Source of the DNA: Zobellia amurskyensis
GTDB lineage: Bacteria; Bacteroidota; Bacteroidia; Flavobacteriales; Flavobacteriaceae
DNA length: 36,523 nt
NCBI RefSeq assembly: GCF_009725985.1
Contig: NZ_RCNR01000048.1
Coordinates: 1-36,523, forward strand
Reading direction: 5' to 3'
Position numbers and translations under genes: made by a program. Below are positions 1-36,523 of the stretch, one piece after another (positions within the stretch are counted from its first letter, which is position 1; each line of letters opens with the position of its first letter). A model generated the notes under the pieces. It was not told where the DNA came from. It searched no databases and saw only the letters and a list, made by a program, of their open reading frames with translations.

Positions 1-426
1 ATTAAGACGGCCTTGAAATTTGCACAAGCAAGGTTATCGCCACCAACTTATGCCCAAATTGCAAGTGAAGCTGCTTTGGAAACACCACAAAGTTATTTTG
101 ATGATGTAAAGGAAGAGTACGTAGGCCGGAGAAATTTACTTATTGAAGAACTGGAAAAAATTGAGGGTATAAAAGTAGGTAGACCTCAAGGTGCTTTTTA
201 TTGTATTGCTGAATTGCCCATTACAGATGCCGATGATTTTGCCCAATGGTTGTTAGAAGATTTTAGATTAAATAATGAAACGGTAATGGTTGCACCTGCT
301 GCAGGCTTTTATGCCTCAGAAGGACATGGCAAGAACCAAATTAGAATTGCATACGTCTTAGATAAAGACAACTTAAAGAGAGCTGTTCATATACTAAAGG
401 AGGCGTTAAAAAGTTATATAGCCTAA
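1..426 (+). CDS. Pyridoxal-phosphate aminotransferase, aspartate aminotransferase type (5' end missing)
   Basis: The reading frame is open from base 1, so the gene begins before the window and only about the last 141 residues are present. The visible part begins with the segment LKFAQARLSPPTYAQIA and ends in the small C-terminal domain of class I (fold type I) aminotransferases, including the substrate-carboxylate region around QIRIAYVLDKDNLKRA, where the Arg is the expected carboxylate-binding residue. The Schiff-base lysine lies upstream and is not visible. The family transfers amino groups between aspartate (or a related amino acid) and 2-oxoglutarate in the cytoplasm. The TAA stop overlaps the murB ATG (TAATG), so the two genes are probably co-transcribed and translationally coupled. 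Substrate specificity cannot be judged from the fragment. A TTG at 13 is not the true start. Confidence 0.85.
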   Translation: MKTALKFAQARLSPPTYAQIASEAALETPQSYFDDVKEEYVGRRNLLIEELEKIEGIKVGRPQGAFYCIAELPITDADDFAQWLLEDFRLNNETVMVAPAAGFYASEGHGKNQIRIAYVLDKDNLKRAVHILKEALKSYIA

Positions 427-1442
427 TGGAGGTTACCAAAGACATATCCCTTAAGCCTTATAATACTTTTGGAATTGATGCCAAGGCACGGTTCTTTATT
501 GAAATCAATAACTTAGAAGACCTAAAAACGTCCCTTCAACTTAAAGGCTACCCTAATAAATTTATTCTTAGTGGCGGAAGTAATATGTTAATTACCAATG
601 ATATTGATGCACTGGTAATGCACATTAACCTTAAAGGAAAAGAGGTCATTGAAGAAAATGACAACACGGTACTTCTAAAAGTCATGGCTGGCGAAAATTG
701 GCATCAAATGGTGTTATGGACGTTAGATAATGGCTACGGTGGGCTAGAAAACATGTCTCTCATTCCTGGGAACACAGGAACTGCGCCAATTCAAAATATA
801 GGAGCTTATGGAGTTGAACTAAAAGACAATTTCGTTTCCTGTGAAGCAATGCATACTGAAACACAAAGCCTGAAAACCTTTTCAAAAGAAGATTGTCAAT
901 TTGGTTATCGCGATTCCTTTTTTAAAAACGAAGGAAAGGGAAAGTATATTATTACTTCGGTTACACTTCAATTAAGCAAAAATAATCATAAGAAAAACAC
1001 ATCTTACGGAGCCATTGAAACGGAACTTGAAAACATGGGTATTTCAGCCCCTACAATAAAAGACATCTCAAATGCCGTAATAGCCATTAGACAGAGTAAA
1101 TTACCAGACCCGACTGTTTTAGGCAATAGTGGTAGTTTTTTCAAAAACCCCGTAATAAATATTGAGGATTACACTAAATTCATTGCACAGCACCCTGAGG
1201 CTCCATCCTATAAAATAACGGATGAAAGCTATAAAATACCCGCAGGTTGGCTAATTGAACAATGTGGCTTTAAGGGCAAGAGATATGGTGATGCCGGTAT
1301 TCACAAAGATCAGGCATTGGTTCTGGTTAATCATGGAAACGCAACAGGCCAGGAAATATTAGACTTGGCGTTTAAAATAATTGCTGAAGTAAAGAAAAAA
1401 TTCGGGATTAATATATCGCCGGAAGTAAACATCATAAAATAA
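426..1442 (+). CDS. murB: UDP-N-acetylenolpyruvoylglucosamine reductase MurB
   Basis: MurB carries out the second committed step of peptidoglycan precursor synthesis in the cytoplasm: FAD/NADPH-dependent reduction of UDP-GlcNAc-enolpyruvate to UDP-MurNAc. The 338 residues match the E. coli-like type I enzyme in length. FAD-domain motifs are visible as LSGGSNMLI (residues 48-56) and PIQNIGAYGVEL (121-132). The active-site Tyr-Arg pair is Y161/R162 in GYRDSFF. The catalytic Ser is S237 in GNSGSFFKNP, and the C-terminal catalytic Glu is E333 in SPEVN. The ATG overlaps the stop of the upstream aminotransferase by one base, which fixes the start and suggests translational coupling. Hairpins follow the stop. 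All catalytic residues are present, so it should be functional. Confidence 0.97.
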   Translation: MEVTKDISLKPYNTFGIDAKARFFIEINNLEDLKTSLQLKGYPNKFILSGGSNMLITNDIDALVMHINLKGKEVIEENDNTVLLKVMAGENWHQMVLWTLDNGYGGLENMSLIPGNTGTAPIQNIGAYGVELKDNFVSCEAMHTETQSLKTFSKEDCQFGYRDSFFKNEGKGKYIITSVTLQLSKNNHKKNTSYGAIETELENMGISAPTIKDISNAVIAIRQSKLPDPTVLGNSGSFFKNPVINIEDYTKFIAQHPEAPSYKITDESYKIPAGWLIEQCGFKGKRYGDAGIHKDQALVLVNHGNATGQEILDLAFKIIAEVKKKFGINISPEVNIIK

Positions 1443-1446
1443 ATAA

Positions 1447-1469
1447 CCCCCAAAGAAAAATCTTGGGGG
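1447..1469. terminator. Hairpin after murB
   Basis: Five C at 1447-1451 followed by AAAGA pair with TCTTGGGGG at 1461-1469, with one bulged base, around a short A-rich loop. It lies 5 bases after the murB stop, the expected place for a terminator. No T-run follows on the plus strand, so termination strength is uncertain. Confidence 0.5.
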
Positions 1470-1497
1470 CTATACCAAACCAAACTAACCAAAAATT

Positions 1498-1524
1498 AAA
1501 TGTGCAGTTACCAAGTGCACATTT
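1498..1524. other. Perfect 9-bp inverted repeat in murB-sigma intergenic region
   Basis: AAATGTGCA (1498-1506) is the exact reverse complement of TGCACATTT (1516-1524), with a 9-base spacer. It sits just upstream of a -7 promoter match at 1535-1542. It could be an extra terminator stem for murB or an operator for the sigma-factor operon; the sequence does not decide. Confidence 0.4.
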
Positions 1525-1534
1525 ATATTATTAA

Positions 1535-1542
1535 TATTTTTG
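1535..1542 (+). promoter_or_regulatory. Putative -7 box (TATTTTTG) for the ECF sigma operon
   Basis: Exact match to the Bacteroidota -7 element TAnnTTTG. It would give a leader of about 105 bases before the ATG at 1652, and that leader contains the hairpin plus T-run at 1609-1634. No clear -33 element was seen. Confidence 0.4.
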
Positions 1543-1608
1543 AAACGCCTATATAAAAATCAATTTTATAAATTAGCGTTTAAACATATACGGTACTATC
1601 AATTGAAT

Positions 1609-1634
1609 TGGATGCCCAAACATCCATTTTTTTT
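1609..1634 (+). terminator. Intrinsic-terminator-like attenuator in the sigma-factor leader
   Basis: TGGATG (1609-1614), loop CCCAAA, CATCCA (1621-1626), then eight T (1627-1634). This is a short stem with a U-run, 17 bases before the sigma ATG at 1652. It may end read-through from murB or attenuate the sigma operon. Confidence 0.5.
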
Positions 1635-1651
1635 GCTTCCGCCACTAAAAT

Positions 1652-2218
1652 ATGAGTACACTACTTGAAAAACATATTGTAGAACTACTTCAAGAAAGAG
1701 ATGAAAAAGCTATTTCCCTCTTGTATGAACATTATGGCGATACACTTTTGGGGGTAGCCAACAAAGTTGTTCGCAATGAAGAATTAGCACAGGATGTATT
1801 ACAGGAAAGTTTTATAAAAATCTGGAAAAAATCCGATTCGTACGATGCCTCTAAAGCTAAACTTTTTACATGGTTATTTCGTATAACACGTAATACGGCA
1901 ATAGATAAATTAAGAAGTGTCAATACAAAAAGCGATAAGGAAATCCAAATTGATGTTTCTGACGTATATAATTTAGGCGTCAACAGCATAAGACCAGAGT
2001 TTATGGACGTCCGTGAAAATCTAGATAAGATAGAGACCAAATACCAAATTGTGTTAGATGCTTTATTTTTTGAAGGTATGACACAACAGGAAGCAAGCGA
2101 TGAGCTTAATATTCCGTTGGGAACTATTAAATCTAGACTAAAGATCGGACTGAGGGAACTCAAGAAAATTTACGGCCCAACAATGCTGTTGTTGTTATCA
2201 ATGAACCTGATATCCTAA
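1652..2218 (+). CDS. RNA polymerase ECF sigma-70 family factor
   Basis: A 188-residue group IV (ECF) sigma factor that directs RNA polymerase to a stress or envelope regulon. Region 2 covers about residues 20-90: the DxxQE-like stretch is AQDVLQESFIKIWKK, and the -10-binding helix lies near LFTWLFRITRNTAIDKLR. Region 4 covers about 125-180, with the helix-turn-helix MTQQEASDELNIPLGTIKSR. The next gene, 4 bases after the stop, encodes a membrane RskA-like anti-sigma factor, so this is the SigK/RskA-type arrangement in which the sigma factor is held at the membrane until a signal. The C-terminal tail (TMLLLLSMNLIS) is hydrophobic. Expression may be controlled by the leader hairpin at 1609-1634. 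Confidence 0.93.
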   Translation: MSTLLEKHIVELLQERDEKAISLLYEHYGDTLLGVANKVVRNEELAQDVLQESFIKIWKKSDSYDASKAKLFTWLFRITRNTAIDKLRSVNTKSDKEIQIDVSDVYNLGVNSIRPEFMDVRENLDKIETKYQIVLDALFFEGMTQQEASDELNIPLGTIKSRLKIGLRELKKIYGPTMLLLLSMNLIS

Positions 2219-2222
2219 TACC

Positions 2223-2980
2223 ATGAAAGAAAAATAAAATTATTTCTAGACTCCGATTTACTGGAAAGCTATCTTTTAGGTGCCACAACAACTGAGGAAA
2301 CATTACAAGTAGAACGCTACTTATCTATGTACCCAGAAGTACGCGAAACCTACGAAGAGCTACAAGACAATTTAGAAACGTATGCAAAATTGCATGCCGT
2401 TAAAGCTCCTGAAGCCCTTAAAGAAAGAATACTAACAAGTATCAACAAAGAATCTAACTTTAAAAGAAATTTTTACCGCATGGCTGTTGCAGCCAGTTTT
2501 GCCATACTAATTTCGGCAGGTGCTTCTTATTTCTTTTGGGACCAGAACCAAAATCTTCAAGAAGAAAACTCTATTGTACACAATAAGATTAACGACTTAG
2601 AAGAAACAATGCGAGCGCAGCTAGAAGATGTAAGGAACCAATTTATAGTCCTTCAAAACCCTGAAACAAAGAAATATACCGTTAAGGGAAATAAGAAAGC
2701 TAAAGAACTCAAAGCTGTTGCCTATATTAATCCTGTTAAAAAACTTTCTTACATTAACGTAAGTAAGCTTCCTAATTTACCTAAAGACAGATGTTATCAA
2801 ATGTGGGCAGAGGTAAACGGAGAAATGGTTAACCTAGGGATTATTAAAGAAGCCAATAGCCAAGAAAAATTGTTGGCATTGCCTTACGCAGATGATGCTG
2901 TTAGTTATATAACTATAGAACCACAAGGAGGCAACCAAAGCCCTACCGTTGAAAATATAGTAGCGAATATTGCATACTAA
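2223..2980 (+). CDS. RskA-like membrane anti-sigma factor, with apparent -1 frameshift near its start
   Basis: The C-terminal part matches the anti-sigma-K factor RskA domain: an extracytoplasmic domain of about 110 residues containing KDRCYQMWAEVNGEMVNLG and ending YITIEPQGGNQSPTV. A transmembrane helix (AVAASFAILISAGASYFFW) lies before it, followed by a short coiled coil. The natural ATG at 2223 reads only MKEK and then TAA. Reading one base back from the A-run at 2230-2234 continues as IKLFLDSDLLESYLLGATTT, the expected sigma-binding N-terminus, and runs in frame to the stop at 2980. The reconstructed protein has 252 residues with its membrane helix near 87-106. The first in-frame ATG in the intact frame, at 2327, would delete about 35 residues of the sigma-binding region. 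Either the gene is frameshifted (mutation or homopolymer sequencing error) or a -1 slip makes the product. Confidence 0.8.
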
Positions 2981-3004
2981 GCAATCGTTTTATTTAAGAT
3001 ATCA

Positions 3005-3040
3005 TTAAGCCCCGAAACTTCCATTTCGGGGCTTAATTTT
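3005..3040 (+). terminator. Rho-independent terminator of the sigma/anti-sigma operon
   Basis: Perfect 13-bp stem: TTAAGCCCCGAAA (3005-3017) pairs with TTTCGGGGCTTAA (3024-3036), loop CTTCCA, then TTTT. It lies 25 bases after the anti-sigma stop. Confidence 0.9.
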
Positions 3041-3041
3041 A

Positions 3042-3049
3042 TATCTTTG
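3042..3049 (+). promoter_or_regulatory. -7 box TATCTTTG for the small membrane protein gene
   Basis: Exact TAnnTTTG match directly after the terminator, with 16 bases between it and the ATG at 3066. Confidence 0.6.
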
Positions 3050-3065
3050 TCCCAAAATAATCTAT

Positions 3066-3281
3066 ATGAAACTCATTTTATTGACCATCGGGTTATTGGC
3101 TTTGGCATTTGCAGGAATAGCCATTAAGATTTGGTCCAAGAAAGATGGCAAGTTCGCAGGCACCTGTGCAAGTCAAAGTCCTTTTTTAAACCAAGATGGC
3201 GAAGCATGCGGCATGTGCGGTAAGCTTCCTAGTGAACAAGATTGTAAAAATGACAACATAGATTTACAATCAACTATTTAA
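3066..3281 (+). CDS. Small membrane-anchored protein with four cysteines, unknown function
   Basis: A 71-residue protein with one N-terminal hydrophobic helix (LILLTIGLLALAFAGIAIKI, about residues 3-22), then a short soluble tail with cysteines at 34, 48, 51 and 60. The CGMC stretch (48-51) is a CxxC motif that could be a redox pair or part of a metal site. I recognise it as resembling short membrane or secreted proteins of Flavobacteriaceae but know no assigned function. It has its own -7 box and lies 26 bases before the second sigma gene, with which it may be co-transcribed. The strong start context and good -7 spacing make it a credible gene despite its length. Helix orientation is not certain; the Lys residues after the helix would favour a cytoplasmic tail. 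Confidence 0.75.
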   Translation: MKLILLTIGLLALAFAGIAIKIWSKKDGKFAGTCASQSPFLNQDGEACGMCGKLPSEQDCKNDNIDLQSTI

Positions 3282-3307
3282 GATTCTCATTTTCAAACGA
3301 CCCTCTT

Positions 3308-3862
3308 TTGGCAAAAGCCGATGACAATATTCAAATTACCATACAAAAAGCCCTTGCCGGTAGCCAAATAGCCTACAGCACACTTTTAGATACTTTTTGG
3401 AACGGAGTGTACGGTTTTCAATTAAAACGCACTGAGAACGAGAATGACGCAGAAGACATTACTGTTCAGACTTTCTCAAAAGCTTTTGACAAACTTAGCA
3501 CGTATGATAGTAATTATGAATTTAGGACATGGCTCATAACCATTTCCAAAAACATACATGTAGACCTCATTCGTAAACGGAAGAAAAGTCTTGAAACGAA
3601 CGGAAACCATGACGCGGTTAAAAAAGTTCTTGATGATGCACCATCAGCAGAAGACCAATTAATTAGGGAGCAGAATTTGGCCAGCCTTTTGATGCATATC
3701 AAAAAATTGAAACCGCATTACCAAGAAGTCATCAACCTTAGATATTTTAAAGAATTAAGTTACGCAGATATAGCGCAGGAACTTAACGAACCCATTAACA
3801 ACATAAAGGTGAAACTATTAAGAGCCAAAAAGCTCTTGGCCGAAGTCATTCAAAAAAAGTAA
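3308..3862 (+). CDS. Second ECF RNA polymerase sigma factor, without adjacent anti-sigma
   Basis: A 184-residue ECF sigma factor. Region 2 includes AEDITVQTFSKAFDKL and FRTWLITISKNIHVDLIRKR (about residues 45-95). Region 4 includes YFKELSYADIAQELNEPINN and then VKLLRAKKLL near the C-terminus. The best start is a TTG at 3308, giving MAKADDN; no in-frame ATG precedes region 2, so the exact start is not certain. Unlike the sigma gene at 1652 it has no anti-sigma gene beside it, so it is either controlled by transcription or by an unlinked partner. Upstream lies the four-Cys membrane protein, downstream lipA. Its regulon cannot be inferred here. Confidence 0.9.
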   Translation: MAKADDNIQITIQKALAGSQIAYSTLLDTFWNGVYGFQLKRTENENDAEDITVQTFSKAFDKLSTYDSNYEFRTWLITISKNIHVDLIRKRKKSLETNGNHDAVKKVLDDAPSAEDQLIREQNLASLLMHIKKLKPHYQEVINLRYFKELSYADIAQELNEPINNIKVKLLRAKKLLAEVIQKK

Positions 3863-3875
3863 TATCTCCCTTGCA

Positions 3876-3915
3876 GAAATAAATTTCATACCCGGTATGA
3901 ATTAGGTATTATTTC
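3876..3915. other. Nested inverted repeat between the sigma gene and lipA
   Basis: The inner arms TTCATACC (3885-3892) and GGTATGAA (3894-3901) form a 17-bp palindrome around one C. The outer arms GAAATAA (3876-3882) and TTATTTC (3909-3915) are also complementary, with an unpaired asymmetric stretch between. There is no T-run, so an operator or a leader structure is as likely as a terminator. Confidence 0.4.
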
Positions 3916-3988
3916 TAAACTCACACAAAATACATTTCAAGCAAAACCAAAAACAGGCCATTAACATCGGTGCTGCACTGCTAAATCG

Positions 3989-3996
3989 TATATTTG
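3989..3996 (+). promoter_or_regulatory. -7 box TATATTTG for lipA
   Basis: Exact TAnnTTTG match with 19 bases to the ATG at 4016. It supports that ATG over the TTG at 4004, which would sit at or next to the transcription start. Confidence 0.6.
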
Positions 3997-4015
3997 TATA
4001 AAATTGCATCAAACT

Positions 4016-4891
4016 ATGAGCACAGATACTATAGACAACGTTATTCCTCCCAAAGGGAAACCCAAATGGCTAAGAGTTAAGCTCCCAACAGGAAAAAAAT
4101 ACACTCAACTTAGAGGCTTGGTAGACAAGTACGACCTTCATACCATCTGTACTTCAGGTAGTTGCCCTAATATGGGAGAATGTTGGGGAGAAGGTACCGC
4201 AACGTTTATGATACTAGGTAACGTTTGTACTAGATCGTGTGGTTTTTGTGGTGTTCAGACCGGTCGCCCTGATACAGTAGATTGGGCAGAACCGGAGAAA
4301 GTAGCGCGTTCCATTAAAATAATGGGCATCAAGCATGCCGTTATCACTTCTGTAGATAGGGATGATTTGAAAGATATGGGGTCTATCATTTGGGCCGAAA
4401 CGGTAAAGGCTATTCGTAGAATGAACCCTGAGACCACCTTAGAAACGTTGATTCCTGATTTCCAAGGCATAGAAAAGCATTTGGATCGTATTATAGAAGT
4501 AGGTCCAGAAGTTGTCTCCCACAATATGGAAACCGTAAAAAGACTTACTCGTGAAGTTCGTATACAAGCAAAATATGAACGTAGCCTTGAAGCTCTAAGA
4601 TACTTACGCGCCAATGGTGTTAACCGAACAAAGTCCGGTATCATGCTAGGTCTGGGTGAACTGGAAGAAGAGGTAATTGAGACAATGCAGGACTTACGTA
4701 ATGCAAATGTAGATGTTGTCACGATCGGACAATACCTTCAACCGTCCAAAAAACATTTGCCCGTGAAAGAATTTATTCTTCCGGAGCAATTTAAAAAATA
4801 TGAAGAGTTAGGCCTAGAAATGGGTTTTAGACATGTTGAAAGTGGTGCCCTCGTAAGATCTTCTTACAAGGCTCACAAGCACATACACTAG
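4016..4891 (+). CDS. lipA: Lipoyl synthase LipA (radical SAM)
   Basis: LipA inserts two sulfur atoms at C6 and C8 of protein-bound octanoyl groups, making the lipoyl cofactor of the pyruvate and 2-oxoglutarate dehydrogenase complexes and the glycine cleavage system. From the ATG the protein has 291 residues, normal for the family. The auxiliary 4Fe-4S cluster ligands are C45, C50 and C56 in [12 protein letters not shown]. The radical-SAM cluster ligands are C71, C75 and C78 in CTRSCGFC. The C-terminal RSSYKA supplies the Ser ligand of the auxiliary cluster. GIMLGLGE and [10 protein letters not shown] are further family motifs. A TTG 12 bases upstream would add four residues; the -7 box position favours the ATG. 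No lipB is visible nearby. All key residues are intact. Confidence 0.98.
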
Positions 4892-4996
4892 CTGCTTTTC
4901 TACATATTTAAGTTTGATATACTGTATTGTATAATAAATCATCATCAAATGAAATACAGCTTTAGATAGTTTCATTCTTTAGCTACTACCTTTCTT

Positions 4997-6007
4997 ATGA
5001 AAAAGACCAATATAGGTATTAACGGATTTGGGCGAATAGGCCGCACGCTATTTAGACTTTTAGATGCCCACCCTAACCTAAATGTAGTTGCTATAAATGA
5101 TTTGGCAGATGCTAGAACGCTTTCTCATTTATTAAAATACGATAGTATTCATGGGGTTTTTAACCATGAGGTTTCATACAAACAAAATACAATTCTTGTT
5201 GATGGAAAGCCCATTGCCCTAACCAACCACAAAACACCTAACGACATTAAGTGGCTTGATCATGGGGTAGATATTGTGGTTGAATGCTCTGGAAAATTCA
5301 AAACTAAAGAAAGCCTGGAGCCACATTTAGCGAACGGAGCAAAAAAAGTAATCTTATCCGCTCCCCCTGCAGATGATGATATAAAGATGATTGTGCTGGG
5401 GATTAACGAACATTCTTTAAATGCGGATGACGATATTATTTCAAACGCATCCTGTACCACCAACAATGCAGCGCCAATGATTAAAATCATTGATGATTTA
5501 TGTGGTATAGAACAAGCTTATATTACCACCATACATTCATATACTTCTGATCAAAGTCTTCATGACCAACCTCATCATGATTTAAGAAGGGCCCGTGCCG
5601 CGTCTCAATCTATCGTTCCCACCACCACAGGGGCTGCCAAAGCCCTAACAAAGATTTTTCCTCATTTGGCAGATGTAATCGGTGGTTGTGGAATTCGCGT
5701 TCCTGTACCCAACGGGTCCTTAACAGATATCACTTTTAATGTTAAGAAAGAAACATCCATTGAGCAAATAAACACTGTTTTTAAGGAAAAATCCGATAAA
5801 GAGCTTAAAAACATACTTTTTTACACGGAAGACCCTATAGTATCCATTGACATAAACAATAGTTATTATTCTTGTACGTTTGACTCTATGATGACTTCGG
5901 TTATCGGAAAAATGGTCAAAATCATTGGTTGGTACGATAACGAAACAGGTTATAGTAGCAGACTTATTGACCTTATCCTAGTATTGACGCGAAATAAATA
6001 CGTTTGA
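4997..6007 (+). CDS. gap: Glyceraldehyde-3-phosphate dehydrogenase, type I
   Basis: This enzyme oxidises glyceraldehyde-3-phosphate to 1,3-bisphosphoglycerate with NAD and phosphate in glycolysis, or runs in reverse. The Rossmann motif is GINGFGRIGR (residues 7-16). D35 after the second strand is typical of NAD-preferring enzymes. The catalytic Cys is C153 in ASCTTNNAAP, with H180 as its partner. The C-terminal WYDNETGYSSR is conserved. The usual second Cys of the CTTNC motif is Asn here, a known natural variation. Length (336) is typical. The stop overlaps the TTG start of the downstream hybrid histidine kinase by 4 bases, an unusual partner for gap. Whether this is the main glycolytic enzyme or a paralogue cannot be told from the window. 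Confidence 0.96.
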   Translation: MKKTNIGINGFGRIGRTLFRLLDAHPNLNVVAINDLADARTLSHLLKYDSIHGVFNHEVSYKQNTILVDGKPIALTNHKTPNDIKWLDHGVDIVVECSGKFKTKESLEPHLANGAKKVILSAPPADDDIKMIVLGINEHSLNADDDIISNASCTTNNAAPMIKIIDDLCGIEQAYITTIHSYTSDQSLHDQPHHDLRRARAASQSIVPTTTGAAKALTKIFPHLADVIGGCGIRVPVPNGSLTDITFNVKKETSIEQINTVFKEKSDKELKNILFYTEDPIVSIDINNSYYSCTFDSMMTSVIGKMVKIIGWYDNETGYSSRLIDLILVLTRNKYV

Positions 6008-8241
6008 ACCTTGATTGTCTACATATCGGCCTAAAGAAAATACTATCCATATTTGTATTGATTTGGGTTGCCCAAAACTTACAGGCCCAGGATACCCAAG
6101 ACAGTCTTGCTCTTAAAAATAATGACGTTCGCATTTATTTTGAAGAAGCCCGAGCTTACCGTAACCGTGATCAAACTGATTTAGCTCTAGAGGCTTTAGA
6201 AAAAGCGGCCAAGGTAGCAGAAGAAAAAGAAGATGTAAAAGCACTCATAGATTGCTATCATAAATTCGCTCTTGTTTACCTAAAACTAAAAAAAGAAGAG
6301 ACTACCTATTTTTACTGGGACAGGGCAAAGGCGTTGCTCAAAGACATTGAGTACCCCTACGGTAGTGCCATGCAGAAATATATTGAAGCCATTTTACTCT
6401 TCCATGACGAGAAAAATTTTCAAGCTATTTTCATGCTCAATGAGGCAAAACAGTTGAACAACGATAGAAATTTCTTTAATAATATTTTATTGGCAGAGGG
6501 CAATATCTACTTGAAATTAGAAAAGTATGATAGTGCCACAAAAAACTTCAACTCCCTTATCATTAATACGGATATTTACGAAAGTGACTATCTAGCCACT
6601 AGAGCTCATTTAGGCCTCGCCCAACTCAACCTAAATAACGAAAAACTAGAGGAAAGTGCAGAAAATGGGGAAAATGCGCTAAAGCTGGCAAAGAAAAATA
6701 AATTTTTCAAAGAAATATGGGAAGCCAATGAAATGCTCACCATTATCTATGAAAAACTTGGTCAGTATGACAAATCCCTAGCCAACAACCGAGACCTTTT
6801 ACACATACGTGACTCGCTCTTCAACATTGCGAAAATGAAGACCGAGGCAAAAACAGCAGAAAAGATTCAGTTCGATTTTATGAGCGATGAAATAAAGCGC
6901 CAAGAACAAAAAATTGAGGAACTGAACGAATCAAAGAACAAGTCTGATATTACGGCAATACTTACCTCTGCCCTATTGACAATTATCACACTTTTGGCCG
7001 TTTCATTATTTAGGAACAATCAGATTAAATTAAAGACTAACGACCTTCTACAGACTAAGAACAACGAACTGAAGGCCGCTAGAGATGCTGCGGTGACCGC
7101 TATGGAAGCCAAGACCAATTTCTTGTCTACGGTGAGCCATGAACTAAGAACACCGCTCTACGCGGTAACAGGACTCACACACCTACTCCTGGAAGAAAAC
7201 CCCAGTAAAGGCCAAAAAGAACACCTTAAAGCATTAAAATTCTCTGGAGACTACTTGTTGAATTTCATAAACGATATCTTGCAAATAAACAAGATAGATG
7301 CCGATAAACTGGAACCTCTTAATGTAGAATTCAATCTAAAGAAAGTACTTCAGGAAGTTATAGATTCCCTTAAACAAGGTGCACAAAGCAACAAGACCAC
7401 TCTAATTTTAGATTACGATAAAAATATACCGTATCACTTAATGAGTGATCCGTTAAAACTCTCTCAGATTTTTCTGAATTTAGTGGGTAATGCCTTGAAA
7501 TTCACCAAAGGTGGCGAAGTCAAAGTAACTGCTAAACTGATAAAGAAGGTTGATGAAGACGTTACACTTTATTTTGAGGTAAAAGATAACGGTATAGGTA
7601 TTGCCAAGGAACAACAACAAAATATTTTTGATGGGTTTGAGCAAGGTTCAATACAAATAAATAGAGAGTACGGAGGCACAGGACTTGGCCTTACCATTGT
7701 TAAGAGCTTACTAGGCCTTTTTGAAAGTAGAATAGAATTAGAGAGTGAATTAGGCGTAGGAAGCACATTTTTCTTTGAACTGGAAGTTAAAGGTAAGGAC
7801 AGCCTTGTAGATGATATTCCGTTTGAGGTAACCCCTCAAGATTTCAACTTTAAAGGCTTAAATATCCTAATTGTTGAAGACAACAAAATAAACCAGGTCA
7901 TCACCAAAAAAATGCTGTCTAAAAAAGAGATTACTAGCGACATTGCTAATGATGGTGGCGAAGCAATAGATTTGGCCCGTGAAAATTACTACGATGCTAT
8001 TTTAATGGATATTCATATGCCTGGAATTGGTGGTGAAGAGGCCACTATTGAAATCCGAAAATTTGACATTGTCACCCCAATCATTGCCCTTACGGCAATT
8101 TCCTTGGATGATAGTTTAGAGAGTTTTTATGCTGCCGGTTGTAATGACGTTATTACCAAGCCATTTAAACCTGAAGTCTTTTACCAAAAAATTGGAGAGA
8201 ATATTTTCAACAAAAAAGAATTGAAGAACACTACTTCATAA
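6004..8241 (+). CDS. Hybrid histidine kinase with N-terminal TPR sensor and C-terminal receiver
   Basis: A 745-residue membrane sensor. Residues 1-29 form a signal peptide ending LQAQ. Residues 35-275 are helical TPR-like repeats, likely periplasmic. A coiled coil (about 285-312) precedes a transmembrane helix (315-336). The HisKA domain carries the phospho-acceptor H379 in STVSHELRTP. The HATPase domain shows the N box VGNALKFT, the G1 box VKDNGIGIA and the G2 box GGTGLGLTIV. The receiver domain (about 619-735) has the phospho-acceptor D669 in LMDIHMPG and the conserved K719 in ITKPF. The start is a TTG overlapping the gap stop by 4 bases; no upstream ATG is available in frame. The signal sensed is unknown. 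No DNA-binding output domain is present, so phosphate presumably moves to another protein. The 3' end overlaps convergent lpxK by 11 bases. Confidence 0.93.
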   Translation: MNLDCLHIGLKKILSIFVLIWVAQNLQAQDTQDSLALKNNDVRIYFEEARAYRNRDQTDLALEALEKAAKVAEEKEDVKALIDCYHKFALVYLKLKKEETTYFYWDRAKALLKDIEYPYGSAMQKYIEAILLFHDEKNFQAIFMLNEAKQLNNDRNFFNNILLAEGNIYLKLEKYDSATKNFNSLIINTDIYESDYLATRAHLGLAQLNLNNEKLEESAENGENALKLAKKNKFFKEIWEANEMLTIIYEKLGQYDKSLANNRDLLHIRDSLFNIAKMKTEAKTAEKIQFDFMSDEIKRQEQKIEELNESKNKSDITAILTSALLTIITLLAVSLFRNNQIKLKTNDLLQTKNNELKAARDAAVTAMEAKTNFLSTVSHELRTPLYAVTGLTHLLLEENPSKGQKEHLKALKFSGDYLLNFINDILQINKIDADKLEPLNVEFNLKKVLQEVIDSLKQGAQSNKTTLILDYDKNIPYHLMSDPLKLSQIFLNLVGNALKFTKGGEVKVTAKLIKKVDEDVTLYFEVKDNGIGIAKEQQQNIFDGFEQGSIQINREYGGTGLGLTIVKSLLGLFESRIELESELGVGSTFFFELEVKGKDSLVDDIPFEVTPQDFNFKGLNILIVEDNKINQVITKKMLSKKEITSDIANDGGEAIDLARENYYDAILMDIHMPGIGGEEATIEIRKFDIVTPIIALTAISLDDSLESFYAAGCNDVITKPFKPEVFYQKIGENIFNKKELKNTTS

Positions 8242-9229
8242 ATTCTTCCAGTCCTTCTTTTAGTATAGATTTTCCATCACCAAAGAACCTATGCTGTACA
8301 GGAATAAAATAGAGATGATTTAGCTTTTCTTTCAGACGTACAAAATCCTTTTCCGTAGTTAAAATACATTGTTTTTTGCGTAAAATGGCTATTTCAGAAT
8401 TACTGAAATCATGATGATCCTTGAACTTTAAGTGTTGAAACCTTAACCCTTTCGACATCAAATAATCTACCAATGGCTGCGGATTAGCTATACCCGTCAC
8501 TAGCGTAACCTCTTTAGTTCGCAAATCATCAAATGCAATAGAAGAATCAACTGTTCTTAAAGTATCGTCGTATGATAAATAAGAAAACAACACCTGTTGA
8601 TGAGACTCTGGCTTCAACTTATTTAGTATTGTTTTCCGTACTTCTTCGCTTAAATTTTCCGGACATTTCGTAACAACTATGATTTGGGCCCTACTAGATT
8701 CCTTTTTACTATCTCTCAAGTTTCCCGTTGGCAAATACCAATCATCTACATAAAGGTTTCCAAAAGAGGTTAGCAATACCGAAAATCCACAAGTAACCTT
8801 TCGATGCTGGTACGCATCATCCAATAAAATGACTTCTGGCTGTATTTCCTTCTCTAGAGTTGTTATTCCGTTTCTACGGTCAGCATCAACTGCCAAGGTA
8901 ATGTCCGAAAATTTAGAAAATATTTGAAAGGGCTCATCACCTAGCGTTTCTACGGTAGCACTATTATCTGCCAACACGAATCCTTCGGATTTTCTTTTAT
9001 AGCCCCTACTCAGAACCGCTACCTTATAGTTATCTTTCAATATACCGATCAAAAGTTCCACCATTGGCGTTTTTCCGGTACCCCCTGCACTTAAGTTTCC
9101 AATGCATATGGTAGGAGTTTCAAAGGTTTTCGAGGACAGAATACCTTTATCATAGAAGTAATTCCTTAGATAAACCACCAATCCGTAAATTAATGAAACG
9201 GGAAATAATATTTTTCTGAGTAGTTGCAC
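8231..9229 (-). CDS. lpxK: Tetraacyldisaccharide 4'-kinase LpxK
   Basis: LpxK phosphorylates the 4' position of the lipid A disaccharide precursor at the inner membrane, the sixth step of the Raetz pathway. The N-terminal hydrophobic stretch FPVSLIYGLVVYLRNYFYD is the usual membrane-associating segment. The P-loop is GNLSAGGTGKTP (residues 44-55), and LLDDAYQHRKV is the characteristic downstream motif containing a catalytic Asp. The 332-residue length is typical. The start is a GTG at 9229; MQLLRKILFP aligns with the normal LpxK N-terminus. It is transcribed divergently from the Nif3-like gene 47 bases away, and its 3' end overlaps the kinase gene by 11 bases in convergent orientation. Confidence 0.95.
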   Translation of the reverse strand: MQLLRKILFPVSLIYGLVVYLRNYFYDKGILSSKTFETPTICIGNLSAGGTGKTPMVELLIGILKDNYKVAVLSRGYKRKSEGFVLADNSATVETLGDEPFQIFSKFSDITLAVDADRRNGITTLEKEIQPEVILLDDAYQHRKVTCGFSVLLTSFGNLYVDDWYLPTGNLRDSKKESSRAQIIVVTKCPENLSEEVRKTILNKLKPESHQQVLFSYLSYDDTLRTVDSSIAFDDLRTKEVTLVTGIANPQPLVDYLMSKGLRFQHLKFKDHHDFSNSEIAILRKKQCILTTEKDFVRLKEKLNHLYFIPVQHRFFGDGKSILKEGLEEFMK

Positions 9230-9250
9230 AAAGGCGAAATTATAATATTT

Positions 9251-9258
9251 TATCTTTA
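9251..9258 (+). promoter_or_regulatory. Near-consensus -7 box (TATCTTTA) for the Nif3-like gene
   Basis: One mismatch to TAnnTTTG, with 18 bases to the ATG at 9277, the same spacing as other promoters in the window. Confidence 0.4.
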
Positions 9259-9276
9259 GACCTCATAAAAATACTC

Positions 9277-10371
9277 ATGACCGTAAAAGAAGTTACTGAT
9301 ATACTCGAAGATTTAGCACCTCTACCCTATGCCGAAAGTTTTGATAATGTTGGGTTATTGGTTGGCAATAACAAGACAAAAATCTCAGGAATACTTGTAA
9401 CCTTAGATACACTAGAAAACGTAGTTGATGAAGCTATTGCGAATAAATGCAACCTAATTGTTAGCTTTCACCCAATTATTTTTGGGGGATTAAAAAAGCT
9501 TACCGGCAAATCATATGTGGAACGTGTAGTTATAAAAGCCATACAAAATGATATTGCCATCTACAGCATGCATACCGCTCTAGATAATGTACCAGAAGGA
9601 GTAAATAACAAAATTTGTGAAATTCTTGGAATAAAGAATCCCAAAATATTGATCCCGCAGAAAGAAACCGTTAAAAAACTAACCACCTATGTACCTGTAA
9701 AAGATGCTGACACTCTCAGAGAAGCACTTTTTAATGCTGGAGCGGGAAATATAGGTAACTACAGTCACTGTAGCTTTAACACTAACGGAAAGGGAAGTTA
9801 TAAGGCCGGAGAAAAAGCCAACCCCACAATTGGCGAAATAGGAAAGACCCATTACGAAGAAGAGACGCAACTTAACGTTACCTTTTCTAAGGCAAACCAA
9901 GCCAGAATAATGAAGGCTCTTTTTAGTTCGCACCCCTACGAAGAGGTGGCTTACGAAGTAATTACCTTAGAAAACACCAATCAAAATATTGGTATAGGTA
10001 TGATAGGAAACCTGGAAGAGCCCATTAACGACATTGCTTTCCTAAAAGAAGTTAAACAAAAAATGGGAGCGGAAGGTATTCGTCATTCTCAGCTATTAGG
10101 AAAGAAAATACAAAAAATTGCCGTTTTAGGCGGCAGTGGTGCTTTTGCCATTGAAGCTGCGAAAGCCGATGGAGCCGATATTTTAATTACGGCAGACATT
10201 AAATATCACGAATTTTACAAAGCCGAAGGTAAAATGATAATTGCGGATATCGGACACTATGAAAGCGAGCAGTTTACAAAAAACCTTTTAGTTGACTATC
10301 TTACAAAAAAAATCCCTAATTTTGCAATCCGTTTATCGGAAAGTAAAACCAATCCCATCAAGTATTTATAA
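9277..10371 (+). CDS. Nif3-like dinuclear metal-centre hexameric protein (DUF34/NIF3)
   Basis: A 364-residue member of the NIF3/YbgI family, which forms a toroidal hexamer with a two-metal site. The biochemical role is debated; GTP cyclohydrolase I type 2 labels in databases are not well supported. Metal-binding motifs seen are H65 in VSFHPIIF, H99 and D103 in MHTALDNV, and the C-terminal pair in IGHYESEQF. The middle insert of about 110 residues (roughly 130-235), including NAGAGNIGNYSHCSF, is the PII-like insert of the longer bacterial members. The next gene starts 5 bases after the stop, so the two form an operon, a pairing common in Bacteroidota. Metal ligands appear intact. Confidence 0.93.
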   Translation: MTVKEVTDILEDLAPLPYAESFDNVGLLVGNNKTKISGILVTLDTLENVVDEAIANKCNLIVSFHPIIFGGLKKLTGKSYVERVVIKAIQNDIAIYSMHTALDNVPEGVNNKICEILGIKNPKILIPQKETVKKLTTYVPVKDADTLREALFNAGAGNIGNYSHCSFNTNGKGSYKAGEKANPTIGEIGKTHYEEETQLNVTFSKANQARIMKALFSSHPYEEVAYEVITLENTNQNIGIGMIGNLEEPINDIAFLKEVKQKMGAEGIRHSQLLGKKIQKIAVLGGSGAFAIEAAKADGADILITADIKYHEFYKAEGKMIIADIGHYESEQFTKNLLVDYLTKKIPNFAIRLSESKTNPIKYL

Positions 10372-10376
10372 AATAT

Positions 10377-11156
10377 ATGGCAAAAAAATCAGAAGCAACG
10401 GTAGAGGATAAGTTAAGGGCATTGTACGACTTGCAATTGATTGATTCAAGAGTAGATGAAATACGTAATGTACGAGGCGAACTTCCTTTAGAAGTAGAAG
10501 ATTTAGAAGATGACGTTCTTGGTCTTAAAACAAGATTGGATAAGTTGAAGACAGATGTTGAGACCATCAATTTTGAGATTGGTGCTAAGAAAAACCTTAT
10601 TGATGAGGCTAAAGCACTTATAAAGAAATACACTGAACAACAAAAAAATGTTCGGAACAGCAGAGAATTCAACTCTATTAGCAAAGAACTTGAGTTTCAA
10701 GAACTTGAAATTCAATTAGCAGATAAGAACATTAAAGAGTTCAAGGCACAGATCGAGCAGAAAAAATCAGTTGTTTCCGAAACGAAAGAACGTTTATCTG
10801 AACGTGAATCGCATTTGAAGCACAAGAAAAGTGAACTTGATGCTATTTTGGCAGAAACCGAAAAAGAAGAAAAAGCACTTTTAGCACAGTCTGAAAAATA
10901 CCAAAGCGAAATAGAAGAGCGTCTTGTTAAGGCCTACACTCGTATTCGTAACAATGTAAAGAACGGTTTAGCAGTTGTTCCAATTGAAAGAGGAGCTTCT
11001 GGCGGTTCTTTCTTTACTATACCACCTCAGGTACAGGTTGAAATTGCTTCTCGCAAGAAGATTATTACAGATGAACACAGTGGTAGAATCTTAGTTGATC
11101 CTGTTCTAGCTGAAGAAGAGCAAGAAAAAATGGGTAAAATGTTTACCAAAATGTAG
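10377..11156 (+). CDS. CT398-like coiled-coil protein of the C4-type zinc-ribbon family, zinc ligands lost
   Basis: A 259-residue protein. Residues 10-190 form a long helical hairpin coiled coil with many charged heptads. The C-terminal 60 residues match the zf-RING_7/CT398 zinc ribbon in context (NGLAVVPIERGASGGSFFTI, then IPPQVQ and HSGRILVD). The two CxxC knuckles expected at 208/211 and 232/235 read S-G-G-S and D-E-H-S, so all four cysteines are gone and the ribbon cannot bind zinc in the normal way. The fold seems retained because the surrounding residues are conserved. The gene follows nif3 by 5 bases. Function in the family is unclear; structural work elsewhere suggested roles in protein interactions or nucleic-acid contacts. 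A good terminator follows. Confidence 0.88.
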   Translation: MAKKSEATVEDKLRALYDLQLIDSRVDEIRNVRGELPLEVEDLEDDVLGLKTRLDKLKTDVETINFEIGAKKNLIDEAKALIKKYTEQQKNVRNSREFNSISKELEFQELEIQLADKNIKEFKAQIEQKKSVVSETKERLSERESHLKHKKSELDAILAETEKEEKALLAQSEKYQSEIEERLVKAYTRIRNNVKNGLAVVPIERGASGGSFFTIPPQVQVEIASRKKIITDEHSGRILVDPVLAEEEQEKMGKMFTKM

Positions 11157-11179
11157 TTTTACATTTTTCTTATAAAATC

Positions 11180-11216
11180 AAAGCCATCTACTTTTTTAAG
11201 CAGATGGCTTTTTTTT
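11180..11216 (+). terminator. Rho-independent terminator of the nif3 operon
   Basis: AAAGCCATCT (11180-11189) pairs with AGATGGCTTT (11202-11211), and the T-run extends to 11216. It lies 23 bases after the stop. Confidence 0.9.
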
Positions 11217-11246
11217 GGTATATTAAGTACTGAAAGAAAGAAAATT

Positions 11247-11681
11247 ATGTCATTTTTAAAACTATTACTTCTAGTCTTAGTCTTTATGACTTGTTGTCTA
11301 TCATGGAGTCAGGACCTTGATGATTATAAATGGGAGAACCGTTTATTATTTTTTATCGCTAAGAATAATGAATCTCCTAGCCTTCAAAAAAACGTAAGGA
11401 TATTTACCGAAAAGGATTACGAACTGACAGACCGTGACCTTATCATTCTAATAATGAACCCTACAAATGTATTTAATGCGGATGGTAGTAAATCCAATAT
11501 AAAACCAGAACAGGTTTACGAACGATTCAAATTAATATCCGATTATGAAGGCATTTTACTTATTGGAAAGGATGGTGGTATTAAGTTAAAAAAACAATTT
11601 CAAGTTAAACCCGAGATTATATTCAACACAATAGACGGCATGCCCATGCGGCAATCCGAATTACGAAGTAGAAAAAATTAA
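11247..11681 (+). CDS. DUF4174 domain protein, secreted
   Basis: A 144-residue protein with a signal peptide (residues 1-21, MSFLKLLLLVLVFMTC then CLSWSQ). The mature part is a DUF4174 domain, recognised by the start DDYKWENRLLFFIA, the central ILLIGKDGGIKL and the ending TIDGMPMRQSE. The domain has a thioredoxin-like outline but lacks a CxxC active site here, so redox activity is not expected. Function is unknown. It likely acts in the periplasm. It stands alone between a terminator and the convergent KMO gene; the two stop codons overlap by 4 bases. Confidence 0.87.
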   Translation: MSFLKLLLLVLVFMTCCLSWSQDLDDYKWENRLLFFIAKNNESPSLQKNVRIFTEKDYELTDRDLIILIMNPTNVFNADGSKSNIKPEQVYERFKLISDYEGILLIGKDGGIKLKKQFQVKPEIIFNTIDGMPMRQSELRSRKN

Positions 11682-13018
11682 ATTAAACTTAATATCTTCT
11701 GCTCTACTTCCGCGCTATCCCACTTGTCTGCAATATTAGGCATCTCTAGTACTTTCTGCATGATGGCTTCCTGGGCATCACCCATTTCCAGAGCCTCTGA
11801 GTAAGGCCTATTAGAAAATGTAACCCTAGAGTAGGCCGGTATCCATTTATCAGGATGTAAGCTTGCAAAATGCTTTTCTATCTTTTTCTGTAACAAAAAT
11901 TTAGGGTCTGCCGTCTTGCTGCTCATCTCAACAAAATTCCGGTAGCTTAGCTCTGCAATAGCATCTGCATTGGGCTTACGTTCTTCCTGATATTCCTTAA
12001 AAACAGCTTCCCAATCATCACCGTATTTTTCAATCTTTTCCTTTAATACAAAAATATCCTCAAAACCAGCGTTCATACCCTGACCGTAGAAGGGTACAAT
12101 AGCATGGGCAGAATCACCCACAAGGGCCACTTTATCCCAATAGGTCCAAGGGTAACATTTCATCGTTACCATGGCACTTGTAGGGTTATTAAAGAAATCC
12201 TCCGTTAGATTTTCTATCTCCTTTCTAACATTGGGGAAATACGTTTTAAAGAAGTCTTTGGCTTGTTCTTTGGTCTGAATGCTCTCAAAAGATACGTCTC
12301 CCTCAAAAGGCATGAACAGCGTACAGGTAAAACTACCATCTATATTGGGCATGGCAATTAACATAAACTTGCCCCGAGGCCAAATATGAAAAGAATTTTT
12401 ATCTAATTTATGGGTACCGTCTTCATTGGCAGGTATAGAAAGTTCTTTGTAACCTACGTCTATAAAGTTCTGCGAATAATCAAAACGGCTACGACGTTGC
12501 ATTTTATGGCGTACACGGGAAAATGCGCCATCGCAACCAAAAATAATATCGTAATTATACTCGGTCCACTCCCCTTTCTCGGTTTCACCAGTAAATAAAG
12601 TAGCTTCTGGTAGATTAACATTCCAAACCTTTTCATCAAAACGAAACTCAACACCGGCTTCTTCGGCTAAGTCGATCATTTTCTTGTTAAGGACCCCTCT
12701 CGAAATAGACCAAATGGCCTCACCTTCTTTACCATACTTCTGAAAGTAAATGGGCTTATCCGTTACGTGCATAGCACGTTTATCCAATGGAATAGCTATT
12801 TTCTTTATTTCGTCCTCTATGCCTACTTCTGCCAACGACTGCCAACCTCTGTTACTCATGGCCAAATTTATGGAGCGCCCAGAGAATTCAATATTCCTAA
12901 TATCAGGTCTCCTATCAAAAACAGTTATGGTATGGCCTAATCTTTTTAAGTATATCGCCAGTAATGACCCAACCAGACCTGAGCCTATTATGGCAATATT
13001 CTTGGAGGTTTGTTTCAT
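11678..13018 (-). CDS. kmo: Kynurenine 3-monooxygenase
   Basis: KMO is an FAD-dependent hydroxylase that converts L-kynurenine to 3-hydroxykynurenine with NADPH and oxygen. From the ATG at 13018 (MKQTSKNIAI) the protein has 446 residues. The ADP-binding motif is IGSGLVGS (11-18). GCDGAFSRVR (about 161-170) is the conserved DG-type motif. GDSAHAIVPF (301-310) and GQGMNAG (312-318) are the FAD-ribose and substrate-side motifs. An open frame extends 28 codons further upstream, but those residues (MFLWAINTYLETVIEF) do not look like part of the enzyme. Kynureninase, the next enzyme of the pathway, is encoded at 20962-22233 in another unit. The C-terminal membrane-anchor helix of eukaryotic KMO is absent, as usual for bacteria. 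Confidence 0.94.
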   Translation of the reverse strand: MKQTSKNIAIIGSGLVGSLLAIYLKRLGHTITVFDRRPDIRNIEFSGRSINLAMSNRGWQSLAEVGIEDEIKKIAIPLDKRAMHVTDKPIYFQKYGKEGEAIWSISRGVLNKKMIDLAEEAGVEFRFDEKVWNVNLPEATLFTGETEKGEWTEYNYDIIFGCDGAFSRVRHKMQRRSRFDYSQNFIDVGYKELSIPANEDGTHKLDKNSFHIWPRGKFMLIAMPNIDGSFTCTLFMPFEGDVSFESIQTKEQAKDFFKTYFPNVRKEIENLTEDFFNNPTSAMVTMKCYPWTYWDKVALVGDSAHAIVPFYGQGMNAGFEDIFVLKEKIEKYGDDWEAVFKEYQEERKPNADAIAELSYRNFVEMSSKTADPKFLLQKKIEKHFASLHPDKWIPAYSRVTFSNRPYSEALEMGDAQEAIMQKVLEMPNIADKWDSAEVEQKILSLI

Positions 13019-13284
13019 ATTAATATAAGATGATGAGAAAAACGTAAATGTACTAAATTCTATAACAGTCTCTAAATACGTGTTAATAGCCCACAGAAAC
13101 AACTTACTTTGTTATTCGGTTGCGACTTTTTTTGCTGTATACTTTCAAAGATTTTAAACAGAATCAGAAACGGCTATTTCTTCTATTTAGAGTTTAATAT
13201 TTTTTTAACTATTACTGAACGTCCTCAGAAGTTGAGTATGACGTAAATATTATGAAAATTCCGCGAGAGCGCCTATATATATCC

Positions 13285-13327
13285 AAAAAAAAGTCCTTCA
13301 TAATTTTGAATTACGAAGGACTTTTTT
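13285..13327. terminator. Bidirectional terminator after clpP
   Basis: An 18-bp stem with one mismatch: AAAAAAGTCCTTC (13287-13299) pairs with GAAGGACTTTTTT (13315-13327), extended by TAATT/AATTA with loop TTG. T-runs flank it on both strands. It lies 20 bases after the clpP stop on the minus strand. Confidence 0.9.
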
Positions 13328-13347
13328 CTTTTTCTTGACTAAAATTT

Positions 13348-13896
13348 CTATTCTAGAATACCATCTACAATGCCATAAGCAATAGATTCCTCCGCATTCA
13401 TCCAATAATCCCTGTCAAAATCTTTCAATACTTTTTCATAATCCTGACCACAATTGTCCGCCAAAATACGTGCGCTCAATTCTTTGGTCTTGATAATTTC
13501 CTTAGCCTGAATTTCAATATTTGAAGCTTGACCTCTTGCCCCACCACTGGGTTGGTGAATCATAACCTGAGCATGTGGCTGAATAAACCTTCTACCTTTT
13601 TTTCCAACAGAAAGCAAAATAGAACCCATTGAAGCCGCAAGACCTGTACAGATTGTAGAAACAGGGCTTTTTAGCGATTTTATGATGTCATACATAGCAA
13701 AACCAGAAGTAACATAACCACCTGGACTATTTATGTATAACTGTATTTCTTTATTATTCTGCATATCTAAATACAATAAACGATCTATAACGTGCTTGGC
13801 GGAATCATCATCTACCATGCCCCATAAGAAGACTTTTCTTTCTTCTAACAATTTTTCGTCTATCGCTTCTTGAACTTTTCCTTTTTTAGAACTCAT
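13348..13896 (-). CDS. clpP: ClpP-family serine protease (stand-alone ClpP)
   Basis: The proteolytic barrel subunit of Clp proteases; it degrades unfolded substrates fed by ClpX- or ClpA-type ATPases. The catalytic triad is visible: S89 in GLAASMGS, H114 in MIHQPSGG and D163 in DRDYWMNAEE. INSPGGYVTSG (55-65) is the oxyanion region. At 182 residues it is slightly shorter than E. coli ClpP and has no obvious propeptide; the N-terminus (MSSKKGKVQEAIDEKLLEER) is charged. There is no adjacent clpX or trigger-factor gene, so this is probably a second, unlinked ClpP paralogue of the kind found in Flavobacteriia. It has its own promoter and a strong terminator, hence a single-gene unit. Confidence 0.93.
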   Translation of the reverse strand: MSSKKGKVQEAIDEKLLEERKVFLWGMVDDDSAKHVIDRLLYLDMQNNKEIQLYINSPGGYVTSGFAMYDIIKSLKSPVSTICTGLAASMGSILLSVGKKGRRFIQPHAQVMIHQPSGGARGQASNIEIQAKEIIKTKELSARILADNCGQDYEKVLKDFDRDYWMNAEESIAYGIVDGILE

Positions 13897-13916
13897 TTGC
13901 TATTATTTATACTTCT

Positions 13917-13924
13917 CAAAATTA
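13917..13924 (-). promoter_or_regulatory. -7 box TAATTTTG for clpP
   Basis: Exact TAnnTTTG on the minus strand, 20 bases before the ATG. A TTG lies about 21 bases further upstream and could be the -33 element. Confidence 0.55.
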
Positions 13925-14304
13925 AACAATTTATCTGTACCATAACAACGTAAGATCATTATCACTGTAATTACCTTTCATCGCTTTTTCTTACAAGCTA
14001 CCCCAGACCCCTCATTTATTCTTACCGATAGAAACCAACCGCTTATCTATAAATAAATGCTGCTAACGAATAAACCCTCCGTTCATCGTATAGTCTACTA
14101 ATTAACAAGGGTATAGATGAACTTTGTAAACAACAAACAAAACTTATGCTATAAAATTACGGCACTTTTTTATCCCAAATAACCTAGTTGCTACAAATTG
14201 AACTTGACCTTAATTACACCAGTACAAACACTATACAGATAAAGACCTTATGTAGCTTCTAATTATATGTTGATCAATGAGGATTGTTGGACAAACTTAT
14301 AATT
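13925..14304. other. Intergenic region between divergent clpP and the type-B T9SS cargo gene
   Basis: About 380 bases with no convincing coding frame, no strong hairpin and no tRNA-like structure. It should hold the plus-strand promoter for the 14305 operon. The best weak -7 candidate is GAACTTTG near 14118, one mismatch from consensus, which would leave a leader of about 180 bases. Confidence 0.5.
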
Positions 14305-16737
14305 ATGAAGAAAAAATTACTCCAAAAAAAAATAAACAGAGCTGTGGGATTCCTCATGCTCGTTCTGGCCTTCACCAATGCCAATGCTCAACTTCAGAAA
14401 GAGTTTTCCCCTCGGTATTCAGAAACTATAACAGGTGATTTCACTATGGTTGCGAACAATGTGCTTTCTCGGCATGCAACAAACGCATACAATGGAAACG
14501 GTAGTAATCATGACTTTTCGGACAATGTTTTTATTGATATAGATAGTGACCCTACCACTTTCAATTCCAGTAGCGCTAATTTATCCAACCCTTCACCGGG
14601 AAGCTCTTGTATGACAATAGAACGTGTTTTTCTCTATTGGGCAGCAGCCGATAAAGAATATGAGGTTGATGGCTCCGGAACCCCAATTGCGGGCAATGGA
14701 GGCGTTGAACCTTCTTGGAATTTTAATGATATTAAATTAATGCTACCTGGGTCAAGCAACTACGAAGCTACCCTAACCGCAGACGAGGTTATTTACCGTG
14801 GTAGGGATGACCACTTTGTTAACGACCCCTATATCTGCGTTAAGGATATCACTAGTTGGGTACAAGGGTTGAGCAACCCTTTCGGTACGTATCAAGTAGC
14901 CAATGTAAAAGCTACGGAAGGACAATTATTATCTCATGGTGGAGGAAGAACAGGTACTTCGGGTGGATGGCAAATTGTATTTGTTTGGCAGAGTCCGCTT
15001 ATGCCCCAAAAACACATTACCCTTTTTGACGGTTATGCCCATATTACCAGTACGCAAAATAATTTTGATGTTACTTTTGATGGTTTCCAAACCGTACCTA
15101 ACGGTGAGGTAAAAGCCAATATGGTCATTGGTTCTTTTGAAGGAGATCGAGGTATCTCACGTGATCAGTTATTGATATTGGACACGTCAAACTCATGGGA
15201 ACCTTTATCCACTCCAATGAGACCTGCCAATAATTTCTTCAATAGTTCCATTACCACAAATGGCAGCGACTTTTTAGACAGAACACCTGCTAGCTCAAAC
15301 ACTTTAGGGTATGATGCCAGTCTTTTTAATTTAGAAAACACGGGGAACTCACTAATAACCAACAATCAAACATCGGCAACCGTTCGTATGACTTCAGACC
15401 AAGAGGTTTATGGACTTTACCTTTTAGGTATGGCCGTAGAAGTTTATGAACCATCGCTAAACTCATTAGACCTATACGCCACCGCTTCGGATGAAAACCC
15501 GCGTACAGGAGAAACCATTCAAATTTATTTGGATGTGGCCAATACAGGTAACGACAATATTAGAAATCTATCATTTTCGACAACCATTCCGGAGGAGATG
15601 GATTTCATAAGTGTAGAACCGTTACCCCATGAAATTACCTATAATTTTGATTCGGTTACAAGAGAACTCACTTTTAATATAGCCGATGGTTATACCGATG
15701 TTACCAGTGCGCCTTATACCATTCAATATGCCGTACGCATTAAAGATGATGCTTATTTTTCAAGCATCCCGACCTGTACATTTAATTCGGATTCGCAAAC
15801 CGCGGCCATGTATACCGGTGAAATCAATACGACCCAACAAACATCTAACAGTTCGTTTACGTTTGATGAATGTGGCGTTGGTAACGGAGACCCGACCACT
15901 ATAATAATCAGCATTACCGATGTACAAGCTCCTGTTTTTGCAGAAAACCTTCCCGGTGATATTACGGTACCCTGCAACGGAGTACCTGATGCAGCTGTAC
16001 TAACAGCAATTGATTATTGTGACCCAGACCCTTCCACTACTTTCACAGAAACGGCTACCAATGACCGAAGCTGTGAAACCGGTTATGAGATAACCAGAAC
16101 TTGGACAGCAACGGATAGTGCCAACAACACCTTCACCCATACACAAATTATTACTGTAATATCGGATGAATGTATCATGGACGAGGAAGCGCCAACATTT
16201 GTGGAAGAACTTCCACAAAACCTTATTGTAGATTGTGATTCCATTCCTGAAGCAGATGAACTAACGGCTATAGATAATTGCGATGCGGACCCCGTAATAA
16301 CCTTCACGGAAACCGCAACCAATAACGAAGATTGTACTACAGGTTATATAATTACAAGAACGTGGATTGCCGTAGATAACAATGGTAACGAAACTACACA
16401 TACCCAGCTCATTATAGTTGAAGCCGATATGCCTTGTGATATTGAAAACCTTGTAGTTTCTAAAACCCTGACCGCTAATGGCGATGGCATAAATGATGTG
16501 TTTGAAATATCAGGACTGGAAGGTTGTGATTACACCTATCATTTAAAAGTTTTTAACAGATGGGGCAATATTGTTTATGAAAATAGCGATTACTCTAATG
16601 ATTGGAGCGGGTTTGCCCCTAAAAGTTCATTGGGCAACTCAGGTATGCTTTCATCTGGAACCTATTACTATATCATTGGCTTTGGAAACAATGAAATAAA
16701 ACCTGTTAACGGATATATTTATATCGGTTCAAACTAA
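14305..16737 (+). CDS. Large secreted protein with DUF11-like and HYR-like repeats and type-B T9SS (gliding motility, CHU_C) C-terminal domain
   Basis: 810 residues from the ATG at 14305; an upstream TTG at 14284 is less likely. The signal peptide runs to about residue 29 (FLMLVLAFTNANAQ). The first 370 residues are a conserved N-terminal region with FLYWAAADKEYE and GGRTGTSGGWQIVFVWQSP. Next is a DUF11-like beta domain (ENPRTGETIQIYLDVANTGN). Two tandem HYR/Ig-like repeats of about 85 residues follow, each with APxFxExLPxxxxVxCxxxP and CDxDPxxTFTETATN. The last ~90 residues are the CHU_C domain (TANGDGINDVFEISGLEGCD, then FNRWGNIVYENSDYSNDW), the type-B sorting signal exported through the T9SS. 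The next gene, 10 bases away, encodes the PorP/SprF partner. The protein is probably displayed or secreted at the cell surface, perhaps for adhesion. Confidence 0.9.
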   Translation: MKKKLLQKKINRAVGFLMLVLAFTNANAQLQKEFSPRYSETITGDFTMVANNVLSRHATNAYNGNGSNHDFSDNVFIDIDSDPTTFNSSSANLSNPSPGSSCMTIERVFLYWAAADKEYEVDGSGTPIAGNGGVEPSWNFNDIKLMLPGSSNYEATLTADEVIYRGRDDHFVNDPYICVKDITSWVQGLSNPFGTYQVANVKATEGQLLSHGGGRTGTSGGWQIVFVWQSPLMPQKHITLFDGYAHITSTQNNFDVTFDGFQTVPNGEVKANMVIGSFEGDRGISRDQLLILDTSNSWEPLSTPMRPANNFFNSSITTNGSDFLDRTPASSNTLGYDASLFNLENTGNSLITNNQTSATVRMTSDQEVYGLYLLGMAVEVYEPSLNSLDLYATASDENPRTGETIQIYLDVANTGNDNIRNLSFSTTIPEEMDFISVEPLPHEITYNFDSVTRELTFNIADGYTDVTSAPYTIQYAVRIKDDAYFSSIPTCTFNSDSQTAAMYTGEINTTQQTSNSSFTFDECGVGNGDPTTIIISITDVQAPVFAENLPGDITVPCNGVPDAAVLTAIDYCDPDPSTTFTETATNDRSCETGYEITRTWTATDSANNTFTHTQIITVISDECIMDEEAPTFVEELPQNLIVDCDSIPEADELTAIDNCDADPVITFTETATNNEDCTTGYIITRTWIAVDNNGNETTHTQLIIVEADMPCDIENLVVSKTLTANGDGINDVFEISGLEGCDYTYHLKVFNRWGNIVYENSDYSNDWSGFAPKSSLGNSGMLSSGTYYYIIGFGNNEIKPVNGYIYIGSN

Positions 16738-16747
16738 AAAGGCAACC

Positions 16748-17653
16748 ATGACAGCACTTAGGAATCACCTAGCAATTTTAGCGGTTTGCTGTGCCTTTTT
16801 CACAAATGCACAACAACTACCCCAGTTTACACAATACGTCTATAACACTATGTCCATAAACCCGGCATACGCAGGAAGTAGACAAACATTAAATGCTACT
16901 GCCTTGCACAGGAACCAGTGGGCAGGTATTGAAGGTAACCCAACAACAAGTACGTTATCTGTACATACACCCATACGGTTTAGTAATGTGGGTGTTGGTC
17001 TCTCTTATATAAATGACCAACTAGGTTTTGAGAAAACAAATTACATTTATGCGGATATTTCATATACGGTTCCATTAAGTAGGGATGTAAATATGGCCTT
17101 GGGTTTAAAGGGTGGTGTTACCAACTATAAATTAGAAACACCGGACGAAACGGACCCATTCTTTTTTGATGGTTTTTCTAAATGGAACCCAAACATGGGA
17201 GCCGGTATTTACGTAAGCTCTAATAAATGGTACTTAGGTGTTTCAACACCTCGTATTCTTAATACCGATTTGAATAATGGTGAATTTGTTGCTCTTGAAC
17301 GCAATAGTTATTACGCCATTGGTGGATACGTTTTTGATATAGGCGAAACCACAAAATTCAAGCCCACGGCAATACTTAAATACACCAACGGTGCCCCTGC
17401 TTCGTACGATGTAACCGCAAATTTCCTCTTCTATGAGAAGTTTTGGATCGGCGCTTCTTACCGCTTTAATGACTCGGACAGTTTTGGAGTACTCATGGAT
17501 TATGCCATTTCCGACTCCTTTAGGATAGGATATGCGTATGATTTGCCTACCTCAACTTTTAGACCGTATTCAGGAGGCACACATGAGGTTATTCTTATCT
17601 ATGAACTTTTTAACAGAGGTTTAAAAGCTATGAAATCTCCTCGTTATTTTTAG
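16748..17653 (+). CDS. PorP/SprF family type IX secretion outer-membrane protein
   Basis: A 301-residue outer-membrane beta-barrel of the PorP/SprF family. The signal peptide ends at TNAQ (about residue 22). The family signature follows: QFTQYVYNTMSINPAYAGSR (residues 26-45). The remainder alternates short amphipathic strands. It ends in aromatic-rich strands and PRYF. PorP/SprF proteins act with type-B (CHU_C) cargo, which they help to retain or secrete at the outer membrane; sprF beside sprB in Flavobacterium johnsoniae is the model. Here the gene follows the CHU_C cargo gene by 10 bases, so the pair is a dedicated cargo-partner operon. Confidence 0.93.
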   Translation: MTALRNHLAILAVCCAFFTNAQQLPQFTQYVYNTMSINPAYAGSRQTLNATALHRNQWAGIEGNPTTSTLSVHTPIRFSNVGVGLSYINDQLGFEKTNYIYADISYTVPLSRDVNMALGLKGGVTNYKLETPDETDPFFFDGFSKWNPNMGAGIYVSSNKWYLGVSTPRILNTDLNNGEFVALERNSYYAIGGYVFDIGETTKFKPTAILKYTNGAPASYDVTANFLFYEKFWIGASYRFNDSDSFGVLMDYAISDSFRIGYAYDLPTSTFRPYSGGTHEVILIYELFNRGLKAMKSPRYF

Positions 17654-17725
17654 ATAGACCTTTCAATTTAAAAAGCTCTTCATTATCCATTTTTATTTAC
17701 GGACCATGCTTTAAACAAAAGCAGC

Positions 17726-17733
17726 TATCTTTG
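17726..17733 (+). promoter_or_regulatory. -7 box TATCTTTG for the lipoprotein gene
   Basis: Exact TAnnTTTG, 15 bases before the ATG at 17749; identical to the box at 3042-3049. Confidence 0.6.
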
Positions 17734-17748
17734 TGAAAAATTCTAACT

Positions 17749-18429
17749 ATGACAAAGTATTTTTCCGCCTGCATGCTTTTTACAATTCTTTTTATCGGTT
17801 GCAAAGAGACCAAAAAGGCTGAAGCACCTCAACCCCAGAAAGAACTTTCCATTCTAGAAAAAATAGCCCATGCTAACGGTTACGAAAACTGGAACAAGGT
17901 AGAAGAGCTCAAATTTACCTTTAATGTGGATCGTGATACGTCTCACTTTGAACGTACGTGGATCTGGAAACCAAAAACAAACCAAGTCACTGCCATTTCA
18001 GCCAAAGATACTTTAGTCTATAAAAGAAAAGATATGGACAGTACCGCCTACAAAACTAACGGCGGATTCATTAACGATAAGTATTGGCTTATAGCACCTA
18101 TAAATATCCTATGGGATAAAAACGGAAGTACTAATGAGCTTACACCAAATGCAGAAGCTCCTATCAGCAAAAAGCCGATGCAAAAATTAACGGTCGTCTA
18201 CAAGCAAGATGGTGGTTACACTCCCGGCGATGCTTATGATTTTTATTTTGGAGATGATTACCTAGTTAAAGAATGGGTTTTTAGAAAAGGAAACCAAGAA
18301 GAACCTTCCATGACAACTACTTGGGAAGACTACACAGAAGCAGGTGGACTCAAAATTGCCAAAATGCATCAAAATGAAGATGGCAGTTTTAAACTCTATT
18401 TCACCAACATTGAAGTAAAGACAAACTAG
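17749..18429 (+). CDS. Lipoprotein of unknown function
   Basis: A 226-residue protein with a lipoprotein signal peptide; the acylated Cys is probably C18 in LFIGCKETKKA, followed by a Lys/Glu-rich linker. The mature domain begins LEKIAHANGYENWNKVEELK and is rich in short beta strands with many Trp and Tyr residues (TWIWKPKTNQ, YWLIAPINILWD), then EEPSMTTTWEDYTEAGGLK. The alternating-strand pattern would suit a LolA/LolB-like half barrel that binds lipid, but I cannot confirm this. It has its own -7 box and no operon partner. Its stop lies 3 bases from the stop of the convergent MFS gene. Likely location is the periplasmic face of a membrane or the cell surface. Confidence 0.8.
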   Translation: MTKYFSACMLFTILFIGCKETKKAEAPQPQKELSILEKIAHANGYENWNKVEELKFTFNVDRDTSHFERTWIWKPKTNQVTAISAKDTLVYKRKDMDSTAYKTNGGFINDKYWLIAPINILWDKNGSTNELTPNAEAPISKKPMQKLTVVYKQDGGYTPGDAYDFYFGDDYLVKEWVFRKGNQEEPSMTTTWEDYTEAGGLKIAKMHQNEDGSFKLYFTNIEVKTN

Positions 18430-18432
18430 GCG

Positions 18433-19587
18433 TTAGACTTTTTTCTGGTTGCGCTTTAACTTGAACGTAGCTGCTAAAACAAAAAGAGCGCATCCAAATA
18501 GCACCAAGAAGCAGGTTTTAAGGGAGGAACTATCCGCAATAAACCCCAATATAGGTGGAGCCAACAAGAAACCGGTATAGCCCGTACCTGCAATAAAGGA
18601 AACACTTTGCGAAGAATCCACTCCCTTTACTTTACCCCCAATACGAAACACTTCGGGTACCATTACTGAAAAACCTAGTCCGCTTAAGGCAAAACCGGAA
18701 ATGGCCATATACGTTTCCGTACTCAAAACCATTAGATACCCAAGTAATACCAATACGGTAGCGAAAGTCACCATTTTTACCGAACCTATTTTTTCACTAA
18801 TACCATCACCTAAAAATCTTCCTAAGGTCATTGTAACTTGAAAACCCAAGAATCCGGCGCCCCAAAGTAACTCCGGTGCCAGGCTTATTTCCTTTAAATA
18901 AAGTCCGCTCCAGTCTACAATAGCCCCTTCGCTTCCCATGGCTACAAAAGAAATCAACCCAAGAAATAGCATCGGCTTAAATAATTTTAAACTGAATGCC
19001 TCTTTTTCTTCAATTGCTGCAACTACATTTTTATATTTTCCGTGGAAAATATAATTCACGACTAAAACCAATACCACAGCCAGTAACATGTGCAAAGGTG
19101 GATTATCCAACGGGCCAATAAGAAAACTACCAAGACCTGCCAATACACCACCCAAACTAAAAAAACCATGAGAAGCACTCATAAAACTTTTCTTGTCTTC
19201 TTTCTCCAGTTCCGTCACCAAGGTATTCATGGAAATATCCGTGAAACCATTAGTAGCTCCAAGCAAAAACAGCGCAGCCATAAGCGTATAATAACTGGGA
19301 GCCAGCAAGGGTAAAAGTGCCGCAATACTGCTAAGAACAACCCCGTACCAAGTGGCTTTCCCTACGCCTATTTTATTGATGATAGATGAAGCCACCGGAA
19401 ATACAGTGAATACACCAAGAGAAAGAAAAAATATAGCAAGCCCCAATTGAGACTTATCTATTTGAAGTTGCTCTTTTACCGCAGGTATGTATATAGCCCA
19501 AGTACCAAAAAGAATATTTATACTGGCAAAGACCCAGGCCGCACCAAAATAACGAGAATTGGTAAGTATCAGGCGTAATGATTTCAT
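18433..19587 (-). CDS. Major facilitator superfamily transporter
   Basis: From the ATG at 19587 the protein has 384 residues and about 12 hydrophobic helices, beginning YFGAAWVFASINILFGTWAI. The loop between helices 2 and 3 contains INKIGVGKATWYGV, a degenerate MFS motif A. The central charged loop (HGKYKNVVAAIEEKEAF) separates the two six-helix halves. The general pattern (GTWAIYIPAVKEQLQIDKSQ, then FTDISMNTLVTELEK) resembles the group of MFS proteins related to sugar or drug exporters, but the substrate cannot be inferred. A near-consensus -7 box (TACCTTCG) lies 16 bases upstream of this ATG and inside the longer open frame that begins at 19638, supporting the shorter start. It is a single-gene unit, convergent with the lipoprotein gene. 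Confidence 0.88.
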   Translation of the reverse strand: MKSLRLILTNSRYFGAAWVFASINILFGTWAIYIPAVKEQLQIDKSQLGLAIFFLSLGVFTVFPVASSIINKIGVGKATWYGVVLSSIAALLPLLAPSYYTLMAALFLLGATNGFTDISMNTLVTELEKEDKKSFMSASHGFFSLGGVLAGLGSFLIGPLDNPPLHMLLAVVLVLVVNYIFHGKYKNVVAAIEEKEAFSLKLFKPMLFLGLISFVAMGSEGAIVDWSGLYLKEISLAPELLWGAGFLGFQVTMTLGRFLGDGISEKIGSVKMVTFATVLVLLGYLMVLSTETYMAISGFALSGLGFSVMVPEVFRIGGKVKGVDSSQSVSFIAGTGYTGFLLAPPILGFIADSSSLKTCFLVLFGCALFVLAATFKLKRNQKKV

Positions 19588-19603
19588 TCTACTTATTTGA
19601 CAA

Positions 19604-19611
19604 CGAAGGTA
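19604..19611 (-). promoter_or_regulatory. Near-consensus -7 box (TACCTTCG) for the MFS gene
   Basis: One mismatch to TAnnTTTG on the minus strand, 16 bases before the ATG at 19587. Confidence 0.35.
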
Positions 19612-19636
19612 ATTTAAAAACACTAGCCTATAAATC

Positions 19637-19670
19637 AAAAAAAGACCATCTTTTCAGATAGTCTTTCTTT
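19637..19670 (-). terminator. Terminator of the astacin gene
   Basis: AAAGAC-C-ATCT (19641-19651) pairs with AGAT-A-GTCTTT (19656-19666), 10 bp with one mismatch and a 4-base loop. The A-run at 19637-19643 gives a U-run on the minus strand. It lies about 50 bases past the metallopeptidase stop. Confidence 0.75.
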
Positions 19671-19715
19671 TTTATAAGGGGTAATAATCTACCCTATTTT
19701 AGCCCCTGGTCGGTA

Positions 19716-20768
19716 TTAATTACAATTTTTTATATAATTCCAGCGCGTATAATCCCTTTGATACAAACGGCCATAATACAAAACATAATCACCCACACTA
19801 TAGCTTTTACTAGATGAGTAGTTAGCTGTAGTATCACATAAGTCTTGCTCAGGTTCCGGATTACCGTTTCCTCCATCTGCAGAAGGGTAAGCGGCATTTG
19901 TTCCTTGGATGTCCAGAGTTGACAAACGTGCTTGTCTTTGTGGTAGTGTATTCCCGCTACGATCAGTAATAGTAGGCTGTCCATTTTTACTAAATGTGTA
20001 ACTTCCGTACATCATAATTGAATTCACATCAAAAGAACCGGTTAGAAAAGTTGCCGAAGCACTCTTATAAAACTGGTCTTGCGCATTAGATTGAATATTC
20101 TCTGTTTTAATGATAATATGATTATCTCTATCTGACCTATTCTGTTCATGAATATACCCCAAGGTATGACCAAGTTCGTGAATGATAACTACTGCTGTAG
20201 CTCGAGTACCTAATTGAATATAACCACGGGAATTGTACATCCCCAAAGTTGCCACTCCAGAATTACTGTTAGAACCTGATGAAGATATGGTTACATAGTT
20301 AGATTGATTGGTACGTTCTTTAAAACTAACATTGGTTTTATTGGACCATTCGTCAAACGACTTTTGCAGTTCACTACGAACGCTAGAGCTTAAACCATCA
20401 ATTACGTAATAAACGGTATTATTCGTCCATTTTCTAATTCCTCCACCCAGTGCCAGACCTGAAAGTTCTTCTCCAGGAACAGGATTTGGGTTATATGCAT
20501 CGGGAGAATCTGCAAGTTGATCTTCAAATAATCGTGCATCGGAACCAGCCAGACTGTAGGTACCATCATCTTCCAAATGCACTTGCACGGCATCACCCAT
20601 AAAATATTTAGTGATAAATTCTACACCTTGATCTGCCGGAACTTCCGTTTGGGGAACTAAAGAAGTTTCGGCATCAAGTTCAGTAGCATCATTGGAACAG
20701 GAAACTATTGCCAATGTACTTACTGCCATAAAAAGCATAAGACGAGTAGGAAACGTTTTATTTTTCAT
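19716..20768 (-). CDS. Astacin-type (M12A) zinc metallopeptidase lipoprotein with C-terminal chitin/carbohydrate-binding-like module
   Basis: From the ATG at 20768 there are 350 residues; ATG 20789 would add seven. The lipoprotein signal has Cys at 24 (AIVSCSNDATE); acidic residues after the Cys may favour surface export. Residues 111-310 form the astacin catalytic domain: the zinc site is HELGHTLGYIHEQ (197-209, ligands H197, H201, H207, catalytic E198), with the Met-turn at SIMMY (250-254). A low-complexity linker (DGGNGNPEPEQDL) leads to about 40 residues (311-350) with SYSVGDYVLYYGRLYQ, the pattern of CBM5/12-like chitin-binding modules. It probably degrades or processes extracellular protein while bound to a glycan. 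It is a single-gene unit; no immunity or partner gene is obvious. Confidence 0.92.
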   Translation of the reverse strand: MKNKTFPTRLMLFMAVSTLAIVSCSNDATELDAETSLVPQTEVPADQGVEFITKYFMGDAVQVHLEDDGTYSLAGSDARLFEDQLADSPDAYNPNPVPGEELSGLALGGGIRKWTNNTVYYVIDGLSSSVRSELQKSFDEWSNKTNVSFKERTNQSNYVTISSSGSNSNSGVATLGMYNSRGYIQLGTRATAVVIIHELGHTLGYIHEQNRSDRDNHIIIKTENIQSNAQDQFYKSASATFLTGSFDVNSIMMYGSYTFSKNGQPTITDRSGNTLPQRQARLSTLDIQGTNAAYPSADGGNGNPEPEQDLCDTTANYSSSKSYSVGDYVLYYGRLYQRDYTRWNYIKNCN

Positions 20769-20961
20769 TTTTTCAAATTTAATGTTCATTTTAAGTTTTG
20801 GGGCCAAAACTTACTTTATACGTACGAGATTAACCACCAATATAGCCGATGAACGGTCAATATTATCGACAAAATACACTAATTAAAAAAAATTGAAAAT
20901 CAACAAACCTCTCCCATCCCAATAGAATTGGGTAAAAAGTATAAATTGAAAGAAATAGGAA

Positions 20962-22233
20962 TTATATGGTCTTGATACCTTCTTTTAAAATCTGACCAAA
21001 GCGATACATATCTTCATACGAGCAGTAAAATGGAGCTGGCGCCAAACGGATAACATTAGGCTCCCTCCAGTCCGTAATGACTCCATTTTCCATTAAATAA
21101 TCAAAAAGTGGTTTTCCTTGCCCGTGAAGAAAAACGGACAACTGCGTACCCCTGTCCTCAGGAGTAATGATTTCAAATGTGGTGCCATCCATTTCCGCAT
21201 CTATTTCATGAAGGACAAATTCCAAATAGGCCACAATACGGTCTCTCTTATTGATCAAGGCGTCCATACCCACTTCCTCGAACATCTCTAAAGAAGCTAA
21301 ATAAGGGGCCACAGATAATACAGGTGGATTACTCAACTGCCAAGCATCGGCATTTGGCATAGGCTCAAATTCCGGTTTCATCAAAAACCGAGTTTCCTTT
21401 TTGGTTCCCCACCATCCTTCAAACCTAGGAATGTCTTTTTTATTCAGGTGACGTTCATGTATAAATACACCGGAAGCATTACCGGGACCACTATTCATAT
21501 ATTTATAACTGCACCATGCAGCAAAGTCCGCATCCCAATCATGTAACTTTAATTCTATATTACCTGCACCATGAGCCAAATCCCAACCCACATTGGCGCC
21601 AACAGCTTTACCTGCTTTGGTAATCGTTTCCATGTCAAAAACCTGACCGTTGTAATAATTTACGCCACCAATAAGTACAAGTGCCAGTTCATCACCTAAC
21701 TCCTCTATTTTTTGCAGAACATCTTCCGTACGCCAAAAATTTTCGCCTTCTCTTTTCTTTACTTCCACCAAAGCATCTTCCGGATCAAGACCATGATGTC
21801 TAACTTGACTTTGCAACATATACTGATCAGACGGAAAAGCCTTCTCTTCGCAAAGTATTTTATAACGTTTGGTTGTGGGCCTGTAGAAAGTAACCATTAA
21901 AAGATGAAGATTTACCGTAAGCGTGTTCATAACGGATACTTCTTCTGTCTTTGCCCCTACTACTTTGGCCAACGGAGCCGCTAACTGCTCATGATAATCC
22001 CACCAAGGTTTTTCTGAATGAAAATGACCTTCTACCGCAAGATTCTTCCAATCCGTCATGACCTCATCCACAAACTTTTGAGTTCGTTTTGGCTGTAATC
22101 CGAGAGAATTTCCTGTAAAATAGATAACCTGTTTTCCGTTCACTTTAGGGAAGTAAAATTCATCGCGATAGCTTCGCAATTTATCTTCGCCATCTAGTTT
22201 TTGGGCAAATTCTAAGGTGTTCTCGAATTTCAT
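20962..22233 (-). CDS. kynU: Kynureninase
   Basis: A PLP enzyme that cleaves L-kynurenine or 3-hydroxykynurenine to anthranilate or 3-hydroxyanthranilate plus alanine. The 423-residue length is normal. FTGNSLGLQP (39-48) is the N-terminal substrate and PLP motif. GWDLAHGAGN (216-225) supplies the PLP-ring Asp D218. The Schiff-base lysine is K244 in CSYKYMNSGPG. The C-terminal half has VIRLAPAPFYCSYEDM with the substrate-carboxylate Arg. It acts directly after KMO (11678-13018), but the two genes are in separate units with an exact -7 box for kynU alone. No 3-hydroxyanthranilate dioxygenase or tryptophan dioxygenase gene is present in the window, so the pathway's end product cannot be inferred here. 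Confidence 0.96.
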   Translation of the reverse strand: MKFENTLEFAQKLDGEDKLRSYRDEFYFPKVNGKQVIYFTGNSLGLQPKRTQKFVDEVMTDWKNLAVEGHFHSEKPWWDYHEQLAAPLAKVVGAKTEEVSVMNTLTVNLHLLMVTFYRPTTKRYKILCEEKAFPSDQYMLQSQVRHHGLDPEDALVEVKKREGENFWRTEDVLQKIEELGDELALVLIGGVNYYNGQVFDMETITKAGKAVGANVGWDLAHGAGNIELKLHDWDADFAAWCSYKYMNSGPGNASGVFIHERHLNKKDIPRFEGWWGTKKETRFLMKPEFEPMPNADAWQLSNPPVLSVAPYLASLEMFEEVGMDALINKRDRIVAYLEFVLHEIDAEMDGTTFEIITPEDRGTQLSVFLHGQGKPLFDYLMENGVITDWREPNVIRLAPAPFYCSYEDMYRFGQILKEGIKTI

Positions 22234-22247
22234 AAGGCAGTTTTTTT

Positions 22248-22255
22248 CAAAAATA
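22248..22255 (-). promoter_or_regulatory. -7 box TATTTTTG for kynU
   Basis: Exact TAnnTTTG on the minus strand, 14 bases before the ATG at 22233. It separates kynU transcription from the upstream GNAT gene. Confidence 0.6.
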
Positions 22256-22289
22256 CAATTTAGTAAAGGATATATAAACTATTAAAGAG

Positions 22290-22757
22290 CTACTTTAAAT
22301 CATCAATTCGCATCTCAATTATATGTCTTTTAAATCCTACTTTTTCATAGGCTCTAATGGCTCCAACATTATCATTATAAACCGTAAGTCGTATTTCTGA
22401 AACACCTTTTGATTTGGACCAATTTCTTAAAGCTTCTACTACCTTTTTATTTAATCCTTGGCCTCTAAAATTAGCATCGGTATACATAAAACCTAAATAA
22501 CTATAAGTTTCATGATTTAAGTATGGCTTGGCTTTTCTAATTTTCGCATAACCTGAAGCAACGAGCTGTCCCTCATTCTCAATGACCACAACCTCTGCAT
22601 CATCACTTGTAATCAACTCCCCCAAATCATAATAACTAATGGGGTCTTCCTTTAACGTTGGGTCATAAGGTCTCTCAAAAGCAATGATACCTTGTTCAAA
22701 TTCAAGTAAAGTATTTAAATCGCTTAGTAACGCACTCCTCGTTATAAATTCACTCAT
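22290..22757 (-). CDS. GNAT family N-acetyltransferase
   Basis: A 155-residue single-domain GNAT protein using acetyl-CoA. Motif A, which binds the CoA pyrophosphate, is FRGQGLNKKVVEALRNW (R/QxxGxG/A type), after the strand YSYLGFMYTDAN. Motif B contains RLTVYNDNVGAIRAYEKVGF, the classic ending of this fold. The acceptor substrate is unknown; it could be an amino acid, a ribosomal protein terminus, an antibiotic or an amine. It is divergent from the O-methyltransferase gene and is followed on the same strand by kynU, 56 bases away with its own promoter. Confidence 0.9.
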   Translation of the reverse strand: MSEFITRSALLSDLNTLLEFEQGIIAFERPYDPTLKEDPISYYDLGELITSDDAEVVVIENEGQLVASGYAKIRKAKPYLNHETYSYLGFMYTDANFRGQGLNKKVVEALRNWSKSKGVSEIRLTVYNDNVGAIRAYEKVGFKRHIIEMRIDDLK

Positions 22758-22802
22758 AGTTTCTACGGTTCTATTCTACAGTTACGAAGTTCTAAAATAC
22801 TA

Positions 22803-22810
22803 TATATTTG
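22803..22810 (+). promoter_or_regulatory. -7 box TATATTTG for the O-methyltransferase gene
   Basis: Exact TAnnTTTG, 14 bases before the ATG at 22825. It supports that start and argues against the longer open frame running back into the GNAT gene. Confidence 0.6.
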
Positions 22811-22824
22811 CAGAAATTTCAGGC

Positions 22825-23466
22825 ATGCATTTCTTATCTGCGGATTTAGAGGATTATATCCAAGACCATTCAGAAAACGAACCACAATTACTTCAAGAGC
22901 TCACTAGGGAAACTCACCTTAAGGTTGTCCGCCCGCGTATGCTTACGGGACACTTTCAGGGAAGGGTATTAAGCGTATTATCAAAAATAATTTATCCGAA
23001 AAATATTCTTGAAATTGGCACATACACAGGATATTCTGCGTTATGTTTGGCGGAAGGCATGCAGAAAGATGGGCAGCTACATACTATAGATATTAACGAA
23101 GAACTACAGGATATACAAGAGCGTTATTTCTCAAGAAGTGCCTATAAAGGCCAAATCATACAACATATTGGTGATGCAAAAAACATCATACCAAAACTTG
23201 AAACTACCTTTGATCTTATTTTTATAGATGCCGAAAAAAAGGACTATCCTGATTATTTTGAACTGGTAATGCAAAAGACCCGCCCCGGTAGTGTTATACT
23301 TTCCGATAATGTTCTTTGGTCCGGTAAAGTAGTAGAGCCCGTTGACAAAAAAGATAAGGTAACACCTATTCTGTTGGACTTCAATAAAAAGCTAAAAGAA
23401 GACCCGCGTATAGAAACGGTACTGCTACCAATTAGGGATGGCTTAACCCTAAGTAGGGTACTATGA
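22825..23466 (+). CDS. Class I SAM-dependent O-methyltransferase (caffeoyl-CoA/catechol O-methyltransferase type)
   Basis: 213 residues from the ATG at 22825. Motif I is LEIGTYTGYSALCLA (62-76). The acidic residue of the SAM ribose site is in HTIDINEEL. The metal-binding Asp is D135 in IFIDAEKKDYP, with DN161-162 in ILSDNVLWSGKV. These divalent-metal ligands are those of the plant CCoAOMT, mammalian COMT and bacterial YrrM-type family. The acceptor is probably a catechol-like or other vicinal hydroxyl compound; it is not certain. An open frame extends 47 codons upstream into the divergent GNAT gene but lacks family similarity. The 3' end overlaps the convergent PAP2 gene by 35 bases. Confidence 0.93.
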   Translation: MHFLSADLEDYIQDHSENEPQLLQELTRETHLKVVRPRMLTGHFQGRVLSVLSKIIYPKNILEIGTYTGYSALCLAEGMQKDGQLHTIDINEELQDIQERYFSRSAYKGQIIQHIGDAKNIIPKLETTFDLIFIDAEKKDYPDYFELVMQKTRPGSVILSDNVLWSGKVVEPVDKKDKVTPILLDFNKKLKEDPRIETVLLPIRDGLTLSRVL

Positions 23467-24004
23467 GCCTAACGTAAATTGTATAGAAAAATATTGCTGA
23501 AAGGACACCTACCGTAGAGCCTACCATAATATCCGTGGGGAAATGTACGCCAACAAAAATACGGCTAGACACAAAAAGTATGGGCCATATATAAAACAAC
23601 CAACACCATTTAAAGCGTTTTCTTAAAAAAAGAACCACAATTGTAGTTGCTGAAAAGGAACTGGATGAATGCCCCGAAAAAAAGCTATAACTAGAAGATG
23701 GTTTTAGAATACGTATTAGCGTATTCATAGTTTCATCATTATTGGGACGTAACCGCGCGACTATTTCTTTAGTCAAATCCGTAAGGGTAGTAACAAAAAA
23801 TATCATACTTACAATGGTAAGTACTACATAAATGGCCTCTCGTTTAGGGTATTTAAGGAAAATAAGGATAAAAAACGTAGCAAATAAAGGAATCCAAGTA
23901 CTAAATTGGGTAACAATAAGCCAGAATTGGTCGTAATCTTCAATACCCAAATTATTCAGGTAGATAAAAGTTTCTCTATCCCATTCTAGAATGCGATCCA
24001 GCAA
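23432..24004 (-). CDS. PAP2-family membrane phosphatase
   Basis: A 190-residue integral-membrane phosphatase with about five or six helices. All three PAP2 signatures are present: KEIVARLRP (79-87, K-x6-RP), FFSGHSSSSF (108-117, catalytic H112) and SRIFVGVHFPTD (147-158, H154 and D158). Members dephosphorylate lipid phosphates such as phosphatidic acid, undecaprenyl pyrophosphate or lipid A. Specificity cannot be read from sequence. The gene follows tatA by 2 bases on the same strand, so the two are an operon. The last 35 bases overlap the end of the O-methyltransferase gene on the other strand. Confidence 0.93.
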   Translation of the reverse strand: MLDRILEWDRETFIYLNNLGIEDYDQFWLIVTQFSTWIPLFATFFILIFLKYPKREAIYVVLTIVSMIFFVTTLTDLTKEIVARLRPNNDETMNTLIRILKPSSSYSFFSGHSSSSFSATTIVVLFLRKRFKWCWLFYIWPILFVSSRIFVGVHFPTDIMVGSTVGVLSAIFFYTIYVRLIVPYLGLSHP

Positions 24005-24006
24005 AC

Positions 24007-24345
24007 CTAACTTCTTTTTATAGTTCCCGTAACATCATTGACGCTCTTCTTAACGTCACTTACTCCTTTTTTGATGTCGTCACCGATTCCTGAAGAAATA
24101 TTATCCTTAACATCATCTATGTCCTTTTTGATGTCAGTGATAAAGCTGGTATCAATACCCTGCTTGTCGGCACTTTTTTGAATTTCTTGTTTAATATCTT
24201 CCGTGGCGTCTTTTAGTTGACGCATACCCTTGCCCAGCCCCTTGGCTATGCCGGGAATCTTATCGGCACCGAAAACCATTACCACGATAAACATGATAAA
24301 GAAGATTTCGCCTCCGCTAATGAATAAAAAGTATAGTGAATACAT
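24007..24345 (-). CDS. tatA: Twin-arginine translocase subunit TatA/TatE
   Basis: TatA forms the pore-like part of the Tat system, which exports folded proteins across the inner membrane. The short transmembrane helix is FLFISGGEIFFIMFIVVMVFG (21 residues, about 6-26), followed by the hinge and amphipathic helix GADKIPGIAKGLGKGMRQ, the TatA signature. The 112-residue length includes a long charged, low-complexity tail rich in Lys and Asp (DIKKGVSDVKKSVNDV), with imperfect repeats of 11-13 residues. The start ATG has a -7 box only 4 bases upstream, so the transcript may be leaderless. No tatC is visible. PAP2 follows 2 bases downstream. Confidence 0.93.
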   Translation of the reverse strand: MYSLYFLFISGGEIFFIMFIVVMVFGADKIPGIAKGLGKGMRQLKDATEDIKQEIQKSADKQGIDTSFITDIKKDIDDVKDNISSGIGDDIKKGVSDVKKSVNDVTGTIKRS

Positions 24346-24349
24346 ACCA

Positions 24350-24357
24350 CAAATATA
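24350..24357 (-). promoter_or_regulatory. -7 box TATATTTG for tatA, abutting the start codon
   Basis: Exact TAnnTTTG on the minus strand. Only 4 bases separate it from the tatA ATG; other matches in the window leave 14 to 20. Confidence 0.55.
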
Positions 24358-24372
24358 ATCAAGTTTACATAG

Positions 24373-24412
24373 AAAGACCCGTCAGGTTAAGAAAACCTGA
24401 CGGGTCTTTTTG
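24373..24412. terminator. Bidirectional terminator between tatA and the M1 peptidase gene
   Basis: Perfect 16-bp stem: AAAGACCCGTCAGGTT (24373-24388) pairs with AACCTGACGGGTCTTT (24394-24409), loop of 5 bases, with a T-run on the plus strand. It lies 17 bases after the M1 peptidase stop on the minus strand, and probably serves that gene. Confidence 0.9.
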
Positions 24413-24428
24413 TGATATTAACAAAAAT

Positions 24429-26741
24429 TTATTTGCCTTTAACGGCATTTTCCTTCATCTTCTCAAAATCAGATTTCTCTTCTTTCTTAGGCCATGCATT
24501 ATTAGACGTATCTATATCTGCCGTTTCCGCCTTTGGATCAACAACAACACCTGTAAGTTCTGTTTGTGAAGATATCACCACACTCACTTCTTTATCATTC
24601 TTTCTCCAGATTTCAGGTGGGTAAGTAATATTCTTAGAAGTCCCATCTGCATAGGTGTACTCAACTATTAAAGGCATTGGTATTCCGCCTGGTTTATCGT
24701 AAGTAACTTGATAAAAATATTTTGGCTCTTGAACAGCCGCTCTTTCTTCGGCCGTTAGGTTATCCATCATAAATTCTTTAAGCGACTGTGAGTTTTCCGA
24801 TGGCATCTTTCCCTTTAAGTTAGAATCAAGATCATCACTACCTTCCTCTGCTAAATATACCAATGGCGGCAAATCAGCTTCAGTAATTCCACGAACAGCC
24901 ATATACTCTTCCATTTTTTTACTTGGCTTATCCGTAACGTAATATTTCTTGATGTCTTTAACACCTATATCAACAAAATCTGTAGTATAGAACCAACCTC
25001 TCCAGTACCAATCTAAATCTACGGCAGACGCATCTTCCATAGTTCTAAAAAAGTCTTCAGGGGTTGGGTGCTTAAACATCCAACGGTGCGAATACGTTTT
25101 AAAGGCATGATCAAAAAGCTCCCTGCCCATTACGGTCTCACGAAGTATATTTAAAGCGGTAGCCGGTTTCCCGTAGGCATTGGGCCCTAACTGGTACACG
25201 TTTTCCGGATTGGACATAATAGGTGCAATCGTACTCTGATCACCTGCCATGTAAGGAACAATTTTAGAAGGTTCCCCTCTTCTTGATGGGTACTTATCGT
25301 TAGGCGCTATTGCTTCAGGGTATTTTTCACCAAATTCTTGCTCGGCCATAAACTGCATGAACGTATCAAGCCCTTCATCCATCCAACCCCATTGGCGTTC
25401 ATCCGAGTTTACGATCATAGGAAAAAAGTTGTGCCCTACTTCGTGAATGATTACACTGATCATACCGTATTTCACTCGGTCAGAATACGTACCGTCTTCA
25501 TTTGGACGACCATAGTTCCAACAAATCATTGGGTATTCCATACCTTGTTGCTTGGCATGTACAGAAATTGCTTTTGGATAAGGATAATCAAAAGTATGCG
25601 ATGAGTACGATTTTAAAGTATGCGCCACGGCCTTGGTTGAATACTCTTCCCACAATGGGTTACCTTCTTTTGGATATAACGAAACTGCCATAACATCTTT
25701 GTTGCCTACCTTGACGGCCTGCATATCCCAGATAAATTTTCTTGATGTAGCAAAACCGTAATCCCTCACGTTTTCTGCTCTAAACTTCCAAGTCTTCTTC
25801 TTTTCTGAGAAACCCTTTTCCGCCTTTTCTGCTTCAGCCTGGGTCACAATCAGTACAGGCTTATCATAGGACTTTTTAGCTTTTTCGTAACGATTCATCA
25901 TCTCTTTAGAGAAGACCTCTTTTCTATTCTGAAGTGTTCCCGTAGCATCTAAAACGTGATCCGCAGGCACGGTAATATTTACATCATAATCCCCAAAAGT
26001 AAGCGCAAATTCGCCACTACCCCAGAACTGGTGGTTCTGCCAGCCTTCAACATCGCTATACACTGCCATTCTTGGAAAGAATTGGGCAATTACGTAAGAC
26101 CGGTTGCCATCTTTCTCAAAATACTCATAGCCTGAACGCGCACGATTAATGGTGTGGTTAGGTATGTTATAATCCCATTTAATAGAAAATGAAATTTGTT
26201 CTTTACTTTTTAAGGGCTTTGAAATATCTATACGCATCATGGTCTGGTTGATGGTATATTTCAACGGTTTTCCGTTAGCGTCCTTTACATACGCTATATT
26301 AAATCCGCCATCAAAAGGCTCTGTCATATATTTCTGTGCAAAAGCACCGGCTTGTTCGGCCATTGGCACACCTCCACCATCACGCAAAGGAGATTTTGAA
26401 GTCTTAGCACGTACGTTCTGATCTAGCTGCAACCAAAGGTACTCAAGGTCGTCTGGCGAGTTGTTGGTATAGGTAATGGTTTCTGTACCAAAAATCTTAG
26501 CATTTTTATCATCCAGCTCAATATCCATTTTATAATCGGCTTGCTGCTGATAATAATCTGGGCCCGGAGCACCAGAAGCGGAACGATAATTATTAGGAGT
26601 CGCGAACTCTTCGTATAGCTGTTTAAACTTATTTTCATTGGTGTGACCGGGTTCCTTGTCTGCATTAATACCTTGTTGTGCCATTAGAATATTGGCAAAT
26701 ACAAAAAGTAACGTAGCGAGACCGTACTTTAATTTATTCAT
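24429..26741 (-). CDS. M1-family zinc aminopeptidase, exported
   Basis: 770 residues. A signal peptide (FVFANILMAQQ) suggests the periplasm or surface. An N-terminal beta-rich domain (about 60-300) precedes the catalytic domain. The exopeptidase motif GMEYP (400-404) stands in for GAMEN. The zinc site is HEVGHNFF (H433, E434, H437) and the third ligand E456 lies in WGWMDEGLD, giving the M1 spacing HExxH-x18-E. The C-terminal part is a helical domain ending in a Lys/Glu-rich tail (AWPKKEEKSDFEKMKENAVK). Members remove N-terminal residues from peptides. It is the last gene of a minus-strand cluster with DUF6702 and three regulatory-like proteins. The neighbouring genes give no hint of its substrate. 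Confidence 0.93.
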   Translation of the reverse strand: MNKLKYGLATLLFVFANILMAQQGINADKEPGHTNENKFKQLYEEFATPNNYRSASGAPGPDYYQQQADYKMDIELDDKNAKIFGTETITYTNNSPDDLEYLWLQLDQNVRAKTSKSPLRDGGGVPMAEQAGAFAQKYMTEPFDGGFNIAYVKDANGKPLKYTINQTMMRIDISKPLKSKEQISFSIKWDYNIPNHTINRARSGYEYFEKDGNRSYVIAQFFPRMAVYSDVEGWQNHQFWGSGEFALTFGDYDVNITVPADHVLDATGTLQNRKEVFSKEMMNRYEKAKKSYDKPVLIVTQAEAEKAEKGFSEKKKTWKFRAENVRDYGFATSRKFIWDMQAVKVGNKDVMAVSLYPKEGNPLWEEYSTKAVAHTLKSYSSHTFDYPYPKAISVHAKQQGMEYPMICWNYGRPNEDGTYSDRVKYGMISVIIHEVGHNFFPMIVNSDERQWGWMDEGLDTFMQFMAEQEFGEKYPEAIAPNDKYPSRRGEPSKIVPYMAGDQSTIAPIMSNPENVYQLGPNAYGKPATALNILRETVMGRELFDHAFKTYSHRWMFKHPTPEDFFRTMEDASAVDLDWYWRGWFYTTDFVDIGVKDIKKYYVTDKPSKKMEEYMAVRGITEADLPPLVYLAEEGSDDLDSNLKGKMPSENSQSLKEFMMDNLTAEERAAVQEPKYFYQVTYDKPGGIPMPLIVEYTYADGTSKNITYPPEIWRKNDKEVSVVISSQTELTGVVVDPKAETADIDTSNNAWPKKEEKSDFEKMKENAVKGK

Positions 26742-26801
26742 TTGTGTCTGTGGTTTTAAGCGCGGAAAAGTAAAATATTTTAAGGAATAGTTACCTAAAT
26801 G

Positions 26802-27308
26802 TTATAATTTTAACATTCCTTTAGTACGAGATTTGACCAAAACAAAGCTTTTTTTGTCATTTCCCAATTTTAAGTGCACTACATTCTGTTGTTCATCGAA
26901 CAAATCGGTCAACACTTCGTTTTCTATTTGAACGGATTTTAATGTAGCTAAATCTACATTAGGGATTTCTATATAAAAGATAACCACGTCCGCATCGTAC
27001 TTCTTACCTATATAATCATAGGAAGCATTGCTCCCATTAACTTCTACAACAAATTTAGACCGTAGATATTTTTCTAAGTATTCATCGGCTAAAGGAGGTT
27101 CTTCGTCCGTTGCTAATTGGGCTTTTATATTATATCGCTCTAACAGCAGTTTATCCAAATCATCAATAAAAATACGAGAGGTAATCTGCAGTGCCTTATC
27201 TTTTTCGGAATAATTTACATTTGTTACGCTAACGTAAAACTTATGGGCCGCCGTAAAGGCCAGTAACGGAAACACTAAAACAACAAGTAATTTTTTCAAA
27301 GACTTCAT
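26802..27308 (-). CDS. DUF6702 family exported protein
   Basis: 168 residues from the ATG at 27308 (MKSLKKLLVVLVFPLLAFTA). A longer open frame begins at 27350, but the -7 box at 27326-27333 falls inside that extension, so the shorter start is right. The signal peptide ends near AFTAAHKFY. The mature protein has the DUF6702 pattern: HKFYVSVTNVNYSEKDKALQ, then ITSRIFIDDLDKLL. It is a beta-rich protein of unknown function. It lies 60 bases upstream of the M1 peptidase gene and probably shares a transcript with it. The pairing of DUF6702 with an M1 peptidase and regulatory-like proteins is one I recognise in Flavobacteriaceae, though without a known role. Confidence 0.87.
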   Translation of the reverse strand: MKSLKKLLVVLVFPLLAFTAAHKFYVSVTNVNYSEKDKALQITSRIFIDDLDKLLLERYNIKAQLATDEEPPLADEYLEKYLRSKFVVEVNGSNASYDYIGKKYDADVVIFYIEIPNVDLATLKSVQIENEVLTDLFDEQQNVVHLKLGNDKKSFVLVKSRTKGMLKL

Positions 27309-27325
27309 AATCTCATTTTCTTCTG

Positions 27326-27333
27326 CAAAAATA
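27326..27333 (-). promoter_or_regulatory. -7 box TATTTTTG for DUF6702 and the M1 peptidase
   Basis: Exact TAnnTTTG on the minus strand, 17 bases before the ATG at 27308, between the upstream regulatory-like gene and DUF6702. It would allow a sub-operon separate from the three upstream genes. Confidence 0.55.
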
Positions 27334-27357
27334 GGCAAATGCTGTGCCAAAATAGTA

Positions 27358-28188
27358 TTAGTCCAAACTGTTGTTGTTTCTATACACTTGGCTTTTAAGC
27401 TCCATCATCTTATACAAAGATGCCATATTATCTGCATTTGCGTGTTCCTTAAAATCAGCATCAACCATACAGTAGTTCAAAAAATCATGAATCTGTTGTT
27501 CCGGAATTTTCAAAGTTTGAATGAAAACAGCATCCGTATAAAAAAGTCTTATTTCATCTAGTTTGCGTTCCTCCTTCTCTATACGTGCGTACTTTTTTAA
27601 ATCCTTGGTTTTACCGGATAAATCATCATATAACTTAACTGCTTTTAAAGCATAGAAAACTTTAGGTTTAAGAGATAGAGTATCATAACCCGAAGCTAAA
27701 TCTAAATATTTATTTAAGCGAAGTTTTTCACCTACACCTTTTGGCCTTAACCGTCCTTTTTTGTTTTCCAAACCCAACGATTGAGATGTTATTACCGAAC
27801 CAACAGGAATTCTATTTAAATCCCTACTCATATCTCCTGTTAAACTATATGGAGTTACTACCACTTCCTCTAACTGAGTCAAAACTTCCTCTAAAGGAAC
27901 TACCAGCAATTTACTTCCTAAAATAGATGCCGTAACCACTATTTCTTTCTTGTTATATTGTACCGCCGAGAAAACCAAAGTATCATTAAGGCGAACATCA
28001 ATATCAAAAAAACCATCGGCATCTGTTATAGTAGCTCTATTTGTTGAAGTATTTAATACATGGGTTGCCGAGACATCGCCACTTTCACTATAGACACGGC
28101 CATTTAGAGAAACGGATTCCTGAGCACATGACGTGCTTGCCACCACAGTTATGACACTCACAAAAACTAATTTTTGTAACGGTTTCAT
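27358..28188 (-). CDS. Carboxypeptidase-regulatory-like domain protein, copy C (barrel-less)
   Basis: 276 residues from ATG 28188 (MKPLQKLVFVSVITVVASTS); a TTG at 28206 would add six. The signal peptide ends near SCAQ. Residues about 32-100 form a CarboxypepD_reg-like beta-sandwich domain (GRVYSESGDVSATHVLNTST, then TDADGFFDIDVRLNDTLVFS). It is followed by LEEVVVTPYSLTGDMSRDLN, a segment like the TonB-box/plug start of SusC-type transporters. The rest (about 170 residues) is helical and charged, ending in IHDFLNYCMVDADF. No transmembrane barrel follows, so it is not a transporter. It is most similar to copy B (28246) and less to copy A (29015). Function is unknown; it should sit in the periplasm or at the outer membrane. 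Confidence 0.83.
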   Translation of the reverse strand: MKPLQKLVFVSVITVVASTSCAQESVSLNGRVYSESGDVSATHVLNTSTNRATITDADGFFDIDVRLNDTLVFSAVQYNKKEIVVTASILGSKLLVVPLEEVLTQLEEVVVTPYSLTGDMSRDLNRIPVGSVITSQSLGLENKKGRLRPKGVGEKLRLNKYLDLASGYDTLSLKPKVFYALKAVKLYDDLSGKTKDLKKYARIEKEERKLDEIRLFYTDAVFIQTLKIPEQQIHDFLNYCMVDADFKEHANADNMASLYKMMELKSQVYRNNNSLD

Positions 28189-28245
28189 AGGATATCCTTT
28201 TAGCAATCTACCTCAGCGTAAATTACTTGTTATCTCCTGTATAAT

Positions 28246-29028
28246 TTACTCCTGCTCTTCGTAATTCTCTAGGTACGTTAAACTTTTTCGCTTCATAAAA
28301 GCCCAAATCCGCAACCGGTCATGAGAATCTATGATTTGCTGAAATGCCGAATCGACTTCACAGAAATACATAAAATCATCAATCTTATCTTGGGGGATTT
28401 TTAGTTCCGTAGTATAAAGTGAATCTGCGTAAAACTCCCGTACCCTTTGCGTTCTTTCGTATTTTGCATTTCGTTTTACACGGGCTTTCAACATTTTTTT
28501 ACGGCCCGTTATCATATTGATCAGTGGATCAAAACTCATATATGGGTTTGCCGTTGCCGCCTGAAATTCACGTTCGGCTTTGCTTATGGGCTTTACGTAG
28601 GCATTTGGCAATCCTAAAGTTGAAGCCGTAATAACAGGTTCTGTTTTTAAAGTGTTCAGGTCGCTCGCTATGTTACCGGAAAGACTATACGGCATAACTA
28701 CAACCTCATCCAGCTCCGTTAAAGCCTCTTCTAGAGGAATCATAAGAAGTTTACTTTCAAGAACACTTAGGGTAATTACAATTTCTTTGCGTTTGTATTG
28801 TACGGCAGAAAACACCAAAGTATCGTTAAGCTTTGCCACAATAGTAAAAAAGCCATCAATATCTGTAATTGTAGCTTTTTTTGTAGTAGTATTTAAAACG
28901 TGGGTGGCCGCTACATCGCCATCTTTACTATAGACACGGCCCTGAAGTTCATCAGAAAAGAAATCTTGAGCACATATACGCGTCAAGAGCAAGAAAAAAA
29001 ATAGAAAAAGAAGTTTATTTCTCTTCAT
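28246..29028 (-). CDS. Carboxypeptidase-regulatory-like domain protein, copy B (barrel-less)
   Basis: 260 residues. A signal peptide ends near TRICAQ. The regulatory-like domain matches copy C nearly residue for residue (GRVYSKDGDVAATHVLNTTT, TDIDGFFTIVAKLNDTLVFS). It is followed by LDEVVVMPYSLSGNIASDLN. The C-terminal half is helical and Lys/Arg-rich (GRKKMLKARVKRNAKY) and ends in KIDDFMYFCEVDSAF, again shared with copy C. No barrel is present. The start overlaps the end of copy A by 14 bases, indicating translational coupling. The next gene, copy C, is 57 bases away. Function unknown. Confidence 0.85.
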   Translation of the reverse strand: MKRNKLLFLFFFLLLTRICAQDFFSDELQGRVYSKDGDVAATHVLNTTTKKATITDIDGFFTIVAKLNDTLVFSAVQYKRKEIVITLSVLESKLLMIPLEEALTELDEVVVMPYSLSGNIASDLNTLKTEPVITASTLGLPNAYVKPISKAEREFQAATANPYMSFDPLINMITGRKKMLKARVKRNAKYERTQRVREFYADSLYTTELKIPQDKIDDFMYFCEVDSAFQQIIDSHDRLRIWAFMKRKSLTYLENYEEQE

Positions 29029-29764
29029 TCATTTGTTCTCGGTACGCCTTGCTTTTGTTTACCAAAAAATCGATTAGTTCAAACTCGTTTTTCTTTAAAA
29101 GCAACGCATATTCAGGTTCGTGAGTATCAACATAAATTAGAAAATCATCTATAGATGCTTGAGATAATTTCAGATCAGTAACAAAAAACTCATCGTCATA
29201 CACTTGGCGCAGCACTTGGCTCATTTTCATACGTGGGCGAGCATCCGCATTCTCCTTTTTCCCTGCTTTGGCCAAAGCCTTAAAAATATTCACAAAATTG
29301 GCACCATCCTTCATGCCCCTTTCAGACTGACTTAAAGCTATATTTTCTACTTCCGTAGAACGGTCAATATCATACTCTACCTTCTTGAACTCCTCATTCT
29401 GCAATTGTATAAACTTCTCCTCGTTTTCAGGGCTAACCACAACCTCGTCCAATTCGGTAACCTTTTCATTTACTTCAACCACCAAACGACCGTTTTTTAT
29501 AATTTCATCGGTAATCTTCACTACTTCCATCTGGTAGTTTACCGCCGTAAAGGCCAATTCATCTCCAGCTTTGGCCATAATGGCAAACTGTCCTTTTTCA
29601 TCAGATATTACCGCATTTTCCGTAGTAATATTTATAACGTTCTCATTAGGAACACTTATGCTCCTGTACAAAACCGTACCCCGTAATAAGGAGCGGTCAT
29701 CATCTTGGGCATTGACTGCTATAAAAGAAAAAAGTACACATATTAGAGTAGGGATAATCTTCAT
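29015..29764 (-). CDS. Carboxypeptidase-regulatory-like domain protein, copy A (barrel-less)
   Basis: 249 residues, first gene of the minus-strand cluster. The signal peptide ends at AVNAQ. The regulatory-like domain (about 28-95) reads LRGTVLYRSISVPNENVINI and then SDEKGQFAIMAKAGDELAFT, more divergent from copies B and C than they are from each other. It is followed by TELDEVVVSPENEEKF. The C-terminal part is acidic and helical, with SQASIDDFLIYVDTHEPEYA as the equivalent of the DFL-Y-VD ending in the other copies. The stop overlaps the start of copy B by 14 bases. No barrel is present. The shared C-terminal motif indicates common ancestry and probably a shared binding partner. Confidence 0.83.
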   Translation of the reverse strand: MKIIPTLICVLFSFIAVNAQDDDRSLLRGTVLYRSISVPNENVINITTENAVISDEKGQFAIMAKAGDELAFTAVNYQMEVVKITDEIIKNGRLVVEVNEKVTELDEVVVSPENEEKFIQLQNEEFKKVEYDIDRSTEVENIALSQSERGMKDGANFVNIFKALAKAGKKENADARPRMKMSQVLRQVYDDEFFVTDLKLSQASIDDFLIYVDTHEPEYALLLKKNEFELIDFLVNKSKAYREQMNEEK

Positions 29765-30094
29765 TTGGTTGTTTTATAAATGTCCTCGTAAAGGATATGG
29801 TTTTTTATTAAATCAATTTCAAGGCAACTTTATAAGGAGTACTTTCGTACAATATAGAGTTACTGTTCAGATAAATTAAGTGGATAAAGAAAGTACATGT
29901 TTTGGTCTTAAAAAAACCATGGCGGCTAAACTTTTGTTAATTCGTATTTGAAAAAAAATTAATGACATAACTATCAGGTAACCAGTAATCCTAATCCTTT
30001 TAGCCAGATGAACCGGTAGTTTGTCTTGTTAAATTAGTTAAGTACCAAGATAATTTTATTTTTGTTCACCCTAATACCTTAAATTTTAAACTGT
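29765..30094. other. Divergent intergenic region between the regulatory-like cluster and the fibre gene
   Basis: About 330 bases without a credible gene. It must carry promoters in both directions. The plus-strand -7 box at 30057-30064 is an exact match. On the minus strand only a one-mismatch TATATTGT near 29858-29865 was noticed. No strong hairpin was seen. Confidence 0.5.
30057..30064 (+). promoter_or_regulatory. -7 box TATTTTTG for the fibre operon
   Basis: Exact TAnnTTTG, 30 bases before the ATG at 30095. A TTTG at 30020-30023 lies too far upstream to be a normal -33 element. Confidence 0.5.
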
Positions 30095-33000
30095 ATGCAA
30101 AAGCGCATCTCGATACCGTTATTTTTTGTCGGTTTTTTCCTCATCAATTTTGCACAAGCACAAGTAAAAATAGGTGATAACCCTCAAACAATTGATCCCG
30201 CTTCCATTCTGGAACTAGAAAGTTCGGATAAGGTTTTGGTCATTACAAGAGTAGATTCTTTGCAGATGACCACTATTGTACCCAACCGTGGTGCATTGGT
30301 CTACAATACTACTGCAGATTGCGTGTATTACTATGATGGTGCAGCATGGGTCAGTATGTGCGAAGGAGCGGATGGCGGAGCCCATACGGCTACCCCTATT
30401 GTAAATTCTGAAAGTACCATTGTTATTACCCCTACAGCAGGTGGTAACAATTTTGAAATAGCCCCTAATAGTATTACCAGCGATCAAATATTGAACGGGG
30501 GTATTAATGGGGTAGACATACAAAACGGATCTATTGGACGAGGTAAATTAGCGCCAAATGCCGTAGATAAAGCTAGAATTGCCCAGAATGCAGTTGGCCC
30601 GTACGCCATTGATCGCGATAGTCTTCCGTTAAGCTTTTTTAATAACGATGCCGGTTTTATTACCGGTGCTAACGTAGTAAGTGGCGATGCCGATAACTCC
30701 ATTAGTGTGGGTAGTGATAGCGGTGCATTCTTTGATGCAACCTTTCTAGAGGACAATATTGCCGCAAATACGGCTGCTATTGCTGCGGATGGTGATAAAA
30801 GTAATACCAACGAAATACAGACCCTTTCTATTTCTGGAAATCTATTGTCCATAACCAACGGCAATGCGGTTACTATTCCTACTGCAGATGGCTCGGACAC
30901 CAATATAAACGAAGGTAACAACATAACTATAACCGGTAACGGCACGGCAGCAACACCTTATGTAATAAATGCCGCAAACGAAGTTGATGGTAGTATAACT
31001 AACGAATTGATTACAGGTGTTCTTTTAAATGCCTCCAACCAACTTGTTATAACAGAAGCAGGAACAAACACCACAGTAGACTTAAGTTCTTTGGCTGGTG
31101 GAGGAGCACTTGCCCAAATTAATTCAACCGCCACAGTTACCGTTTCAGGAGACGGTTCTGCAGCTACACCTTACGAATTAACCGTTGTTGGCGGAACCGG
31201 CACTACTCAAAATGCCGCACAAGTTCCAGTAACTGCAACACCCGCAAATTATACTGCGGCAACGGCTGACGTAGAAGCTCATTTAGCTGGAATAGATGCT
31301 GCTTTAACCGGAGGAAGTACCGATGACCAAAATGCGGGCGAAGTACCGGTAGCCCTTACAGCTACTAATTATACTGCAGCTACACCGGACGTTGAGGCTC
31401 ATTTTGCTGGAATCAATACCGCCTTGGGTACAGCAGGAACTGCTCAAAATTTGAGTCAAGTTTTAGCAACGGGTGCTAGCGCTGGAAATCTTAAAATAGC
31501 CGACCTTTTGAACCCCACGTTAGATCAAGATGCGGCTACCAAAAAATATGTGGATGATGAAATTACCGCTAATAATACATTGGCAGATGGGGATATTCTT
31601 GTTGGTGACGCCACAGGAGTGGCACAAGCCGTTACCCTAAGTGGTGATGCCACAATGGATAATGCGGGGGTTCTTACCGTTGAAGATGATGCCATTAACA
31701 CAGATAAAATATTAGACGCAACTATTGGTCTTACGGATTTAAGTGATATGGGAGCCACAGCAGACGGCCAAATACTAAAGTGGGATACGGCTACAACCTC
31801 TTGGATTGTCTCAAATGGCTCGAGCCATTTTGGTACTGAAAACGCTATCTTTTTTGGAGATGATGTAGATGGTTCACCAACGGATGCTGGAAATGAGTTT
31901 TACTGGGATCCTGAAGGCAGAAAAGTCAGTACGTTAGGCTTTGGTGCTTTGTATATTGGGTTAGATGGTGCTCTAAACACAAAAAGTACAGTTGCCAAAG
32001 TTCAGATTATGGAGCAATTAGGCGGACAGTTGTCATATGCCTTGCACCTTCAAAATGATACTAATTCAAATGGTTCTGCGGTAGCAACTTTATTTGCAGT
32101 AGATGGTGAGGGAGGTTTTGGAAAAGGAGCTTTAGCTTACGAAAGAACAGGGGCGTATGCTACCGGAGATTTTCACTTTCTTCAAAATTCTAATAATACC
32201 AATGAGTCCTTACCTACCCTAGCAGACAAAGCCTTTACCGTAAAAAACAATAGAGACATCGTCCTTTATAATGGTATCGAAATTGCAGGAGACCGTGGAG
32301 ATGCAAATCAGGTATTAACCTCTAATGGGGCTGGAGCCGTTTCTTGGGAAGATGCAGGTGAACTTTCCATTACTGATGCCGATACAAATGATGCCTTAGT
32401 AGTTCAAACTGATGGCAAGGGTTATAATATTGGTGTTGATGACACTACAATAGAAATAATATCGGATGCATTGCAAGTTAAAGATGCCAGTATCAACTCG
32501 GCAAAAATTACAAATGGCACCATCGCGTTAGAAGATTTAAGCAACATGGGTGCAACAACCAACGGAGAGGTCCTAAAGTGGGACCAAGATAATCTAGTAT
32601 GGAAAATAGGAACGGATGATGCCGCTTCTACAACCTATACTGGTGGAGCTGGTATAACGCTTACAGGAACAACTTTTGCTGTGGACAATTTAGCAGGAGA
32701 AGTAACCGGGCCAACTTCTGCTACTGTAATTGCCGATGATGTAATTGGAACCGATGAATTAGCTCCTAACGCTGTCTTTGAAGAAAATATTAATGCTAAC
32801 GCTGTTACATCAGCTAAAATAGCACCTAATACAATTGCTATTGAAGATCTTAGTCCAATGGGCGCAACGGCCAACGGACAAGTTCTAAAATGGGATAATG
32901 ATAATACAACATGGACTATTGGCACAGACAATGGCGGTTCTACTTCATACACTGCTGGAGATGGGCTTGCTGTAACAGCTGCAAATGATTTTAGCGTAAA

Positions 33001-33982
33001 TGTTGATGACTCAACTATAGAAATAGCATCAGATGTACTTCTGATTAAAGATGATGGTGTAACCAACGCTAAAATTGCTGACGATGCAGTAAATACTGAT
33101 CAGATTGCTCCAGGAGCTGTTAAAGAAAATAGTATTGCCAACGACGAAGTAACTATTATTAAAATAAAAGAAAGTACAATAGACGGTCAAATATTAACAA
33201 CAAACGGCACCGATGTTGTTTGGGCCGATGCTCAAAATTTCGCAAAATCTGATTTAACTCAAACTTTAGGTCAAAAAAGAATATATGATTTAAATGGTTC
33301 TAATTTACAATTCGCTACCAATGGTGGAAAAATTGGAATTGGTGCCTTACCTGGAGAACCACAAGATCAATTAGATGTACGTGGCTCTATTAGAAGTAGA
33401 GAAGGTTTCAATGCTACAGGAGGGGATGCCGGTGGCCCTGGTTATGGTTTTTACACCAATGATGACAATGATACAGGAATGTTCAGGGCTTCTGAAGATA
33501 ATTTAGGTTTTTCAACAGGAGGCGTAGAAGTTCTTAGAATTGATGATGCACAAAACGTAGGTATTGGTACCGATACTCCCACAAGAAAATTACATATAGC
33601 AGGTGATCTTCAAGTAGACGGAGGAGTTTGGGTAGCAGCTACACAAGTTCACCCTGACTATGTATTCGAAAAATACTTTAATGGTTATTCAAACTTAAAA
33701 AGTTCTTATAGTTTTAGAAGTTTAGAGGAAATCGAAATTTTTGTTAAAAAGAACAATCACTTACCTGGAATTTTATCAGCTGAACAAATTAAAAATGAAG
33801 GCTCATATAACCTAAGTAATGCTAATACTGTACATCTAGAAAAAATAGAGGAACTTTTCCTTCACACCATAGAACAGGAAAAGGAAATCAAAAAACTTAA
33901 AGCCGAAAAAGAAGCCATGGCCAAGGAATTAAAGTCCATGAAAAATGATATAGAAGAAATTAAAGCACTTCTAAACAAATAA
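30095..33982 (+). CDS. Giant secreted phage-tail-fibre-like repetitive protein
   Basis: 1295 residues. The signal peptide ends at AQAQ (about residue 23). The N-terminal domain starts VKIGDNPQTIDPASILELES and ends near DCVYYYDGAAWVSMC, a module found at the start of many Bacteroidota fibre-like proteins. The centre (about 90-1100) is Thr/Ala/Asp-rich and repetitive, with units carrying DLSxMGATxxGQxLKWD and NYTAATxDVEAHxAGI. A segment near 1090-1180 has GNVGIGT-type tail-fibre strands (RIDDAQNVGIGTDTPTRKLH). The last ~110 residues hold HPDYVFEKYFNGYSNLKSSY, then KKNNHLPGILSAEQI, and end in a Lys/Glu coiled coil, resembling fibre C-termini that self-trimerise. No CHU_C or type-A sorting domain ends the protein, so its export route is unclear. 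The next gene, 33 bases away, encodes a CHU_C protein. Likely a surface fibre or adhesin. Confidence 0.85.
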   Translation: MQKRISIPLFFVGFFLINFAQAQVKIGDNPQTIDPASILELESSDKVLVITRVDSLQMTTIVPNRGALVYNTTADCVYYYDGAAWVSMCEGADGGAHTATPIVNSESTIVITPTAGGNNFEIAPNSITSDQILNGGINGVDIQNGSIGRGKLAPNAVDKARIAQNAVGPYAIDRDSLPLSFFNNDAGFITGANVVSGDADNSISVGSDSGAFFDATFLEDNIAANTAAIAADGDKSNTNEIQTLSISGNLLSITNGNAVTIPTADGSDTNINEGNNITITGNGTAATPYVINAANEVDGSITNELITGVLLNASNQLVITEAGTNTTVDLSSLAGGGALAQINSTATVTVSGDGSAATPYELTVVGGTGTTQNAAQVPVTATPANYTAATADVEAHLAGIDAALTGGSTDDQNAGEVPVALTATNYTAATPDVEAHFAGINTALGTAGTAQNLSQVLATGASAGNLKIADLLNPTLDQDAATKKYVDDEITANNTLADGDILVGDATGVAQAVTLSGDATMDNAGVLTVEDDAINTDKILDATIGLTDLSDMGATADGQILKWDTATTSWIVSNGSSHFGTENAIFFGDDVDGSPTDAGNEFYWDPEGRKVSTLGFGALYIGLDGALNTKSTVAKVQIMEQLGGQLSYALHLQNDTNSNGSAVATLFAVDGEGGFGKGALAYERTGAYATGDFHFLQNSNNTNESLPTLADKAFTVKNNRDIVLYNGIEIAGDRGDANQVLTSNGAGAVSWEDAGELSITDADTNDALVVQTDGKGYNIGVDDTTIEIISDALQVKDASINSAKITNGTIALEDLSNMGATTNGEVLKWDQDNLVWKIGTDDAASTTYTGGAGITLTGTTFAVDNLAGEVTGPTSATVIADDVIGTDELAPNAVFEENINANAVTSAKIAPNTIAIEDLSPMGATANGQVLKWDNDNTTWTIGTDNGGSTSYTAGDGLAVTAANDFSVNVDDSTIEIASDVLLIKDDGVTNAKIADDAVNTDQIAPGAVKENSIANDEVTIIKIKESTIDGQILTTNGTDVVWADAQNFAKSDLTQTLGQKRIYDLNGSNLQFATNGGKIGIGALPGEPQDQLDVRGSIRSREGFNATGGDAGGPGYGFYTNDDNDTGMFRASEDNLGFSTGGVEVLRIDDAQNVGIGTDTPTRKLHIAGDLQVDGGVWVAATQVHPDYVFEKYFNGYSNLKSSYSFRSLEEIEIFVKKNNHLPGILSAEQIKNEGSYNLSNANTVHLEKIEELFLHTIEQEKEIKKLKAEKEAMAKELKSMKNDIEEIKALLNK
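31736..32940 (+). repeat. Degenerate repeats inside the fibre gene
   Basis: Three coding units with the pattern DLSxMGATxxGQxLKWDxxxxxW begin at 31736, 32534 and 32846. The last two are 312 bases (104 codons) apart and share flanking INxAK/TSAKI-type motifs. The first is more distant because a unique stretch, ENAIFFGDDVDGSPTDAGNE, intervenes. Confidence 0.75.
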
Positions 33983-34015
33983 AACCAGGTCAATAAAGCG
34001 CAATCTGCATTGAAC

Positions 34016-35167
34016 ATGATGAAACATCTTTACATAGCGGCACTTATTCTGGCAACGGGCATACAGGCACAATCGGCTTTGTACAATACCGGCAACCTTC
34101 GTATTCACGATGGCGGTGTCATGGGTTTGCATACCAACCTGGTCAATGACGGTAGTTTTGACGAGAATCTGGGCTTGGTAGGCTTTTATGGAGACAACCT
34201 CCGTACCATTAGCGGAAGTTTGCCCGCAACCTTGTACGATGTTGAGTTCGTAACTGGCGGCGGTACCGTAGTGCAGACCTCTCTAAATGTCTTGAACAAT
34301 GCCAATTTCATTACCGGAGATATTATTACCGATCGCGTACAACCTTCCATAACCCTTAACTTTTTGGCAGATGCTTTTCCCAACGGCCAGAGCGATATTA
34401 GTAAGGTAGACGGCTATGTAAGCGTAAACAATCAGCAGAACTTTATTTTTCCCGTTGGTGATTTTCAACAGTTGCGTCCGCTTATTTTAAATTCTGGAAG
34501 TGTAAATAGCGTGGCACGTTGTGCCTATTATATAGAGGACCCTAACAGCCCAAGTGTACTGCCACGAGCATTCAACACGAACAATAAAGCCGTAGAAATT
34601 GGAGACATAAGTACGGTTGAGTTTTGGCACTTGGAAGGCTCCGTACCATCGGCCATTCAACTTTCTTGGAACGAACGTAGCAACATGGGGCTTTTGACCA
34701 ATGATGTAAACGAGATTGTAATTGTAGGCTATAGCAAATCGGCCAACCAATGGGTAAGCCTTGGTGGTCCCGCACCTGCTGGAAATTTAAACCAAGGTGT
34801 GGTAGCTTCGGGCTCCTTTATTCCGGACGAGTATGAAGTACTTACTTTTGCGGCATTGGGAGAACCTAGGGATTATTTAGACTTGGAAAACTATTTTGTT
34901 TCTCCCAACGGAGATGGTATAAACGATTTCTTGGAAATTTCGGAATTAGCCCTTTCCCCCAACAACTTTATGCAGATTTATAATCGTGAGGGACTCAAAG
35001 TATTTGAAAAAGCAAATTACACCAATGAGTTCAACGGACTTTCTACGCAAAACAATTTTGTGGTAACAAGAGATAAAGGACTTCCTTCAGGCGTGTACTT
35101 TTATATTGTTACCCTAAACGATTTGGACCTTGAGTTTCAAGGATTTTTATATTTGGCGAACGATTAA
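34016..35167 (+). CDS. Secreted protein with type-B T9SS (CHU_C, gliding motility) C-terminal domain, fibre partner
   Basis: 383 residues from ATG 34016; ATG 34019 is equally possible, and a TTG at 34010 less so. The signal peptide ends at GIQAQ. Residues about 20-290 form a beta-rich domain with YNTGNLRIHDGGVMGLHTNL near its start, then GDFQQLRPLILNSGSV and VEFWHLEGSVPSAIQLSW. The last ~95 residues are CHU_C: YFVSPNGDGINDFLEISELA, IYNREGLKVFEKANY and GVYFYIVTLND, the type-B sorting signal for the T9SS. It is 33 bases downstream of the fibre gene, so both are probably co-transcribed up to the terminator at 35171. The partner may anchor the fibre or carry it out, but no SprF gene is next to it. 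The gene is richer in G+C than the end of the fibre gene. Confidence 0.88.
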   Translation: MMKHLYIAALILATGIQAQSALYNTGNLRIHDGGVMGLHTNLVNDGSFDENLGLVGFYGDNLRTISGSLPATLYDVEFVTGGGTVVQTSLNVLNNANFITGDIITDRVQPSITLNFLADAFPNGQSDISKVDGYVSVNNQQNFIFPVGDFQQLRPLILNSGSVNSVARCAYYIEDPNSPSVLPRAFNTNNKAVEIGDISTVEFWHLEGSVPSAIQLSWNERSNMGLLTNDVNEIVIVGYSKSANQWVSLGGPAPAGNLNQGVVASGSFIPDEYEVLTFAALGEPRDYLDLENYFVSPNGDGINDFLEISELALSPNNFMQIYNREGLKVFEKANYTNEFNGLSTQNNFVVTRDKGLPSGVYFYIVTLNDLDLEFQGFLYLAND

Positions 35168-35170
35168 TTT

Positions 35171-35201
35171 AAAAAAGAGACCGAATCGGTCTCTTTTTTT
35201 T
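35171..35201 (+). terminator. Rho-independent terminator of the fibre operon
   Basis: AAAAAAGAGACCG (35171-35183) pairs with CGGTCTCTTTTTT (35187-35199), loop AAT, with a T-run to 35201. It follows the CHU_C gene stop by 3 bases. Confidence 0.9.
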
Positions 35202-35617
35202 ATACCGTTCATCGATGTTCTACCCTATGCTATTACCTCTACAGAATATACCTACAACTTATTCTCCTGACTACACTACACTTTGGCTTTACTACACAAC
35301 AAATTCTGTGCAGTTCGTCGATCAGCGTCTAATTTTACATTAAAATTGAAATTCCCCTGCCTAAAAAAGAAATTGGTTTCACATTTTGGCCTACCAAATA
35401 TAAACCAGATTCTGTAGTGCATTCTTTTTTAAGATGAAATGATTTGAGCCTTTATTACCTAGAAAATAGGTAATCATTAAAAAAGGAATAACTCCCTTAT
35501 TTAGCGTACCAACAGGTTTGACATAAATCAATTTAGAAACGAGAAATTAAAATATAACATTAACCGCCCAGACATTTTATTCAAAAAAATAAAATGTTAA
35601 ACAAATCTTAACATAAG
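35202..35617. other. Long intergenic region before the second fibre gene, with two inverted repeats
   Basis: About 416 bases, AT-rich, without a credible gene. It holds a perfect 8-bp inverted repeat, ATTACCTA (35454-35461) and TAGGTAAT (35467-35474), and a 10-bp one, ACATTTTATT (35572-35581) and AATAAAATGT (35588-35597), the latter 20 bases before the ATG. No exact TAnnTTTG was found. Operator or leader functions are possible. Confidence 0.5.
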
Positions 35618-36523
35618 ATGAAAAACGTTCCCCTCATCGTTCTCCTCTTTTTAGCGCAATTAGCCTACTCACAAGTCAAAATCGGAGACAACATCAATCA
35701 AATTGATGCTGCCTCCCTTATGGAATTGGAAAGTGCCTCGCGCGTGCTGGTCGTTACTCGAGTAACCAATGCCCAAATGAGCGCGATTACACCATTAAAC
35801 GGTGCACTGGTTTTCAATACGGACGAAGACTGTCTTTTTCAGTATAAAAATAATGTATGGACCAGCTTGTGCGTTAATGTTGCAGCAGGAGAAACGGTCA
35901 CCGCTTTACTGGATAACAATGACGGCACCGTAACCTATACCAATGAAGCCGGAACCCCCGTTACATTTTCAAAAGCCAATTTAACGGACAATCTAGACGG
36001 TAGTTTCACCTTTACCAATGGTAGCGGTGCGCTAAACTTTATAGGTACGGACAATCAAAATCTTGATAACGCTACTTTAGAGGAAAGCACCTCTACTTTA
36101 CTGATTGAGATTGAAAATGGAAATAGCACCAGTGCCGATCTTTCGGCTTTGGAAGAGTCTGCCGACATTACTGCCGTTCAAAACGATGTGGACCAGAACG
36201 AAACTGACGCTGATGCTGCAATTCTTGCCGAAACCAATAGAGCAACTGCAGCAGAAACCACCATTCAAAATGATGTCGACCAAAACGAGGCTGATGCAGA
36301 CAACGCAATTGCAGCTGTACAATCGGATGTGGACCAGAACGAAACTGACGCAGATGCCGCAATTCTTGCCGAAACCAACAGAGCAACGGCCGCAGAAACT
36401 ACCATCCAAAATGACGTTGACCAAAATGAAGCTGATGCAGACGCCGCGATTCTTGCAGTGCAAAACGATGTGGACCAAAACGAAACAGATGCAGACAACG
36501 CAATCGCAGCTGTACAAAACGAT
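35618..36523 (+). CDS. Second fibre-like secreted protein, 3' end beyond window
   Basis: Open to the last base: 302 codons are seen without a stop. The signal peptide is MKNVPLIVLLFLAQLAYSQ. The N-terminal domain is a close paralogue of that in the gene at 30095: VKIGDNINQIDAASLMELES, then RVLVVTRVTNAQMSAI and DCLFQYKNNVWTSLC. Next comes a Thr/Asn-rich stretch (LLDNNDGTVTYTNEAGTPVT). From codon 187 a tandem array of VQNDVDQNE-type repeats fills the rest of the window. By analogy with the first fibre the full protein is probably a very long rod. The start is fixed by the signal peptide and by AAGATG context; a weak AAG ribosome-binding site precedes it. Its downstream partner gene, if any, lies outside the window. 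Confidence 0.88.
   Translation, partial: MKNVPLIVLLFLAQLAYSQVKIGDNINQIDAASLMELESASRVLVVTRVTNAQMSAITPLNGALVFNTDEDCLFQYKNNVWTSLCVNVAAGETVTALLDNNDGTVTYTNEAGTPVTFSKANLTDNLDGSFTFTNGSGALNFIGTDNQNLDNATLEESTSTLLIEIENGNSTSADLSALEESADITAVQNDVDQNETDADAAILAETNRATAAETTIQNDVDQNEADADNAIAAVQSDVDQNETDADAAILAETNRATAAETTIQNDVDQNEADADAAILAVQNDVDQNETDADNAIAAVQND
36176..36523 (+). repeat. Tandem 18/29-residue coding repeats in the second fibre gene
   Basis: Six unit starts are seen. The units, in order, are 29, 18, 29, 18, 18 residues and a truncated one. Each begins [VI]Q[NS]DVDQNE[TA]DAD and ends in AI[LA]A; the 29-residue units add ETNRATAAETT. The first two pairs make 47-residue (141-base) super-repeats. Copies differ mainly at third codon positions, so protein sequence is conserved more than DNA. 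Confidence 0.95.

Follow-up and report, generated by a model that had tools for sequence, protein, structure and literature searches.

Long, probably three-stranded fibres of many Bacteroidota are encoded beside a small secreted protein that may anchor them

Results

A fibre, a small predicted type IX substrate and a second fibre

The window, meaning the whole stretch of DNA analysed (36,523 nucleotides), is the entire contig C48 of Zobellia amurskyensis, part of a 5.14-Mb genome in 120 contigs. Its distal part encodes a fibre protein (FIB1), a small partner (CHU1) and a second fibre (FIB2), with the following features:

30095..33982, + strand: FIB1, a 1295-aa fibre protein with signal peptide, head, variable rod, β segment and C-terminal coiled coil
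30161..30364, + strand: FIB1 head, residues 23–90 (alignment of 31 heads, 68% mean column identity)
33497..33637, + strand: FIB1 residues 1135–1181, matching the Bdellovibrio MAT fibre bd2133 (8ond)
33656..33979, + strand: FIB1 C-terminal tip, DYVF...HLPG...coiled coil (alignment of tips; low-confidence model, helix 153–207)
34010..35167, + strand: partner CHU1, 385 aa, with signal peptide, N-terminal β-rich domain and CHU_C signal
34061..34870, + strand: partner N-terminal domain, a putative docking site for the head (search without the CHU_C part; model)
34883..35155, + strand: partner CHU_C type IX secretion signal domain (Pfam)
35618..36523, + strand: FIB2, second fibre, 302 aa, an open ORF cut by the contig end, its head shared with FIB1
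35666..35875, + strand: FIB2 head (head alignment)
36167..36523, + strand: FIB2 54/141-bp tandem repeats, inside which the contig ends (repeat analysis)

All three reading frames are present as given in a preliminary description made from the letters of the window; the module it noticed is confirmed as real, and its interpretation is partly supported by the comparisons below. The gap from FIB1 to the partner is 27 bases, and that from the partner to FIB2 is 450. A TTG start gives the partner its 385 residues; an ATG at 34016 fits relatives better and is probably the true start. FIB2 is truncated by the assembly, because C48 ends within its tandem repeats. One copy of the promoter pattern TANNTTTG lies at 30057, but the window total for this pattern is at chance (54 versus 49 expected), and scans of the window for sigma-70 promoters (15 versus 16.7) and terminators (8 versus 6.2) are also near chance.

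Pfam recognizes the CHU_C domain of the partner at 85 bits (cut-off 27), bearing out the earlier reading of a protein with a type IX secretion system (T9SS) signal between two fibres. With the related NCBIfam model TIGR04131 the partner falls just short of the cut-off of 35, at 34.3; a paralogue on contig C87 passes it with 43.1. This C-terminal domain (CHU_C/TIGR04131) marks the partner as a predicted type-B T9SS substrate. Elsewhere the genome encodes SprA (2892 bits) and 15 PorP/SprF genes, eight of which adjoin a CHU_C match and seven of which do not, as judged by a CHU_C search that may miss some; the window's partner may therefore be served by an unlinked shuttle. The partner model is confident (pLDDT 89.6). 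Its fold has no PDB match at E 1e-3, and the one match at 1e-3 in a viral library is named for a gliding-motility C-terminal domain.

The preliminary description had proposed looking beyond FIB2 for a second CHU_C partner. The window stops there with its contig, and the genome holds one more full-length partner, the C87 paralogue (39% identical to CHU1). Upstream of it come a 294-aa protein that carries a partial head and the end part of a fibre whose repeats are like those of FIB2; the same order of fibre, small head protein and partner follows the first pair in a related locus (L059). FIB2 likely, if unproven, continues into C87. C87 shares its first 241 bases exactly with contig C25, a joint that looks like an assembly artefact. 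The N-terminus of a giant protein on contig C80, tried as a further case of the same domain, gave no match to the profile and is not counted.

A constant head carries varied rods and tips

FIB1 and FIB2 share a head of ~68 residues that follows the signal peptide (E 8e-24, 48% identity), in agreement with the earlier claim of a common N-terminal domain; the signal peptide and the mature N-terminus of FIB1, where the head begins, were read by eye. Heads were first found by an iterated search seeded with FIB1 and FIB2 alone (E 1e-30 or lower), and two cysteines are kept in at least 90% of 31 aligned heads. The first 100 residues of FIB1 are 63–79% identical to three orthologous fibres; in the remaining 100-residue bins, identity lies between 22 and 70%, with gaps. 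The same three-way comparison gives 56–92% for the partner and 67–91% for a nearby gene, BamP1. Searched against the PDB, the head profile returned chance matches only, nothing credible.

Rods and tips vary, taking in giant collagen, coiled coil and segments like those of phage and Bdellovibrio MAT (mosaic adhesive trimer) fibres. Pfam Collagen scores 446–857 bits in four of eight fibres scanned, and by a simple pattern count the collagen-like rods reach ~1700 residues. FIB1 itself matches three Bdellovibrio MAT fibres in the PDB as a whole sequence (8ond, 6e-9; 8ol4, 4e-5; 8ojn, 2e-4), the best single stretches giving 0.001, 5e-5 and 0.006, respectively. Six phage records match within residues 879–1179, where residues 1124–1179 correspond to phage tail-fibre-type proteins. 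The C-terminus is modelled, with low confidence (pLDDT 65.4), as β segments and a long terminal helix. The tail-fibre-like segment and coiled coil of the preliminary description are borne out by these phage and MAT matches and by that low-confidence model.

Nine sequences, the C87 fibre among them, form a tip family that matches the end of the phage tail protein 9occ (3.5e-8); the remaining 14 matches are at 0.19 or worse. The HLPG coiled-coil tip also ends other fibre copies, and one type of head bears several types of tip. By analogy, the overall picture resembles MAT fibres, a bacterial head with phage-type tips. The trimeric rod that had been suggested for FIB1 gains from collagen rods in its relatives, from MAT matches in relatives and in FIB1, and from the phage-tail match of the tip family; FIB1 itself would presumably trimerize too.

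As first reported, FIB1 has no T9SS sorting signal by Pfam or NCBIfam. A signal peptide, read by eye, combined with the lack of an export signal is what one would expect of a fibre that stays in or spans the periplasm, its partner being an unrelated surface protein. We regard that reading as very improbable: an outward-facing role suits long rods whose exchangeable tips resemble those of phages and MATs, and MAT proteins are surface displayed (PMC10769870, as far as the available text describes).

Fibre and partner form a conserved, optional pair

Searching 199 genomes of the family with the CHU_C part excluded, we found the partner N-terminal domain in 53 (E 1e-6). Twenty stretches were fetched from the family, then 20 more, the latter including that of Flavobacterium johnsoniae CI04. 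In the window's subfamily, 32 aligned partners (30 from the first 20 stretches) are ORFs of 378–406 aa.

A head lies directly upstream in 30 of 40 fetched partner copies and within five same-strand genes in 32; with the window's own copy the counts become 31/41 and 33/41. These counts include partial heads, and most full heads also entered the profile used for the counting. The remaining eight copies lie in same-strand runs that reach the end of a contig or stretch. In 36 of 41 cases the spacing between head gene and partner falls between −62 and +40 bp (78 to 565 in the other five), and fibre–partner pairs stand in tandem, one to three times. The comparison thus upholds the fibre with its T9SS partner as a conserved module, conservation being a point on which the preliminary description had staked its interpretation.

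We also compared the divergence of heads and partners. Over 25 pairs, the distances of the two correlate at r 0.43, and of 32 within-genome arrangements in five genomes the true one gives the highest correlation; 2000 free permutations nevertheless reached 0.474, above the observed 0.430. Paired divergence is accordingly weak and no more than supportive.

The surroundings of the pair are recurrent. BamP1-type genes lie divergently upstream in 15 of 20 stretches and VanY downstream in 16, with both in 12. L073 shows neither flank. In L063, BamP is present and the intact downstream side carries genes other than VanY; the other stretches with a single flank stop at the pair or close to it. We also examined 19 genomes that gave no partner match: BamP1 was matched in 15, closely (E 1e-51 or better) in three. 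In the stretches from those three (L279, L280 and L281), BamP adjoins VanY, with only one or two genes of 147–312 aa between them; a fourth (L282) is cut. This comparison of flanks with and without the partner shows that the pair is an optional module and that, when present, it mostly occupies a single chromosomal site.

No SprF gene lies within three genes downstream in any of the 40 copies. An adjacent SprF-like gene is a feature of type-B substrates, one that the partner lacks and that is not obligatory.

A divergent subfamily carries SprF and PorE-like neighbours

Seventeen further partner copies (407–453 aa, one of 662) make up a divergent, F. johnsoniae-type subfamily. Sixteen of them give weak matches (E 9e-17 to 6e-29) to the first subfamily's N-terminal profile; the seventeenth is L257. 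A PorP/SprF gene lies within three genes downstream in 15 of the 17 (exceptions L155 and L156). A PorE-like gene follows in 12, as judged with the PorE-like protein of L154 as query. In a Pfam check of two loci, L154 gave PorP_SprF at 300 bits and OmpA at 56 bits.

Heads occur within five upstream genes in nine of the 17, six of these heads having been used to build the generic head profile. Seven other copies are cut by edges, and L158 is not cut. In F. johnsoniae CI04, the protein encoded upstream has 661 aa and includes Collagen repeats (E 6e-14); next come the partner homologue and then SprF and PorE-like genes. The neighbours of this subfamily suggest that the partner serves in anchoring.

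The pairing outlasts a change of sorting signal

Beyond the family, 186 of 395 class-level genomes contain the partner N-terminal domain, many of the matches lying in large proteins; so widespread a domain is not enough by itself to define the system. We took 20 class-level loci, chosen from the stronger matches and not at random. In six, the domain sits near the N-terminus of a small protein (414–513 aa), and five of these six have a head upstream, either directly or, in L250, one gene further; in L238 no head was found. In the other 14 loci, the domain belongs to proteins of 671–2354 aa, and none of the 14 fetched stretches holds a head. The split between small and large proteins gives a Fisher p of 0.0004, for a division made after the data were seen.

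One of the five head-bearing partners, L257, comes from the window's own family and is of type B. The other four carry type-A signals, three over the cut-off and one, in L253, under it (20.3 versus 23). None of the class-level heads from outside the family had been used in the head profile. What is constant in these sequences, then, is the head and the partner N-terminal domain, and what changes is the sorting signal. Docking of one on the other is proposed mainly because both stay constant through that change.

Two other readings have to be weighed here. FIB1 and its partner could be independent, co-transcribed surface proteins that serve the same purpose without binding, the fibre being kept or released in another way. 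Tight operons also join proteins that never touch, our evidence for a module is genomic, and SprF is absent from the window cluster. On the other side, the pairing survives when the sorting signal switches from type B to type A and when rod and tip vary, with head and N-terminal domain staying constant; the two genes are repeated in tandem as pairs; and their paired divergence, though weak, points the same way. We therefore consider independent proteins unlikely, though well worth keeping in mind.

Alternatively, the partner might act chiefly as an export pilot, on which the fibre would ride piggy-back through SprA, and need not be the final anchor. A fibre lacking a T9SS signal by Pfam or NCBIfam beside a neighbour that has one is what such a pilot would require, and the combination recurs with type-A signals. 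Collagen-like rods of up to ~1700 residues would, however, be a very large load, and we found no precedent for signal-less cargo in the available portions of the T9SS literature. A function chiefly as a pilot seems improbable to us.

No phage context was recognized around the module

Matches of the tip and β segments to phage tail proteins raise the question of a remnant or domesticated tail-fibre locus of a phage or an extracellular contractile injection system (eCIS). FIB1, the partner and FIB2 have no PHROGs match at 0.01. At E 1e-5, seven of 20 further window ORFs have PHROGs matches, and the only 'head and packaging' matches among the 20 are to ClpP protease. The flanks are BamP-like, DUF6702 and M1 peptidase genes on one side and VanY, M48 and iPGM on the other. 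Phage structural genes, whose presence beside the locus was to count against the preliminary reading, were thus recognized neither in the PHROGs scans nor in the flanks.

A pattern scan of viral contigs matched 102 stretches to the head, none of them confirmed, and partner matches in viral contigs are confined to residues 241–385, essentially the CHU_C part. Phage records contain no match for the partner. The genome has no sheath gene, although the same search was positive in three of 14 control genomes. A plasmid search gave five records with partial, weak matches, one of them a Variovorax record without annotation at that place. As far as tested, the module is not phage, and with flanks, viral contigs, phage records and the missing sheath all speaking against it, we find a phage or eCIS origin of the locus barely credible.

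Discussion

The genomic evidence assembled here makes it probable, in our judgement, that the pair encodes a two-gene, T9SS-anchored, trimeric surface fibre, presumably an adhesin, with its head docked on the N-terminal domain of the partner. The fibre protein would form a homotrimeric rod, of collagen, coiled coil or β-prism type according to the copy, and its distal tip would be exchangeable. The end nearest the cell would be the constant N-terminal head, docked on the N-terminal domain of the partner, whose gene lies just downstream. The partner, bearing the T9SS signal, would cross the outer membrane through SprA and be held on the surface by a PorP/SprF-type barrel. For the window's subfamily we assume a barrel gene at another place in the genome; the F. 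johnsoniae-type subfamily would draw on SprF and a PorE-like protein encoded in the same operon. How the signal-less fibre would pass the outer membrane raises the broader question of signal-less T9SS cargo. The most likely job of the displayed fibre would be adhesion to cells, glycans or particles.

A wider version is possible but doubtful: that this is a general means of display in Bacteroidia, in which trimeric rods of various types (giant collagen, coiled coil, β-prism), each joined to the head, would be exported piggy-back through the T9SS pore and pinned to the cell by a small, separate adaptor that bears the signal. The pairing suggests what small T9SS substrates may do, whichever of the two signal types they bear, and draws attention to very large collagen-bearing proteins in Flavobacteriaceae. 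F. johnsoniae, one strain of which has the pair, is a species with genetic tools.

Comparison with known systems

Trimeric autotransporter adhesins (type Vc) are trimeric head-and-stalk surface adhesins. FIB1 differs in having no Pfam match to their C-terminal membrane anchor, and its cell-proximal end would be the N-terminus. The grappling hook GhpA of Aureispira (PDB 9flp) is a surface fibre whose C-terminal signal is of the kind seen in the partner; the partner profile matches it at E 3e-10 over profile positions 294–378. It is one giant protein, with no match outside the signal domain.

Close in layout are the type-B substrates of F. johnsoniae. According to the available text of PMC12618676, a SprF-like gene is adjacent in nine of 12 and three orphans have none; type-B proteins and PorP/SprF shuttles include SprB–SprF and Fjoh_3952-3951-3950, and the orphans share Fjoh_1677. 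That 2025 paper discusses a type-B/SprF/PorE operon as the static surface anchor of a putative adhesin. The likeness lies in the CHU_C-type signal and in strain CI04, where the partner is followed by SprF and PorE-like genes as in that layout. In PMC12618676, however, the type-B protein is itself treated as the putative adhesin; the present one is small, and adhesion would fall to a separate fibre, and in the window's subfamily SprF lies outside the cluster. Open-access full texts yielded nothing on collagen-like or trimeric fibres with T9SS; PMC5742166, in its available text, names the collagen triple helix only in the title of a reference.

Close in the kind of fibre are the MATs of Bdellovibrio bacteriovorus, which are displayed on the surface (PMC10769870). 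The preliminary description called the module a candidate undescribed one. 'Undescribed' may stand for the pairing itself, which we did not find described in open-access full texts; it does not stand for the fibre, so close to MATs, nor for the SprF/PorE-like layout, discussed for F. johnsoniae. As far as the available text of PMC10769870 goes, MATs share with the present proteins a signal peptide, a constant N-terminal domain, a long rod and diversified tips related to phage tails; the matches of FIB1 to bd2133 (8ond), 8ol4 and 8ojn are to MAT-type rod segments. The S74 chaperone-protease domain, found in 13 of 21 Bdellovibrio MATs and lacking in eight (PMC10769870), is absent from FIB1 by Pfam scan. 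Some rods here are collagen, a further difference. The N-terminal domain of Bdellovibrio MATs spans ~130 aa, and the available text of PMC10769870 gives its surface partner as unidentified; the head here has ~68 aa, its T9SS partner gene adjoins, and homology between the two domains is not implied. Should the wider display system outlined above prove true, the head–adaptor interface would supply the anchoring principle that MAT-type fibres still lack. In more than 30 genomes, one of them that of a F. johnsoniae strain, a MAT-related fibre has a candidate anchor gene right beside it.

Genes beside the fibre pair

Three BamP-like paralogues lie beside the long fibre gene FIB1 and are transcribed divergently from it.

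27358–29764, minus: three BamP-like paralogues (NCBIfam BamP, every score under the family cut-off)

Related loci that show this flank in full carry two to four copies, and the genes hold their position in genomes that are without the fibre pair (a head-bearing fibre gene and its CHU_C partner). In Flavobacterium johnsoniae, BamP is a periplasmic subunit of BAM (PMC12611786).

Variation among related loci

The fibres of four stretches from related genomes (L059, L060, L064 and L065) contain very long collagen arrays (446–857 bits), a simple pattern count placing ~890–1730 residues in G-X-Y runs. In small proteins of 227–373 aa, sited between fibre and partner, the head (the N-terminal domain common to the fibres) is represented by its second half alone.

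Half-head small proteins:
L059 13244–14107
L064 15611–16732
L069 11066–12532
L022 2180–3064

The last of these stretches, contig C87 of the Zobellia amurskyensis genome, opens with 241 bases (1–241) identical to contig C25 before fibre repeats begin; this joint is probably a chimeric assembly product. Contigs C80 and C87 also carry the following reading frames.

L021 (C80) 5092–10679: 251-aa head protein, then a giant ORF
L022 (C87) 4632–7235, minus: ORF with a type-B-like signal at its end

The end of the giant ORF is similar to the start of the C87 ORF; the partner-domain profile gave no match to the giant ORF's N terminus.

Other genes in the window

13348–13896, minus: ClpP protease
14284–17653: 817-aa CHU_C protein, with a PorP/SprF gene immediately after it

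ClpP matches phage head-maturation-protease families; it is read as a housekeeping protease, not a phage gene. The 817-aa CHU_C protein is separate from the fibre partner, and its gene order with PorP/SprF resembles the SprB–SprF arrangement.
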